A stretch of DNA of 48,364 nucleotides from a virus. Where the stretch lies: the IMG/VR virus record IMGVR_UViG_3300045919_000515, positions 1 to 48,364 of that record; one strand, given 5' to 3'. The notes below the pieces were generated by a model. The model had not been told where the DNA came from and did no database searches. It worked only from the letters and a program-made list of their open reading frames with translations. Within the stretch, counting starts at the first letter, position 1, and every line of letters starts with the position of its first letter. The position numbers were made by a program, and so were the translations under genes. This document shows, in pieces, positions 1 to 48,364 of this stretch.

Positions 1-8
1 CATTTGAA

Positions 9-16
9 TTATTTAA
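9..16 (-). promoter_or_regulatory. Late-type box TTAAATAA before a gene that leaves the window
   Basis: Minus-strand TTAAATAA lies 5 bases before an ATG at 3..1, the first codon of a gene cut by the window edge. It matches the TAAATA boxes in front of the other 1-10 kb genes. Confidence 0.45.
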
Positions 17-25
17 TACAAACTC

Positions 26-400
26 TCAGACAATCACTATATTAGTTGTTGTGCCAGACAATGAAAATATATTCATCGTTTCGCTGCTCGTTGACCAGCC
101 TGCCGCGTTAAATGGCATAAATGTTACAGTGCATTGAACGTTGGTAATAGGCAAACTAAACTGCACAATATTATCATTTAAAACCGTATAATCAAGAAGT
201 TGCCCAGTAAGCCCGGGTTGTCTCGTAAAATAGTTGACTGCAGTCAATGACGTATAAAATTGCGCACGAGTAGCTGATAAAATAATACCAGATAGCTTAG
301 TAAAATTGCGGCCCTCAAGTGTAATAATTGCGGAGGTTCCTCTATTGAGAGTATAATCTCCGTATAATTTTACCCCATTAACTGTAATGCTAGTTATCAT
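26..400 (-). CDS. Late protein of unknown function, beta-rich
   Basis: A 124-residue protein rich in Thr, Ser, Asn and Ile with alternating hydrophobic stretches, as in a beta-sandwich. No signal peptide, membrane segment or known motif is visible. Its ATG overlaps the stop of the gp15-like gene by 4 bases, so it is translated from the same late mRNA. A virion role is suggested only by this position. I do not recognise the family. Confidence 0.75.
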   Translation of the reverse strand: MITSITVNGVKLYGDYTLNRGTSAIITLEGRNFTKLSGIILSATRAQFYTSLTAVNYFTRQPGLTGQLLDYTVLNDNIVQFSLPITNVQCTVTFMPFNAAGWSTSSETMNIFSLSGTTTNIVIV

Positions 401-1152
401 GGTCCGCCTGAAAGTTCAAATTGCTCAGTCTCAGTTATTAACCCAGTTGATAAAGGCCATGAATACGTATCTCCAGATAGTGATTCATAATCAGTTATTA
501 TATTCTCTGCATTAAAATTTGTTTTAAGATAGTAGACGTTATTGGATAAAATATCATCCGTGCTTTTAAATAGCCAGCCTTTAATAGTAAATGAAGTATC
601 AGCTAAAATTCGCGCTTTATCAGATCCTTTTAGATCTGTTGGATATTGCAAATTGATATCTCCATTCCATTGAACTTCGCTTCTAATCTCTTGTAGTTGT
701 GGAAGGTTAAACTCTTTAGGGACTGGCCAACTTATAACAATGTAGGGGTTTGTATACGGCACAAAATTGCTGATAATTTGATCCATATCAGTTTGATAGC
801 GTGCAATTATAGACATATTAACAGTAACATTAACCGGTACTGGCATTCTAAGATGTGCTGATGCTTTAGATTTACCTCCTGAATAATAAAATCCTTGAAC
901 CTTGTTAAAAACGCGACTTGTGTCTCTTTGAATATTGCTAATAGTTAGTGCAACAGCTGGGATTGTTATTGTTTTTGCTAGATTAACAATATCGTAAAGC
1001 ACACGCTGTTTTGGAGCATACACATAACGAACATTAATTTTATTCAACTCTGTTCTATCTCTGTTAAATCTCCCAATAACAACATCATCAAAAACAGCCA
1101 CAAATTGTGTGAGCATGTCATGGAGTTCAAAATGAAACGGTCTTTGAATCAT
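397..1152 (-). CDS. T4 gp15-like tail sheath stabilizer / tail completion protein
   Basis: 251 residues. The order of conserved blocks matches T4 gp15: an N-terminal VVIGR..R with V.YAPKQR (gp15 has QIKR..R and ITYASKEH), a central TIPAVALTI block, then MSIIARYQTDMDQIISNFVP (gp15 SIFTRYEDDMFQIVEQILPY), and a C-terminal FTIKGWLFKSTDD (gp15 FEVNGWMYPPVDD). In T4 this protein caps the contracted-tail tube and sheath and joins tail to head. It sits in a chain of 4-base overlaps with both neighbours. The length is near that of gp15 (about 270). Assignment is by remembered motifs, not by alignment. Confidence 0.8.
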   Translation of the reverse strand: MIQRPFHFELHDMLTQFVAVFDDVVIGRFNRDRTELNKINVRYVYAPKQRVLYDIVNLAKTITIPAVALTISNIQRDTSRVFNKVQGFYYSGGKSKASAHLRMPVPVNVTVNMSIIARYQTDMDQIISNFVPYTNPYIVISWPVPKEFNLPQLQEIRSEVQWNGDINLQYPTDLKGSDKARILADTSFTIKGWLFKSTDDILSNNVYYLKTNFNAENIITDYESLSGDTYSWPLSTGLITETEQFELSGGP

Positions 1153-1538
1153 AGATGTGAAACGAGTGAATTAGCCAATTCTAATTTTGGCACTATTTGA
1201 CTATATTTACCAGCCAGCTCTAAACTAGAAACTTGCCCAACAATATCATGAACTAATTTCTTCACGTCTTTTTTTGACATTTTCCCATACCCTTTGACGT
1301 TAATAATTTCTTCTTCATTAGCGATTTCGGCGCCAGAACCCATTCGTGCTTGACTAAAATTACCACCACCTCCAGCAGGCATTAAACTGGTGCGCATTGC
1401 GGTGCTATTTTTAACATCAGACTTTGGTGCCAGTCCAGGGATTTGCTTTTTTCTTTGCTGATCCCACTCACGTGAATTGTTATAGCTACCTTCGCTAATA
1501 ACTTCATACACTTTTGACATCTCTTTAAAGTCATTCAT
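1149..1538 (-). CDS. Late protein of unknown function
   Basis: 129 residues from the ATG at 1538. A longer reading from 1601 would run through the terminator hairpin at 1551-1580, so the shorter start is preferred; it also has the late box TTAAATAG 4 bases upstream. The N-terminus (FKEMSKVYEVISEG) is a short amphipathic helix like the leaders of T4-type internal or scaffold proteins. A Gly-rich linker (PAGGGG) follows, then a Lys-rich helical end. The stop overlaps the gp15-like start. Function unknown. Confidence 0.7.
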   Translation of the reverse strand: MNDFKEMSKVYEVISEGSYNNSREWDQQRKKQIPGLAPKSDVKNSTAMRTSLMPAGGGGNFSQARMGSGAEIANEEEIINVKGYGKMSKKDVKKLVHDIVGQVSSLELAGKYSQIVPKLELANSLVSHL

Positions 1539-1542
1539 AGTA

Positions 1543-1550
1543 CTATTTAA
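1543..1550 (-). promoter_or_regulatory. Late-type box TTAAATAG
   Basis: Minus-strand TTAAATAG with a 4-base spacer to the ATG at 1538, directly after the terminator of the gene upstream. It would start the mRNA that carries the gp15-like gene. No Shine-Dalgarno is seen. Confidence 0.45.
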
Positions 1551-1580
1551 TAAAAAAAGCCGAGCTTTAAAGCTCGGCTT
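1551..1580 (-). terminator. Intrinsic terminator
   Basis: A perfect 12-base palindrome arm (AAGCCGAGCTTT and its complement) is followed on the minus strand by a run of seven T. It ends the transcript of the 1602-2105 gene. Confidence 0.85.
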
Positions 1581-1601
1581 TATAGTAAAAAGATATGGCA
1601 A

Positions 1602-2105
1602 TTAGCCATTCAATAAATTAATGCGTCTTAAATTTGGATCTGAATTTGTACCAAGAGCTGACTGCTGTAAGAATACTGTTGAAGCTGCTGCCGGTACTGC
1701 AAATACAATAGAGCTTCTATTTGCAAATAATGCTGCAGCTGTTATTGTTTGAAATACGCTCGCTGATGTTGGCGCAATACCTACTGTTAGAGCAGAGCGA
1801 GTAACATCACCTGAATTACCAACTGCACCGTTTGTTGAAGAAAGAATAACAACATATGTTGCAGCCAATGCTGAGAACCCGGCAAGCTCTGAAGAATTGT
1901 ATCCAATACCAACAACGGCTTGGTTATTAACCGTAGCGCTTGTAGAGCTTAATGCAAAGAAAACTACTGGCGCTGTTGATGGAAAATTAAATCCAGCTGA
2001 TGTTGCCGTCAAGGCAGTGCTGAAGGAAGATAGAGAATAAGGCCCCAAACCTGCTGGGATGCCTAAAAGTAGTGGATCGTAGACCGCGTCAGAGAAGAGT
2101 GCCAT
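1602..2105 (-). CDS. Probable virion protein, Ala/Ser/Thr-rich
   Basis: 167 residues, very rich in Ala, Ser, Thr, Val and Asn, with few charges. This composition is common in phage head decoration or fibre-like proteins. It is a single-gene transcript: late box ATAAATAT 5 bases before the ATG and a strong terminator right after the stop, as for an abundant structural protein. No catalytic motif or signal peptide. Family not recognised. Confidence 0.75.
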   Translation of the reverse strand: MALFSDAVYDPLLLGIPAGLGPYSLSSFSTALTATSAGFNFPSTAPVVFFALSSTSATVNNQAVVGIGYNSSELAGFSALAATYVVILSSTNGAVGNSGDVTRSALTVGIAPTSASVFQTITAAALFANRSSIVFAVPAAASTVFLQQSALGTNSDPNLRRINLLNG

Positions 2106-2110
2106 ATGTT

Positions 2111-2118
2111 ATATTTAT
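2111..2118 (-). promoter_or_regulatory. Late-type box ATAAATAT
   Basis: Minus-strand ATAAATAT, 5 bases before the ATG at 2105. No Shine-Dalgarno between them. Confidence 0.5.
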
Positions 2119-2136
2119 TTCAACATGCACATTTTT

Positions 2137-2379
2137 TTACTTATCCCATGCTTTAATTGGACATTCTGCAAGTTCTATTTTAGTTTTAACTCTTAAAAAG
2201 CAGCCGCATTTAGCACAGCGCTTGCTTCTAGCCACAAAAAAAGCACAAGATTGGCACGTTTTGTACCGCTCTTGTGCTTTAATTTTAGAAGCAAAAAATG
2301 CTGAACCGCTAAACACACCTTGAATTACTATCCAAGCAAAATGAGCAAACTCTTGAAGCATGGATAGTAATGAAGGCAT
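2137..2379 (-). CDS. Small zinc-ribbon protein
   Basis: 80 residues. A hydrophobic stretch at about residues 8-30 is followed by CQSC and, 14 residues on, CAKCGC and a last Cys before PIKAW. This CxxC/CxxC layout binds one zinc and is familiar from small phage proteins with a CGC-F-KTK core. Late box ATAAATAT lies 3 bases before the ATG. A plus-strand frame over the same bases (2072-2323) is a shadow. The exact role is unknown. Confidence 0.75.
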   Translation of the reverse strand: MPSLLSMLQEFAHFAWIVIQGVFSGSAFFASKIKAQERYKTCQSCAFFVARSKRCAKCGCFLRVKTKIELAECPIKAWDK

Positions 2380-2382
2380 TCA

Positions 2383-2390
2383 ATATTTAT
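2383..2390 (-). promoter_or_regulatory. Late-type box ATAAATAT
   Basis: Minus-strand ATAAATAT, 3 bases before the ATG at 2379; a transcript started from it would be leaderless. Confidence 0.45.
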
Positions 2391-3259
2391 CCTTGCCAAT
2401 TAGCTGGCGGCGTTGCATACTGTGCTGGAAACCCTGTTGGCAGGGATACTAACTTCTCTTCAACGAGTTTAATACCCATATTTTCAAGATTTTGCTTACT
2501 GTTATAAAACACCTCTTGAACGAGAAATGGCGTTGTTGAGTCTCTGGTAAACAGCGTTGTTGTCACAGAGTCCTTAATTTTTTGACCCCAAGTTGTACCG
2601 TGATCAAATGAAACGCTTTGAGCAGTTGACGCATTGCTTGCACCAGCATTCTGACTTGCTGAGTTAAAGGATGAAGTGTTCGTTGCATATCCCATCAATC
2701 TGGTTGTGCTGGATCCAGTTGATCCTGAATAACTAGCTGTTGCTGATCTAAATACTAAATCAGATTTAACAGGCTGTTGATCAAGTGTTGGGTTATAGTC
2801 ATTAATCCACCACTTACCTCCGTTTAATACAGAAGTGCCTCCAAGTGATCCATATGAGTATGCTGGTACATACTTTTCTTTATAGACCGCTAAAGCAATT
2901 ACACCAGTGTTGCTTGCATCCCCTTTGCTGGCAGCGTAGCTTTTTTCTTTTTTAGTGAATTTAAAAGCACCCACCTCTTGACTATCTTTGCGATATCCTT
3001 TAATGGCGATTTTACCCCAGGCTTCAATGATGTATCCCCTATCTGAATATGATGCAGTCGCACCATTCATAACAGAGAGTCCATCAACAGCCACAACCGC
3101 TTCAACTCGACTGCTACTATTATTCTTTATTTCAATAGTATACTCAGTATCCTCTCTCGATTCTAAAAAGAATTTATCATCTTGCTGATAAATTCGCATT
3201 GGTCTTCCACCACTAGCATGGACAGACAGTTCTATTCCGTTTTTGTTTATTGTATTCAT
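2387..3259 (-). CDS. Phage hypothetical protein with a VDGLSV/RGYI beta domain, likely virion
   Basis: 290 residues. Residues about 1-105 form a beta domain with VAVDGLSVMNG, then SDRGYIIEAWGKIAIKGYRK and AFKFT, a pattern seen in many phage and bacterial hypothetical proteins. The middle (170-230) is Ser/Thr/Asn-rich and low in complexity. The tail ends in a Pro/Gln-rich segment. It has a real ribosome site (GGAG, 7 bases before ATG), unlike its neighbours. The stop lies within the late box of the next gene. A surface virion protein is likely but not shown. Confidence 0.75.
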   Translation of the reverse strand: MNTINKNGIELSVHASGGRPMRIYQQDDKFFLESREDTEYTIEIKNNSSSRVEAVVAVDGLSVMNGATASYSDRGYIIEAWGKIAIKGYRKDSQEVGAFKFTKKEKSYAASKGDASNTGVIALAVYKEKYVPAYSYGSLGGTSVLNGGKWWINDYNPTLDQQPVKSDLVFRSATASYSGSTGSSTTRLMGYATNTSSFNSASQNAGASNASTAQSVSFDHGTTWGQKIKDSVTTTLFTRDSTTPFLVQEVFYNSKQNLENMGIKLVEEKLVSLPTGFPAQYATPPANWQG

Positions 3260-3322
3260 ATGTTACTCCAGCACACAATGTGCGAGATTAACAATATTTT
3301 AATCTCTTAACTTGGAAATCAA

Positions 3323-3640
3323 CTAGTCTAAACTGCCAAATTCACCAGAACCCATTTCTTTACCACGCTGATGAAATGCTTTACCAAATGTACCAAGCTT
3401 ATATCCTTGCGCGTGGGGGAATTTTGAGTAGACTTGCTTGTTTAAATCCAGTTTTGGATCAATTGCAATCACTGTTTTTGATGTGATGCCCGGTTTTTCT
3501 TGGATAGTAATTTCCGCCCAAACCTTCCCATCTGTGTCTGCATCGCCAGGACCGTAAGGTGGATGACTATTATGCTTCCCCAAAGCAATGGAATTATCAT
3601 ACGCTTCGGCAATTAATTGATCATCTTTGATTTGTGGCAT
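3323..3640 (-). CDS. Late protein of unknown function with an LIAEAY leader
   Basis: 105 residues. The N-terminus QLIAEAYDN resembles the EFIAEA capsid-targeting leader of T4 internal proteins, where the prohead protease cuts after Glu. The rest is Gly/Lys/His-rich with no known motif (HPPYGPGDAD near residue 26). The late box TTAAATAA is 4 bases upstream. The leader resemblance is visible; packaging in the head is inference. Confidence 0.7.
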   Translation of the reverse strand: MPQIKDDQLIAEAYDNSIALGKHNSHPPYGPGDADTDGKVWAEITIQEKPGITSKTVIAIDPKLDLNKQVYSKFPHAQGYKLGTFGKAFHQRGKEMGSGEFGSLD

Positions 3641-3644
3641 ATAA

Positions 3645-3652
3645 TTATTTAA
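3645..3652 (-). promoter_or_regulatory. Late-type box TTAAATAA
   Basis: Minus-strand TTAAATAA, 4 bases before the ATG at 3640. Confidence 0.45.
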
Positions 3653-3984
3653 TAACGCGAAGGAAAGTTAATAAAGAGAGGTTTCCGTTCCCCGGAACTA
3701 TCTATGCCTAATTCTTTTTGGCCTGGTTCCGCAGCTTTTCCAGGAACCCAGCGAACGTTGCAAATATCTTTATACTTGAGGAACCACGCCCGGAGTTCCT
3801 TGTTAGTCATTTTATCAGCAAGATGCCTTCCCAGGAACTGCATCAATACAGCTTCCCTATTATAATCTTGGGAACGATTAGTTATAGTTCCTTCAACACG
3901 CTTTGGTCCATTGGAACCAAGAACAATAGCAGAAACATGGAAGTGTCCAGAGTTTTCATTTAAAAATTGCATAAAGGAAATCAT
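3649..3984 (-). CDS. Late protein of unknown function with a T4-type leader (ISFMQFLNEN)
   Basis: 111 residues. It opens with MISFMQFLNEN, the same kind of aromatic leader ending in L-x-E that T4 internal proteins use for capsid targeting (MKTYQEFIAE). The body has a helical middle (NREAVLMQFLGRHLADKM) and ends in LFINFPSRY. The late box ATAAATAA is 4 bases upstream. It is the last gene before the NDFM family and shares the leader style of that family without the NDFM header. Confidence 0.7.
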   Translation of the reverse strand: MISFMQFLNENSGHFHVSAIVLGSNGPKRVEGTITNRSQDYNREAVLMQFLGRHLADKMTNKELRAWFLKYKDICNVRWVPGKAAEPGQKELGIDSSGERKPLFINFPSRY

Positions 3985-3988
3985 CGGT

Positions 3989-3996
3989 TTATTTAT
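3989..3996 (-). promoter_or_regulatory. Late-type box ATAAATAA
   Basis: Minus-strand ATAAATAA, 4 bases before the ATG at 3984 and overlapping the end of the gene upstream. Confidence 0.45.
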
Positions 3997-4253
3997 GCAA
4001 CTGGGTCATGGTCGTTCATTAATAGACCCATCACAGTCTTAATATGGTAATCTATTCGCGGGTGGTTCTTAATATTATCTGGTAAGTCGCGCTGAATATG
4101 ATCAGCAACAAAATGCGTTAAACTTGCAAAATCTCTTGAGCTCTGTTCGTTTTCGTAGTGAGTATATAAATCACCAATATAATCTGAAACAGTGGTGTTT
4201 AACTCTTCTGCCTCTTTCTTTAGATCACTATAAATTAAAGAACGTATATACAA
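3993..4253 (-). pseudogene. Frame-shifted C-terminal part of the three-module NDFM protein
   Basis: This frame has no ATG near its start (first usable codon TTG at 4253). Read further upstream in the same frame it gives DAIEQSDLYIRSL, exactly what should follow the third header NENDFMKGL of the gene at 4235-4840. One missing base near 4276 therefore splits one protein into two frames. The 86-residue segment is helical (DLKKEAEELN, HFVADHIQRDL). It could be an assembly error, a real mutation, or a separately started product. Confidence 0.6.
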
Positions 4254-4840
4254 ATCACTTTGTTCAATGGCGTCAACCCTTTCATAAAATCATTCTCATT
4301 TAAAACTTCTTGATGCTGTAAAATCCAGCGAGCTAATACATCAACAGTAACGCCACTACCAACTACAGCAACTGCTAATGCGTCTCTTATAAAAGAAGGT
4401 GTCGGATCTAGACCATAATGTATCACGTGTCGTAAAAAATCCTTTTTTGTCTGGTCTGAGGTTGGTGTGAGTAATTTCCAATAGCACCAGCGCTCATATG
4501 CTTTTTTTACCATTTCTTCAAAGTTAATATCAACATCATCCAAACCAGCTATAAAGTCCTGATCACTTTCTAAGACCATTTTTGGATTAGCTTGAAGAGT
4601 CTTTAAAAGATCATTTACGTTAACTCCAAATTTTTGTGAAGCTTGTTTAAGTACTTTGCCAGACCAAGTATGTGGATTAACTGAATTGGATGCAAATGTG
4701 TGTGGATTTCTGTTACATGGAAGCACCTCAGTGACTTCCTTCCAACGCTTAAACGCCCAAATTAAGGCACCTTGAATTTTATCAAGTTCATCGACACCAT
4801 TCATGAAATCATTTTCAAAATATAATTTAAATGGCTTCAT
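4235..4840 (-). CDS. NDFM-family protein, three headers, frameshifted at its end
   Basis: The ATG at 4840 gives a leader (MKPFKLYFE) followed by three header copies: NDFMNGVDELDKI (about residue 10), DQDFIAGLDDVDI (about 93) and NDFMKGL (about 184). After each full header comes a helical body with A..A..RW and a V..NDLLKTLQANPK end. Each copy is preceded by a Glu in a [YVL]-x-E context. After the third header the frame runs into a stop 13 codons on, while the expected sequence continues in the next frame (3993-4253). Overlaps its upstream neighbour by 14 bases. Function unknown; possible capsid-internal polyprotein. Confidence 0.75.
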   Translation of the reverse strand: MKPFKLYFENDFMNGVDELDKIQGALIWAFKRWKEVTEVLPCNRNPHTFASNSVNPHTWSGKVLKQASQKFGVNVNDLLKTLQANPKMVLESDQDFIAGLDDVDINFEEMVKKAYERWCYWKLLTPTSDQTKKDFLRHVIHYGLDPTPSFIRDALAVAVVGSGVTVDVLARWILQHQEVLNENDFMKGLTPLNKVICIYVL

Positions 4841-5126
4841 CGATTCCTTTAAACGCACCGGGGTTCTTTTGGAGGTATTTTATAATATATTTAGCACGAC
4901 TCTTACCAACCACTTTAACGAGATCTTCAAAAGCCATCGTAAGTGAACTATAATGTACCCGCAACTCCTCGATAAAAGATTGCAAAGACATTGGAGCGTA
5001 TCCAATACGAAGATATTCACGCCAAGCGAGTTTAATATCACGAAGAATCTCTAGATCTCCTTCAAGGTTGTCTAGACCTTTCATAAAATCGTTTTCAAGG
5101 ACAGTATATAGTTCGTTGAAGGTCAT
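4827..5126 (-). CDS. NDFM-family protein, single helical module
   Basis: 99 residues: leader MTFNELYTVLE, then header NDFMKGLDNLEGDL, then a helical body with IKLAWREY and a ...YLQKNPGAF end. The body matches the modules of the polyproteins upstream (A/I..AW, ..L..NP). The leader is nearly identical to that of the next gene upstream (MTFNELYTILE), so the two arose by duplication. Start overlaps the previous stop by 4 bases. Confidence 0.75.
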   Translation of the reverse strand: MTFNELYTVLENDFMKGLDNLEGDLEILRDIKLAWREYLRIGYAPMSLQSFIEELRVHYSSLTMAFEDLVKVVGKSRAKYIIKYLQKNPGAFKGIDEAI

Positions 5127-5635
5127 TTAATTTTTACTCCGTTTTTATACCACACTTTAGTGCCATCAGCCCATTCCACAGCAGGGCCATCGTCGCGATG
5201 AAGCACTCCGTTTTTATACCACGCTTTAGAGCCATCAGCCCGTTCCACAGCAGGTCCATTATCGCGATGCCATTTTCCATCTTTCCACCACTCTTTGGTG
5301 CCATCAGCATTTTCTATAGCAGGGCCATCGTCGCGATGACGTTTTCCGTTTTTCCACCACGTTTTAGAGCCACTAGCCCATTCTATAGCAGGTCCATTAT
5401 CGCGATGGTGCTCTCCGTTTTTATACCATATTTTAGAGCCATCAAAAGTTAAAACGCAATCTTTTTCTAAACTTTTTGGTTTATTTTTAAGACTTTTAGC
5501 GACCCAACCTTCTCCACACTTTTCTAAGTCGTTTGGATTAACTCCGATTTTATGAAAAAACGCTTCTTTATCAACGTCATCTAAGCCATTCATAAAATCG
5601 TTTTCAAGGATAGTATATAGCTCGTTGAAGGTCAT
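5123..5635 (-). CDS. NDFM-family protein with WYKNG/HRDDGPA repeats
   Basis: 170 residues: leader MTFNELYTILE, header NDFMNGLDDVDKEA, a linker with EKCGEGWVAKSLKNKPKSLE, then repeats of about 26 residues of the form DGSKxWYKNGxxHRDDGPAxEWA (four full copies and a final partial one). Such MORN-like WYKNG repeats are common in phage and bacterial proteins of unknown function. The header-linker part and the final DGSKVWYKNGVKIK are repeated in the next gene upstream, a recent duplication. Confidence 0.8.
   Translation of the reverse strand: MTFNELYTILENDFMNGLDDVDKEAFFHKIGVNPNDLEKCGEGWVAKSLKNKPKSLEKDCVLTFDGSKIWYKNGEHHRDNGPAIEWASGSKTWWKNGKRHRDDGPAIENADGTKEWWKDGKWHRDNGPAVERADGSKAWYKNGVLHRDDGPAVEWADGTKVWYKNGVKIK
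5141..5450 (-). repeat. In-gene tandem repeat, about 78 bases per unit
   Basis: Consecutive units encode the HRDDGPA-WYKNG repeats; the bases are similar enough to be seen directly (gcagggccatcgtcgcgatg recurs). The period is a multiple of three, so copy number can change without loss of frame. Not a CRISPR array. Confidence 0.75.
5454..5605 (-). repeat. Duplicated header-linker segment (copy 1)
   Basis: Nearly identical to 5689-5840: both encode NDFMNGLDDVDKEA and the EGWVAKSLKNKPKSLE linker. The flanking 5127-5160 and 5637-5670 are also the same apart from one base. A recent tandem duplication. Confidence 0.75.
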
Positions 5636-6672
5636 TTAATTTTTACTCCGTTTTTATACCACACTTTAGAGCCATCAACAAACATGATACAATCTTTTTC
5701 TAAACTTTTTGGTTTATTTTTAAGACTTTTAGCGACCCAACCTTCTCCACACTTTTCAAAGTTAGTTGGATTACCTCCGATTTTATAGAAAAACGCTTCT
5801 TTATCAACGTCATCTAAGCCATTCATGAAGTCGTTTTCGAGAAGAGTCGGTGTCCATCTTGATTTGAGCCACCATTGAATAATATTTTTCCATTTAACGC
5901 GGTTGATATCAGCAAAATGATTAACCCAGCTTCTTGCAAATGAGTTCGGTTGACCATAGGCAACATTAATAAAATCGTCAAATTCTCTATCAGTTGTGCC
6001 AAATCGGTCATCTTCTTTCCAATGGCGGTAAGCAGCTTCTAGAACTTTTATATATTTTAGCTCATTATCCACTTCATCAACCCCATCCATGAAGTTGTTT
6101 TCCAATAGCTCTTTTGGATCCATTCGCAAAAGAAGATCTTTTAAAACTGCATAATCTACTTTAAATTTTTTAGAAGCTTCTCTTAATTCATTGCGCGCCG
6201 ATTTTGCTGTGAAAGTTTGGTCACCCTCATCGCTTATAAAATGAATAAATTGCTCATCATCTCCAGGCAGGGCCTCAAATGGTCTCATCCACTCTTCAAA
6301 CGCCCAATCAATTGCTTTTCTGTTTAAATCATCTTCAAGAGCATCAACACCGTCCATGAAGTCATTACTTTCGTTGATATTCATATCATGCGCTTGAGTC
6401 TTTAAAGCTCTATAAAGATCAATTGGCAGAATATTACCAATACTTGCTAAAGAAGTAAACCAGCCGGCTTTAAGAATCTCTGTGGTAAAAGACTCTACTT
6501 TAGCGCGCACATATTTCTTTGCTTGCTGCATTGAGCATCCTTGCACGCGCTGAACATCTTTGATCCAATCATCAAGAACTTTTTGCGCAGCAATAGGCGC
6601 CATTTCATCACCAAACCGCGGCACAACAGCAATTTCGTATAAGAGAGAAAGATCTTTTTGAAATTTATTCAT
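5632..6672 (-). CDS. NDFM-family protein with three headers and a single WYKNG end
   Basis: 346 residues. A first segment of about 100 residues starts MNKFQKDLSLLYE and has no header. Headers follow at about 103 (NDFMDGVDALEDDL), 192 (NNFMDGVDEVDNEL) and 280 (NDFMNGLDDVDKEA), each right after INE, LLE or LLE. The first two bodies are helical (A.DWAFEEW, A.AYRHW); the third is the linker plus one WYKNG unit. So one protein joins two body types behind the same header. (L/I)-x-E is the T4 prohead protease site type; cleavage is inference. Confidence 0.75.
   Translation of the reverse strand: MNKFQKDLSLLYEIAVVPRFGDEMAPIAAQKVLDDWIKDVQRVQGCSMQQAKKYVRAKVESFTTEILKAGWFTSLASIGNILPIDLYRALKTQAHDMNINESNDFMDGVDALEDDLNRKAIDWAFEEWMRPFEALPGDDEQFIHFISDEGDQTFTAKSARNELREASKKFKVDYAVLKDLLLRMDPKELLENNFMDGVDEVDNELKYIKVLEAAYRHWKEDDRFGTTDREFDDFINVAYGQPNSFARSWVNHFADINRVKWKNIIQWWLKSRWTPTLLENDFMNGLDDVDKEAFFYKIGGNPTNFEKCGEGWVAKSLKNKPKSLEKDCIMFVDGSKVWYKNGVKIK
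5689..5840 (-). repeat. Duplicated header-linker segment (copy 2)
   Basis: Partner of 5454-5605. In this copy the repeat array is reduced to one WYKNG unit. Confidence 0.75.
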
Positions 6673-6967
6673 GGTTCATTGTTGCTAGTTTATCAATAGC
6701 ATCGTCAGGCTTTACATTATTTTTTCCAGCCTGATAAAATATATATTTTCGAGCCCTCGATCCCCAAAGATCTCGGCTAACTTTAAAAATACCAAACTCG
6801 ACGTTTCTTGGTTGTTTATGATGAGGATCAGCTAACCACATCTCAAAAGCGTCTTTAACAGTCTTATCAACTGCAGCTTGATAATCAAGATCAGATTGCA
6901 TAGCATCAACACCTTTCATAAAGTCGTTTTCATAGAGCAGTGCAATATCTTTACTAGCTTTATCCAT
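6665..6967 (-). CDS. NDFM-family protein, single helical module
   Basis: 100 residues from the ATG at 6967 (chosen over an upstream start because a late box lies 4 bases before it). Leader MDKASKDIALLYE, header NDFMKGVDAMQSDL, body with AVDKTVKDAFEMW and ...AIDKLATMNHE. The leader matches that of the 7907-9079 gene (MDKTSKDIFKLYE). Overlaps the next gene by 8 bases. Confidence 0.75.
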   Translation of the reverse strand: MDKASKDIALLYENDFMKGVDAMQSDLDYQAAVDKTVKDAFEMWLADPHHKQPRNVEFGIFKVSRDLWGSRARKYIFYQAGKNNVKPDDAIDKLATMNHE

Positions 6968-6971
6968 ATGA

Positions 6972-6979
6972 TTATTTAA
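6972..6979 (-). promoter_or_regulatory. Late-type box TTAAATAA
   Basis: Minus-strand TTAAATAA, 4 bases before the ATG at 6967, inside the 3' end of the gene upstream. Confidence 0.4.
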
Positions 6980-7910
6980 GATAATATTGCTCGACTTCAT
7001 GGAGCGTTATCTTATTGATATTTTGCTGAAGCCAGCGATGAAGAATCTCTTTAGGTATTTTAAATTCTTTAGCAGCATTTTCTATAGAACACATATCGTC
7101 TCCTTTAGCTACCAGTTTTTTAAAAGACTTTAACATGGGCTCTTTTGAACGCTCTCTATAGTGTCCTTTATACCAGGAGCGTTGCGATCCTCGCTCATAC
7201 TCCATAAAAATAATAAAAGCTCTGACACCAGCATTAAAAAAATCATAATCAATAGAATCGAGGCCTTTTATAAAATCATTCTCTTTTAAAGGAAACTTGG
7301 GTTGATACTGATGCGCTAAACGAATAACCTCTTCTTCAGGTATGTCAAAATGACTAGCAAAACCCTCTGCACAATTTTCTATATACTCTACAAGTGCAGG
7401 GTAATATTCACTATACTGAGGCCAGTCAAAAATATCAGCACCATCTGACATTGTTTGCAGAGCAAAAATTAAGTTTTTAATGTGCTCAGCTTCATCAGGG
7501 TTTTTAATATCTTGAAGCAAATCTTGATACTCAGTGCTCATCAAATCCGCAGCCATGAGATATAAAGACTCTGCCATATTTTTATCCTCTTTATCCATGT
7601 TATTTAGCCCATTAATAAAATCATTCTCTTTGAGGAATTTTGGGTTGCTCATGATAAACTCCTTGAGTTCTTCAAACGGTACATTATATGTCTCCGCTGC
7701 CCAATCAACTGAATTTATCGCAGTTGTTCCATTCGCACCGATCCACTTAGTAAAAGCTAGCGGACTAAACCATATCTCGTCAGCTGGAGCGACACCAACA
7801 GGTTTTTTACTATACCATTTTTTGTAAGCTTCTTGAGCAGCTGCAATCATCTTATCCATTTTATCAACACCATCCATGAAGGTGTTTTCAAAATATGTTT
7901 GAAAGTTCAT
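6972..7910 (-). CDS. NDFM-family protein with three modules
   Basis: 312 residues: leader MNFQTYFE, then headers NTFMDGVDKMDKMI (about 9), NDFINGLNNMDKED (about 97) and NDFIKGLDSIDYDF (about 212). The second and third are preceded by FLKE and PLKE. The first body has AAAQEAYKKWY and EELKEFIMSNPKFLKE, the shared plan of the helical modules. The ATGA overlap at 7907-7910 links it to the four-module gene upstream. No enzyme motif is visible. Confidence 0.75.
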   Translation of the reverse strand: MNFQTYFENTFMDGVDKMDKMIAAAQEAYKKWYSKKPVGVAPADEIWFSPLAFTKWIGANGTTAINSVDWAAETYNVPFEELKEFIMSNPKFLKENDFINGLNNMDKEDKNMAESLYLMAADLMSTEYQDLLQDIKNPDEAEHIKNLIFALQTMSDGADIFDWPQYSEYYPALVEYIENCAEGFASHFDIPEEEVIRLAHQYQPKFPLKENDFIKGLDSIDYDFFNAGVRAFIIFMEYERGSQRSWYKGHYRERSKEPMLKSFKKLVAKGDDMCSIENAAKEFKIPKEILHRWLQQNINKITLHEVEQYYLK

Positions 7911-9079
7911 AAAAATTTAACGGCTGCTGCTTTTATTGAATTGTAAAGATCTTTAGGAGATATCTTATACTTGTCACAAGCTATTAAAATACTATCCGGT
8001 GCATGCTTTGCAAGAGACTCTGCAGAAAAGGTTGAGATATTATGTGCCCAATTACGTAAAAGGATCTTATCATCGTGGGTATTGCGTTTAACTCTGCCAA
8101 TGAATTCTTGCGTGGCAGCCATTATTCTATCAACGTTATCAACACCATCCATGAAAGCTTCATCTGATTCAGTGCTTTCATTTATAGTCCAACCTGACTG
8201 GCTCTGCCAATCTAAGACTTCATTCCAAGAGATATCAGCATCTGCGCAGTGTTGCTTTAAACTTTTACGTGCATAACTTCCTCCAAATAGTGCAGCAACA
8301 TCTACAAACCTTAAAAAAGCTGGATTAAAACTATGTCCAATACTTGGATGCTGGCTCCAATCTTTATATGCTGCTTTTAGCACCGCCATGTATTTTAAAT
8401 CTTTATCGAGCGCATCAACGCCATCCATGAAGTTACTCTCTTTCAAGACGTTTGGGTTGCTCTCAATAAACTTTATCACCTCTTTGAAATCAACATTGTG
8501 TTGCGCCGCTGTTATTCGAAGTATTGCAAACGCACGTGACGTATCTACCTGCAAGTATTCAGCAAAACAATCAGGGGCGTCACTCGGTATATGAGTTACG
8601 TAATTAAGCCAAGAATGATAAGCATCGAGAGCGCATTGCTGTATTTTATCTAACTCATCAATACCAGCCATGAAATTTTGATCATTTTCAACTAGAGGTT
8701 TTTTGAATTTATTGACAAGACGTGTTATTTCTTTAGGAGGTAATCTCAAATACTCAGCATACCCATTTGCATGATGCAACAACTCACGAGCAATTTTGTC
8801 AAAAATCTTATTGTATATTGGATTGGTCTCAGCGAGAATATCAGTTAAACTAACGAGGTACTGAAGTTTTGCTACTATATTTTTAACATTTTCTTTATCT
8901 TTGCCTTTTGCAGATTGTTGTATATATCGAAAATCTTGCAATAATACCTCTGCACCAAAATCATATAGCAACCGAGCGTTATATCGATCCTTTGCTTCAA
9001 AATCATCTTCCATCTGATCGACACCAGCCATGAAATCGTTCTCATAGAGCTTAAAAATGTCTTTTGATGTCTTATCCAT
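7907..9079 (-). CDS. NDFM-family protein with four modules
   Basis: 390 residues, the longest member. Leader MDKTSKDIFKLYE; headers NDFMAGVDQMEDDF (about 14), DQNFMAGIDELDKI (about 134), SNFMDGVDALDKDL (about 218) and EAFMDGVDNVDRIM (about 310). They follow LYE, LVE, LKE and INE(STESDE). Bodies are helical, ending in patterns such as FKEVIKFIESNPNVLKE. Each module would be about 80-120 residues if released by cleavage after Glu. The late box CTAAATAT lies 4 bases before its ATG. Confidence 0.75.
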   Translation of the reverse strand: MDKTSKDIFKLYENDFMAGVDQMEDDFEAKDRYNARLLYDFGAEVLLQDFRYIQQSAKGKDKENVKNIVAKLQYLVSLTDILAETNPIYNKIFDKIARELLHHANGYAEYLRLPPKEITRLVNKFKKPLVENDQNFMAGIDELDKIQQCALDAYHSWLNYVTHIPSDAPDCFAEYLQVDTSRAFAILRITAAQHNVDFKEVIKFIESNPNVLKESNFMDGVDALDKDLKYMAVLKAAYKDWSQHPSIGHSFNPAFLRFVDVAALFGGSYARKSLKQHCADADISWNEVLDWQSQSGWTINESTESDEAFMDGVDNVDRIMAATQEFIGRVKRNTHDDKILLRNWAHNISTFSAESLAKHAPDSILIACDKYKISPKDLYNSIKAAAVKFL

Positions 9080-9491
9080 TTTTATATTTAGCGATTAATT
9101 TGTTAAACTCGTCATTCACAATACCAGGAATCTCAGAAATAAACGTTAATCTTCTTCCTTGAAGAGAATACTCTTTAATGGCCTTTTTTGCTGCATTCTT
9201 TATGAAATCAAGATCGGTTGATATAAGCCATCGCTCTAGATCGACTTTTAAAAAGATATAACCACCTTCTAACAACTCGTCGATAAATTGTTGAGGTGAT
9301 GCAAACTTATCAGACCAATAATACTGTGACCAATTTCGCCTAATATCAAAAAGCGTATCTTTTGCAATGGTGATTTGATTATAGTATCCATCTTGCACTA
9401 ATAGAACAAAGACTTCAGCATTTTCTTTTTCTATTTGGTCGAGGCCTGCCATGAAATCGTTCTCCGTGACAAAGTGCTGGAAGGATTTCAT
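9072..9491 (-). CDS. NDFM-family protein, single module, first of the late cluster
   Basis: 139 residues from the ATG at 9491; an upstream in-frame start would run into GC-rich non-coding sequence and is rejected. Leader MKSFQHFVTE closely resembles the T4 capsid-targeting leader (MKTYQEFIAE). Header NDFMAGLDQIEKEN, then a helical body (QQFIDELLEG, LERWLISTDLDFIKNAAKKA). Overlaps the next gene by 8 bases. It opens the late-box NDFM group that runs down to 4 kb. Confidence 0.75.
   Translation of the reverse strand: MKSFQHFVTENDFMAGLDQIEKENAEVFVLLVQDGYYNQITIAKDTLFDIRRNWSQYYWSDKFASPQQFIDELLEGGYIFLKVDLERWLISTDLDFIKNAAKKAIKEYSLQGRRLTFISEIPGIVNDEFNKLIAKYKNG
9084..9091 (-). promoter_or_regulatory. 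Late-type box CTAAATAT
   Basis: Minus-strand CTAAATAT, 4 bases before the ATG at 9079. Confidence 0.4.
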
Positions 9492-9497
9492 ATTTCT

Positions 9498-9505
9498 ATA
9501 TTTAA
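9498..9505 (-). promoter_or_regulatory. Late-type box TTAAATAT
   Basis: Minus-strand TTAAATAT, 6 bases before the ATG at 9491. It is the right-most late box on the minus strand. Confidence 0.45.
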
Positions 9506-9742
9506 AGGGAAAAGTTATAAAATAGTTAAAATGAAGCGCGAATTTTAGAAATACCGAAAATCGCCGCGCAGCGCGGGGGAGCGGGAGCATGGGGCCGCCG
9601 GAACTGGGACCAACTCACTGGCTAGTGAATTTTCCGATGACCGGTTCCGCAGAGAACTTTTTCTCTCGCTAGAGGTACTTTTCTCTCGGAACGGCCATCA
9701 TGCTCGATTATGTGGTGGCTTTATCGCATAAGGTATACATAG
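9506..9742. other. GC-rich non-coding gap
   Basis: No convincing gene. The stretch 9560-9670 is much richer in G+C than its surroundings and holds small inverted repeats (CCGCGC-a-GCGCGG at 9563-9575; ACTGGCTAGT near 9619). Two similar segments (TTTTTCTCTC and TTTTCTCTCG) lie around 9660-9690. It could carry a small structured RNA or a transcription boundary between the two promoter classes; nothing more can be said. Confidence 0.4.
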
Positions 9743-9778
9743 GAAGAGGCTCTAAGCCTTTCAGCCTAGAGCCTCTTC
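9743..9778 (-). terminator. 12-bp hairpin after the GC-rich gene
   Basis: Perfect 12-base stem GAAGAGGCTCTA/TAGAGCCTCTTC with a 12-base loop, 24 bases after the stop at 9803. No T-run follows, so it may end the mRNA by another route or protect its 3' end. Confidence 0.6.
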
Positions 9779-9802
9779 AACATTACGCCGCGAAAGGAAA
9801 GA

Positions 9803-10174
9803 TTAGGCGGTAACCTTCTCTTTCTTCGGCGCGGGCGCTTCCGTCTTGGTGGCGGGCGCCTCAACCGGCTTAGTGGCCACTTTGGCTTTGGCCGCTTCCT
9901 TCTCGGCGCGGACCTCGGCGCGGGCTTGCGCCATCTTCGCTTTGAGCGCTTCAGCAGAGCTCTTGCGGCTCGCTTCCCGAACGGCGCGCTCAGCCTCGAC
10001 CTGCTTCTTGCCGGTCGCGATAATCGCCGCGCGGTTCTTTTCCGCGTTCGAGATGATGAGCGTCATGAGGGCCTTCTCAGACAGACCCGACTCTTCGCGC
10101 ATCTTGACGACGAGAGCTTTGTCGGCTTCCTCGACGAGAGTTGCGGTGAACTTGACTGGTGCTTTAGTGGACAT
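9803..10174 (-). CDS. GC-rich small basic coiled-coil protein (paralogue of 12829-13152)
   Basis: 123 residues. The first 60 (KFTATLVEEADKALVVKMR..GLSEKALMTLI) align with the protein at 12829-13152. The rest is an Ala/Lys/Glu-rich helix with a Pro/Ala/Lys tail. No known domain. The gene is visibly richer in G+C than all neighbours. It has two tandem GGAAC-type promoters upstream (10234 and 10320) and its own hairpin behind, as for a highly expressed single gene. A DNA- or RNA-binding role would fit the charge but is unproven. Confidence 0.75.
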   Translation of the reverse strand: MSTKAPVKFTATLVEEADKALVVKMREESGLSEKALMTLIISNAEKNRAAIIATGKKQVEAERAVREASRKSSAEALKAKMAQARAEVRAEKEAAKAKVATKPVEAPATKTEAPAPKKEKVTA

Positions 10175-10233
10175 GTTATTGCTTTCTTTCGCTAACGTTA
10201 TTGTTTATTGTTAAGCCATTTATTGGCACCTTT

Positions 10234-10249
10234 ATTATATCAAAGTTCC
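10234..10249 (-). promoter_or_regulatory. GGAAC-N5-TATAAT promoter
   Basis: Minus strand GGAAC TTTGA TATAAT, with the -10 about 60 bases before the ATG at 10174. Confidence 0.65.
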
Positions 10250-10319
10250 AGCTAAGCGTAATCGTAAGATCTTTAGTTGTTAGACTTGATAAACATTGGC
10301 GACATCATTTGGCTCCATC

Positions 10320-10335
10320 ATTATATCAGAGTTCC
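10320..10335 (-). promoter_or_regulatory. GGAAC-N5-TATAAT promoter (second, upstream)
   Basis: Minus strand GGAAC TCTGA TATAAT, 86 bases upstream of the first copy; both point at the 9803-10174 gene. The rest of the 10175-10438 gap holds no gene. Confidence 0.65.
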
Positions 10336-10438
10336 ATATTGATGTTGATCGATAAATCGGGACCTGTTCCGGTCTAGAGAAGACTCTAAAGCTTTTCCTT
10401 TATGGAGCCTCCTGGCTAGGGTAGATCGGAAACACTAG

Positions 10439-10867
10439 CTACCTTTGCCAGACGAGAGGAGTTGTAATAGTGTGTACAGCCAAGGCGTTCTGGGCAGCCC
10501 CAAGCACAAGTGGGCTAAAGTCTTGGCTGAAGTCTATAAAGTCTGGCTGGGTCTCAACTTTAGAGCGTAGAGTAATCAAATACCAACCAACGCATATCTC
10601 TTCACCAGCAATGATATGCTTCTCATTATCTTTAGATATAAATGGAGTATCTGTAGCCGTCGGCGACAACACATCCACCCATGTACACTGTTGAGTAGAG
10701 GCCACACGCCAATTACGTGCGACACGCATAGTGGTCGGCCACCAATACTCTCTAAGGCCATAGGGCATAGGCTCACGCTTAAGCTTATATGCAATAGGAG
10801 TATTGCCAATCATATCATCTTCAAGAGCATCAACGCCACTCAAGAAGATATTGTCTGTATTAGTCAT
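10439..10867 (-). CDS. NDFM-family small protein (header IFLSGVDALEDDM)
   Basis: 142 residues. The header begins after MTNTD. The middle contains FISKDNEKHIIAGEEICVGWY, the counterpart of the LL.GEV block in the smaller relatives, and the C-terminus is longer than in them. It is the left-most member of the group of eleven genes without a leader. Function unknown. Confidence 0.65.
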   Translation of the reverse strand: MTNTDNIFLSGVDALEDDMIGNTPIAYKLKREPMPYGLREYWWPTTMRVARNWRVASTQQCTWVDVLSPTATDTPFISKDNEKHIIAGEEICVGWYLITLRSKVETQPDFIDFSQDFSPLVLGAAQNALAVHTITTPLVWQR

Positions 10868-10972
10868 AGATGTAGAAGAGTTATAGGAGCGACAAACCGC
10901 TCTGATATCAACGAGGTTATAATAGCAACGAGAATAATAGAGAGACTTAGAGATCTAAGCGCTCTCAAAGGT

Positions 10973-11227
10973 TCATGATGGCTTCCATTCACTGAGCTTA
11001 TTAGCATCTTTACAATAGCTAAACTGTTCACCCGGCCACACAATTGATTCACGAATAATAATGTCGCCTCTTAAGAGAGCTTCTTGTTGCTCTTTACTGA
11101 ATAGAGAGCTATCAATATGCAGGACTGATGGACTTACGAGGCTGAAATGATGATCACGAACGTATAGCAGCGTTGCTAAGTTCATTTCGCGCTCTAATGC
11201 ATCGACTCCAGCTAAGAAAACATTCAT
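10973..11227 (-). CDS. NDFM-family small protein (header NVFLAGVDALEREM)
   Basis: 84 residues: header at the very N-terminus, then FSKEQQEALLRGDIIIRES and a C-terminal FSYCKDANKLSEW. The pairing of an N-terminal header with LLRG-[DE]-[IV] and a final YC..(x)KL block is shared with the genes from 11.5 to 15.3 kb. The 105 bases behind it (10868-10972) hold no gene I can support. Confidence 0.7.
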   Translation of the reverse strand: MNVFLAGVDALEREMNLATLLYVRDHHFSLVSPSVLHIDSSLFSKEQQEALLRGDIIIRESIVWPGEQFSYCKDANKLSEWKPS

Positions 11228-11496
11228 TCCGCTCTAGGTGTTGAGTTGGTTTAAGTTGTTGGTTACTGAGTAGTTATAGAGACCAGGTGGTTTTGCTATG
11301 GCATCACCACAGCCGGGACCAGGGCCCCAATATGGCGTTCCAGGATTTTGAGGGCTCGGTGGCTGCCGCCCGTGGTGTTATACGCCAAATTACAACACCG
11401 CTCTGCTCTCCGGCAGATCTTATTAGACCGCTCTGCTCTCTGCACAGCATGTTTAACATCATCTAACCCACAGCTCCGGGAAACTGGCGACGAACT
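11228..11496. other. Gap with a GC-rich Pro/Gly patch
   Basis: No supported gene. 11290-11400 is GC-rich and reads as Pro/Gly-rich in two opposite frames: a plus-strand ATG at 11298 gives a 17-residue frame (MASPQPGPGPQYGVPGF), and a minus frame without a start reads PPSPQNPGTPYWGPGPG. CTCTGCTCTC is repeated at 11401 and 11431. It may be a remnant of a lost gene. Confidence 0.35.
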
Positions 11497-11760
11497 TCAC
11501 ATGCACATTTTTTGGGTGAACTGCAAAAGCTTGTAACGATCTCTGCACCAATATATTGTATAGTATCCATTATTTGGCGGTGTTACTACAACCTCTCCTC
11601 TAGCTAGATCATCCTCATACTGCTCATGATTGATACCTAGTTTTTCGCATATATCTTTGAATATATGCCAGTTGTCTGTGGCAGAGTATATACCGTATCT
11701 ACTATAGATTGGCTCTCTTTCCAGCTCAATGATATCTAAGCCTTTGATGAAGTTATCCAT
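11497..11760 (-). CDS. NDFM-family small protein (header DNFIKGLDIIELER)
   Basis: 87 residues. Header, then YSRYGIYSATDNWHIFKDIC, then EQYEDDLARGEVVVTPP and YYTIYWCRDRYKLLQF. Closely related to the 12009-12308 gene (VYGLFEETESWSLFKKHC, EQYRQDLVAGKVVATP), a duplicated pair. Confidence 0.7.
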   Translation of the reverse strand: MDNFIKGLDIIELEREPIYSRYGIYSATDNWHIFKDICEKLGINHEQYEDDLARGEVVVTPPNNGYYTIYWCRDRYKLLQFTQKMCM

Positions 11761-11820
11761 AGTTTATCTTTATCTAAGCAATACTGAAAAATATACTTAC
11801 AGCCAAGCACTTCAATAACC

Positions 11821-12012
11821 TCATTTCTTTATATTACAGAGTTGACAGAATGAGCCGCGTACTGGCGCTGGGAGCGGTGTTGATAATGAGTGCGCATCAC
11901 ATTTACATCTTAGCCATACTGGCCTATCTTTTTTTCTTTTTATATTGTAAGGAGGCCAAATTGTTCGCCGGCCGGCTTGTATGGCTTGCGCTTGAAATTC
12001 TTGAAGCGTCAT
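11821..12012 (-). CDS. Small zinc-finger-like protein
   Basis: 63 residues, basic, with RCKC and a later FCQLC, a likely single zinc site. The ATG overlaps the stop of the NDFM gene upstream by 4 bases, which supports translation. No family recognised. Confidence 0.55.
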   Translation of the reverse strand: MTLQEFQAQAIQAGRRTIWPPYNIKRKKDRPVWLRCKCDAHSLSTPLPAPVRGSFCQLCNIKK

Positions 12013-12308
12013 GTTTTCAATCTGCGTAGTAAGCGATTATAATCGTTCTTGGCAAACACCGTATAATCTTCAAGCTTTTCTTTATGAATGCACCACCATG
12101 ATGCAAAGAACTTATTCTTTGAAGGAGTAGCAACTACTTTACCAGCTACTAAGTCCTGTCTATATTGTTCAGGATCAACCTCGATGCCTTTGCAATGCTT
12201 TTTAAATAAGCTCCACGATTCAGTTTCTTCAAACAATCCATAGACAGAATAGATGTGCGTATCGAGTTCAAACTCGATTGTGTTTAAGCCTGTAATAAAG
12301 TCGTTCAT
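12009..12308 (-). CDS. NDFM-family small protein (header NDFITGLNTIEFEL)
   Basis: 99 residues from the ATG at 12308 (start placed at the header and at the 4-base overlap with the gene upstream). It has EQYRQDLVAGKVVATPS and FASWWCIHKEKLEDY, the shared C-terminal block, plus a basic tail (RLLRRLKT). Sister of 11497-11760. Confidence 0.7.
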   Translation of the reverse strand: MNDFITGLNTIEFELDTHIYSVYGLFEETESWSLFKKHCKGIEVDPEQYRQDLVAGKVVATPSKNKFFASWWCIHKEKLEDYTVFAKNDYNRLLRRLKT

Positions 12309-12565
12309 TTCAGATTCAATGCAATGCAATGTGGCTCGAGATCAGCACAGGAGCCAACACTCTTGCTCGTCATATCTTCCCAGTGATCAGCATTGGCTCC
12401 TGTGCTGGCTTTAATGACCCGGCCCGATGGGTGAACATAGGTGTAAGCCCGAACAAAGCCAACAGCTGATTTTGTTTCGGGTATAAATCCGTACTTGATG
12501 AGTTTTGGGTAGTGCCATTGCTTTTCAACAGGATGTACTACTCTATTTGCTTCTTTAAAGGTCAT
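12305..12565 (-). CDS. Small hypothetical protein
   Basis: 86 residues, aromatic and basic (KQWHYPKLIKYGFIPETK, YTYVHPSGRVIKAS), ending in a Cys/His-containing tail. The central part looks like a beta hairpin. It overlaps both neighbours by 4 bases. Family not recognised. Confidence 0.6.
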   Translation of the reverse strand: MTFKEANRVVHPVEKQWHYPKLIKYGFIPETKSAVGFVRAYTYVHPSGRVIKASTGANADHWEDMTSKSVGSCADLEPHCIALNLK

Positions 12566-12768
12566 ATTGGAATGGTTCGAATTGTTTGTGCTTTCTCTAA
12601 ATTGATAACGTATATCTGATCATCACCAATTTGAATATTAGCAGTGTCGCCATCTAATTGGATTGTGCGCACTTCTTTGCGAAAAGCCATTTGGCGATGT
12701 GTGCATCCGGTTTTAGCATTGATAATCTTTATTTCATTGCGTCCGGAAGTGGTAACGGTAAATTTCAT
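12562..12768 (-). CDS. Small beta-rich hypothetical protein
   Basis: 68 residues with short alternating strands (TIQLDGDTANIQIGDDQIYVI). No motif or signal. First gene after the hairpin at 12776, and it overlaps the next by 4 bases. Confidence 0.6.
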   Translation of the reverse strand: MKFTVTTSGRNEIKIINAKTGCTHRQMAFRKEVRTIQLDGDTANIQIGDDQIYVINLEKAQTIRTIPI

Positions 12769-12775
12769 CAGGGGG

Positions 12776-12805
12776 AAAGGTGTAACGCCATGACGTTACA
12801 CCTTT
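12776..12805 (-). terminator. 12-bp hairpin after the 12829-13152 gene
   Basis: Perfect 12-base stem AAAGGTGTAACG/CGTTACACCTTT with a 6-base loop, shortly after the stop at 12829. No T-run follows on the minus strand. Same design as the hairpin after the paralogous gene at 9743. Confidence 0.6.
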
Positions 12806-12828
12806 CATTGATCTTTACGCATTGTGCC

Positions 12829-13152
12829 TTATGCGGGCACTGCTTGCGCAATAGTATTGCTCAACTCGATCAGCTCTTGAGCGCGTGCACGCTCTGCTTT
12901 GATCTCGTCGCGCGCCTTCTTCATCTTCTGCTGCAGATTGTTGTAATCTGCGGCGCGCTGCTGCAACTGCATCATTTGATGATCTTCGTAGATCCGTTTG
13001 CCTTGAGTGACAATTGCATTTCGGCTCTTTAGGCCTGCTGCAATTACCAGCGACATCAGATCCTTTTCACCAAGGCCGGTCTCTTCGCGGAGTTTAAGAA
13101 CGACACTTTTGTCGGTTTCGTGAACCATCGTAGCGGTGAACTTCTCTTTCAT
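12829..13152 (-). CDS. Small helical protein, paralogue of 9803-10174
   Basis: 107 residues. KFTATMVHETDKSVVLKLREETGLGEKDLMSLVI matches the N-terminal half of the protein at 9803-10174 (in shorter words: KFTAT, DK..V.K.REE.GL.EK.LM.L). It is followed by a coiled coil rich in Gln, Lys and Arg. Base composition is less extreme than the paralogue. It shares the same frame of control: one GGAAA-type promoter about 65 bases upstream and a 12-bp hairpin behind. Function unknown. Confidence 0.75.
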   Translation of the reverse strand: MKEKFTATMVHETDKSVVLKLREETGLGEKDLMSLVIAAGLKSRNAIVTQGKRIYEDHQMMQLQQRAADYNNLQQKMKKARDEIKAERARAQELIELSNTIAQAVPA

Positions 13153-13217
13153 ATGCTTTGTTATTTTTCTGCGTTTTCATTGCTGTATTTAGACTAGCTG
13201 GATTTAATCTCATCATT

Positions 13218-13233
13218 ATTATATCTCTTTTCC
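13218..13233 (-). promoter_or_regulatory. GGAAA-N5-TATAAT promoter
   Basis: Minus strand GGAAA AGAGA TATAAT, about 65 bases before the ATG at 13152; spacing close to that of the paralogous gene. Confidence 0.55.
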
Positions 13234-13252
13234 CTTTGCGCCTTCTCTTTCT

Positions 13253-13528
13253 TTAATAAATTGGATTAGTGTTTCCTCTTTTACAGTAGAAAACTTTATG
13301 ACCTCCTTCCCATATGTGTTGTGTGCAATGTCCTTGCAGGAGATTATTTCGCAGTGCATTGGCACGTTCTCTACCAAACCGAGATGTAACATCCCATTGA
13401 AGCTCTTTAAGCCTTCTTGTACTCTTTTCAGGCCAGTCCTTCATCATCATCATTGAATTCCAATAGTATACCTCGTGATCCTCCAGTTCTTTTTCTAATA
13501 CTGCACATCCGTTAATGAAGTCGTTCAT
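13253..13528 (-). CDS. NDFM-family small protein (header NDFINGCAVLEKEL)
   Basis: 91 residues. Header, then YYWNSMMMMKDW, a basic helix, then NNLLQGHCTQHIW and HKVFYCKRG. The usual GEV is replaced by GHC, and the header Asp by Ala. ATG overlaps the previous stop by 4 bases. Confidence 0.7.
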   Translation of the reverse strand: MNDFINGCAVLEKELEDHEVYYWNSMMMMKDWPEKSTRRLKELQWDVTSRFGRERANALRNNLLQGHCTQHIWEGGHKVFYCKRGNTNPIY

Positions 13529-13785
13529 ACTTTTTTAAATGTTCTGATACCATGAGTGATAACCTCTCCGCGAAGAAGCCGCGCTTCTTCTTCCTTCGAA
13601 AAGATTGGCTCTAGGTTATCTTTAGCAGTTGGGAGAAATACCCAGTGAGTGTCGTTGATAATTGACCAATGTCGTAACTCATCTAGTGTATATCGAAGTC
13701 CAGCATTGTGATACCACATTTCAATTAAAGCCATGCCGTTTAATTCATTTTCAACAGCATCTAAGCCTTTCATAAAGTCATTCAT
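13525..13785 (-). CDS. NDFM-family small protein (header NDFMKGLDAVENEL), short C-terminus
   Basis: 86 residues. Contains FSKEEEARLLRGEVITHG but stops soon after (IRTFKKV) and lacks the final Y-C..KL block, possibly from a slip in a run of A near 13535. Header is a perfect consensus. Confidence 0.7.
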   Translation of the reverse strand: MNDFMKGLDAVENELNGMALIEMWYHNAGLRYTLDELRHWSIINDTHWVFLPTAKDNLEPIFSKEEEARLLRGEVITHGIRTFKKV

Positions 13786-14044
13786 AGAGACTCTTTAGGG
13801 TTTCTTGTTTTAAGGCGTATTTGAGATGGAATGCTCTATTGAGGTCGATAATCTTGCCATTCAACATATCATGGCGAATTTCCTGCCACGGTTTGCCAAT
13901 ATATGATGCTACACCTATTGCAAATTCTTTTAATTTGGAGACGGATACGTAAACTTTGCTGGACTGAGTTGATACATAGTACACTGGAAGATTATCATCC
14001 ATATCTATCTCTAAAACATCAAGGCCTTTTATGAAATTATCCAT
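13778..14044 (-). CDS. NDFM-family small protein (header DNFIKGLDVLEIDM)
   Basis: 88 residues. Header, then VYYVSTQSSKVYVSVSKLKE, then HDMLNGKIIDLNRAFHLKYALKQETLKSL, the family end with Ala in place of Cys. Overlaps neighbours by 8 and 16 bases. Confidence 0.7.
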   Translation of the reverse strand: MDNFIKGLDVLEIDMDDNLPVYYVSTQSSKVYVSVSKLKEFAIGVASYIGKPWQEIRHDMLNGKIIDLNRAFHLKYALKQETLKSLYE

Positions 14045-14270
14045 TGATTGAGTTTTTCTTTATTTGAGCAGTAAAGGAAAGTTATACCAATACTAGTGTA
14101 TCGGAGAATATCACCGCGAAGAAGTATCTCTTTTTGTTCTGGAGACCAATTTTCGTATCCAATATTTCTACTAGAGCGTGCTGCAACAAATCGCGTATCA
14201 GTGCTCTCAAATCGTACCCCAGTGGCATTTCTTCTTCGACAGCATTAACACCATCCATGAAATCATTCAT
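14029..14270 (-). pseudogene. NDFM-family small protein broken by a frameshift
   Basis: The frame from the ATG at 14270 gives the header NDFMDGVNAVEEEM and then unrelated sequence to a stop at 14082. The next frame carries VRFESTDTRFVAAR, SPEQKEILLRGDILRY and FLYCSNKEKLNQW, the full family C-terminus, and ends at 14029 inside the next start. A one-base change near 14220-14230 (GGGG run) explains both. Real decay or a sequence error. Confidence 0.7.
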
Positions 14271-14461
14271 ACCTCTTTTGCGATAATATTGTGATAATTG
14301 AGAAGCTTTTCGAAACGTGCCTCATTAAAAGCTCCAGCATGAACTTCAACCAAAGCGTTTGGCTCTTTCCAAATGAAAGAGAAGCCCTTATTGATAAAAT
14401 CAAGAAGAACCATTTGTGCTTGAGACTTATCAGGGATGAATACTGCGTAGGTTGTTTTCAT
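14267..14461 (-). CDS. Small hypothetical protein
   Basis: 64 residues without the NDFM header: TYAVFIPDKSQAQMVLLDFINKGFSFIW looks like a ferredoxin-like beta-alpha-beta start. Inserted between two NDFM genes, overlapping both. Family not recognised. Confidence 0.55.
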   Translation of the reverse strand: MKTTYAVFIPDKSQAQMVLLDFINKGFSFIWKEPNALVEVHAGAFNEARFEKLLNYHNIIAKEV

Positions 14462-14741
14462 TTAGAAATGATTCTAACTTTTTTCGATTGAGACAATAAT
14501 AATTTGATTCGCCACTAGCCCATGTAATTTTCGTAATTTCATTACGGAGAAGTCTTTTTAACACATTATCTGTAAAATATCTGTGCATACTACTAAACAT
14601 AGTCATTTCATTGAGCTCTTTTAATGTTGACGCTGTTTGAATTATATCTTCACCATATGATGATGAATAGAAATATGGGCGGAAATTGTCTTCTATTTCT
14701 TTCTCTAATAAATCAACGCCAGCAAGAAAGTCGTTATTCAA
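14430..14741 (-). CDS. NDFM-family small protein (header NDFLAGVDLLEKEI)
   Basis: 103 residues. Header, then YFYSSSYGEDIIQTASTLKEL, then LKRLLRNEITKITW and SNYYCLNRKKLESFL. Good match to the family end (Y-C-x3-KL). Overlaps the next gene by 32 bases. Confidence 0.7.
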   Translation of the reverse strand: MNNDFLAGVDLLEKEIEDNFRPYFYSSSYGEDIIQTASTLKELNEMTMFSSMHRYFTDNVLKRLLRNEITKITWASGESNYYCLNRKKLESFLNENNLRSIHP

Positions 14742-15015
14742 GATTATCCTTTCTTAGAGAGTATTTCGCGGAGTGGTGAGAGTCAAAACGAATGCAGACC
14801 ACCTCGCCGCGAAGAAGCTTTTCTCTAAAAGTATCTAATTGGTATGCTAAGCACCTGTTATTCCATTTTGCTAAATGTTCCTCGAGTGGTTTTAGTTTTA
14901 GATTACAATCCATTACACCCAGACTCCATAAGCAATTAAAATATACCAGCAGTTTATCGTTGAGCTCTTCTTCAAGAGCACCAACTCCATCCATAAAGCT
15001 ATCAGGTTGGTTCAT
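14734..15015 (-). CDS. NDFM-family small protein (header DSFMDGVGALEEEL)
   Basis: 93 residues. Header after MNQP, with Ser for Asn and Gly for Asp. Then LKPLEEHLAKW, FREKLLRGEVVCIRFDS and AKYSLRKDNLE. Overlaps neighbours by 8 and 14 bases. Confidence 0.7.
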   Translation of the reverse strand: MNQPDSFMDGVGALEEELNDKLLVYFNCLWSLGVMDCNLKLKPLEEHLAKWNNRCLAYQLDTFREKLLRGEVVCIRFDSHHSAKYSLRKDNLE

Positions 15016-15274
15016 ATGATTCTAGTTTATCTACGTGAATACAATTCCAAACAATTCCATATCCATACCAATTGAAACCAACAACTTCTCCGTTACAGAG
15101 TCTATCTTCAATCTCATTTGCAGGACATGTTGCTGATGTATTATCAGCTCGTTTAAAGCGTTGTATTACTTGTCGAAGTACTTGGGGATCTTCTTTAGTT
15201 TCTCGTATATTCTTATAGAAGACCGGACCATCTAATGCCTTTAACATATCAACACCTTTCATGAAATCGGTCAT
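15002..15274 (-). CDS. NDFM-family small protein (header TDFMKGVDMLKALD), first of the chain
   Basis: 90 residues. Header less conserved at its end. Then VLRQVIQRFKRAD, EIEDRLCNGEVVGFNWYG and IVWNCIHVDKLESYEP. It is the promoter-side end of the NDFM chain that runs down to 10.4 kb; no promoter motif is seen right before it, so it is probably read from upstream. Confidence 0.7.
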   Translation of the reverse strand: MTDFMKGVDMLKALDGPVFYKNIRETKEDPQVLRQVIQRFKRADNTSATCPANEIEDRLCNGEVVGFNWYGYGIVWNCIHVDKLESYEPT

Positions 15275-15565
15275 TTTCTAAATTTATTAAGCATCCAAAC
15301 TGGTGTATGCACTAAACGCCGAAGCATATTCATTACAAATGCACGTCGCTCATTTACAAACTCTGGTTTATTATTATCTAAAGCTTCGTAAAGCGTACCA
15401 AATATCATTCCTTCACCATTTTCAGCCCAATATATCCTATTGAAGCGTTCATAAAGAGGGTGGCAAACGTCGCATTGCTTTTCTTCGTAGAAGTCTCCTT
15501 CAGATGTGCCAGCTGATACAAATTTAATAGCTTTATGTCCTAACTGTCACTGGATGTTTGATCAT
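15271..15565 (-). pseudogene. Cys-containing hypothetical protein interrupted by a frameshift near its start
   Basis: An ATG at 15565 opens a frame (MIKHPVTVRT) that stops after 10 codons. The next frame is open from there to a TGA at 15271 and reads LGHKAIKFVSAGTSEG, EEKQCDVCHPLYERFNRIYW, GTLYEALDNNKPEF and ends LVHTPVWMLNKFRK, but has no start codon of its own. Joined across one base it gives a protein of about 95 residues with a CxxC. The end overlaps the next ATG in the ATGA manner, as for a real gene. Confidence 0.55.
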
Positions 15566-15571
15566 GGACAA

Positions 15572-15946
15572 CTAACAATTGCAAACAGCGTTTAAATGCT
15601 TTTCAAATCGCTTACTTATAATAACGTTCTTACTTCTATTAACAAACATTGGAGCGATGTCGCTCACTTTAAATCCAGCTAATCCACATCCAATGTCAGT
15701 CACGTTAAAAGTCCAATCAGGGTGACTTGCTGCAAAATAAAGAAAAGAAACAACACCACGACATACTTCTTTAAGCGTTACTGGCTGGTGACTTTTGCGC
15801 AATTCTTTTGTGATAATTGCGTAGCTGTCACCTTGCAACCCTTCAGCTTGACCATAAATGGCGCCATGCTTTAATCGCGCAGTTTTAGCTGCTCCAGCAC
15901 TATGGCGCCCTTCACGATTTGAGCCGAATACAAAGATTTCTCTCAT
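15572..15946 (-). CDS. A1S_2505-family phage non-structural protein
   Basis: 124 residues. The N-terminus IFVFGSNREGRHSAGAAKTA, then GAIYGQAEGLQGDSYAI and T..L, is the signature of the family named A1S_2505, found in many phages and thought to have a macro-domain-like fold. A Gly-rich VTDIGCGLAGF block is near residue 82. No catalytic role is established that I know of. Overlaps the gene upstream by 4 bases. Confidence 0.75.
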   Translation of the reverse strand: MREIFVFGSNREGRHSAGAAKTARLKHGAIYGQAEGLQGDSYAIITKELRKSHQPVTLKEVCRGVVSFLYFAASHPDWTFNVTDIGCGLAGFKVSDIAPMFVNRSKNVIISKRFEKHLNAVCNC

Positions 15947-16452
15947 CGATTCTCAATCATTGCATCAGCATAACCCCAAGCACTCTTTGCAAGAAGATTG
16001 TGGATTTTCTTTGTGTCGTCTTCATACAGGATGACAAAGGTGCTCTTAGCAATAAGAGCACTGAGAGCAATCTTTGCAAACTCATCACGGAGACCATCTG
16101 ACCCAACTCGCACGATCTCTTTAAGATGATCAGGCTCCGGTTCTGCGTTTTCAATATCCGGAGTGTGATAGAGTCTATCAGCTTCTTCTTCAGATAGAAG
16201 ATACATTGAATCAATTGGCCAAATCCGACCATCGTACCACATCTTCACGTAATAGCGATTGCTGCTTCTTGGCTTTGCTTGAGTGTGGCGTTGAAAGCCA
16301 ACGACACTACCCCATTTGTTATCAGGGTAGTGACTAAAAGCGTGACTTGACCTCCCGAGATGCACTATTTGTTCCTGGACAAACTTAGCACGCTTTGGGA
16401 TGTCCGTTGTGAAGTTTACAGACTTGATTTCGTTGATAGATTTAAATGGCAT
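15943..16452 (-). CDS. Hypothetical protein
   Basis: 169 residues with no motif recognised. N-terminal half basic and aromatic (GFQRHTQAKPRSSNRYYVKMWYDG), C-terminal half helical (LRDEFAKIALSALIAKSTFVIL). Soluble by appearance. Part of a tight run with the A1S_2505-type gene. Confidence 0.65.
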   Translation of the reverse strand: MPFKSINEIKSVNFTTDIPKRAKFVQEQIVHLGRSSHAFSHYPDNKWGSVVGFQRHTQAKPRSSNRYYVKMWYDGRIWPIDSMYLLSEEEADRLYHTPDIENAEPEPDHLKEIVRVGSDGLRDEFAKIALSALIAKSTFVILYEDDTKKIHNLLAKSAWGYADAMIENR

Positions 16453-16454
16453 GA

Positions 16455-16805
16455 TTAAGATGGTTTGATATAGTCACTGCAGAGGTCAAGATAGCGATTA
16501 GTTTGATGTAATTGGCGAGGATATTCTCCTGGCTTCTCGCTAATTTGGTCGTTAATGAAATCAGCGACTGCTTGCGCGTCGCTTTCATATTTGAGGTTCA
16601 ATTTTTCCATAACGTATCCGTAATGAACAAATGTGGAAAATTGATAAGAGCCTTTGCCTTCAATTGCAACAAAGATACCGTGCTCGGTTCTGATTAGACC
16701 AAAAGTGAACTGGGTCATGTTGCCAAGAGCAACATCAGCAACTCTAGCACCGTCATTAAGAACGCGAGGAAAGACTCCAGAAGAGGTTGGGCGGAATAGT
16801 TTCAT
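16455..16805 (-). CDS. Hypothetical protein
   Basis: 116 residues: a beta-rich first half (MTQFTFGLIRTEHGIFVAIEG) and a helical end (AVADFINDQIS). No known motif. Start overlaps the previous stop by 4 bases. Confidence 0.65.
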   Translation of the reverse strand: MKLFRPTSSGVFPRVLNDGARVADVALGNMTQFTFGLIRTEHGIFVAIEGKGSYQFSTFVHYGYVMEKLNLKYESDAQAVADFINDQISEKPGEYPRQLHQTNRYLDLCSDYIKPS

Positions 16806-17053
16806 TTAAGTTTAGATTCGATTATTTCTTCACTAACTTGAGCATTACCACCTTCGCTCCAACCCCAGGCAGAGCTATCAGTGTTAATCCAAGGTTTCGT
16901 TGCATCTTCATCGTCTTCTTGCGAAGATACAAATTCATCATAACTCTTTTTTAGAGCTACTTTTGCATCATCAAGAGATTTAAAAGCTTCAGCGTGGATA
17001 GATACTTCACCATCCTCGAAAATCTGGAATGTTTTATATATCCAAATTTTCAT
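16802..17053 (-). CDS. Small acidic hypothetical protein
   Basis: 83 residues. WIYKTFQIFEDGEVS is followed by a helix (SLDDAKVALKKSYDEFV) and an acidic stretch (SSQEDDEDAT). No family recognised. Four-base overlaps on both sides. Confidence 0.65.
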   Translation of the reverse strand: MKIWIYKTFQIFEDGEVSIHAEAFKSLDDAKVALKKSYDEFVSSQEDDEDATKPWINTDSSAWGWSEGGNAQVSEEIIESKLK

Positions 17054-17358
17054 AGGCTGTAGCGACTGAATGGAAAGACTTCCTTCATCAGCTTTTTAAA
17101 TTTTGGAGTGCTGTAGTGTTTGCTAATCCAAGGATTGATTACCGTGTCGTAAAGTTCAATCCACTCTTTGCCACCAACACCATACATGCGCATGTAGTCA
17201 GCATCAAGAACAACTTCAATGACGTGACTGCGTGGAGCGGTTTTATCACCCCAAGCATCACTAAAGATAGCACCGAGCGTGGAGTGGCAGGAGCGGGTAA
17301 AAAGCTTAAACTGTTCTTCAGTCAAGCCGAGCATATCGAGTTTTGAGTAGTCTTTCAT
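17050..17358 (-). CDS. Hypothetical protein
   Basis: 102 residues from the ATG at 17358 (a TTG two codons earlier is less likely). Helical with LGLTEEQFKLFTRSCHS and HVIEVVLDADYMRMYG. No motif recognised. Confidence 0.65.
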   Translation of the reverse strand: MKDYSKLDMLGLTEEQFKLFTRSCHSTLGAIFSDAWGDKTAPRSHVIEVVLDADYMRMYGVGGKEWIELYDTVINPWISKHYSTPKFKKLMKEVFPFSRYSL

Positions 17359-17360
17359 GG

Positions 17361-17735
17361 TCAAAAGGAATAGTCGTAATGATGATCACGAATACCAACG
17401 ATGCAGCGTTGGCCGTTTTTAAGAGGCTCACCCTCAGCAACAAATGCTCCGTTTTTACGAAGCGTGAACCACTGTTCAGCTGTGCCTGGACGAGTTTCGT
17501 ATTTGTATTGCTGGCAGTCGCTCATACCATACGAGTCAGTGCGTGTTGCTTTGTCTTCGCGGAGGCCGATTCGTTTACCATTATTTTCAACAGCAACGAT
17601 AGTGCAGGCATGCCGGTCAGACCAGCAGAGAATTGTTGCGCCCATTCCAACAACAGGCACTGGAGGCACTGCTGCGGAGTAGAGGTGATTGACAAGCGAG
17701 CCGGTGCCAGCTCCGAGTGTAAGTGCTTTAGGCAT
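17361..17735 (-). CDS. Phage hypothetical protein with a WSDRHACTIV core
   Basis: 124 residues. The core GMGATILCWSDRHACTIVAV, then REDKATRTD..GMSD.Q.Y and EQWFTLRKNGAFVAEGEPLKNG, is familiar from many phage and bacterial hypothetical proteins; it looks like an all-beta domain. No activity is known to me. Abundant Gly and conserved Cys/His hint at a binding site. Confidence 0.7.
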   Translation of the reverse strand: MPKALTLGAGTGSLVNHLYSAAVPPVPVVGMGATILCWSDRHACTIVAVENNGKRIGLREDKATRTDSYGMSDCQQYKYETRPGTAEQWFTLRKNGAFVAEGEPLKNGQRCIVGIRDHHYDYSF

Positions 17736-17740
17736 AATTT

Positions 17741-17986
17741 TTATTCAGCTTCGGTTGTAAATCTGACAAATGACGTAGCCTTGACTCGAAATTCTGTCTT
17801 AATCTCAAAAATAGAGAAATCATTAGCTGAAGCACCTTCGTCGATAAGTGCTTCAATATCGTGTTTAATACTGAAACCGATATCGACTCCAGTATAAATT
17901 TTAACTGTATGAATACCATCACCAACTTGATGAGTTACAACATATGATGGTTGGTTAGATATTTTCTTTTTAGAAGCTTTAGGCAT
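17741..17986 (-). CDS. Small hypothetical protein
   Basis: 81 residues from the ATG at 17986; the longer reading overlaps a real small gene upstream. Lys-rich start (MPKASKKK), then beta strands (SYVVTHQVGDGIHTVKIYTG) and an acidic helix. Overlaps the upstream stop by 8 bases. Confidence 0.6.
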   Translation of the reverse strand: MPKASKKKISNQPSYVVTHQVGDGIHTVKIYTGVDIGFSIKHDIEALIDEGASANDFSIFEIKTEFRVKATSFVRFTTEAE

Positions 17987-18152
17987 TTTGGATTGGTTCG
18001 ATATAGTATCGATTTTGAGGATAGTGCTGACGAAAAATAGCAACTTGTGCAATTACGCGTTCGAGTGAGTAGACACTCAATCCTCGAAACACTCGAGGCA
18101 TTTTACCAGTCCCTTCAAATGCATGGCAGCAAATTAAGTAACGTTGGTTCAT
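17979..18152 (-). CDS. 57-residue hypothetical protein
   Basis: Reads MNQRYLICCHAFEG..., with a basic middle (RVFRGLSVYSLERVIAQV) and ends in YYIEPIQNA. Supported by the GGAAC-type promoter 24 bases upstream and by the overlap with the next ATG. No family recognised. Confidence 0.65.
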   Translation of the reverse strand: MNQRYLICCHAFEGTGKMPRVFRGLSVYSLERVIAQVAIFRQHYPQNRYYIEPIQNA

Positions 18153-18175
18153 TTTGGTATAATTAGCGTTACATA

Positions 18176-18191
18176 ATTATATGGAAGTTCC
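18176..18191 (-). promoter_or_regulatory. GGAAC-N5-TATAAT promoter
   Basis: Minus strand GGAAC TTCCA TATAAT, 23 bases before the ATG at 18152. An upstream inverted repeat (GCCAAA-TTTTGGC, 18197-18209) lies just before it and may end the previous transcript. Confidence 0.65.
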
Positions 18192-18234
18192 CTGATGCCA
18201 AATTTTGGCTAATAGGGAAAATTGATATATAGGA

Positions 18235-18441
18235 CTATTTCCCTAAGGTTTGTAGACTAAAGCCTTGCATCATCTTCCTCAATTGCGTATCATCCTTGAG
18301 CATTGCTCGTACATAATACTCAACAAATCGTTTGATTTCTATTTCTGTAAGGTCCCTAGAACAATCTTCACCAAAGCACTCACGAGCTACTTTGTTAATG
18401 TTAGCATTGTCAGGAATTACATCAAGCATTAATACTTTCAT
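18235..18441 (-). CDS. Small helical hypothetical protein
   Basis: 68 residues, fully helical in appearance (INKVARECFGEDC, IKRFVEYYVRAML). Start overlaps the SDR stop by 4 bases. No family recognised. Confidence 0.6.
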   Translation of the reverse strand: MKVLMLDVIPDNANINKVARECFGEDCSRDLTEIEIKRFVEYYVRAMLKDDTQLRKMMQGFSLQTLGK

Positions 18442-19283
18442 TCAGCGACTGTATAACGTCTAAGCGTATATAAGTCACTATTATTTATCCGGGTAATGTC
18501 ATTAATCGACCAATTTCTCCAATTATCCCACTTAGCACTAATAAGTTTTCCGGAAAGGTTTCCGCTTGCAGGTGAAACTAGCCAACCAACGCATTCAGCT
18601 GCGCTCAATAAAGAGTCACCTCCAGTATCACGCTGCTTAAGCGATTGTTTATAAAAGTCTGTGCCGACAACCTCAGGCCCAGCTTGAATAATTTCATCGA
18701 GCAATCGAGTGTTGAGAGCTCCTGGAGCAATTGCATTAACATTGATATTGTCTGCCGCAGTTTCTTTTGCAAGCGTTTCAGTAAAGCGGACAACAGCAGC
18801 TTTAGATGCAGCATATGAACTGATAAACGGCATGGGCTTAGTTGCTCCACCTCCGGAGATGTTTACAATCTTTCCGCGGCTTCTTTCTCTAAAGTGCGGG
18901 AGTATTGCACGGCACGGATAGATTGTACCGAACAAATTAATCTCGAAAGCTCTCCGCCACTGCGCCATATCGACAGTCTCAATAGCGCCAAACGGCCCAT
19001 ATACCCCCGCATTGTTAATAACCGCGTGTACTTCTGCGAAGAGTCTAATGCAATCACTCACAAAAGCATTAACATAGACTTCATCTGATACATCAACTTG
19101 CCTCACAAAGATCTTTTGATTAGTAGTTGCAAGAGCCTTCAGGTCATTGTGAGTGTTATAAATTTCAACACCTCTGGAGCAAATAGCAACGTTTGCTCCT
19201 TCACGAACAAAGTATCGAGCAATTTCAGCGCCGAGGCCTTGACTAGCACCTGTCACTATAACGTTTTGATGTTGATGTTTCAT
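18438..19283 (-). CDS. SDR-family oxidoreductase
   Basis: 281 residues. Classical short-chain dehydrogenase: TGASQGLGAEIA dinucleotide site (about 11-22), NNAG (about 90), ISGGGA for the catalytic Ser, and YAASK with Tyr and Lys (about 157-161), then a PGALNT loop. An Arg after the second strand (CSRG) suggests NADP(H). The C-terminal extension (SGKLISAKWDNW) is seen in SDRs from sugar and surface-polysaccharide clusters. A likely auxiliary metabolic gene; the substrate is unknown. Base composition resembles its neigh-bours. Confidence 0.85.
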   Translation of the reverse strand: MKHQHQNVIVTGASQGLGAEIARYFVREGANVAICSRGVEIYNTHNDLKALATTNQKIFVRQVDVSDEVYVNAFVSDCIRLFAEVHAVINNAGVYGPFGAIETVDMAQWRRAFEINLFGTIYPCRAILPHFRERSRGKIVNISGGGATKPMPFISSYAASKAAVVRFTETLAKETAADNINVNAIAPGALNTRLLDEIIQAGPEVVGTDFYKQSLKQRDTGGDSLLSAAECVGWLVSPASGNLSGKLISAKWDNWRNWSINDITRINNSDLYTLRRYTVAE

Positions 19284-19501
19284 TTAAAGATAGCTGAGCG
19301 CCAACCGTATTTGTTCAGACCCATAATGAAGACTGTTGCAAGGGCACCAGATCCAAAGCAGATTGACATTATACAAGAATAGATATGATCTTGCTGATAC
19401 TCTTCTTTAGCAAGCGTTGGCCAATGATCTTGCATATAAGCAAAGTAATAGCCGTGTGCGATAATTGCGCAGACAAAGTGAATAATAATCAGAGTAATCA
19501 T
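19280..19501 (-). CDS. Small two-span membrane protein
   Basis: 73 residues with hydrophobic segments at about 2-20 (LIIIHFVCAIIAHGYYFA) and 43-62 (MSICFGSGALATVFIMGL) joined by a charged loop. Four-base overlap with the SDR start. Role unknown. Confidence 0.65.
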   Translation of the reverse strand: MITLIIIHFVCAIIAHGYYFAYMQDHWPTLAKEEYQQDHIYSCIMSICFGSGALATVFIMGLNKYGWRSAIFK

Positions 19502-19737
19502 GGAAATCGTTTAAAAGTTGCTTTACAATCTGGGCATTGCCAGAGATATACACCGTCGTATAGTTCTGGATATTCAATGCCAATTAATCGCGAATAGTGA
19601 GTATCAGCATAAAATTTTAAGTACTTAGCAGGTATTGGATCACCTCGCCAAGATGCTTTACATTTAGGGCAGTGCTCAGATCTTTCGTTGACTTCAGAGA
19701 GCTTCTTCTTCGTCTTCTTCTTTTTCGTATTCATCAT
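19498..19737 (-). CDS. Small zinc-ribbon protein
   Basis: 79 residues if started at the paired ATGs at 19737/19734. Lys-rich start, then CPKCKASWRGDPIP, YSRLIGIEYPELYDG and WQCPDC: two CxxC knuckles for zinc, a pattern common in phage and bacterial proteins. The start lies inside the previous gene by 41-44 bases; a repeat-rich GAA/GAC stretch codes acid residues in one frame and Lys in the other. Confidence 0.65.
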   Translation of the reverse strand: MMNTKKKKTKKKLSEVNERSEHCPKCKASWRGDPIPAKYLKFYADTHYSRLIGIEYPELYDGVYLWQCPDCKATFKRFP

Positions 19738-19951
19738 CGTATTCATCCTCATCCTCATCCTCATCAGGATCTTCGCAACGCTCCGCAAGTGTAGCGAGCA
19801 GATGATCGTAATCACCTGACATTGCTTCTTTAAGAACAGCGTCAATTTCTTCTTTAGTCCAGCTCTCTGTACGAGCTTGTCGTTTAAAAGCTCCAAGCAA
19901 GCTAAAAGCGTTACCATCCAAGCCAACGAGTTGTAGTTTTACTTTTTTCAT
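19694..19951 (-). CDS. Small protein with a very acidic tail
   Basis: 85 residues: a helical first half (GAFKRQARTESWTKEEIDAV) and a C-terminal run of Asp and Glu (about residues 60-84). Acidic tails of this type occur in DNA-mimic and nucleoprotein-interacting phage proteins; here that is only a suggestion. Overlaps the zinc-ribbon gene. Confidence 0.65.
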   Translation of the reverse strand: MKKVKLQLVGLDGNAFSLLGAFKRQARTESWTKEEIDAVLKEAMSGDYDHLLATLAERCEDPDEDEDEDEYDDEYEKEEDEEEAL

Positions 19952-20364
19952 TTAGATAGGTGTTCTGTATAATAAGCGACAATATTTTTAATATCTTCAT
20001 CAGTTAGTCCTACTCCATTGAGTAATATCTCAACGTGAGTGTCTCCAGTGCTAAGATCATCAAAGACATCACCAAAGAATAAAAATGGTGTGCTCAGTAG
20101 ACATTCTTTGAAGTCATCCCAGCATACAGGGGTCTTAATCCACATTGTCTCAGTAGAGTCAATAAAGTCTTGAAACTCGATAGAGTGTTCTCCATTTAAA
20201 GCTTTAGCAATCAATGCAGAAACTGTAAAAGGAGTTACTTTCGCCTTATTAGCGCGATGATAAGTTACCACAGCATCGTGTAGCATATCTGCTTGAAAGT
20301 TTTTCACTTTTTTACGGATATCATCGTAGTTGATATTTACGCGAAGAATTTTAGTAGTTGTCAT
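19948..20364 (-). CDS. Hypothetical protein
   Basis: 138 residues, mixed alpha/beta, ending in GLTDEDIKNIVAYYTEHL. No motif recognised. Its ATG shares a base with the stop of the SLOG remnant (TAATG). Confidence 0.65.
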   Translation of the reverse strand: MTTTKILRVNINYDDIRKKVKNFQADMLHDAVVTYHRANKAKVTPFTVSALIAKALNGEHSIEFQDFIDSTETMWIKTPVCWDDFKECLLSTPFLFFGDVFDDLSTGDTHVEILLNGVGLTDEDIKNIVAYYTEHLSK

Positions 20365-20605
20365 TAGTAATGGATTATTATAATTGGTTTCTTAAATTGT
20401 CGAGCCCATTCGATACTGCCAGCAGTACCACGAGACATTCCATCCCAGAATGCTAAAACTTCATCAGCGTTCTTAATGATGTCTTCATTTCGAATATGAC
20501 CAGCTGCTTTACCGTGCTGCACCAGTACTTCTTTATAGAGTCAGCAAGGAGGTCGTAATCAGTGAAATTACGACCTCCGACGATTGCTAAGCTAACAAAC
20601 TTCAT
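20364..20605 (-). pseudogene. YspA/DprA-like SLOG protein remnant, frameshifted and shortened
   Basis: The frame from the ATG at 20605 reads VSLAIVGGRNFTDYDLLADSI, the first SLOG strand and helix, then loses sense and stops at 20453. The next frame reads HGKAAGHIRNEDIIKNADEV, LAFWDGMSRGTAGSIEWA and KKPIIIIHY, the SLOG C-terminus, and ends at 20364. The middle part of the family (the SGGA-GAD-LA block, some 40-50 residues) is absent. So the gene has an internal deletion that also shifts the frame. SLOG proteins bind nucleotide-derived ligands. Confidence 0.75.
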
Positions 20606-20775
20606 ACCTTTGCGACGATAACTGGAGCAGTCTCCCACTCATCATGCATTCCGTCTTGCTCGATGATAATATCGAGCTCTTCCTTATCAGTTGTCAGCAG
20701 GCACTCACTAGCTCCTGGGGTAAAACTAACCGGCTCATGTGTCTCTTTATCGATAATAGTATAGTGGGTAGGCAT
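20602..20775 (-). CDS. 57-residue hypothetical protein
   Basis: Reads MPTHYTIIDKETHEPVSF and ends in ETAPVIVAKV, with an acidic centre (TTDKEELDIIIEQDG). The stop overlaps the next ATG (ATGA) and the GGAAC-type promoter at 20804 is 28 bases upstream. No family recognised. Confidence 0.65.
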   Translation of the reverse strand: MPTHYTIIDKETHEPVSFTPGASECLLTTDKEELDIIIEQDGMHDEWETAPVIVAKV

Positions 20776-20803
20776 TTATTTTGTTGGGTTTCTTTAACAA
20801 ATT

Positions 20804-20819
20804 ATTATATCACTGTTCC
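20804..20819 (-). promoter_or_regulatory. GGAAC-N5-TATAAT promoter
   Basis: Minus strand GGAAC AGTGA TATAAT, 28 bases before the ATG at 20775. Confidence 0.65.
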
Positions 20820-20892
20820 TGCTCACTTTAATTGGCTTTGTAAAGGTAATATCCATAACCAATAGACAAAGACGAGCTGAACAAATGGATGC

Positions 20893-21228
20893 TCATGCGT
20901 GTTGTTCGATTACGTCAGCAATTTGACTGAAGCTACTCCCGCGTTCATCGTTCATGGCAGTTAGAGTGAAACCCTTGACTCTAATACCATAATTGCGCGA
21001 AAGGCTCGCCCATTTCATAACCGGTCTTGGCAGCAGTCCCAGTTGACTAGCTTTGCCAGTTTTATACTCATTTTCTTTCCAAGACCCCTCTCCTGTTTCT
21101 TTGCGATGGATATCACATAGAACACCGAGGCAGCAAAACCCATTGTTATTGCGCAGTGCGAACTGTCCTTGACTATATTTGCCGCTTCGAAGAGCAGCGA
21201 CCCATTTCTTTTTGATGTCTTTATTCAT
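20893..21228 (-). CDS. Phage hypothetical protein with CCLGVLCD motif
   Basis: 111 residues. WVAALRSGKYSQGQFALR, then FCCLGVLCDIHR and a C-terminal LTAMNDERGSSFSQIADVIE are the marks of a family found in very many phages and some plasmids. The two adjacent Cys are conserved there. Function is not known to me. Confidence 0.75.
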   Translation of the reverse strand: MNKDIKKKWVAALRSGKYSQGQFALRNNNGFCCLGVLCDIHRKETGEGSWKENEYKTGKASQLGLLPRPVMKWASLSRNYGIRVKGFTLTAMNDERGSSFSQIADVIEQHA

Positions 21229-21274
21229 TGTGGATTAGTATTTTCTGTATTTTTGTTATTGCGATACGTGAGAT

Positions 21275-21409
21275 TTAATGTTTGTCTGGATGAATCATAT
21301 CTTTTCTGATGAAATCAATGCATTCTTCAATGAAAGTCCATATGAAAATAACAGGAATGTACAGAGAAATCGCAGCGATTTTAAAGATATCCTTGATGAC
21401 TTGAATCAT
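21275..21409 (-). CDS. 44-residue single-span membrane protein
   Basis: A hydrophobic centre (IAAISLYIPVIFIWTFI, about 11-27) lies between a charged start and a basic, His-containing end. Ribosome site GGAAGGAG 9 bases upstream; its ATG overlaps the stop of the sister gene. Too short for default gene finding. Small paired membrane proteins like this can be holin- or spanin-associated, but nothing proves it. Confidence 0.65.
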   Translation of the reverse strand: MIQVIKDIFKIAAISLYIPVIFIWTFIEECIDFIRKDMIHPDKH

Positions 21410-21540
21410 GATGTTAGCTCCTTCCAGATAAGTTTAATTGAAAGCAGTGCCAACAAAAGAATAGCTACAGGTAGAACAACTGTTAGCACAGCTAATACAC
21501 CCAACGCAATAATACCGATGATGATAAAGATAATTTCCAT
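21406..21540 (-). CDS. 44-residue hydrophobic membrane protein
   Basis: Almost entirely hydrophobic (residues 3-36, Ile/Leu/Val/Ala), ending IKLIWKELTS. A strong ribosome site GGAGG sits 8 bases upstream. Start shares a base with the stop of the secreted-protein gene (TAATG). Confidence 0.65.
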   Translation of the reverse strand: MEIIFIIIGIIALGVLAVLTVVLPVAILLLALLSIKLIWKELTS

Positions 21541-22028
21541 TAGATTGACCTCCATTTATAAACGCCAGAGATTTGATAAACCATATAAGTTTGAAAAATA
21601 AACTCCTTTTCAGACAGATGTTCCGTGTAGAAGACTCCAGGAGATAGAGTATGGACCAATTCATACTTATCACGTCTAACGATTAAGATTGCGCAGTGCA
21701 CTTCTTTGCTATCTTTATCTTCTGCAATTTGCGACGGCACGCAGCCAATCCAAACATAGGATGAGTTATATTCAATATCTTTCTCAGTCGCTTTAACCTT
21801 ATCGAGAGAGCTATAGACACACTCAAATTTGTGCATCATAAAGCGATTATTCCAAGCCACAATTGCATCCGCCCAAATAGGAGCAACATCATTTGGCATT
21901 AGTTCTTTCTTCCAGGTATCAGCACTAATTGGATCGCCAATCATGTAGCTAAGGGTGCTAAATGTTTGCGGCACACAATCACCTGCTCGAGCAATTGCGA
22001 AAAGGAATAAGAATATAATGAATCTCAT
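21540..22028 (-). CDS. Probable secreted or periplasmic protein
   Basis: 162 residues from the ATG at 22028. A typical signal peptide (MRFIIFLFLFAIARA, then GDC) is followed by a soluble domain with four spread Cys, which could form disulfides outside the cytoplasm. Ends in IFQTYMVYQISGVYKW. The adjacency to two tiny membrane proteins suggests a cell-envelope function. Family not recognised. Confidence 0.7.
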   Translation of the reverse strand: MRFIIFLFLFAIARAGDCVPQTFSTLSYMIGDPISADTWKKELMPNDVAPIWADAIVAWNNRFMMHKFECVYSSLDKVKATEKDIEYNSSYVWIGCVPSQIAEDKDSKEVHCAILIVRRDKYELVHTLSPGVFYTEHLSEKEFIFQTYMVYQISGVYKWRSI

Positions 22029-22297
22029 GGGATGATGTCTATAAGCCAAACTGAGTTTTGAGTTACTGCTTTTTTGCCATCAAAGCTAACAACATTTGAT
22101 GATGTGTAATATCCTAGAATATTTTGAGGACCAACTTCTCCAGGCTCACGAGCTGAGCGCCGCTGACGATTCACGTAAATTGGCTCACCGATAATGATAT
22201 CTTTATGGAGCGTTCCTTCGAGCCAATATTCAACAGGCAGTTCACCTGGATTATGCTCTTGAAGCTTTGTGAGCCGAACTTTAGTTTGCGCTTTCAT
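22025..22297 (-). CDS. Small beta-rich hypothetical protein
   Basis: 90 residues from the ATG at 22297 (a longer start would overlap the next gene deeply). Strand-rich with HKDIIIGEPIYVNRQRRSA and ILGYYTSSNVVSF. Reads like a small barrel with a conserved RRSAREPGEVG loop. No family recognised. Confidence 0.65.
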   Translation of the reverse strand: MKAQTKVRLTKLQEHNPGELPVEYWLEGTLHKDIIIGEPIYVNRQRRSAREPGEVGPQNILGYYTSSNVVSFDGKKAVTQNSVWLIDIIP

Positions 22298-22670
22298 ACT
22301 TCCATTCAAGATCGTGATCGGCTGCAAGAAGCTGCATTGCTTCTTTAAATTTGTTAGTGAGGAGCGCAGCAGTGTCGTGAGCACGCTGTAAATCTTCAAG
22401 AAAATCTGCATTTACTGGAGTTATAAAGACTGAACAAATATCTGCGATATTGTTTTCTAGTGCGAGTCTAATACCAAAAGGCGTATTACGCAATGCCTTG
22501 CGCTTCTCCTCTGGTAAGATACACCCAACAGCACATCCATTAGTAGGTGTATCGTAAATGCAACTATGTCCATTAGTGCCAAACGGGTTCTTTTCAACCA
22601 AAAAGTGCTCACAGATATAATCAAAAATTAATTGCTTATCTGAAAGTGGGTAGGAAAGGATTGGTTTCAT
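22281..22670 (-). CDS. Hypothetical protein
   Basis: 129 residues, with CIYDTPTNGCAVGCILPEEK near residue 37, a Cys-containing loop also found in phage proteins of the same type as the CCLG family, and a helical C-terminus. The GGAAC-type promoter is only 7 bases before the ATG, so the mRNA would be leaderless. Function unknown. Confidence 0.7.
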   Translation of the reverse strand: MKPILSYPLSDKQLIFDYICEHFLVEKNPFGTNGHSCIYDTPTNGCAVGCILPEEKRKALRNTPFGIRLALENNIADICSVFITPVNADFLEDLQRAHDTAALLTNKFKEAMQLLAADHDLEWKYESAN

Positions 22671-22677
22671 CTAAACA

Positions 22678-22693
22678 ATTATATCCCTGTTCC
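22678..22693 (-). promoter_or_regulatory. GGAAC-N5-TATAAT promoter, leaderless position
   Basis: Minus strand GGAAC AGGGA TATAAT, 7 bases before the ATG at 22670. Confidence 0.65.
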
Positions 22694-22703
22694 TGTTTAA
22701 ATC

Positions 22704-23042
22704 TTAAACCCATTTAGCTAGGATACGCTTACCAGCTTTGCCTGTGATTGTAAGCTTACCGAGGCGCGCCAAAAGCAATATGGCGTTATTGTTTGCAATC
22801 TTAGTTTGTGAATCAATATAGGTTTCATCACCAGCACCTTGCTGACAGTGCTCTTGGACCATATCTTCAAGCGCTTTACTAAGCTCATTAGACTGAGCAG
22901 CGAGTGCTGGCTCAAAGCCTTGAGTTGATTGTGCAGTTGATGTGCAGCGGCAAGTTCTAATACTTGGTGCACCTTGCATTGGAATAATTGGCGCTCCGCA
23001 AATCGGACAACTATCTTCGAGATTATTAGCTACAATTGGCAT
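22704..23042 (-). CDS. Zinc-ribbon hypothetical protein
   Basis: 112 residues. CPICG near residue 12 and CRC near 32 form a probable zinc site; the rest is Gln/Ala-rich and helical, ending ITGKAGKRILAKWV. No known family. Confidence 0.65.
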   Translation of the reverse strand: MPIVANNLEDSCPICGAPIIPMQGAPSIRTCRCTSTAQSTQGFEPALAAQSNELSKALEDMVQEHCQQGAGDETYIDSQTKIANNNAILLLARLGKLTITGKAGKRILAKWV

Positions 23043-23045
23043 CTA

Positions 23046-23297
23046 TTATTTTATGCGACGCGCTTCGAAAGTAAAGGGCTTCACATGACCCCCGGCATCA
23101 AATCGTTTAATAAACTTTTGCGCTGATTTAGGTAAATGCCACTTAAACTGACAGTATAAACCAACAAAGATACCCATTGCGTTGACGTTAATATCTTTAG
23201 ATTCAAGTTTATCTTTAACAGCTAAAGCAATTGGACAGCGATCACATCGTTTGCGTTCACCTCTGTTGATATGCTCCTGACAAACATTAATTTTCAT
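23046..23297 (-). CDS. Phage small protein, EHI..G / CPIALA family (copy 1)
   Basis: 83 residues from the ATG at 23297. MKINVCQEHINRGERKRCDRC, PIALAVKD, then LPKSAQKFIKRFD and VKPFTFEAR. The plan (EHI, CP..LA, A-QKFI..FD, V.PF.FE) is common in phages. A tandem duplicate of the next gene, with which it overlaps by 11 bases. Confidence 0.7.
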   Translation of the reverse strand: MKINVCQEHINRGERKRCDRCPIALAVKDKLESKDINVNAMGIFVGLYCQFKWHLPKSAQKFIKRFDAGGHVKPFTFEARRIK

Positions 23298-23538
23298 AAG
23301 GATAGTAGCGTCGTGCTTCAAACTCAAACGGAGCAACCTTTCGTCTACAATCAAAGTCAGCAATAAACTTTTGTGCAACTCGTGGAAGTCTATAATACGT
23401 TTTTGAATCGACGTGAGCTCTTTTAGCTCCGACAGAAGCGTAGTCAAATTTTTCTCGAAACGCTAATGAGACCGGGCACATTGTTGGCCAATGCTGGACG
23501 CCATTTTTAATATGCTCTGCTGTTACAGTAATTTTCAT
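23287..23538 (-). CDS. Phage small protein, EHI..G / CPIALA family (copy 2)
   Basis: 83 residues: MKITVTAEHIKNGVQHW, CPVSLAFREKF, LPRVAQKFIADFD, VAPFEFEAR. Same order of blocks as the gene behind it, so the pair is a tandem duplication that has diverged. Lacks the second Cys pair of copy 1. Confidence 0.7.
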   Translation of the reverse strand: MKITVTAEHIKNGVQHWPTMCPVSLAFREKFDYASVGAKRAHVDSKTYYRLPRVAQKFIADFDCRRKVAPFEFEARRYYPYEN

Positions 23539-23744
23539 TGTAAATCGATTTCTAATACCGAACCGTTAAAAGGCCAACAATTGAGTGGACCACCATCATA
23601 TAAAATATTATGGCCACACTTAACGAGGCCAAAGTTAATCCAATATGATTCAGGCATTGCGTTATCAATTGTCGGTACGTTAATCTTATCTTTGAAAGTT
23701 TGGGACTTTACTTTAACTCTAATGGGTATGGCATTAGTATTCAT
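23535..23744 (-). CDS. Small hypothetical protein
   Basis: 69 residues from the ATG at 23744 (the earlier codon is TTG). Strand-rich, with CGHNILYDGGPLNCWPF near the end. No family recognised. Overlaps the upstream gene by 11 bases. Confidence 0.6.
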   Translation of the reverse strand: MNTNAIPIRVKVKSQTFKDKINVPTIDNAMPESYWINFGLVKCGHNILYDGGPLNCWPFNGSVLEIDLQ

Positions 23745-23922
23745 CTTCAATATGATATAGTTGTTCCCAACAGTAATAGCGACATTCTATAACGTACCCA
23801 TCTTCATCAGTGATAGCCACAGTGTAAATGATCTCGGATGTTGCATCATTTTGCAAAATTTCAGATATCCATCCGAGATCATTTTCTCCTTCAATGCCTA
23901 CATGATCACCAACTAAGAACAT
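23734..23922 (-). CDS. Small SH3/KOW-like hypothetical protein
   Basis: 62 residues. FLVGDHVGIEGENDLGWISEIL followed by YTVAITDEDGYVIECRYY is the strand pattern of a small SH3-like barrel. The name is a guess from pattern only. Confidence 0.6.
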   Translation of the reverse strand: MFLVGDHVGIEGENDLGWISEILQNDATSEIIYTVAITDEDGYVIECRYYCWEQLYHIEDEY

Positions 23923-23923
23923 T

Positions 23924-24928
23924 TTACTTTAGGACCAAAAGCTTAGTATTAGGTACAAGCTTGCGATTGACTGATGTGCTCTGGATGAAGATATTAAACT
24001 TCGACGCACCTTGCTCTGGAGTTACCTTCGTGTCAGTATTTGGCAAGCCAAGAAGCTGACGTGCGTTGTCTCCAGTATAAACTCGCTGAGAGATTTTATT
24101 CTGCACAGCGACTTTCTTATAGGACTGAACCTCTTCAGTCTTAGTAAGCTGATAAAAGGAATTACCTTTTACATAAGTGCCGAGCTTTTTCTCAACAAAC
24201 GCCTTAATTGGAGTCTCTTGATCAACATCGAGCAGCTCAAATTCATTTGCTTTAAGCGATTCGAGATTATCAGACACTTTTCTTGACTCGATATTGGTCG
24301 TGTCGAGCTTAAAGAGGCTTTTTGTACCGCGAATACCAGCTGCACGACCCATCATATAGCTATTTGTCGCAACTTGTAGCGTTGAAGCAGCTTCAGTCAG
24401 ACCCTTTGCAGTGGTGTCCCAGATAAGGATATTATCTTTTGCAAAACCTTGGTTAGCTGCAGCGAGCTCACAAGATTTATCAGGGACGAGCACTGCTGTG
24501 GTCCAATTATCAGGAAGATCATTGAGCTTCTTTGCAAGAGCTTCAGTATATTGCTTACCAATTTGTTCAGTCTCACCACCATCAGTCTGAACGTAAACAA
24601 GAAACGCATGATCGCCGTGAAGCTGAGCTGTTTGCTTTAGCTCATCAATTGCTGTGTGCGTTGCTTTGATAAGCGCAGTACCACCACCGGCGTGATAAAG
24701 ATTCTTTAAGCTAGGCAACCGCATCACATCTTTATCATAGACAATGCAGTCAGTGCTTACGTTAAAGAGATAAACACTTACGCGAGTTTCTTGGTCAAGC
24801 TCTTGTGAGCGCTTTGAAAGAAATTTAATCTGGTCATCAAATACTCGAACAACTTGTTCGGATAGATGCGACATACTACCACTTTGGTCGACGACAAAGA
24901 CGACGTGGTTAATTTTATTTTGAATCAT
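23924..24928 (-). CDS. von Willebrand factor A domain protein
   Basis: 334 residues. The vWA domain covers about 8-200: VVFVVDQSGSMS is the metal-binding DxSxS, GGGTALIKA supplies the Thr and VQTDGGE the Asp of the MIDAS site. The C-terminal 120 residues have no known motif. vWA proteins bind partners through a metal and often work with AAA+ ATPases; one lies nearby (25775-26860) in the same operon. ATG overlaps the next gene upstream by 4 bases. Confidence 0.85.
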   Translation of the reverse strand: MIQNKINHVVFVVDQSGSMSHLSEQVVRVFDDQIKFLSKRSQELDQETRVSVYLFNVSTDCIVYDKDVMRLPSLKNLYHAGGGTALIKATHTAIDELKQTAQLHGDHAFLVYVQTDGGETEQIGKQYTEALAKKLNDLPDNWTTAVLVPDKSCELAAANQGFAKDNILIWDTTAKGLTEAASTLQVATNSYMMGRAAGIRGTKSLFKLDTTNIESRKVSDNLESLKANEFELLDVDQETPIKAFVEKKLGTYVKGNSFYQLTKTEEVQSYKKVAVQNKISQRVYTGDNARQLLGLPNTDTKVTPEQGASKFNIFIQSTSVNRKLVPNTKLLVLK

Positions 24929-25476
24929 GGTTTGAAAGTTCCTTCGTTGTCAATGATGTTTTGCATGATGGCAATGAGACGGCTCTTAGAATCATAGTGA
25001 TTATATCCAAAGTCTACTGCGGCATCAAGCTTTTGAACGGGAATAATAGAATAATCAGCACCGCCATCACCTTGTTCAAAAGCTGCCTCAATCATACTGA
25101 GCTGAACTGGACCAAAGAGCTTTCGAAGACCAGATTTATCAGTCCACTCCGCCGCGCCTGGAGCAACATAAGCTGCACGATCCTCGGTTTCTTCAATGCT
25201 TGCCTTGTTTCTAAATAGAGTGCAAGAAACAACCATTGACCCAAGTGCGCAGCAGCTGCAAGTAGCTTGGTTAGATAGTACAGCAGCTTGAAAGCTATCT
25301 TCATCAGTAACTTCACCTTCCTTATACGTTGTGAGCCAGTCACCTGTTGTAGCGCTAATTTTCTGGGTCTTCAGCAGTTGAATAATATCCTTAGCGATTA
25401 ACACTCTCTTTTCTGCACGCGATGCAGAAGTGAAAGCGGCGTTACGTTTCTTGATTTCAGCGTTTAGTGATTTCAT
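24925..25476 (-). CDS. Phage hypothetical protein with CSCCALGS motif
   Basis: 183 residues. KRVLIAKDIIQLLKTQKISAT near residue 23, then CSCCALGSMVVS near 73, the pattern of a phage family with the same Cys-Cys-x-LG element as the 20893-21228 protein. The function is not known. Sits between the vWA and AAA+ genes with 4-base overlaps on both sides. Confidence 0.7.
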   Translation of the reverse strand: MKSLNAEIKKRNAAFTSASRAEKRVLIAKDIIQLLKTQKISATTGDWLTTYKEGEVTDEDSFQAAVLSNQATCSCCALGSMVVSCTLFRNKASIEETEDRAAYVAPGAAEWTDKSGLRKLFGPVQLSMIEAAFEQGDGGADYSIIPVQKLDAAVDFGYNHYDSKSRLIAIMQNIIDNEGTFKP

Positions 25477-25766
25477 GTTTTTAGTTCGGTAAAGATGTCA
25501 GGTTCAATCTCCTCAGTAAAGATAGAAATAGCATTAGAGTCAGGCACTTCATCCACCTTAAAGTACTCTTTGAAGATTTCAGCGATAATGTTTTCTGCGA
25601 TGGATAGATCAAGCTTCGCGTCGTCGACGGCCATGTAAACAGATCCCATGATCTCTTCAATGGTCTCAGTCTCCTCTGGAATAAAACACTGCTCGATAAT
25701 GTCTTCCGACACTCCGATTAGGCGAAGTCTTTCGATACATTGTGCGATTTCAGGTTGAGTAAACAT
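25473..25766 (-). CDS. Acidic helical hypothetical protein
   Basis: 97 residues, acidic, mostly helical (CIERLRLIGVSEDIIEQC, AENIIAEIFKEYFKV). No motif. Position between vWA/CSCC genes and the AAA+ gene suggests a shared complex, unproven. Confidence 0.65.
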   Translation of the reverse strand: MFTQPEIAQCIERLRLIGVSEDIIEQCFIPEETETIEEIMGSVYMAVDDAKLDLSIAENIIAEIFKEYFKVDEVPDSNAISIFTEEIEPDIFTELKT

Positions 25767-25774
25767 ATAAGTTT

Positions 25775-26860
25775 TTAGAATGCTCCGTATGCGTTAAATG
25801 AATTTGCTTCTACACGAGTAAGAACTAAAGAGTCTTGATTATCGTTTACAAGAACGTAGGTTAGTGTTGCAGCATCAATCTTTTTGATGTGATTGGCGCT
25901 AAAATAGATGTAGTCGGAGTCTTCATAATCAGGCTCTTCCTTATCAACTGATTTCCGCATGACTTTGATCATGACTTCAATTTGCTGCTGAAGAGGATTA
26001 CCTTTCCATTTCTTAGTGTAGACCCAAGATTCATCCATTGGTACGCCAGCACGAGAGACTTTGATAGCGTATTCAGTATCTTTATACTGGTCAAACTCAG
26101 GCTTTACATTAAGCATTTGTAAAGCGGTCTCAGGAGATTCATTGTAGCGATTCATCTCCTCAACAAGAGCTTTGAGCATGTCAAAGTTGAATTGACTAAA
26201 GAGTGAAGCAATCTGTCCGATTCTCGTGATGTGCTCTTTATTGGCGAGATTATCTTGGCAATACTCAGCGATGAATTGCTGATCGAGTCCTTTGAAATCG
26301 ATCATGTAATAGATTCTGCCTGGTCGATTACGCATGTGGCTATCAACCCGCCACTTGTCATTGCAAGTAATCAAGAACAGTTTCTTCGAAGGAAAGACTC
26401 CATCCAAGAGAGTCAAGATTTGCTCTTGCTCTTCTGTGCCATATACTTTCTCAAACTCATCAAAAAAAACAATTGCAGGCTGCTCAATGGTTTGCATGAA
26501 CGAGTTGAACTTATCTCCACACCATGCCGCATTTACAATAATTGATGGCACTCCTTCTTTGGCGCCTTTCATGCAGATGAGCTTGGCCAGAAGGCTCTTG
26601 CCGCTCCCCTTTTCACCTGCAAGCATTACTCCCGTTGAGTTGTCGCGGCTTGAAAAGGTACTGAAAATGCGATTGCAATCACGTTCGTGATTACCGTACC
26701 GCTTACCTTTAAAGGCAAAGTCATCAATACCCTCAAGGTAAAGGTTTTCTTGAGAGTCTTGTTTGATAACATAGTTACCTGCTGGAAGCTTCTCATGTAG
26801 ATCGAGAGCCTCTTTGCTCGTAACTCGGAATGTTTTTCCTGATTTTAGATAAAAACTCAT
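25775..26860 (-). CDS. AAA+ ATPase
   Basis: 361 residues. Walker A GEKGSGKS (about 83-90), Walker B IVFFDEFEK (about 130), sensor-1 LITCND (about 158), and an RNRPGR arginine-finger region (about 172). The N-terminal 70 residues and C-terminal 120 are unassigned. The fold resembles FtsH/proteasome-type or MoxR-type ATPases. With the vWA gene 850 bases downstream, it may form a vWA-ATPase pair that remodels proteins. Confidence 0.85.
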   Translation of the reverse strand: MSFYLKSGKTFRVTSKEALDLHEKLPAGNYVIKQDSQENLYLEGIDDFAFKGKRYGNHERDCNRIFSTFSSRDNSTGVMLAGEKGSGKSLLAKLICMKGAKEGVPSIIVNAAWCGDKFNSFMQTIEQPAIVFFDEFEKVYGTEEQEQILTLLDGVFPSKKLFLITCNDKWRVDSHMRNRPGRIYYMIDFKGLDQQFIAEYCQDNLANKEHITRIGQIASLFSQFNFDMLKALVEEMNRYNESPETALQMLNVKPEFDQYKDTEYAIKVSRAGVPMDESWVYTKKWKGNPLQQQIEVMIKVMRKSVDKEEPDYEDSDYIYFSANHIKKIDAATLTYVLVNDNQDSLVLTRVEANSFNAYGAF

Positions 26861-26869
26861 AGATTTTGT

Positions 26870-27541
26870 TTATTCTCCGTTGTGATGAACGTAAAGTTGC
26901 AACATTTCTGCGACAAAGTCTTTCGTGGATAATCCTTGAGCTTTAGCAAGCTCTTGAATCTTATTCTTCGTTGACTCATCTTCAACAGCAACGTAATACG
27001 CTTTAGTATAGAGCAGACCACTTACTCGAGCACCTCGAGCAAGTTTAAAGCCTGTAAAGTTTGTTTGCTGAATAAAGCGATCAACTAGCGCTTTAGCTTT
27101 TTCACCGAGCGTTGTATGGCCCCAACCATATCGAGGTGATTTAGTAACAACTAATCCATATGACTCTGCTTTGCTTTTAAACACCTTATTGTGGTAGTTT
27201 TGACGGCAATCCTTCTTTTGGTCGACATCATTTGCATAATGAGCCATTTCATGGATTACAGTCTCGAGAACTTCTTCTGGAGGGCGCGAAAGGGTCTCAG
27301 CAGAGATGCTGATTTCACTTGTTGGCTTACCATCCAGATTCCACTTCCCGCTCCAAAACCAACCAAGAGCATTTTTCTTACCACGTGGCAAGATATTGAT
27401 AACAGGCATTGCTAGGCGTCCGTTTTCAAGCTCTTTATTAAAAAACGAAAAAGCCTCCGTGAGAATCTTTACAGAGTCTTCGTAAGCGTTCGTATTTTCT
27501 GCTGGAGCGGTTTCGGTTTCAGGAAGAGTTACAGTTTCCAT
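26870..27541 (-). CDS. SprT-like zinc metalloprotease
   Basis: 223 residues. VIHEMAHYAND (about 95-105) is the HExxH zinc-protease motif. A GWFWSGKW strand before it, then HNKVFKSKA and YGWGHTT after, fit the SprT-like layout (DNA-protein crosslink or related protein processing). The C-terminal 50 residues add a small helical domain (TKDFVAEMLQLYV). The likely start is right at the previous gene's end. Confidence 0.8.
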   Translation of the reverse strand: METVTLPETETAPAENTNAYEDSVKILTEAFSFFNKELENGRLAMPVINILPRGKKNALGWFWSGKWNLDGKPTSEISISAETLSRPPEEVLETVIHEMAHYANDVDQKKDCRQNYHNKVFKSKAESYGLVVTKSPRYGWGHTTLGEKAKALVDRFIQQTNFTGFKLARGARVSGLLYTKAYYVAVEDESTKNKIQELAKAQGLSTKDFVAEMLQLYVHHNGE

Positions 27542-27545
27542 AAAA

Positions 27546-27707
27546 TTAGTACTTCATACATTCTTCCCAAACTGTAAGCCTTTCGTGCATATATCGGACA
27601 CATCGCTTTTCATGTTCGGTAGTTTCTTCGAGCCAGAGTAACTCATCGACTTGTTTTTGAGTTAGAGAAGTTCTATAAAGTCGATTAAGAATTTTTACCT
27701 CGTTCAT
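27546..27707 (-). CDS. 53-residue hypothetical protein
   Basis: Reads MNEVKILNRLYRTSLTQKQ, then DELLWLEETTEHEKR and ends VWEECMKY; helical. Supported by the promoter 6 bases upstream of its ATG and the close fit with the metalloprotease gene. No family recognised. Confidence 0.65.
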   Translation of the reverse strand: MNEVKILNRLYRTSLTQKQVDELLWLEETTEHEKRCVRYMHERLTVWEECMKY

Positions 27708-27713
27708 TACGTA

Positions 27714-27729
27714 ATTTTACGGTTGTTCC
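27714..27729 (-). promoter_or_regulatory. GGAAC-N5-TAAAAT promoter, leaderless position
   Basis: Minus strand GGAAC AACCG TAAAAT, 6 bases before the ATG at 27707, inside the end of the gene upstream. Confidence 0.6.
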
Positions 27730-28076
27730 GTATCCGATTTTCTATTTTCTACGTAGCGGCTTAGGACTGATTGAAGATATGCTGGATTATATTTCGCCGC
27801 TTCTTCTGCGCGCACATGATCCATGTACTTAAACAGATGCTGCTGCGCGTCTTCTAACCTATCAAATAGTAGAGGTTCGTTATTGTGGAAGCTCCAGTTA
27901 TCGATTCGCACATTAGGGCTTCCATTAACTGTTGGCAAGTATTTGCCGTCGTCAGTTTTTCGTACACAGAGATAACAATTTTTGTAGTTGCCATATTCCC
28001 AGATATTACCAAACTCGTTTTCGTGCCAAGTATTTGGCTCTGCTACGAGCTTGGATTTGTAGGTTGCTTTGCCCAT
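27717..28076 (-). CDS. Hypothetical protein
   Basis: 119 residues. Aromatic first half (NTWHENEFGNIWEYGNYKNC), helical second half (EDAQQHLFKYMDHVRAEEAA). No motif known. Overlaps the upstream gene by 34 bases. Confidence 0.65.
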   Translation of the reverse strand: MGKATYKSKLVAEPNTWHENEFGNIWEYGNYKNCYLCVRKTDDGKYLPTVNGSPNVRIDNWSFHNNEPLLFDRLEDAQQHLFKYMDHVRAEEAAKYNPAYLQSVLSRYVENRKSDTEQP

Positions 28077-28234
28077 AACTTGTCTCTGATAATTCTATTT
28101 GCGATATGAACCGCTGTGTCGTGATGAGGCTTTAGAGCAAAATACTCTAAATGCTCTATTTCTGCTACTGTGAAAATGATTGTCTTGCTGCCTAGCTCAA
28201 GACTGCCACCATCCTCTTCTATTCCCATTGACAT
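28043..28234 (-). CDS. Small hypothetical protein
   Basis: 63 residues (a second ATG at 28228 is possible). IIFTVAEIEHLEYFALKPHH then a basic helix. No family recognised. Confidence 0.55.
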   Translation of the reverse strand: MSMGIEEDGGSLELGSKTIIFTVAEIEHLEYFALKPHHDTAVHIANRIIRDKLWAKQPTNPSS

Positions 28235-28235
28235 A

Positions 28236-28430
28236 TTACGTCAAGAAAAAAGCAAAGGTGTCGTGAATAATCGTTAGATTTACCTGGTGAAGGACCAACC
28301 ATTTAGCCCATGCAAGAAAAGTAAAAAAGAAGTCCATAATAGACCAAAAGATGCTGTGATGAATGTGATAACCAATCATAGCAGTGCAGAGTGAGAAGAC
28401 TGAATAGATAAATGCTCCGAGTGTTTTCAT
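28236..28430 (-). CDS. Small two-span membrane protein
   Basis: 64 residues with hydrophobic segments at about 4-22 and 29-47, rich in Phe and Trp. Own GGAAA-type promoter 6 bases before the ATG. Role unknown. Confidence 0.65.
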   Translation of the reverse strand: MKTLGAFIYSVFSLCTAMIGYHIHHSIFWSIMDFFFTFLAWAKWLVLHQVNLTIIHDTFAFFLT

Positions 28431-28436
28431 AGTTTT

Positions 28437-28452
28437 ATTTTATTTCTTTTCC
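28437..28452 (-). promoter_or_regulatory. GGAAA-N5-TAAAAT promoter, leaderless position
   Basis: Minus strand GGAAA AGAAA TAAAAT, 6 bases before the ATG at 28430. Confidence 0.5.
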
Positions 28453-28454
28453 TT

Positions 28455-28631
28455 TTAATGCAAAATATAAGCCACAATACCGCAAACTATAAACATTCCA
28501 AAGCCGATAATACGCGAAAATGCTAGAGTACAGCCAAGCTCCCATTCTTCGATTTCACAAAGAATGTTACCAATAAAGATACCCAATCCAAATATGGACA
28601 GAGCAGCGGCGATGAGAAATGGAATGTTCAT
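28455..28631 (-). CDS. Small two-span membrane protein
   Basis: 58 residues from the ATG at 28631. Hydrophobic segments IPFLIAAALSIFGLGIFIG and IIGFGMFIVCGIVAYIL flank a short acidic loop (EIEEWE). Right after another small membrane protein gene. Confidence 0.6.
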   Translation of the reverse strand: MNIPFLIAAALSIFGLGIFIGNILCEIEEWELGCTLAFSRIIGFGMFIVCGIVAYILH

Positions 28632-28633
28632 GT

Positions 28634-28822
28634 TTAAAAAACCTGTAGAACCCGACCAACAATCACAACAATAGATATGGCGTGCCAAATGATACTCCCA
28701 ATGTATCTTTCAGGGTAGTCGATATCGCTCAAATAATTTTCTTTATACAACGCACAGTGTAAAAATTCAATTATGACTCCAAAAAATGGAACCCAACAAA
28801 GGCATTTAAGTAGTGTTTTCAT
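28634..28822 (-). CDS. Small membrane protein
   Basis: 62 residues: hydrophobic at about 6-25 (KCLCWVPFFGVIIEFLHC) and 46-60. ATG overlaps the upstream stop by 4 bases. Third of three small membrane proteins in a row. Confidence 0.6.
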   Translation of the reverse strand: MKTLLKCLCWVPFFGVIIEFLHCALYKENYLSDIDYPERYIGSIIWHAISIVVIVGRVLQVF

Positions 28823-29322
28823 AGTTCTGGAGTTAGCTGTTCATGAGTTAAAATGTATCCATTCTGCGTATTTGGCTTATATTCACTTTCAAGTTGGCAA
28901 GTATACTCAGCAGTAAGTTCTTTTACTGCTACGATTATTACTTTCTTTCCGCTGATTGATGAACATCCTTTAGATACTGTTGCCTTAGTGCCAATTGGAT
29001 AGAAAGTTATCGGATTATTTCTTACCCACTCTTCATTCTTTTCACGATATATCCGATGAAAATATGTCTGAGCACCGTCAAGGGCCTCTACAAGTTGGGT
29101 ATCCGGCATCCAACCAGCTCTATCTAAATCTTGAGCTGCATAGTATCCATCTTTACCGTAGCTAAGAGCATCTACCAAATCTTCAATGATTTGTTCTCTT
29201 TCCTCTTCAACATATTGTTGACTATCACCGTTACTAATAAACCAATCTCTAATCTCCTTTTCAAACAAAAGATTAGCTACAGCTTTGACTATTTCAGGAT
29301 CATTTTTAGATGGTCTGCTCAT
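28819..29322 (-). CDS. Hypothetical protein
   Basis: 167 residues from the ATG at 29322; the promoter at 29331 excludes the upstream start at 29370. A helical first two thirds (IVKAVANLLFEKEIRDW, RAGWMPDTQLVEALDGA) and a C-terminal SH3-like part (GTKATVSKGCSSISGKKVIIVAV). No family recognised. Leaderless if the promoter is right. Confidence 0.7.
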   Translation of the reverse strand: MSRPSKNDPEIVKAVANLLFEKEIRDWFISNGDSQQYVEEEREQIIEDLVDALSYGKDGYYAAQDLDRAGWMPDTQLVEALDGAQTYFHRIYREKNEEWVRNNPITFYPIGTKATVSKGCSSISGKKVIIVAVKELTAEYTCQLESEYKPNTQNGYILTHEQLTPEL

Positions 29323-29330
29323 GCTGGTAT

Positions 29331-29346
29331 ATTTTAAAGTTGTTCC
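29331..29346 (-). promoter_or_regulatory. GGAAC-N5-TAAAAT promoter, leaderless position
   Basis: Minus strand GGAAC AACTT TAAAAT, 8 bases before the ATG at 29322. It decides the start of that gene. Confidence 0.6.
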
Positions 29347-29357
29347 GTGAGATAAAA

Positions 29358-29422
29358 TCTCAGGCTTCACAAGAATCGCTATGCGATTTATTCGTTATGA
29401 CGACAGAAAAAGAAGCCTGAGA
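29358..29422. other. Stem-loop with nested hairpin between divergent genes
   Basis: TCTCAGGCTTC (29358-29368) pairs with GAAGCCTGAGA (29412-29422); inside it AATCGC-TAT-GCGATT (29374-29388) forms a second hairpin. The inner element is part of a repeat shared with 45172-45188. Confidence 0.55.
29372..29388. repeat. 17-base hairpin repeat (copy 1)
   Basis: AGAATCGCTATGCGATT is identical to 45172-45188, and the bases before it (TCTCAG...CAC) are also similar. Both copies lie 25-35 bases upstream of a GGAAC/GGAAA promoter on the minus strand. Confidence 0.6.
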
Positions 29423-29424
29423 CA

Positions 29425-29432
29425 ATAAATAT
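29425..29432 (+). promoter_or_regulatory. Late-type box ATAAATAT on the plus strand
   Basis: ATAAATAT, 4 bases before the ATG at 29437; the same design as the late boxes of the virion genes, but on the plus strand for the homing endonuclease. Confidence 0.5.
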
Positions 29433-29436
29433 TTAT

Positions 29437-30177
29437 ATGACGACAGAGCAAATAACATACGTAATTCCGAATGGATGGGAGTCAGGAATTTATAAAATAA
29501 CAGCGCCAGAAGACTATTACTATTTTGGATCAACTGAATCATTAAAAGGTCGAGCTGACAGACATTTTAGCGAATTGATAAGAGATATTCATGCCAATCC
29601 GCATATGCAAAATCGATTCAATAAATATCCAAAGGGTTGGAAATTTGAGGTGGTTGAAAAGATTCAAGATATTACGCAATTATTAATTGTCGAGCAAACT
29701 TATTTAGATACTCATCACGGAGCCACGTTGTGTATGAATATATGTAAAATTGCTGGCAGACCACCTGACGTAACTGGAATAAAACGCTCTCCAGAATTTT
29801 GTGAGAAGATTCGTCAAGCTAGAACCGGTATCAAACACTCTGAAGAAAGAAAGGCAAATATTAGCGCCGCAAAGAAAGGCAAAACTGCTTGGAATAAAGG
29901 TAAAGTGGGTGTCGCTCATACTGAAGAATGGAAAATTAAAGCACGAGAAAGAAAACAAAGCCGATCAGAGGAAGAACGAACTACATCTCTAGCAAGACAC
30001 CGCATAACGATAGCAGGTCGGAAACCGTTGAACACTATGAAGGCTAAAATAATGAAAATTGCTTATGGAAAGATTCAAAATAAGCCTCTTGATCGAAGTC
30101 TTCTAGTTGATGTAATCAACGACTCTAAAACAAAAGAAGAAATTTTAGATGTTGCTCTGGCTTTACTCAGCTACTAA
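29437..30177 (+). CDS. GIY-YIG homing endonuclease with NUMOD3-type repeats
   Basis: 246 residues. The nuclease domain has SGIYKITAPEDYYYFGST (GIY and the YxG motif), an Arg in KGRADRHF, and the catalytic Glu in LLIVEQTYLD. Downstream, HSEERKANISAAKKGKTAWN and HTEEWKIKARERK are NUMOD3-like DNA-contact repeats. It is the only long plus-strand gene here, flanked by converging and diverging minus-strand genes, as expected for an inserted mobile gene. Its first four codons are duplicated 40 bases upstream (29397), giving a 7-codon frame. The 3' end overlaps the radical SAM gene by 15 bases. Confidence 0.9.
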   Translation: MTTEQITYVIPNGWESGIYKITAPEDYYYFGSTESLKGRADRHFSELIRDIHANPHMQNRFNKYPKGWKFEVVEKIQDITQLLIVEQTYLDTHHGATLCMNICKIAGRPPDVTGIKRSPEFCEKIRQARTGIKHSEERKANISAAKKGKTAWNKGKVGVAHTEEWKIKARERKQSRSEEERTTSLARHRITIAGRKPLNTMKAKIMKIAYGKIQNKPLDRSLLVDVINDSKTKEEILDVALALLSY

Positions 30178-31080
30178 AAATTGCGTGCGAGCTTTTCCAA
30201 GCTCGCACCCAGTCTCATGGTTGAAAGGCACGACCGTTTTATCAAATGAATTATTGCTTACCTCAATAGGATCTCGCAAGCGAATATATTTCGAAAAGAT
30301 TTCTGGGCTATAAAGCGATACGTTAAATTGCTTAGAATGCTTTTTAATAAAATTGTAAAAGTTAGCTCCGAAGGCTAATTTTCCCTCAGAATAAATCTCA
30401 TCTAACCACAGCTTGAAATATTCATAATCGATAGCTTTAGGGTTGTTAATGGCGTAGCCATATGGCATATAGGGGAGAAGTACAAAATATTCTACCATCC
30501 CCGTTTTTGCATATTCGTTATAGAGTCGCCGCGTAAAGTCAATGCTAGCTCTATTCGAAATAATTGTATGAATATTGACTCTAATCCCCGCCTCGCTGAG
30601 ACGCTTTAATGCTCGTCGCCAATGCGGCTCAAGATGCATATGGAGAGTTACTGCACAGCCTCCACAGACCTCGAGAGTCTTCTCAATTGTTCGAGAATTT
30701 ATTAGTACCCCGTTTGTCGTGTAGTTTGGAGTAATCCCTAATCGTTTCAGCTCCTCCATCATCTCCCAAATTTCTGGATGCTCGAGAGGTTCTTGCTCTC
30801 CACCAATAGCACATTGTAGGGGGCGTTGATTCTCTGTCATCTTACCAAAGAAGTCTTGCACCTTTTGTGTAATATTGGAGTAGTGGGTCCCATTCTTATT
30901 ACCGGAAGCATAACAATAGTCACATTTTCCGGAAGCGCATTTGTCTCCTGCGCTAATGTCGTAGAATTCTGGGAATCTCAACTCCGTGATAGGCTTTTTC
31001 GCATCGAGTGGGATACGAATAGTTTTACCATTAATAAAAATGGCACTGTAGTTGGCGTCGGGGTCTTTGCGGGTTTTCAT
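30163..31080 (-). CDS. Radical SAM protein
   Basis: 305 residues. DKCASGKCDYCYASG (about 46-60) holds three Cys in CX4CX2C spacing for the 4Fe-4S cluster; GGEQEPLEHPE (about 100) is the SAM-binding GGE-type motif. A barrel with TTNGVL and ..NIHTIIS strands follows. This C..GKC..CYAS type is found in several large phages; the substrate is unknown. It converges on the homing endonuclease. Confidence 0.85.
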   Translation of the reverse strand: MKTRKDPDANYSAIFINGKTIRIPLDAKKPITELRFPEFYDISAGDKCASGKCDYCYASGNKNGTHYSNITQKVQDFFGKMTENQRPLQCAIGGEQEPLEHPEIWEMMEELKRLGITPNYTTNGVLINSRTIEKTLEVCGGCAVTLHMHLEPHWRRALKRLSEAGIRVNIHTIISNRASIDFTRRLYNEYAKTGMVEYFVLLPYMPYGYAINNPKAIDYEYFKLWLDEIYSEGKLAFGANFYNFIKKHSKQFNVSLYSPEIFSKYIRLRDPIEVSNNSFDKTVVPFNHETGCELGKARTQFLVAE

Positions 31081-31082
31081 AA

Positions 31083-31400
31083 TTAATCGTTTCCGATTCG
31101 CTCTGGAATAAACGCGTTAGGAAGAGCTGCAATTGCGTTAGCAGCTGCTAGAGTCTCAGCATCAGCTTTTAGCGGAGTAGCAATGATACTGTTATAATTG
31201 CCGTAACCACCATTAACGCTTTCAAGCTTAAGCTTAAAAAGCTCTTTGCAGCGTTTTTCGCAACCAGCCGCGATAAGAATCTTGTTGATGATTTCTTCAA
31301 CAGATTCCAGCGTTTTGCGGTCAGATGTTACATATACTTCCGATGAACTGTTTGTGATGAGATCAACGAAGCTGTGAATGTTTACAATAATAGGTTTCAT
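31083..31400 (-). CDS. SFVDLITNSSSE-header protein (copy 1)
   Basis: 105 residues. Begins MKPIIVNIHSFVDLITNSSS then EVYV, followed by helix (SVEEIINKILIAAGC) and a strand-rich end. The HSFVDLITNSSSE header is identical in the next two genes. Similar NSSSE headers occur at the N-terminus of many unrelated-size phage and bacterial proteins; function unknown. Two Cys. Confidence 0.7.
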   Translation of the reverse strand: MKPIIVNIHSFVDLITNSSSEVYVTSDRKTLESVEEIINKILIAAGCEKRCKELFKLKLESVNGGYGNYNSIIATPLKADAETLAAANAIAALPNAFIPERIGND

Positions 31401-31729
31401 CAGTTATAAACTTCACGAGCTTCGAACGAACGCTGAATTGCAGATAGATACTTAGCGGCTTCGGTTGCATACACACTATCTTCTTTAGCCGTAACTGTTA
31501 CAGACTGGCGCCTGTACTCATCATCACTTTCTTCATAACCTTTATCAACAGTCACTTCAACGGTGAAAAGATCGTCGCAGTCCTTGTCAGATCCAGCGAC
31601 CTTGAGTAATGCTGTAATTGCAGCTTTAAAAACTTCAACTGTGTCTTTGTCAGCGCAGATAAAAGTTTCGCTACTTGAGTTTGTGATGAGATCCACAAAT
31701 GAGTGAACCGGGATGATTAATGTTTTCAT
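31400..31729 (-). CDS. SFVDLITNSSSE-header protein (copy 2)
   Basis: 109 residues from the ATG at 31729 (8 bases after the stop upstream). Same header (HSFVDLITNSSSETFIC), then a helix (VFKAAITALLKVAGSDKDC) and DLFTVEVTVDKGYEESDDEY. Body clearly related to copy 1 (the AG..K.C..LF..E block). Confidence 0.7.
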   Translation of the reverse strand: MKTLIIPVHSFVDLITNSSSETFICADKDTVEVFKAAITALLKVAGSDKDCDDLFTVEVTVDKGYEESDDEYRRQSVTVTAKEDSVYATEAAKYLSAIQRSFEAREVYN

Positions 31730-31736
31730 TTTAAAG

Positions 31737-32558
31737 TTATCCAAGATGGCGACGCTCACAACTGAACGTATTTTCAATTACTTGCCAGAAGTCATATGGG
31801 ATGGTATTGTCGCTTGCTGACCAAAGCAACACATCGCCTTTCTTTACGGAGTAATTCCAGTTAATTGCATGCTCAACATCTTCAAAGAATTTTCTGGCTG
31901 CAGAGCCTTTTAAAGCTTCATCGCCGAGCAAGCTCTCATAGAAATAAAAACTGTAAGCACCTCCATGAACTGAAGGCTCACCGAGTGGAGTTATATCAAT
32001 ATCGTTAAGCTTCGCGGCCCAAGTGTATAAGTCCTTATACATTTTTAGAACCATTTTATTCCACTTGGCATAGGCTTCAAGTGAATATGCTCTTTCTGCA
32101 TCCAACCAAAGTGTGAGAGCAGCTTCATACTCTTCATAACCAGGTTTACCATGTTCAATATAGACTGGTCGCAGATTTTTATCTGTCCAAGCTCGCATTT
32201 TTCTTGCTGCTTCTTCTTTTACTTCGTGATCTTGATCATCAGAACGCCAAGAGCTTGAACGATCACGACCAAACATCTCCATGAACTTATCATATTTTGG
32301 AAAGTCTTGGATGTCGAAAGTTACAGATGATACAGTAGGCTCGCGAAATACGTCAATCCAGAGCCCGTCAATGTTTACTTTACCGTATCTACCATCTTTT
32401 TCAGAAAGCTCAAGCTGCTTATTATGAAGCACAGCAAGCTCTTTGATAATCTCCTTCACCGTTTCAATCGATTTTGTGGTGTCGCAGATAAAGAGCTCAC
32501 TGGAGCTATTAGTGATAAGGTCGACGAATGAATGAGTTGAGATTGTTATTGGTTTCAT
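31737..32558 (-). CDS. SFVDLITNSSSE-header protein, long (copy 3)
   Basis: 273 residues. Header HSFVDLITNSSSELFIC, then a helix (ETVKEIIKELAV) as in the short copies, followed by about 200 residues with acidic and aromatic composition (KPGYEEYEAALTLWLDAERA, SVHGGAYSFYFYESLL). No known motif. First gene after the structured 5' leader and promoter at 32705, so probably the head of this three-gene operon. Confidence 0.75.
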   Translation of the reverse strand: MKPITISTHSFVDLITNSSSELFICDTTKSIETVKEIIKELAVLHNKQLELSEKDGRYGKVNIDGLWIDVFREPTVSSVTFDIQDFPKYDKFMEMFGRDRSSSWRSDDQDHEVKEEAARKMRAWTDKNLRPVYIEHGKPGYEEYEAALTLWLDAERAYSLEAYAKWNKMVLKMYKDLYTWAAKLNDIDITPLGEPSVHGGAYSFYFYESLLGDEALKGSAARKFFEDVEHAINWNYSVKKGDVLLWSASDNTIPYDFWQVIENTFSCERRHLG

Positions 32559-32569
32559 GAGATGTTATC

Positions 32570-32698
32570 GAAGTACGTTTTTTTGGGTTGCTTATAATGC
32601 AACTGCTCGATGAGCAGTTAGTATGCTGTATGTACTTCTTTGCTAAGTGCGATTTTTATCGTTTTCCAATGATATTTTTTTGTTGCTGAATGCACTTA
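32570..32698 (-). promoter_or_regulatory. Structured 5' leader (leader A)
   Basis: Minus-strand order from the promoter: TAAGTGC (32698-32692) pairs with GCACTTA (32650-32644) around a 41-base A-rich loop that begins ATTCAGCAACA; then GAAGTAC/GTACTTC (32638-32632 with 32576-32570) encloses an 8-bp hairpin AACTGCTC/GAGCAGTT (32619-32601). The leader before the DUF2828 gene has the same plan with compensating base changes. Confidence 0.6.
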
Positions 32699-32704
32699 AA
32701 ATTA

Positions 32705-32720
32705 ATTATAAGGGTGTTCC
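32705..32720 (-). promoter_or_regulatory. GGAAC-N5-TATAAT promoter
   Basis: Minus strand GGAAC ACCCT TATAAT, 146 bases before the ATG at 32558, reading leader A. Confidence 0.65.
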
Positions 32721-32793
32721 TTTATTCTGTATAATAGATGATATAATTTATGGTTCCGCGCCACGTTTCGAAAACTAATATTTGAAAATAAGG

Positions 32794-32823
32794 GAGGCAC
32801 ACTACTTCCTCGTAGCGTGCCTC
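32794..32823 (-). terminator. 12-bp hairpin after the Y-RNA-like gene
   Basis: GAGGCACACTAC pairs with GTAGCGTGCCTC (one G-T/A-C position) around a 6-base loop. On the minus strand it follows the RNA gene by about 30 bases and is followed by TTATTTTC. Same hairpin style as at 9743, 12776 and 34184. Confidence 0.6.
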
Positions 32824-32851
32824 ATTTGATTTGTCGCTGTGCTTTTTAGCT

Positions 32852-32997
32852 AGTCATTGACATCTCCTAGCATTTTTAATTTAATCCCAATGTTCTACCG
32901 CTGAACTACAGGGCCATTAAACTAACTGTAAAGTGGGGGCCCCGGAAAGATTTGAACTTCCGCGTTTGGTTTGGATATGCTATAGATATCGTTGACT
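32852..32997 (-). ncRNA. Y-RNA-like non-coding RNA with a permuted tRNA-like module
   Basis: Minus-strand order: a 5' stem strand (AGTCA 32997-32993, GATATCT 32990-32984, TAGCAT 32982-32977, CCAA 32974-32971), a T arm (GGAAG TTCAAAT CTTTC, 32961-32945), the 3' acceptor CGGGGCC-C-CCA (32944-32934), an 18-base loop, then the 5' acceptor GGCCCTG (32915-32909), a canonical D arm (GTTC-AGCGGTA-GAAC), and the return strand TTGG, ATGCTA, AGATGTC, TGACT (32890-32852). Acceptor halves pair 7 of 7 (one G-T), and the outer strands pair in the same order. There is no anticodon loop: the anticodon stem continues as a long helix. This is the architecture of bacterial Y RNAs (YrlA type), which carry a tRNA mimic. 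A circularly permuted tRNA or two-piece tmRNA is the alternative, but no tag frame is present. Confidence 0.65.
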
Positions 32998-33233
32998 CAG
33001 TGACTTGGTTGAGCCTCGGGTGATAGCCTGAATCTGAACTTGAACTTGAGCATCACCTTGAGCCTAGATTGGTGCACCGCAATCCCGAAGGACGCCATAC
33101 ACCCACCCGAAAATGTTTTTGACAGCTCTCGACGTATTAAGACTGATAGTAGTCCGCTGGGGCATAATTTCCCAACCTAAGCGTAGTATGCTCAACTATC
33201 TGATGTGAGCACTGTCAAAATTCAAAGAATAAA
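32998..33233 (-). other. Non-coding region upstream of the Y-RNA-like gene
   Basis: No gene. It is GC-richer than average and has inverted segments (GGTGAT near 33056 with ATCACC near 33019; the word GGCTCAA occurs twice). It may be a longer 5' part of the same transcript or a second RNA. The sequence TTGACA occurs at about 33216 but without a convincing -10 at normal distance. Confidence 0.4.
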
Positions 33234-33250
33234 CAGAGCGTTTAGCTCTG
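33234..33250 (-). terminator. Terminator hairpin overlapping the DUF7873 stop
   Basis: CAGAGC/GCTCTG with a 5-base loop that contains part of the stop region, followed by TTTATTCTTT on the minus strand. Confidence 0.55.
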
Positions 33251-33994
33251 GAACACATACTTGAGGATCTTACCACCGATATGCTTATCGGTATTGACCT
33301 CGACGTCGTTAGCGCGAGAACGAGCACGACGAACAGCTCGGCCAATCTGCTCAACTCGAGCAATAATCTCAGCCTTCTCACTTGGTGTAATCAGGCCAGA
33401 CCACTCTTGCTCTTGAATCGTACCAACTGCAATATCCTTATCAATGAGCTCAGCTTGACCAGGGTGTTCTTTTGTTGGGTGAATTTTAACAAGAACGGTC
33501 TTTTCCTTACGTGTACGGTTCTTGTTAATTTCTCGCGCCTTATACAATCCAGTGCGTTGTGCGTCCGGTACGAAACCTTTCGCAGGATCGAGCGTTGGAA
33601 TCGCGTTCACTAGAGTCTGGAGCTCAGTGATACGCTTCTCAAGCTCAAGAAGCGCTGTTGCTGGAACCTGCTCAAGAATTACTGTCTTGGCATCGTCATC
33701 GAGCACGACGTCAGCGCGAGCTGCAGTGTTTGCCTCAGCAACTTGATAAGATGCGTCGAAAGATTTTACGATGAACGGCTGAATCCACTTGAGCTCTTTC
33801 TGCACATTCGATTGAATATCAGATTGGGTCTCAATCACAACTTTAGCATTCTCCTCAAGAGGAGTAAAAAGCACACGCTTTTCTTCAAAAAGGTGTCGCT
33901 TGCTTGTGAAAGTAGCTACGAGATCGTCGCGCACTTTCTTTGCTTGGCTCTCGAGTTGACCCTCGACAGCAAGAATTTCATGTAGTTTTGGCAT
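33242..33994 (-). CDS. DUF7873-like protein
   Basis: 250 residues. KLHEILAVEGQLESQAKKVRD, then ARADVVLDDDAKTVILEQVP, LLELEKRITELQTLVNAIPT, LDPAKGFVPD, VRT-like NRTRKEK, KEHPGQAELI and RAVRRARSRAND follow the order of a family I know as DUF7873, found in bacteria and large phages. It is mostly coiled coil. Function unproven. Placed between the DUF2828 gene and the Y-RNA-like gene; the promoter lies 7 bases before its ATG. Confidence 0.75.
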   Translation of the reverse strand: MPKLHEILAVEGQLESQAKKVRDDLVATFTSKRHLFEEKRVLFTPLEENAKVVIETQSDIQSNVQKELKWIQPFIVKSFDASYQVAEANTAARADVVLDDDAKTVILEQVPATALLELEKRITELQTLVNAIPTLDPAKGFVPDAQRTGLYKAREINKNRTRKEKTVLVKIHPTKEHPGQAELIDKDIAVGTIQEQEWSGLITPSEKAEIIARVEQIGRAVRRARSRANDVEVNTDKHIGGKILKYVFQS

Positions 33995-34001
33995 ATGTTG
34001 A

Positions 34002-34017
34002 ATTATATCTTTGTTCC
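34002..34017 (-). promoter_or_regulatory. GGAAC-N5-TATAAT promoter, leaderless position
   Basis: Minus strand GGAAC AAAGA TATAAT, 7 bases before the ATG at 33994. Confidence 0.65.
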
Positions 34018-34023
34018 CTTACC

Positions 34024-34173
34024 TTAAACGTAAAACGACTCAAGCTTTGCTTCCATCAGCTTGCGTAATTGTGGAGTGATTTCTCTCTGCTCAGTAACCC
34101 AGAGATTATAAATCTCGGACGGTGTTTCGCAAGAGTTAATACACTCGAGTAACAGATTTTGAATAATACTCAT
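34024..34173 (-). CDS. 49-residue hypothetical protein
   Basis: Reads MSIIQNLLLECINSCET, then EIYNLWVTEQREITPQLR and ends KLESFYV; helical. It follows the hairpin at 34184 and precedes the DUF7873 promoter. Real but unassigned. Confidence 0.6.
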   Translation of the reverse strand: MSIIQNLLLECINSCETPSEIYNLWVTEQREITPQLRKLMEAKLESFYV

Positions 34174-34183
34174 AAAATGGTGT

Positions 34184-34211
34184 GAGGTGCCTGTACCCCT
34201 ACAGGCACCTC
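34184..34211 (-). terminator. 12-bp hairpin after the DUF2828 gene
   Basis: Perfect stem GAGGTGCCTGTA/TACAGGCACCTC with a 4-base loop, 32 bases after the stop at 34243. No T-run follows. Confidence 0.65.
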
Positions 34212-34242
34212 GATAACCCGCTTACCTTCCTCCTACCAATTC

Positions 34243-35751
34243 TTATGCGTGAATCGGCTCGTAACGAGGCACATTCACCGCATCCAACAGGACCTGCCAA
34301 GGAGTCATTGTCGTGCTTGACAACACACTCTTGAGCAAGACTGGAGAGCAACCTGATACCAAGCAGACCCCCTGGTCGTTTACCGTCACAGGGCTGTCTT
34401 TACCGGCATTTGCGTTCCAGAAAACAATCTTTGGCATTTTATATCCAGCATGCTCATACTTCTTCTGAATTGCCTTCAGATTAGTTGTGTTCGAACACGC
34501 CGAATCAAATTGCATATCAGAAACGATATACAACACTGATGGCATATCCTTTTCAAGGATATCATTCTCGACTGCCTTTCCAAGGATAAGATCGAAGACC
34601 GCCTGGAGATCGGTATTAGCAACCTCACCACGTTGGAAGATATCCTGTGCCTTGGATTGAATCGTAGTACCGTTTGTCTTGAGCAACTGAGCAGTGTGTG
34701 AAAAGATCATGTAGTGATCCTTGAAAATGCCAGTGTTTCGATCTGCAAAATACAGAGCGAGTGACGCCGCAATATCAATCGGAGCCACTGAACCGGCGCC
34801 AGATGTCATTGACCCAGACATATCAGCAACAACAAGTCCATTGTGTGGGTTCTTTGCGCAATAGTCAGGCAAAGCCTTCCACTGCTCATTGAGTGTCTTG
34901 TCAGCTGCATACCCAGCATTCTTTACAGCACGAACGATATCGTACGGATAAAGAGTTGCGGCGTTGATTTTCTTTTCGCCTTTCTCAACAGCGCCAATAA
35001 ACTTGGCATAACCAACCTCATCGTGCTTCTTGAAAGCTTTGCGATAAATCGTTGATGCTCGTGATGGCACAGCCTCGTAATCAATTTCTTTCCAGTTGTC
35101 TTCGCACATTTTACGTTCAACAACATCGATTTGCTTACGCAGCGATGACAGCATTTGACGATAGTTCTTTGGCGACAAGCGCATGTACTTGCGAAGCTTT
35201 GCTGCAAGACGACGAGTTGTATCGCTCGATGCTTGCTCAGATGGTGCCCACTTCGCGCAGAGCGTTGGGTTATCTGCATCCAAATCAGTGCGAAGCTGAT
35301 TTGACATAAATTTGAGAGCCTCTTCTTCGAGTTCAGTGCCTTCGAGGGACTCGAGCACATTATCAAAGCGAGTGTAAACTGGGATATACTGCAAGAGATT
35401 TGCAGCGACGAACTCATCGTTTTCTGCAAGCCACTTGAAGAGAACTCGGAAGAGTCGACGCTCACCTTGACCTTCACGTACGTCAGCAAGATAGAAGAGT
35501 ACCTTGAGTGCAAGGGTCTTATCCTCTTTATATGCTTTGGAGAAGAGAGTGATAATTTCGTTTTCAGGCAGCTGACGAACTGCTCCGGCTTTGCCGAAGA
35601 AGTCGACGAGAGCCACTCCTGAAGTTGAATTACTTACAGCACCGTTGTCTGTAGTAGTTTTGCGAATGCGCTTTACAGCAGGCATTGCTGGAACTTCTGG
35701 GCCATTGATGGCTGTGATTAGCGATGAACGCTTTGTGGTTTTTGTTTTCAT
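34243..35751 (-). CDS. DUF2828 protein (HEAT-like plus vWA, Ro60-like architecture)
   Basis: 502 residues. Residues about 50-300 are helical repeats with FFGKAGAVR, DVREGQGERRLFR and SPKNYRQMLSSLRKQI, as in the DUF2828 family related to TROVE proteins. Residues about 310-480 are a vWA domain: VVADMSGSMTS gives DxSxS, EVANTDLQAVFD the Thr, and YIVSDMQFD the Asp. TROVE/Ro60 proteins with this layout bind Y RNAs and damaged RNAs. A Y-RNA-like gene lies 1.2 kb downstream, which makes an RNP partnership likely but unproven. Own promoter, structured leader and 12-bp hairpin. Confidence 0.8.
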   Translation of the reverse strand: MKTKTTKRSSLITAINGPEVPAMPAVKRIRKTTTDNGAVSNSTSGVALVDFFGKAGAVRQLPENEIITLFSKAYKEDKTLALKVLFYLADVREGQGERRLFRVLFKWLAENDEFVAANLLQYIPVYTRFDNVLESLEGTELEEEALKFMSNQLRTDLDADNPTLCAKWAPSEQASSDTTRRLAAKLRKYMRLSPKNYRQMLSSLRKQIDVVERKMCEDNWKEIDYEAVPSRASTIYRKAFKKHDEVGYAKFIGAVEKGEKKINAATLYPYDIVRAVKNAGYAADKTLNEQWKALPDYCAKNPHNGLVVADMSGSMTSGAGSVAPIDIAASLALYFADRNTGIFKDHYMIFSHTAQLLKTNGTTIQSKAQDIFQRGEVANTDLQAVFDLILGKAVENDILEKDMPSVLYIVSDMQFDSACSNTTNLKAIQKKYEHAGYKMPKIVFWNANAGKDSPVTVNDQGVCLVSGCSPVLLKSVLSSTTMTPWQVLLDAVNVPRYEPIHA

Positions 35752-35762
35752 TGGATAAATTC

Positions 35763-35873
35763 TAAGCCCGTTTTGTTTTTCGTATGTAATTTGTTATGCA
35801 GTTAGGGCTTATTAACTAAGTTCGGTTTTTTCTTGTTTGTTGATATAAGATTTTGTGTTGCTGTGCGAACTTA
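35763..35873 (-). promoter_or_regulatory. Structured 5' leader (leader B)
   Basis: Minus strand: TAAGTTCG (35873-35866) pairs with CGAACTTA (35824-35817) around a 41-base A-rich loop beginning CACAGCAACA; then TAAGCCC/GGGCTTA (35811-35805 with 35769-35763). The stem, the loop length and the CAGCAACA word match leader A although the stem bases differ. Confidence 0.6.
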
Positions 35874-35891
35874 AAATTGTTGTTCTCGTAT

Positions 35892-35907
35892 ATTATATAC
35901 TAGTTCC
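35892..35907 (-). promoter_or_regulatory. GGAAC-N5-TATAAT promoter
   Basis: Minus strand GGAAC TAGTA TATAAT, 140 bases before the ATG at 35751, reading leader B. Confidence 0.65.
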
Positions 35908-35913
35908 TAAAAA

Positions 35914-36180
35914 TCAAGAATTTTCTTCCTGAGGATAATAGTTGACACAAAAGGACGCCGTTGGTTTAATTACTTGTGTAACAGGCCAACCACCTGCAAC
36001 AATAATCCTGCACCATGAAAAGTTCATTGCAAATATGAGCATATCTGCAAACAAATCCTCACCAAGTAGTGCAGTCGCCCAGTGTTGAACTAATAGGCAC
36101 GGACCAAAGAGCACCGCAGTAAAAACTATTACAAGCGCGGCGCCGTACAAACACTTATGCCAATTAATCTTCGTCTTCAT
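35914..36180 (-). CDS. Small membrane protein
   Basis: 88 residues from the ATG at 36180 (start placed by the short overlap with the upstream gene). Hydrophobic segments LYGAALVIVFTAVLFGPCLL and ADMLIFAMNFSWCRIIVAGG. No family recognised. Confidence 0.6.
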   Translation of the reverse strand: MKTKINWHKCLYGAALVIVFTAVLFGPCLLVQHWATALLGEDLFADMLIFAMNFSWCRIIVAGGWPVTQVIKPTASFCVNYYPQEENS

Positions 36181-36382
36181 CGTCTTGTTTGTCATCCTCT
36201 TCATCTTCATCTTTAATGCAGGCAAGCTCCTCGTCGTAGAGCTCAGAGAGCTCGTTGGCGAGAGCAATCATCTTTTTCGCAGCACGAAGTTCGGCTGGAG
36301 AGGCATCACCTAAACCGTTTACTGACAACAGTTCAACTGCCTCCTGTAATTCTGAACTAGTCTTTTCAAATTGGTCGAGCAT
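36164..36382 (-). CDS. Small acidic helical protein
   Basis: 72 residues: a helix (FEKTSSELQEAVELL), a GDASPAELRAAKKMIAL helix and a strongly acidic tail (KDEDEEDDKQDDEDED). Leaderless position relative to its promoter (9 bases). Role unknown. Confidence 0.65.
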   Translation of the reverse strand: MLDQFEKTSSELQEAVELLSVNGLGDASPAELRAAKKMIALANELSELYDEELACIKDEDEEDDKQDDEDED

Positions 36383-36391
36383 AAATGGGTT

Positions 36392-36407
36392 ATTGTATCT
36401 TTGTTCC
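36392..36407 (-). promoter_or_regulatory. GGAAC-N5-TACAAT promoter, leaderless position
   Basis: Minus strand GGAAC AAAGA TACAAT, 9 bases before the ATG at 36382. Confidence 0.6.
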
Positions 36408-36538
36408 TAATGTCTATCAGACCAGGAATTAAAAGCAGCACATATCAGCGTAAAAGCAATGATAATAAACATTGTGCCTATGAATCCTGAAAGCTTTGGA
36501 TAGTTAAAGCAGAAGGATAGAATTTCTGCTTCGTTCAT
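36407..36538 (-). CDS. 43-residue membrane protein
   Basis: One hydrophobic span (FIGTMFIIIAFTLICAAF) between MNEAEILSFCFNYPKL and SWSDRH. ATG overlaps the upstream stop by 4 bases; its stop lies at the edge of the next promoter. Confidence 0.6.
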   Translation of the reverse strand: MNEAEILSFCFNYPKLSGFIGTMFIIIAFTLICAAFNSWSDRH

Positions 36539-36771
36539 GATTTAACGTAAGAGCCGCCCATAACTCGATTACCTTCAAATGCAAGGATATTATTATACAT
36601 CCACGAAATGAGCTTATCACGCTTAAAAATTTGAAATTGCACTTGTGTAATCATTCGCTTAATATCTTTGCTTTGGTCTTGGGCTCTTAAAAAGGTTAGT
36701 AGAATATTTTTCGCTTTATCGAAATCTAATTCCGCGTTCACGTCATCAACAATTTGATGTAAAATACTCAC
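36535..36771 (-). CDS. Small helical hypothetical protein
   Basis: 78 residues, helical (DKAKNILLTFLRAQDQSKDI), no motif. Promoter 6 bases before the ATG. Confidence 0.65.
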   Translation of the reverse strand: MSILHQIVDDVNAELDFDKAKNILLTFLRAQDQSKDIKRMITQVQFQIFKRDKLISWMYNNILAFEGNRVMGGSYVKS

Positions 36772-36777
36772 TATCTA

Positions 36778-36793
36778 ATTTTAAAGAAGTTCC
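36778..36793 (-). promoter_or_regulatory. GGAAC-N5-TAAAAT promoter, leaderless position
   Basis: Minus strand GGAAC TTCTT TAAAAT, 6 bases before the ATG at 36771, between the glycosyltransferase stop and this gene. Confidence 0.6.
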
Positions 36794-37477
36794 TTATTGG
36801 TTAAACCAGCTGACGATTTCTTTATTTTTATCATCATGCTCTTTTGACGCTTTGCAATATCGTCCATCAACGTTATATGAATGCTGATATTCTAAATCTT
36901 TAAGAAAATGGATCTTAAAGCCGCACCTTAACCAATGATAAGCTAGGTAGAAAACTTCAGTGTACTTTGGATCGGGATGATTTCTTGCAACCGTCGCGTA
37001 ATTATGAGCAGGCACAACATAGTTACCAGTGTTGAGAGCAATCTGCATTTTTAAGTCGTTAATAACCGGCTTAATATTCTCATAATCAAAAGTTTTCCCT
37101 TCATACTCTTTAAAATCCCAAGACCATCCCATTGATACAGGCAGGTACATTGTATCATCCTCGAGATTAGTTTTAGCTACGACTTGATAATAGTTTTGAT
37201 TGAGAATATTATCAGCATCGAGCAAGATAACGTGATCGTGTGTTGCAAACTCAACAGCAGATATTTTATTGAGATAAGGCCCTTTATTCTTTGAATGCTT
37301 CATAAAACTGGCTTTTTCTAAGCCAGGCATTATCTTTTCAATAAAACTATAATCTGATGCATCATCAACAACCACAACATCATCAGTGTATTGCAAGCCA
37401 ATAGATACTTGACCTCTGATGTTCCAATCATACTTGTGATTGTTATACGTCGTTATTGCTAGTGATATCGGGTTCAT
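36794..37477 (-). CDS. GT2-type glycosyltransferase
   Basis: 227 residues from the ATG at 37477 (the earlier codon is TTG). ISLAITTYN at the start, VVVVDDASDY (about 40), HVILLDADNIL with the metal-binding DAD (about 83-90), and a late HWLRCGFKIHF. Classic GT-A fold of family 2. It lacks membrane segments, so it acts in the cytoplasm. It ends a run of four glycosyltransferase genes. Confidence 0.8.
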   Translation of the reverse strand: MNPISLAITTYNNHKYDWNIRGQVSIGLQYTDDVVVVDDASDYSFIEKIMPGLEKASFMKHSKNKGPYLNKISAVEFATHDHVILLDADNILNQNYYQVVAKTNLEDDTMYLPVSMGWSWDFKEYEGKTFDYENIKPVINDLKMQIALNTGNYVVPAHNYATVARNHPDPKYTEVFYLAYHWLRCGFKIHFLKDLEYQHSYNVDGRYCKASKEHDDKNKEIVSWFNQ

Positions 37478-37667
37478 TTTCAATTGTAATTAAGCCAAGT
37501 AAAAGAGCTTCTTCAGCACCGTAAACAGAATTCTTTCCACACTCATCGCATTCATATCGATGCGCATCTGGTTCGCAGCAACCGGTTGTAAAATCTTTGC
37601 ATTTAGTGCACCAACCTAAGTTATCATCAACTGCCTCTTTAAAATATGATTCAGTTACTTTTCCCAT
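37443..37667 (-). CDS. Zinc-binding small protein (VYGAEEALLLG type)
   Basis: 74 residues. CTKC near 20, CC.. near 30, CDECGKNSVYGAEEALLLG near 40: a zinc-ribbon protein of a kind found in many phages. Overlaps the glycosyltransferase downstream by 35 bases and the one upstream by 13. Confidence 0.7.
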   Translation of the reverse strand: MGKVTESYFKEAVDDNLGWCTKCKDFTTGCCEPDAHRYECDECGKNSVYGAEEALLLGLITIENEPDITSNNDV

Positions 37668-38362
37668 ATGAGATGCTTAAAGTCTTTATAGAACTCGCAA
37701 AATGCTGTTGTGCCTGGATCATGGATTTTGATTCCAGCGTTGAGCGCAGCTGCACCAATACTATAACCCTCACCATATCCAAGAACGGCTTGTTCTCGCT
37801 TTTCATCGTGTGAGTTGCAAAAATCTGCGAGATCATCCCAAATCTTAAAAAAGTTGCGCGTCTTTGAAGCGGGACCTTTCATGAAGAGCATGCTCTCTTG
37901 AACAAGAATAGCTCCATCGGTGCGGTATTGCTGTTGATCGCAATAAACTTTGAACTCTTTACCGTACGGCACTCTGTCTACTTTACCTTCAATAAAGTTC
38001 TCAAAACTGCAGTCAGCTGGATGTTTCCAGATAAGCTGTGGATGGATACCGTTTGCAAGACTTTCAAAATCAATAAGACTAGCACTACGACCTCTAAGCA
38101 TCATATCAACATCCATCAAGATAGCACCATCTTTTGAAAGTTCTAAAGCAAGATGCAATGCTTGACGCTTTGCATGAAAACTAAACTTTGCATCCTCATA
38201 CTCAATGGCAATGCTATTAAAATCATCAAATGCATCTGGTTGATCTGTAATGATTACATAATTAGTTTTTAGAAATTGAAGCTGCTCAAGAAGAGTTATA
38301 GCTTCAGATATGTGCTCGGCGCCAACTGCACACATAGCAATAGGGGGAAAAATATTAGACAT
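37655..38362 (-). CDS. Putative GT-A glycosyltransferase
   Basis: 235 residues from the ATG at 38362. FPPIAMCAVGAEHISEAITL opens a Rossmann-like strand-helix; GAILMDVDMML (about 76-86) has the DxD metal site; DGAILVQESMLFMKG and GYGEGYSIGAAALN lie further on. Fits a GT-A enzyme of no family I can name. Sits between the GT2-type and GT11-type genes. Confidence 0.65.
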   Translation of the reverse strand: MSNIFPPIAMCAVGAEHISEAITLLEQLQFLKTNYVIITDQPDAFDDFNSIAIEYEDAKFSFHAKRQALHLALELSKDGAILMDVDMMLRGRSASLIDFESLANGIHPQLIWKHPADCSFENFIEGKVDRVPYGKEFKVYCDQQQYRTDGAILVQESMLFMKGPASKTRNFFKIWDDLADFCNSHDEKREQAVLGYGEGYSIGAAALNAGIKIHDPGTTAFCEFYKDFKHLIWEK

Positions 38363-39140
38363 AAATTGCTCCTGGCATATGGATGCCACTGTATAACACG
38401 TGGTGGTTCTTTTTGTATTCTTCTGTAAACCAGCGTTCACCTTTAGGCATGATTACTTTCGTATCGACGTGATCAGCTAAATATCCAGCCCACCAACTGA
38501 AAGTGCTGTTTGCAGTGATAATAACATCACATGATTTAAGAGCTACAAAAGTTCTAATATCTGGTAAAGCGATATATTCATATCCATCGGGACCGAAGAT
38601 ATCTTTTGCCACTGTAATATCATCACTAAAAACTAATCGTCTATATTGGTCAAGATCCTCAACACAATCAAGTGCTTTACTGTAGTAATCATCACCAACG
38701 ATGTTCATATCAGGATTACCCACATAATCACCTCGACGAACATGAATACCGAGCCTTGGACGATAAGCTTTTTTCATCTCCCAAAGATCTCGATTTACAT
38801 CATATTCAATTTCGTTTTTGAGGCGAAATGAGTTACGTACCTCTAATTGAGCATCTTTAAAGTATTGCGGATTTTGAAAGAATCCATCAATGACAACATC
38901 CGCAGCAGCTTCATTATAGGGTAAATAATTAAAAGGATCGCCAATACCCCAACGTGGCCAATCCCCTATCTTAGTGGTTGGAAGTGGTGTATGAAAAATA
39001 TCACCATATCGTTTAATAAAGGCGCAATCTTCTGGTACTGCCCAAGTAGTGCCTTTCTTCTTAGCAATACCAATGCATGCGGCCATTTGAAATAAGCTAT
39101 TACCGAATCCCCAGCCTCCTAAACGTTCAAATACAATCAT
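38355..39140 (-). CDS. GT11-type fucosyltransferase
   Basis: 261 residues. GGWGFGNSLFQMA at the start (GT11: GGLGNQLFQ), LGIHVRRGDYVG (about 128-140) and ITANSTFSWWAGYLAD (about 208-224) are the three signature blocks of alpha-1,2-fucosyltransferases, which use GDP-fucose. Length is near the family norm. Target in a phage could be DNA, a virion glycan or host surface sugar. Confidence 0.85.
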   Translation of the reverse strand: MIVFERLGGWGFGNSLFQMAACIGIAKKKGTTWAVPEDCAFIKRYGDIFHTPLPTTKIGDWPRWGIGDPFNYLPYNEAAADVVIDGFFQNPQYFKDAQLEVRNSFRLKNEIEYDVNRDLWEMKKAYRPRLGIHVRRGDYVGNPDMNIVGDDYYSKALDCVEDLDQYRRLVFSDDITVAKDIFGPDGYEYIALPDIRTFVALKSCDVIITANSTFSWWAGYLADHVDTKVIMPKGERWFTEEYKKNHHVLYSGIHMPGAIYV

Positions 39141-40411
39141 CGAAAATCCTTTGATTCAAGCACATGCTCAATTTTATTTAACCACTTACCATCTTTACTA
39201 ACTGGCCACAATACCCATTTATATGGTGTGGACGTGCTATTAAATTCAACGCTTAACCGAGTTGTCATACCATTGAAGACATCGGGGTTAGCTGCTGGGT
39301 TAAAATCTCTGCGATAGATAACTTTTTGAATTTCATCCTCAACTCCAAAGTACCAGAAAGAAAACTCATCTGCTTCTTTCTTAATAGCATTTAAGTCCCA
39401 AGTGGCGTCGAACTTATAAGTGTTATCAACAATCTTGAGCCAATCATCGTTTTCAATCTTTGTTGGTGGGTCAATACCTTCCTTAGCTGTTGGATGCAAG
39501 CGACGAAGCTTAAAATTAATACCTGCATACGTCTCATAATCTGAGTGACTCCGAACTTTACCAAGACCATACTCACCGAGGTCAATATTATTATCTTCCT
39601 CTTGCAACATATGACGAAGACGACGCTTTGATGCAATATCCATATCATGCCAAGTGCTATGCACGACACCAGCTTTAACGTTTGTCTCAGTAAAGTCATC
39701 CCAATGCTTTACTCTACCTTGGCGAGTGTACTCATGCCATACAACCGTGTAATGTGGATGAAACAAATCATATCCAAGCGTATAGCTTCTAATGCTTAGA
39801 CTGATTTCATCGCCAGCAAAATAGATATTTGGATCATATTTGTACTCCTGACAATGAATGCCGAGCGTGAAGTAGAAATGGCCTGATACAAATCGCGCAT
39901 TGATTGGCTTAGTTAAAGCTTCATAGTTTTCAATTGCGTGCGGAAAAAATAGAATTGTCCCAGTAGGAGTAAAACGCCCTGGAATCATCTTATAAGGATT
40001 AGTATTAAGAATCTTACCAGGACCATCTTTCTCTGGCTCATACATACCCGCGTAGGCTGTAATGATAGGTTTTGGAGAGCCTGTAAGCTCCATCATCTTA
40101 ATAAGATGCTCATCCCAGTCTTGAAGAAAGCGATGGTGGCTATCAAGCTGCATCGTATACTTCTCTCCAAGCCAAAGCTTTTGAATTAAGCTCCGCGCCC
40201 AACATAATCCTCTACTCTCTTGCCAAGGAATATTAATTACTCTTACTCGCTTATCAGTAGCAAACTCTTTAAGAGACTCAGTCTCATCATTTTGCCAACA
40301 AATACCAAACGCCAATCGTTCTGGATGCTTTGCTTTAGCGATACAATCGCGCATAGTAGGAACCAACTCCGGGTCCCGATAACTGGCGATTTGTACATAA
40401 ATCTTATCCAT
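39137..40411 (-). CDS. GlcNAc-transferase (PF11397, Skp1-type)
   Basis: 424 residues. Starts KIYVQIASYRDPELVPTMRD, then FGICWQND, RGLCWARSLIQ, MQLDSHHRF (DxxHRF, metal and donor site), GHFYFTLG and FAGDEISLSIRSYTLGYDLF. These are the blocks of the family that adds GlcNAc to Skp1 in Dictyostelium and is seen in large phages and bacteria. The last 150 residues are unassigned. First gene of the glycosyltransferase run. Confidence 0.85.
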   Translation of the reverse strand: MDKIYVQIASYRDPELVPTMRDCIAKAKHPERLAFGICWQNDETESLKEFATDKRVRVINIPWQESRGLCWARSLIQKLWLGEKYTMQLDSHHRFLQDWDEHLIKMMELTGSPKPIITAYAGMYEPEKDGPGKILNTNPYKMIPGRFTPTGTILFFPHAIENYEALTKPINARFVSGHFYFTLGIHCQEYKYDPNIYFAGDEISLSIRSYTLGYDLFHPHYTVVWHEYTRQGRVKHWDDFTETNVKAGVVHSTWHDMDIASKRRLRHMLQEEDNNIDLGEYGLGKVRSHSDYETYAGINFKLRRLHPTAKEGIDPPTKIENDDWLKIVDNTYKFDATWDLNAIKKEADEFSFWYFGVEDEIQKVIYRRDFNPAANPDVFNGMTTRLSVEFNSTSTPYKWVLWPVSKDGKWLNKIEHVLESKDFR

Positions 40412-40575
40412 TACTCTTGAAGTGCTTGATGAGAACTAATATCAACTTGATAGTCTGCTTCTGAAATCTTCAGAGGCTCAGGCTCTTTATTTTTTGGTTG
40501 CTTAATCTTTTTTACCTTTATTGGCTTAATAGCTTTATTCGATTTCAAAATGCGTGTCTGTGTAATTCTGGTCAT
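40411..40575 (-). CDS. 54-residue basic protein
   Basis: Reads MTRITQTRILKSNKAIKPIK, then a Lys-rich stretch (VKKIKQPKNKEPEP) and ends DISSHQALQE. AAGGG stands right before the ATG. Its stop shares a base with the next ATG (TAATG). Unassigned. Confidence 0.6.
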   Translation of the reverse strand: MTRITQTRILKSNKAIKPIKVKKIKQPKNKEPEPLKISEADYQVDISSHQALQE

Positions 40576-40597
40576 CCCTTATTGTAATTGATGACTC

Positions 40598-40960
40598 TTA
40601 ATTTTCAACTAGTTCGGTGTATTTAATTTTGCGGCCTTTAGTATTGCTCATTTCTTCAAATCCATACTCATCGACTTTAACACCAGGACCTGGCTTATAT
40701 GTTTTTGCTATGCCTTCATAGAGCGTTCCATTTGGTACACCAATAGAGAATTGAAGTGTGCTGCAGAACATAAATTCATCAGCATAGTTTATATCTTCTT
40801 TAGTGATGCTATCAGGAAGTTCTCCATCTGGGAGCGCCTCCTTATACCATTTTTTTGCAAAAAAATCATAAACGGCTTCGATGCTACCATCGAATTCGCC
40901 TAGATATTCGCCTTTAACATATCCATCTGGAGTATAAATTACTTTGCGTACTTTAATCAT
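40598..40960 (-). CDS. Hypothetical protein
   Basis: 120 residues from the ATG at 40960, placed by the 4-base overlap. VRKVIYTPDGYVKGEYLGEF reads like a beta hairpin; the C-terminus is basic (TKGRKIKYTELVEN). No family recognised. Confidence 0.65.
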   Translation of the reverse strand: MIKVRKVIYTPDGYVKGEYLGEFDGSIEAVYDFFAKKWYKEALPDGELPDSITKEDINYADEFMFCSTLQFSIGVPNGTLYEGIAKTYKPGPGVKVDEYGFEEMSNTKGRKIKYTELVEN

Positions 40961-41148
40961 GTGTAGACAACAGTTGTATCTGGACCATCTGACCACTTAA
41001 GTTTTTTGGTTCCAACGTTCATCGTCGTGGAATCTTTCCTATTATCAATAGCAGGTAATGATGCAACCTTTTCCCCTGTTGCAACTACCGTACCATTCCA
41101 AGTTTTTCCAACTGGTAATGGGTTCTTTCTCGGTCTTCCGCGCGGCAT
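40957..41148 (-). CDS. Small AT-hook protein
   Basis: 63 residues. PRGRPRKNP at the N-terminus is an AT-hook (minor-groove DNA binding). The remainder is a strand-rich stretch with GTVVATGEKVASL. In an AT-rich genome such a protein could coat or mark DNA; this is inference. Confidence 0.65.
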   Translation of the reverse strand: MPRGRPRKNPLPVGKTWNGTVVATGEKVASLPAIDNRKDSTTMNVGTKKLKWSDGPDTTVVYT

Positions 41149-41151
41149 CTA

Positions 41152-41568
41152 CTATTTGACCTTTTTCTCTCTAATCCAATCGCCTTGAAGCAAAGCATGA
41201 GCACTGTGTGCAAGCTTATCAATTGTTTTTTTGCCAACCTCTTTAATGACTGGCGCAAGTTTTACTGGCGGTGGTGGAGCTGGTGCTTGATATTGCTCTT
41301 TCCATATTTTGTTAACTATGACATCCGCCGCTATATCTTCTAAAGCTGATTTAGGTTTAGTTGCTTTAGACTGTTTACCAACTTCACACAACACAGCACT
41401 GTTGCTAAGCTCTAATATGGCTTCGTTATATGAAATACTACCTTTCGATTGAGCTGGGATCTCAAAGACACCGCCTTTTGAAGTTAGGCCAGCGCAGGTA
41501 CCGGTAAAAATTCCTTCTTTGAGCGATAGAAAATATTTCTTACCAACGATAAGCTCTGCAGTATTCAT
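41152..41568 (-). CDS. Hypothetical protein with a Pro-rich linker
   Basis: 138 residues. An N-terminal SH3-like part (LIVGKKYFLSLKEGIFTGTC), a linker with APAPPPPVK and a basic helical end. No family recognised. CCGGAAC stands right before the ATG but without a -10. Confidence 0.6.
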   Translation of the reverse strand: MNTAELIVGKKYFLSLKEGIFTGTCAGLTSKGGVFEIPAQSKGSISYNEAILELSNSAVLCEVGKQSKATKPKSALEDIAADVIVNKIWKEQYQAPAPPPPVKLAPVIKEVGKKTIDKLAHSAHALLQGDWIREKKVK

Positions 41569-41608
41569 AGTTCCGGATGTTGAAACTGTATATATGAAAC
41601 ATAATCAC

Positions 41609-41872
41609 TCATGACATTTTAACAGACCCTTTGAGAATGTTTTCTGCAGGCTTGTCATTGCTATTCGCTGTTCTGAAATTTACTGGACGAATATCATCCA
41701 CGAAAAAATTTGCAATTGAGCGGATATCTTCTTTTGAAATTGCACCACCGCGAATATCGCGATTATAATCATTAAGCTGTTGAGTGGTTCTCTTAATGCG
41801 TTTTCTATACTCAGGGGAGCGCATCTTTTTGAGGTAATCTAATCGTGCAGCGTCAGGTTTCTTGTTAATCAT
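41609..41872 (-). CDS. Small basic helical protein
   Basis: 87 residues: AARLDYLKKMRSPEYRKRIK, QQLNDYNRDIRGGAISKEDI and KPAENILKG. Likely nucleic-acid binding by charge. Promoter about 98 bases upstream. Confidence 0.6.
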   Translation of the reverse strand: MINKKPDAARLDYLKKMRSPEYRKRIKRTTQQLNDYNRDIRGGAISKEDIRSIANFFVDDIRPVNFRTANSNDKPAENILKGSVKMS

Positions 41873-41970
41873 AAAATATGCTCCGTTTTTATTGCCCTGG
41901 TCAGCGCGGACAAGTTGTCTGAATCTAGTTTTTGTGATAGACCAGAATTACCTATTGCTAGATAATGTAT

Positions 41971-41986
41971 ATTTTATAGATGTTCC
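41971..41986 (-). promoter_or_regulatory. GGAAC-N5-TAAAAT promoter
   Basis: Minus strand GGAAC ATCTA TAAAAT, with a 98-base leader before the ATG at 41872; the leader holds no gene. Confidence 0.6.
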
Positions 41987-41993
41987 TTTTTGG

Positions 41994-42440
41994 CTAGTAA
42001 AGGACGTCCAGGTCTTTCTCATCTAAGACATATACACCACCGTATTTATCAATGAATTGAGCCTTCTTTTTAAAGTTAGCAATTGATACTTCACCAATCA
42101 AGTAAACGTTAGATGGGTTTAATTTATGCACATAACCAAGAACATATTTCGATACATTCTCATTTATCTTTTTTACCTTCAACTGCTTATTGTTTCCACC
42201 CCACGTAACTGTCTTAACTTGAGCACCATCAACAAAGTCAACACCACCATCGCCTTTGTTTTTTATCACATCGAAGTTAACATCAAGTCCATTTCTCTTT
42301 GCGTATGCAATTTCACCTAGAGTACCAATAAAGAAGTTCTCAGTGCGGTCTATATCACTATACATCTTTTTTGCAGCTACTGCTTTGGCAAACTCTTCAG
42401 CTTTCTGTAGCTCTTCTTCAGAGAGCTCAGCACTGAACAT
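41994..42440 (-). CDS. PD-(D/E)XK-like nuclease
   Basis: 148 residues. FFIGTLGEIAYAKRNGLDVNF supplies an early Glu, GDGGVDFV the Asp, and AQVKTVTW the Q-x-K of a restriction-like active site (about 40-80). A similar arrangement is common in small phage nucleases. The substrate is unknown. Overlaps the next gene by 14 bases. Confidence 0.7.
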   Translation of the reverse strand: MFSAELSEEELQKAEEFAKAVAAKKMYSDIDRTENFFIGTLGEIAYAKRNGLDVNFDVIKNKGDGGVDFVDGAQVKTVTWGGNNKQLKVKKINENVSKYVLGYVHKLNPSNVYLIGEVSIANFKKKAQFIDKYGGVYVLDEKDLDVLY

Positions 42441-42621
42441 CCTTATCCTCCCAAAGTATTGTACCTTTTGTTGGGTGCTCTAGCCTATTAACCTCTATCT
42501 CTTTGCGATTACCATCTTTGCCAGTGTAAGAGCCTTTTATCTTATCTTTGCGAAAGATGTTATCCCAATTATCATTCCACTTACTTCTATCGAACGGTCT
42601 ACGTTTTGAACCTTTTGACAT
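42427..42621 (-). CDS. Phage small protein (MSKGSKRRPF type)
   Basis: 64 residues. MSKGSKRRPFDRSKWNDNWD then IF is the beginning of a small family found in many phages. A palindrome covers its promoter and start codon (42619-42642). The function is unknown. Confidence 0.7.
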   Translation of the reverse strand: MSKGSKRRPFDRSKWNDNWDNIFRKDKIKGSYTGKDGNRKEIEVNRLEHPTKGTILWEDKDVQC

Positions 42622-42642
42622 GCAATCATTATAGATTGCATG
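42619..42642 (-). promoter_or_regulatory. Palindrome around a TATAAT box and start codon
   Basis: CATGCAATC - ATTATA - GATTGCATG: two perfect 9-base arms flank TATAAT (minus strand), and the lower arm contains the ATG at 42621. The -10 lies 6 bases from the ATG, so the mRNA would be leaderless. The arms could bind a dimeric repressor at promoter and start at once. Confidence 0.6.
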
Positions 42643-42662
42643 AAGGTTAAATCAACTAACTC

Positions 42663-42956
42663 TTATTTATTTTGCACAATACGAATATTGCCGCTCAGTT
42701 GGATTTTATTGCCGTTATTTAGCGTCACAGTTATCCATCCATCAGATTCTTTTTTGATTTCAGTTGCTCCATATGTTTGTTTACCGCTATTGATATATTG
42801 CGTTACAATATAGTTACTATTTTCATGCTGTGATTTAGCATTTTTAGCATCAGTGTTAATAGCCCATGCAACGGCGCACATAAAAAGGAAAACTATAACG
42901 AATAGACCCAATATTAAAAAACTTTCACTGTTGATATATGCTGTATTTTTATCCAT
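42663..42956 (-). CDS. Membrane-anchored small protein
   Basis: 97 residues from the ATG at 42956. One span (FLILGLFVIVFLFMCAVAWA, about 14-33), then a polar helix and a beta-rich end (GWITVTLNNGNKIQLSGNI). N-in orientation would put the domain outside the membrane. No family recognised. Confidence 0.65.
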   Translation of the reverse strand: MDKNTAYINSESFLILGLFVIVFLFMCAVAWAINTDAKNAKSQHENSNYIVTQYINSGKQTYGATEIKKESDGWITVTLNNGNKIQLSGNIRIVQNK

Positions 42957-43665
42957 TTGTAAGTTTGAGTTCTTTGAGTTGTTTTTTGTTGAGCTGCTTC
43001 TTCCAATAAACTGTAGGTTGTTCTTTTGAGGTGGCAAACGAAGACCGGCGATATGTAGACTTCGTAAAGTGTCCCCAAATCTTGTACCAGATACCATCAA
43101 TTTTTTTATATCCGGTCACGTAGGAATCAATACTTTCTTTAAAAGTAAAACCGCTGAGCTTATAATCGTCGGTTTTTTCTTTGCTGCGTGTTAACTCAAC
43201 ATACTCTACAGGCTCTTCAACTTTGGCGATTTTAGCCACTTTATACTTCTTGATGATGTTAGTTTTAGGATCAACGTAAATATCCCCATCATGCAATTCA
43301 TGAAACCACCACGACACGCTATAAATCTTGCCTTCTTGCTCAACAAGGCTTTGCTTCATATCACGCACAGCCCATTTTCGAATCTCAGTGCGAATAGTTT
43401 GTGTTGGTTTAAAAACTTTGCAGAACTCGCTGTACGCGGCATCCCAATTAGAGCCAATTTTCGTTTCGAGCCAACGTTGAATCGGCTGGCTAGTCCAAGC
43501 AGAATGTTTACGCTCGTAACCAAGCTTCTTATGCATACCCTCAAAGGTTGGCTGTTCTTCAAGAGGCAGTTTTTTATACGGGTTATGCTTCTCAGCATAT
43601 GCATCCATATTGCGACCACGGCTTTTGCCGGCCTCCATTACGACTTTATCCATGTCAATTCTCAT
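42949..43665 (-). CDS. Hypothetical protein ending KKQLNKKQLKELKL
   Basis: 238 residues. WDAAYSEFCKVFKPTQTIR, then DGDIYVDPKTNIIKK and the basic C-terminal WKKQLNKKQLKELKL fit a bacterial and phage family of unknown function (KRQLNKKELKRLGL type). Start could also be the ATG at 43653. Promoter with a CATAAT box 5 bases before the ATG at 43665. Confidence 0.7.
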   Translation of the reverse strand: MRIDMDKVVMEAGKSRGRNMDAYAEKHNPYKKLPLEEQPTFEGMHKKLGYERKHSAWTSQPIQRWLETKIGSNWDAAYSEFCKVFKPTQTIRTEIRKWAVRDMKQSLVEQEGKIYSVSWWFHELHDGDIYVDPKTNIIKKYKVAKIAKVEEPVEYVELTRSKEKTDDYKLSGFTFKESIDSYVTGYKKIDGIWYKIWGHFTKSTYRRSSFATSKEQPTVYWKKQLNKKQLKELKLTNG

Positions 43666-43670
43666 AATTT

Positions 43671-43686
43671 ATTATGCTGAAGTTCC
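43671..43686 (-). promoter_or_regulatory. GGAAC-N5-CATAAT promoter (copy 1)
   Basis: Minus strand GGAAC TTCAG CATAAT, 5 bases before the ATG at 43665. Its 16 bases are repeated exactly at 43714. Confidence 0.55.
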
Positions 43687-43713
43687 ATTAGTTAGATGGT
43701 AGGGCTAGAGGGA

Positions 43714-43729
43714 ATTATGCTGAAGTTCC
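43714..43729 (-). promoter_or_regulatory. GGAAC-N5-CATAAT promoter (copy 2)
   Basis: An exact 16-base repeat of the copy at 43671, 43 bases upstream, inside the end of the endonuclease gene. It may be a second promoter or a trace of the insertion of that gene. Confidence 0.5.
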
Positions 43730-44356
43730 TGAGAGTTGAAATAAAATTGATCCAAAGAATTTCTCAAGTTTTTGGATATTAAATGCAAGACTATAATGCA
43801 TTTCTATGATTGTCCATCCAGCTTGCTCAAGCAATGAGTGACGTTCTACGTAATAAGGTTTTAGCGATCCATCTCGCTCATAGTGTTGAGTTCCATTCAC
43901 CTCGATAGCTGTTTTACTTTGAGGAAATGCTATATCTAATCGAAAATGTCTATTTGTCTCAGGCACTGTTTGCTCACACACAAACGATAAGTTTTTAGAT
44001 CTAAGCCACTCTTTGACTCTCTCACATGGCACACTTTTTTGTTGTTGAAGTCTTTTCCAGTAATCTGGGTTTTGCTTTATATAATTAGTTCTAAAGCTGG
44101 ACAGCTTTGCACGCGTTTCCTTTGAAGGTGGTTTCGGAGGCGGTGTCAATCCAATAGCTCGGCGTCCTCTACACGTCTTCCCACTTGTTCGGCTTTTGAA
44201 AAGCCCAAGCTTTATTGCTTTTGATAAGGAATGCGTGGTCATACCAAATTTACGGCAAGTTTCCATAAATGTTGGGATGCATTCACTATCGAAATATTTT
44301 TGAACTTCTGGCCAATCGTATCTGTCTTTTAGATTAGAGCGCGTATATTGTCTCAT
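43715..44356 (-). CDS. Vsr-like / DUF559-type endonuclease, probable homing endonuclease
   Basis: 213 residues from the ATG at 44356. The N-terminal half is basic and helical with a probable helix-turn-helix (TFMETCRKFGMTTHSLSKAI) as in intron-type endonucleases. The C-terminal half has a Vsr/PD-(D/E)XK core: FRLDIAFPQSKTAIEVNGTQ with Asp and Glu-x-Asn, then HYERDGSLKPYYVERHSLLE and AGWTIIEM. It lies next to a tRNA gene, a favourite site of mobile endonucleases. Confidence 0.8.
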   Translation of the reverse strand: MRQYTRSNLKDRYDWPEVQKYFDSECIPTFMETCRKFGMTTHSLSKAIKLGLFKSRTSGKTCRGRRAIGLTPPPKPPSKETRAKLSSFRTNYIKQNPDYWKRLQQQKSVPCERVKEWLRSKNLSFVCEQTVPETNRHFRLDIAFPQSKTAIEVNGTQHYERDGSLKPYYVERHSLLEQAGWTIIEMHYSLAFNIQKLEKFFGSILFQLSGTSA

Positions 44357-44380
44357 ACACAAGCTATTTAATCTACCGAT

Positions 44381-44474
44381 TGGTAGTCCTACTCCGACTC
44401 GAACGGAGACACGTCCCTAATCTAGGGCTCACGGTTTATAAAACCGTCGATGCTAACCATTACATCATAGGACC
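44381..44474 (-). tRNA. tRNA with UAU anticodon and a long variable arm
   Basis: Minus strand: acceptor GGTCCTA/TAGGACT (one G-T pair), D loop with AATGGTTA, anticodon stem ACGGT/ACCGT with loop TTTATAA (anticodon TAT, 44440-44438), a long variable arm with CCCTA-GAT-TAGGG, T arm CTCCG TTCGAGT CGGAG, then A and encoded CCA. All arms are intact. UAU reads AUA (Ile), but long variable arms are typical of Leu, Ser and bacterial Tyr tRNAs, so the identity is uncertain. One extra base lies between the D and anticodon stems. Confidence 0.85.
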
Positions 44475-44885
44475 ATCTCAATTATTTATTCCGGTATTGT
44501 ATTATGTCTATATAAAAACTTCTAAACAATGATGACCACTCACCCTGAATACTGTCAGAAAATTCAATCTTGGCTAAATCAATCTGAGGAAATTTGCAGT
44601 ATGGTAAATCGCTAGATCTATATGTAGCGCGACCAGTAACAGTTTCATGCACAGTAACACTTGAGCAGTGACAATCATATCAGAGATTACAAAATCTAGA
44701 ATGAAAGGCAATACTAACGCTGCTGGTAATAAAGGCAAGCCTTGGTCTAAAGCTAGGCGATCTGCTTACATTTTATCAAAATTAGCATAAAATGTAAGAT
44801 CTTTGAATCTCTAAAATGAAGAGTGAGATATTGAATTCTGAAAATACCTTAAGAGCGTTAAGGGATTCAATGGGATTCCATTGAA
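44475..44885. other. Gap with plus-strand gene remnants and hairpins
   Basis: No intact gene. Two short plus-strand frames look coding: 44529-44615 (28 residues, MMTTHPEYCQKIQSW...) and 44701-44790 (29 residues, GNTNAAGNKGKPWSKARR). They resemble pieces of a former plus-strand mobile gene. Hairpins: TACATTTTAT/ATAAAATGTA (44767-44796), CCTTAA/TTAAGG (44849-44865) and ATTCAATGG/CCATTGAAT (about 44867-44888). The last two can end the minus-strand transcript of 44886-45116. Confidence 0.45.
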
Positions 44886-45116
44886 TTACCCTTGTGCAAC
44901 AGTTGAGTCTGGAATATTTGCTTTCGCAACATCATCGATGTGGAGACAATCACTTAGAGTAACGTATTGTGCATTATATGGCTCGGGGATAACGCGACCG
45001 TTACAGGTTGTGGATCCTGCAGTTACTTCAACTAAGACACCGCCAAACGTTTTACCGTTATTAAGAACAACGACGCGATCACCAATTTTTGCTGGGCGAG
45101 AATTTTTAAAATGCAT
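44886..45116 (-). CDS. Phage small protein (AKIGDRVV / TCNGRV / VTLSDCLH type)
   Basis: 76 residues. RPAKIGDRVVVLNNGKTFGG, then STTCNGRVIP and VTLSDCLHIDDVAKA follow a small phage family with an SH3-like look. Function unknown. Own GGAAA-type promoter 7 bases before the ATG. Confidence 0.75.
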   Translation of the reverse strand: MHFKNSRPAKIGDRVVVLNNGKTFGGVLVEVTAGSTTCNGRVIPEPYNAQYVTLSDCLHIDDVAKANIPDSTVAQG

Positions 45117-45123
45117 ATACCGT

Positions 45124-45139
45124 ATAATATTCTATTTCC
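45124..45139 (-). promoter_or_regulatory. GGAAA-N5-TATTAT promoter, leaderless position
   Basis: Minus strand GGAAA TAGAA TATTAT, 7 bases before the ATG at 45116. Confidence 0.5.
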
Positions 45140-45171
45140 TTTACAAATCAAGTATAGTTCTCAGTCTCACT

Positions 45172-45188
45172 AGAATCGCTATGCGATT
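45172..45188. repeat. 17-base hairpin repeat (copy 2)
   Basis: Identical to 29372-29388 (AGAATCGCTATGCGATT). Lies between the phosphatase stop and the promoter at 45124; it may act as a terminator hairpin. Confidence 0.6.
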
Positions 45189-45196
45189 AGGATCTC

Positions 45197-45880
45197 TCAT
45201 TTTGTATTATATGAACTACACTCTCCTTCGGCCCGCAGTTCGCAAGGTGTTACTAAATCATACTTACCAAGCATATTGAGCTTGAAGTCAAACCTCTGAC
45301 AATTATGTGGATTCTTTAGGCGATGAAAATGCTCAGGCGTCCAATGAAACCAGCGCATAAGCAGCACTCGAAGTGTAAAGCCGTGTGTCACGATAAGCAC
45401 ATTGCTTGGAAAGTCTGGCTTTTCAAAGTCTCTATAAAGCGTATCTAAAAAGCTTGAACACCGGACGTAGACATCACATCCAGATTCACCATCAGGAATA
45501 CGATAATAGAACGGGCCGTAAGCAATGCGCTGTGGATCAATTGCATTATACTCTTCAGCGGAGAGTAGATTGCCGTAGTCTTGCTCACGCAAACGAGGGT
45601 CTTCATAAACAAAATTAACTCGTGTGCCCATGTTGTTTACCTGGTAAAGGCCTTGGTGAATTCCTTCCCACGTTTGCCTGGTGCGTCTATAAGCGGAGAC
45701 ATAAACACCTAACCCATGTGAACCAATCTCTTTGGCAAGAAGATTTCCAGCTGCGATAGCTTGCTTATGGCCATGTTCTGTAAGCTCAACTTTCCAATCC
45801 GGTACAGTCTCATGAAGTTTACGATTGACGTTGCTCTGCGACTCTGCGTGTCTGATAATGTAAATGTTTTGAGGTTTCAT
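45197..45880 (-). CDS. Histidine phosphatase superfamily protein
   Basis: 227 residues from the ATG at 45880. IYIIRHAESQSNVN is the catalytic RHG-type motif; VYVSAYRRTRQTWEG gives the second Arg; RLREQDYGNL and DGESGCDVYVR follow; IVTHGFTLRVLL carries the second His. Complete branch-1 phosphatase (phosphoglycerate mutase-like). Substrate unknown; it could clear phosphorylated metabolites or signals. Confidence 0.85.
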   Translation of the reverse strand: MKPQNIYIIRHAESQSNVNRKLHETVPDWKVELTEHGHKQAIAAGNLLAKEIGSHGLGVYVSAYRRTRQTWEGIHQGLYQVNNMGTRVNFVYEDPRLREQDYGNLLSAEEYNAIDPQRIAYGPFYYRIPDGESGCDVYVRCSSFLDTLYRDFEKPDFPSNVLIVTHGFTLRVLLMRWFHWTPEHFHRLKNPHNCQRFDFKLNMLGKYDLVTPCELRAEGECSSYNTK

Positions 45881-46044
45881 GGCAATTGATTTGTCATCTT
45901 TGCAATAAAGTAAAGCGGTACCAATACGCACATTAGAGCAAAAGTAATTTCAACAGTTGCTACAAAAATTAGACCCCATATTTCGATGAAAGTATCAATT
46001 CGGTCGATAATAAGGCTGGTTAGGAATCTTTCAAGTTTCTTCAT
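45877..46044 (-). CDS. Small membrane protein
   Basis: 55 residues from the ATG at 46044 (placed by the 14-base overlap with the gene upstream). An amphipathic start (KKLERFLTSLIIDRIDTFIE) and one hydrophobic span (IFVATVEITFALMCVLVPLY). Role unknown. Confidence 0.6.
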   Translation of the reverse strand: MKKLERFLTSLIIDRIDTFIEIWGLIFVATVEITFALMCVLVPLYFIAKMTNQLP

Positions 46045-46627
46045 TTTTAAATTTAACGGGTTCATACTCTCTGCTCTTATAACTTTCATCATTAGCTGCA
46101 AACTCAATATTAAGAGTCTTGTACCAATGCCCCGGAGTTGTATGAAGCGCGCCAGGTTTTCCTGTTACTTCACAGGTCATGCCAGCTGCAATTTCTGCAT
46201 AATGCACAATGCCATCAATAAAGTTTGAAAAGCGATCGAGAATCTTACTGAGATCTGGATACTTTTTAGATTCTAGTAATTGAGTAATAGTGTCACTATA
46301 TTCTAGATGAAAATAGAATCGAAGTGTGCCATATTTCTCTTTTACTTGATCAGCTACTACTTGCGGACACTCAACAGTAAAGCTATAATGTGGACCATCT
46401 TTCCATTGATACGGCTTAATACCCAATCTCTTTCCATCCTCTTCATCGAGGCTAATTGATGTGGAGTATGTGCGCGTCAATGCTTTGCATAGAGTATCAA
46501 GAATAGTATACCAACCATCACCGCACTCACATCCCCAGCACATGCAAGTTTCTTTCATGGATTTAGTAGCATCTTTAAAAATCTTTGGATAGTCGTTATA
46601 CAGCTTATTTTGTAATTTTATATTCAT
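46031..46627 (-). CDS. Phage hypothetical protein (LQNKLYNDYPKIF / CMCWG type)
   Basis: 198 residues. MNIKLQNKLYNDYPKIFKDA, then TCMCWGCECGDGWYTILDTLC and VKEKYGTLRFYFHLE, with a late MTCEVTGKPG, match a family that I have seen in many phages and some bacteria. Cys-rich loops suggest metal binding. The function is not known. Confidence 0.75.
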   Translation of the reverse strand: MNIKLQNKLYNDYPKIFKDATKSMKETCMCWGCECGDGWYTILDTLCKALTRTYSTSISLDEEDGKRLGIKPYQWKDGPHYSFTVECPQVVADQVKEKYGTLRFYFHLEYSDTITQLLESKKYPDLSKILDRFSNFIDGIVHYAEIAAGMTCEVTGKPGALHTTPGHWYKTLNIEFAANDESYKSREYEPVKFKNEET

Positions 46628-46854
46628 GAGCAGATATTTTTAGAAAAGTTTTTAACACAAGACCGGGCACCGTTAGCTACGTGATACTTTTGCGTAGCTT
46701 GAAATGACTCTTTAGTGAGCACTTCAATTGATCCAGCCGTTTTGTATCCATAAATCATTCGACCAAACCTATTCTTTGAGGTCTCTCTCGGTTGAAATTC
46801 TGGATCTGGCAAAAGGCCTTGTGCTATAAGCTTTTTCTGTAAGTCTTCAGTCAT
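46624..46854 (-). CDS. Small hypothetical protein
   Basis: 76 residues from the ATG at 46854, which overlaps the upstream stop (TAATG). Helical start (TEDLQKKLIAQGLLPDPEF), basic end. No family recognised. Confidence 0.6.
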   Translation of the reverse strand: MTEDLQKKLIAQGLLPDPEFQPRETSKNRFGRMIYGYKTAGSIEVLTKESFQATQKYHVANGARSCVKNFSKNICS

Positions 46855-47153
46855 TAGGCGAAAGCACCTTGCTTTTCGAGGCGACCAAGACAAATACGAA
46901 TACCGAGCTTACGATCAAAGCGGTCAAGATCGCTGCAATTAGCTTGAGCAGTAAAATCAGCACCAAGCTTATTAGTAATATCAATAGTGGTGCAACCGCC
47001 TTTAGGATCGATGTATTGAAACATCTTTTCTTTCTTTGCAGCTTTTGTGACATTAATAAATCGCAGACTGTCGCTATCAAAAGGTCTTGCAAATCGCATA
47101 TGCGATACTCGAACTTTAATACCTTCTTTGCGGAGTTGGTGGATTGTTTTCAT
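46854..47153 (-). CDS. Phage small protein (MKTIHQLRKEG.KVRV.H.R type)
   Basis: 99 residues from the ATG at 47153. KTIHQLRKEGIKVRVSHMR, GGCTTIDITNKLGADFTAQA and FDRKLGIRICLGRLEK are the blocks of a small phage family with a ferredoxin-like look. Function unknown. Promoter 7 bases before the ATG. Confidence 0.7.
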   Translation of the reverse strand: MKTIHQLRKEGIKVRVSHMRFARPFDSDSLRFINVTKAAKKEKMFQYIDPKGGCTTIDITNKLGADFTAQANCSDLDRFDRKLGIRICLGRLEKQGAFA

Positions 47154-47160
47154 CAATAAT

Positions 47161-47176
47161 ATTATAAAGATTTTCC
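47161..47176 (-). promoter_or_regulatory. GGAAA-N5-TATAAT promoter, leaderless position
   Basis: Minus strand GGAAA ATCTT TATAAT, 7 bases before the ATG at 47153, inside the end of the gene upstream. Confidence 0.55.
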
Positions 47177-47350
47177 AATTAAAACCCGGATGCGGTTAAA
47201 AACGGAATCAGTGTCTAGAGGATCGCGATGCAGCTGACCATTATCATCAAGCTCAATAATAGCTTGAAGTAATTCCATAGCATCTTTTCTTTGGATGCAG
47301 CATTTTCTAGGAACTTTGCGAGGTTCTCTGATAATTTTATCGTCGCTCAA
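47162..47350 (-). CDS. Small basic protein
   Basis: 62 residues: basic start (REPRKVPRKCCIQRKD), helix (AMELLQAIIELDDNGQL), end FNRIRVLIGKSL. Four-base overlap with the ligase gene. Unassigned. Confidence 0.6.
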   Translation of the reverse strand: MSDDKIIREPRKVPRKCCIQRKDAMELLQAIIELDDNGQLHRDPLDTDSVFNRIRVLIGKSL

Positions 47351-48364
47351 TCAACGCCCTTTCCTTCTCTAAATTTAATTATGTATGGGAATCTCGGTGA
47401 ATTGTGGCTTCCAAGACCAAAATACTTCACCGTGGCCCACTTGCCAACATATGACTCTTTATTCTTCCAGATGTCTTTGAGAAATTTATGATTACCTTTG
47501 ATGTTAGATCTGAATGTTTCATATCCTGGATTGTCCATCAGCATGGCGCCAACCATTCCAACCTTATTTCCATTACCTTCGATAACGTCGAGAATTTTAT
47601 ACTCAGCATCATCAAAATCTTTACGTTTGAGTAAATAGCTTGAACGTTTTTTCTCATATGGCTCATTAAAGCGAATCATAGAGCCTTCATATCCTTGATC
47701 TAGAAACTTGACGTGATAATTGTCGAGATCTGCTTCACTAAAGCATTCAAAGGTTGGAACAATAACAATTACATTGTCAATCGCTCCATCAGCTAAATTA
47801 TCAGCAAGAAGCTTTGTGAGTTTTTCTTGTCGCTTAATAAATGTTAGCGTTGGGTCAATAATATCATAAATCCAATATTGGACCTTTTCAGCAGATTCTG
47901 CAAGATCATCTTTTGTTGGTTTTTTCTTCTTAACCAAGCTCATAATCTTATCAAAATCGTTCTTAAGCTTATGAGTATAGAGCTCTCCATCAGTTTCAAG
48001 CTCTGGAGCGGCTGCAAACACTGGAGCTAGCACGTCTATAATATGCGGCACTGTAATCCAAGGTTTACCATTACGAGAAAATGGGCCATTATCCGATTGT
48101 ACATTTCTAGCACCATCCATTTTTGGCTGGACAAAAACTCTTCCACCGGCTTTAAGATATTTGAGAACTTCTTCGCGTCTATCTTTATAATTTTTAGCAA
48201 GCATTGGCTCTGTCCAAAAATCATTATCAATATCTTTAATATCTGGAAAGTATCCACTCTCTGTTTTACGTTGCCAGATTTGCTGCGCTTCAAAAAGTGC
48301 CTGGTCATCAGCGTCGCGTTCATTAGCTCTCCCCTCATTGGTAATAATTGCCGTGTATGGTTTA
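47347..48364 (-). CDS. ATP-dependent DNA ligase, 5' part outside the window
   Basis: The frame is open to the window edge (338 codons plus stop visible); an internal ATG at 48204 is not the true start, because the upstream in-frame text (NEGRANERDADDQALFEAQQ, then IWQRKTESGYFPD) matches the N-terminal WGR-like domain seen in such ligases. The core has FVQPKMDGAR (motif I, Lys forms the AMP adduct), ETDGELY (motif III), QGYEGSMIRF (motif IV) and YLLKRKDFDDAEYKI (motif V), then an OB-fold region with KWATVKYFGLG. It joins DNA nicks; RNA ligase activity cannot be excluded. Confidence 0.85.
   Translation of the reverse strand, partial: KPYTAIITNEGRANERDADDQALFEAQQIWQRKTESGYFPDIKDIDNDFWTEPMLAKNYKDRREEVLKYLKAGGRVFVQPKMDGARNVQSDNGPFSRNGKPWITVPHIIDVLAPVFAAAPELETDGELYTHKLKNDFDKIMSLVKKKKPTKDDLAESAEKVQYWIYDIIDPTLTFIKRQEKLTKLLADNLADGAIDNVIVIVPTFECFSEADLDNYHVKFLDQGYEGSMIRFNEPYEKKRSSYLLKRKDFDDAEYKILDVIEGNGNKVGMVGAMLMDNPGYETFRSNIKGNHKFLKDIWKNKESYVGKWATVKYFGLGSHNSPRFPYIIKFREGKGVD

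Follow-up and report, generated by a model that had tools for sequence, protein, structure and literature searches.

A shared short header on different proteins of a T4-superfamily phage, in part behind leaders resembling capsid-targeting sequences

The 48,364-nucleotide stretch of viral DNA analysed here (IMG/VR: IMGVR_UViG_3300045919_000515; hereafter the window) encodes a family of proteins with different bodies and a common header, NDFMxGVDxxExE. A six-frame scan of the window detected 28 header copies between 4271 and 15265. They belong to 19 genes of the minus strand, and both counts agree exactly with the original prediction. Eight genes at 4.2-9.6 kb contain 17 of the headers and start with T4-like capsid-targeting leaders; the other 11 headers are found at or near the N-terminus of 11 small genes at 10.4-15.3 kb (Table 1). 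The explanation we prefer, at about even chances, is a family of head-packaged cargo proteins, encoded partly as tandem polyproteins that are cut at their junctions, in which the header docks the bodies onto a common partner. The first ORF (3993-4253) of the originally predicted interval, 3993-15274, has no header. This ORF is possibly the shifted body of the third module of gene 4235-4858, which stops 13 residues after the start of the third header core and leaves that copy without a body.

The source is an environmental myovirus of the T4 superfamily. The contig IMGVR_UViG_3300045919_000631, of 109,280 bases and with eight further headers, overlaps the window and almost surely belongs to the same genome, which then has 36 headers in ~157 kb; its treatment as a separate relative was dropped because of this overlap. 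More than half of the 36 headers are preceded by signals resembling head-packaging or cutting tags.

Table 1. Features of the window. A slash in a sequence marks a leader end or module junction.
Feature	Position	Strand	Leader or sequence	Remarks
Overlap with left end of IMGVR_UViG_3300045919_000631	48212-48364			152/153 bases
Late-type box	15281-15288		AATAAATT	Before leaderless gene 15002
Small leaderless header protein	15002-15274	-	MTDFMKGVDMLK	First gene of small block
Small header protein	14734-15015	-	MNQPDSFMDGVGALEEE	LLRGEV-type body; AF2 model pLDDT 84.0
Small header protein	14430-14741	-	MNNDFLAGVDLLEKE	TTG start
Small header protein	14082-14270	-	MNDFMDGVNAVEEE	
Small header protein	13778-14044	-	MDNFIKGLDVLEID	
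Small header protein	13525-13785	-	MNDFMKGLDAVENE	
Small header protein	13253-13528	-	MNDFINGCAVLEKE	
Small header protein	12009-12308	-	MNDFITGLNTIEFE	Start is internal ATG 12308
Small header protein	11497-11760	-	MDNFIKGLDIIELE	
Small header protein	10973-11227	-	MNVFLAGVDALERE	
Small header protein	10439-10867	-	MTNTDNIFLSGVDALEDD	142 aa; different body
Late-promoter-like box	9499-9506	-	TTTAAATA	7 nt before ATG at 9491
Leader gene	9072-9491	-	MKSFQHFVTE/NDFMAGLDQIEKE	Body ~115 aa; first of leader block; true start probably ATG at 9491
Late-promoter-like box	9085-9092	-	GCTAAATA	Before 7907-9079
Polyprotein, 390 aa	7907-9079	-	MDKTSKDIFKLYE/	Four header modules; junctions PLVE/ND, VLKE/S, TINE/STESD
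Polyprotein, 312 aa	6972-7910	-	MNFQTYFE/	Three header modules; junctions FLKE/ND, PLKE/ND
Late-promoter-like box	6973-6980	-	CTTAAATA	Before ATG at 6967
Leader gene	6665-6967	-	MDKASKDIALLYE/NDFMKGVDAMQ	One helical module; start is internal ATG 6967, ORF opens 7000
Polyprotein, 346 aa	5632-6672	-	MNKFQKDLSLLYE/	N-terminal region lacks a header; three headers follow at INE/SNDFM, LLE/NNFM, LLE/NDFM
Leader gene	5123-5635	-	MTFNELYTILE/NDFMNGLDDVD	WYKNG-repeat body
Leader gene	4827-5126	-	MTFNELYTVLE/NDFMKGLDNLE	One helical module
Polyprotein	4235-4840 (ORF 4235-4858)	-	MKPFKLYFE/	Internal ATG 4840; two helical modules; third header VLNE/NDFMKGL
Small ORF without header	3993-4253	-		Lies in a different frame over the truncated third module of 4235-4858
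Late-promoter-like box	3990-3997	-	CATAAATA	Before 3649-3984
Gene without header	3649-3984	-	MISFMQFLNE/	Capsid-targeting-like leader
Gene without header	3323-3640	-	MPQIKDDQLIAEAY	Leader like DLIFEAY leaders of variable head-operon genes of relatives

The strict header pattern was observed 25 times; residue shuffling gives an expectation of 0.05, and none of 2,000 shuffles exceeded 2. With a profile HMM of the header all 36 genomic copies score at least 14.5 bits, and the best match in ~1.5 Mb of related viral DNA reaches at most 7.5 bits. Pairwise identity is 48% in the header and 18% in the bodies, and hhalign aligned the two main body classes over 13 columns, which comprise the header only; the short motif does stand before truly different bodies, as had been predicted. 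At synonymous codons of the 36 copies, two-fold sites are the same in 63% (61% expected) and four-fold sites in 39% (32% expected). The header is thus conserved at the protein level with nearly randomised synonymous codons, and behaves like a protein tag more than a DNA repeat, in line with the tag-like behaviour first proposed. The synonymous codons are near saturation, which means that divergence of the copies goes back a long way. The header is predicted to form an amphipathic helix that is N-capped and carries hydrophobic residues at positions 3, 4, 7, 10 and 14. Both structure models, of module 1 of 6972-7910 and of the 14734 protein, show it as the helical beginning of a longer N-terminal helix continuing into the body, with lower confidence for the first 10 residues (pLDDT ~70).

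Outside this genome the header was not found, whether in ~80 relatives with terminases 55-73% identical, in species genomes, in 50,697 phage records or by pattern scans of IMG/VR. Exact header patterns in IMG/VR returned the adjoining contig and otherwise chance matches, and 68 matches in species genomes were rejected as chance or as an internal motif of a ~566-aa spirochaete protein. Tblastn with one long member and a pooled query gave no credible match in the phage records, an alignment search for header relatives confirmed 0 of 39 pattern matches, and no N-terminal header families of other sequence occurred in eight related records. No Pfam or PHROGs family scored above the cut-off for any scanned protein, header or bodies, and the PDB sequence search with header proteins gave chance-level matches, with a structural relative still possible. 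As far as these collections reach, the similarity is restricted to this phage. The original prediction had counted such a restriction against itself; because the near-saturated codons imply long divergence, we do not read it as speaking against a tag.

The leaders resemble those of the T4 proteins IPI, IPII, IPIII and Alt, which are likewise short and N-terminal, contain aromatic residues and end in x-x-E. The leader of gene 9072-9491 has five identical and three conservative residues out of 10 to MKTYQEFIAE, the T4 IPII propeptide, for which the annotation gives positions -10 to -1. The remaining leaders, of 8-13 residues, are less similar to the T4 type of capsid-targeting sequence, which has a length of about 10-19 residues. 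All 12 leaders end in Glu, with Leu or Ile at P3 in eight and Tyr or Val in four (YFE twice, VLE, VTE). P1' at these sites is mostly Asn or Ser, compared with Ala in T4 and relatives. Leaders, [L/I/V]-x-E junctions and late-promoter boxes had all been missed in the original prediction. We considered the header as the packaging signal itself and rejected this, because leader and header also occur apart: the genes at 3649 and 3323 carry no header and 11 window genes no leader; four more leaderless header genes are found on the adjoining contig. The packaging role suggested earlier is therefore strengthened by the leader preceding the header and given up for the header itself. Two more genes with leader and header flank the head-closure gene in a late operon, and no such genes were seen there in the relatives inspected.

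A late-promoter-like box (TAAAT[AT], counted within 18 nt of the start) precedes 6 of the 12 leader genes, 1 of the 15 leaderless genes and 2.0% of random positions; the difference between leader and leaderless genes (Fisher p 0.024) is exploratory. Among other genes 45 of 224 have the box (p 0.025 against the leader genes). The box is also present before sheath, tube, fibre and terminase genes. In the preferred explanation the leader block would be a source of late proteins, presumably packaged into the head. A refinement of the preferred explanation, quite possible though short of even chances, takes the leaderless proteins as a separate in-cell set, for instance inhibitors or proteins of host takeover, whose header binds a host target, with the leader block as their injected counterpart. 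It agrees with the rarity of late-type boxes before leaderless genes and with the LLRGEV-type body, which follows a leader in the adjoining contig (79256-79612) and is leaderless in most small window genes, as if delivered by two routes. However, 15002, the first gene of the leaderless block, does carry a box (AATAAATT), and the two blocks may be alike in timing.

The cleavage motif of the T4 prohead protease gp21 is L/I-X-E (PMC9026906). In the window, [LI]xE ends at most four residues upstream of 8 of the 10 internal headers (background 4.7%), and with [LIV]xE it is 9 of 10 (background 5.9%), the tenth having INE at five residues. The nominal p of ~1e-9 is overstated because the modules are homologous, and the motif is not exclusive to junctions, since [LI]xE is also seen inside modules and, in some last modules, close to the C-terminal end (IDE in 4827, LHE in 6972). 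The internal headers, which had been placed between modules, are more aptly described as following a probable protease site immediately. A co-occurring prohead protease, which it had been proposed to look for, was not found on the two contigs, nor was a major capsid gene; the genome must therefore be incomplete, and it is from relatives that we deduce the enzyme. In three relatives Peptidase_S77 and gp23 co-occur, and their capsid proteins have L/I-x-E followed by Ala near the N-terminus.

The proteins could also be packaged uncut, which we regard as unlikely. The internal headers would then be ordinary repeat boundaries in multi-domain chains like polyvalent effectors, with [LI]xE retained only because the unit of xxE, header and body duplicates as a block. 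The modules are indeed homologous tandem units, some terminal modules end in [LI]xE as well, and multi-domain polyvalent proteins packaged whole do exist, the virion RNA polymerase of N4 being one example (PMC5512222). Against this, P2 and the flanks vary between junctions (VLNE, ELLE, TLLE, FLKE, PLKE, PLVE, VLKE, TINE) with L/I and E constant. Furthermore, the last unit of 5632-6672 is a recent fusion with 95% nucleotide identity over 193 bp, and the aligned stretch starts no earlier than the Glu codon (GAA) of the junction, so the two Leu residues of that junction came from the recipient.

Under the preferred explanation, the short leader would carry each precursor into the prohead core, where a gp21-type protease would cleave behind [L/I]-x-E, trimming the leader and, in multi-module genes, separating the modules. 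Nearly all mature products, whether packaged or leaderless in the cell, would then start at or a few residues from the header. The header helix most likely docks the varied bodies to one partner in the virion or the infected cell; a 13-14-residue tag on unrelated bodies, probably on packaged and unpackaged proteins alike, points to a single partner. T4 internal proteins are abundant, are ejected into the host, are mostly without known function and are diverse except for a common leader. By analogy, the bodies may act on the host in takeover or counter-defence. Only tentatively do we propose the full version, in which the prohead protease yields up to four proteins per gene in the head, with one docking tag and two delivery routes. 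If the junctions are cut, polyproteins let phages pack many cargo proteins per targeting leader, and ejected proteins become predictable from a leader with repeated [LI]xE/header units. To our knowledge, such cargo polyproteins under one targeting leader would be new for T4-type heads.

The modules are ~85 aa long, and none resembles a known family of enzymes or peptidases; many bodies are acidic. Module 1 of 6972-7910 was modelled with five helices (pLDDT 89.8), and the 14734 body as alpha/beta. Foldseek and VIA-align 2 gave no clear fold match for either model; the best Z values were 5.0, to TnpE of Shigella flexneri over 56 residues, and 4.4. Weak homeodomain-like matches were present, from which we do not claim DNA binding. 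That the header is helix 1 of a single ancient fold, with bodies diverged past recognition, would suit the N-terminal helix reaching into the body in both models, but is rather improbable given an all-helical, an alpha/beta and a WYKNG-repeat class, and given that profile similarity stops after 13 columns. Least probable is a recombination handle, in which conserved 5' DNA permits in-frame body swaps and the protein sequence is minor: the transfer of header and body into 5632-6672 from the junction GAA and the apparent insertion of leader and header genes in an otherwise conserved operon fit it, but selection on DNA would preserve codons, which are near random with only the residues kept, and this largely refutes it; recombination may still occur as a side effect.

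Among known systems, the T4 internal proteins are closest, with variable small bodies behind a common leader; our virus belongs to the same superfamily, and three of its relatives encode a gp21-type protease. In relatives, variable small proteins follow the common leader DLIFE/AY. T4 internal proteins are single units, whereas in the present genes as many as four modules are joined, every one following an [LIV]xE site, with a second common element, the header, that is also present on leaderless proteins, and with many acidic bodies. The inner-head paralogue families A and B of the giant phage SPN3US, the latter with up to 20 members and both varying in copy number between phages (PMC5694885), are similarly expanded and phage-specific, and are virion proteins. 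Their paralogy is evident over their length in sequence searches, and they have an AxE protease motif and long propeptides; here the body classes share only the header of 13-14 residues. Polyvalent proteins of phages and conjugative elements are multi-domain proteins for which entry into the cell alongside the DNA is predicted, and some are processed (PMC5512222). They combine disparate, often enzymatic domains, often with their own metallopeptidase, and chains with several such effector or enzyme domains are absent among the proteins scanned here with Pfam and PHROGs.

WYKNG-type repeats form the body of 5123-5635, whose product has 77-78% identical proteins on the adjoining contig, and the tail of 5632-6672, and are found in two genes of that contig. 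We take them to be of the YwqK/MORN-like class, an assignment for which the Pfam and PHROGs profiles give no family match; here they are joined to a leader and header. A similar WYKNG-like repeat is present in two relatives at 35-40% identity.

A six-frame scan of the window, a virus record of 48,364 bases, with the pattern F[MIL]xG[VL]D and its flanks found 28 copies of the header (NDFMxGVDxxExE, a short element in front of differing protein bodies), all on the minus strand between 4271 and 15265; the count of the original prediction is correct. Strict copies number 25, against a mean of 0.05 in shuffled sequence, and that F3 and G6 never vary in the header tables is partly by construction, as the pattern demands both. 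The leader block, eight genes at 4.2-9.6 kb, holds 17 of the copies, and the other 11 lie at or close to the N-termini of small genes. With a profile built from all copies, these score at least 14.5 bits and related DNA (about 1.5 Mb searched) at most 7.5 bits.

Besides the window, only one IMG/VR record contains ENDFMxGxD, the 109,280-base contig IMGVR_UViG_3300045919_000631. Its left end aligns with the right end of the window over 153 bases with one mismatch, so we dropped it as an independent relative and treat it as the apparent continuation of this genome, or of a nearly identical one. It adds eight headers (36 over about 157 kb). Among its genes are T4-superfamily tail genes and one for a terminase; in GenBank the best match of this terminase is from Cyanophage P-TIM40, at 37% identity. 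Related terminases are found on at least 194 IMG/VR contigs, the 79 best other loci being 55-73% identical. Both records together form an incomplete genome of a virus known from contigs only.

Within the two main body classes, each aligned separately, mean pairwise identity is 48% and 47% for the header and 18% for the bodies. When the profiles of the helical and LLRGEV classes are compared with each other, the alignment extends over 13 columns and covers the header alone. Where two copies share a residue, the codon is the same at 63% of two-fold sites (61% expected from codon usage) and 39% of four-fold sites (32% expected). Because this agreement is near expectation, the copies are old and selection has preserved their residues; it is as protein, not as DNA, that the header is kept. 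The helical module is modelled as five helices (mean pLDDT 89.8, pTM 0.80), with the header opening helix 3-25, where confidence is lowest (about 70). The LLRGEV-type model (pLDDT 84.0, pTM 0.68) is a helix, beginning with the header, followed by a hairpin, two helices and a hairpin. WYKNG repeats form the third class. Searches for structural relatives of the two models gave no clear match, the Pfam and PHROGs family search no credible one, and a literature search of partial coverage no description of the header or of phage head-cargo polyproteins.

All eight leader-block genes start with 8-13 residues ending in Glu (an internal ATG being used in three). The best leader, MKSFQHFVTE, aligns with the T4 IPII propeptide MKTYQEFIAE, whose annotated span is residues -10 to -1. 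T4 propeptides of this kind direct proteins into the prohead, residues 4 and 7 being most important (PMC9026906); in MKSFQHFVTE both are aromatic. Relatives share the habit of placing one leader before varied bodies, though theirs is a different one: 19 genes in 13 loci, some near-duplicates of one another, open with M...DLIFEAY, probably the capsid-targeting leader family of this clade.

Ahead of internal headers, [LI]xE ends within four residues in 8 of 10 cases (background 4.7%); the ninth has VLE upstream and the tenth INE five residues upstream. The nominal p of 1e-9 overstates this, because the modules are related to one another. L/I and E are nevertheless retained at sites whose middle residue and flanks differ. 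In gene 5632-6672, the last unit matches a gene on the 109-kb contig at 95% DNA identity over 193 bp, the match beginning at the junction's Glu codon. Cleavage by T4 gp21 follows L/I-X-E (PMC9026906). Three relatives encode a Peptidase_S77 near gp23, with L/I-x-E|A in the N-terminal region of their capsid proteins, suggesting a prohead protease for this virus as well.

An [N]ATAAATA box, in agreement with T4 late promoters, stands about 13 nt upstream of the start codons of sheath, tube and fibre genes. In an exploratory test, a looser form stands in front of 6 of 12 genes with a leader and 1 of 15 without one; for the other genes the count is 45 of 224, and for random positions the rate is 2.0%. 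On the 109-kb contig two genes with leader and header flank the head-closure gene; in five relatives inspected, the neighbouring genes of this region are kept, with no header gene.

Taken together, leaders, junctions, timing and place are best explained if the leader block encodes head-packaged cargo released by proteolysis. Junction cutting, if it occurs, would turn nearly every header in the genome into a mature N-terminus; in the small genes it is N-terminal already. We infer that the header is a docking helix for one common partner. A role of the cargo in countering host defences would rest on analogy with T4 IPI* (PMC3012670) and is not a result obtained here.

Coordinates of individual features (window unless a locus is named; L013-L018, pieces of the 109-kb contig; L034, L037, loci of relatives)
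Position	Feature	Motif	Remark
1602-2105; 3649-3984; L013-L018	Virion genes (many)	[N]ATAAATA	ATG about 13 nt behind late-promoter-like box; almost no mRNA leader left
3323-3640	Leader without header	MPQIKDDQLIAEAY	Neighbour of leader block
3649-3984	Leader without header	MISFMQFLNE	Neighbour of leader block
4235-4858	Gene with stop soon after third header		
3993-4253	Overlapping ORF		Carries on in another frame
9803-10174; 12829-13152	Paralogue pair	KFTATxVxExDKxxVxKxREExGLxEK...	Inside or beside small header block
29437-30177 (+); L013:19529-20158	Related gene pair, 38% identical		Each behind late-type box, strand opposite to neighbours
31083-32558	Three successive paralogues	HSFVDLITNSSSE	Near-identical start
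36794-40411	Glycosyltransferase-like genes in a row		
39137-40411	Glycosyltransferase-like		Two tandem homologues in relative G012, 39% identity
L034:218-1267; L037:4803-5705	Adjacent small genes (examples)	M...DLIFEAY	Common leader, unrelated bodies

The break after the third header of 4235-4858 could come from a frameshift or an error of assembly, or the module could have decayed. By eye, the related pair shared with the 109-kb contig look like GIY-YIG endonucleases. The three successive paralogues are a further case of an N-terminus kept while bodies diverge.
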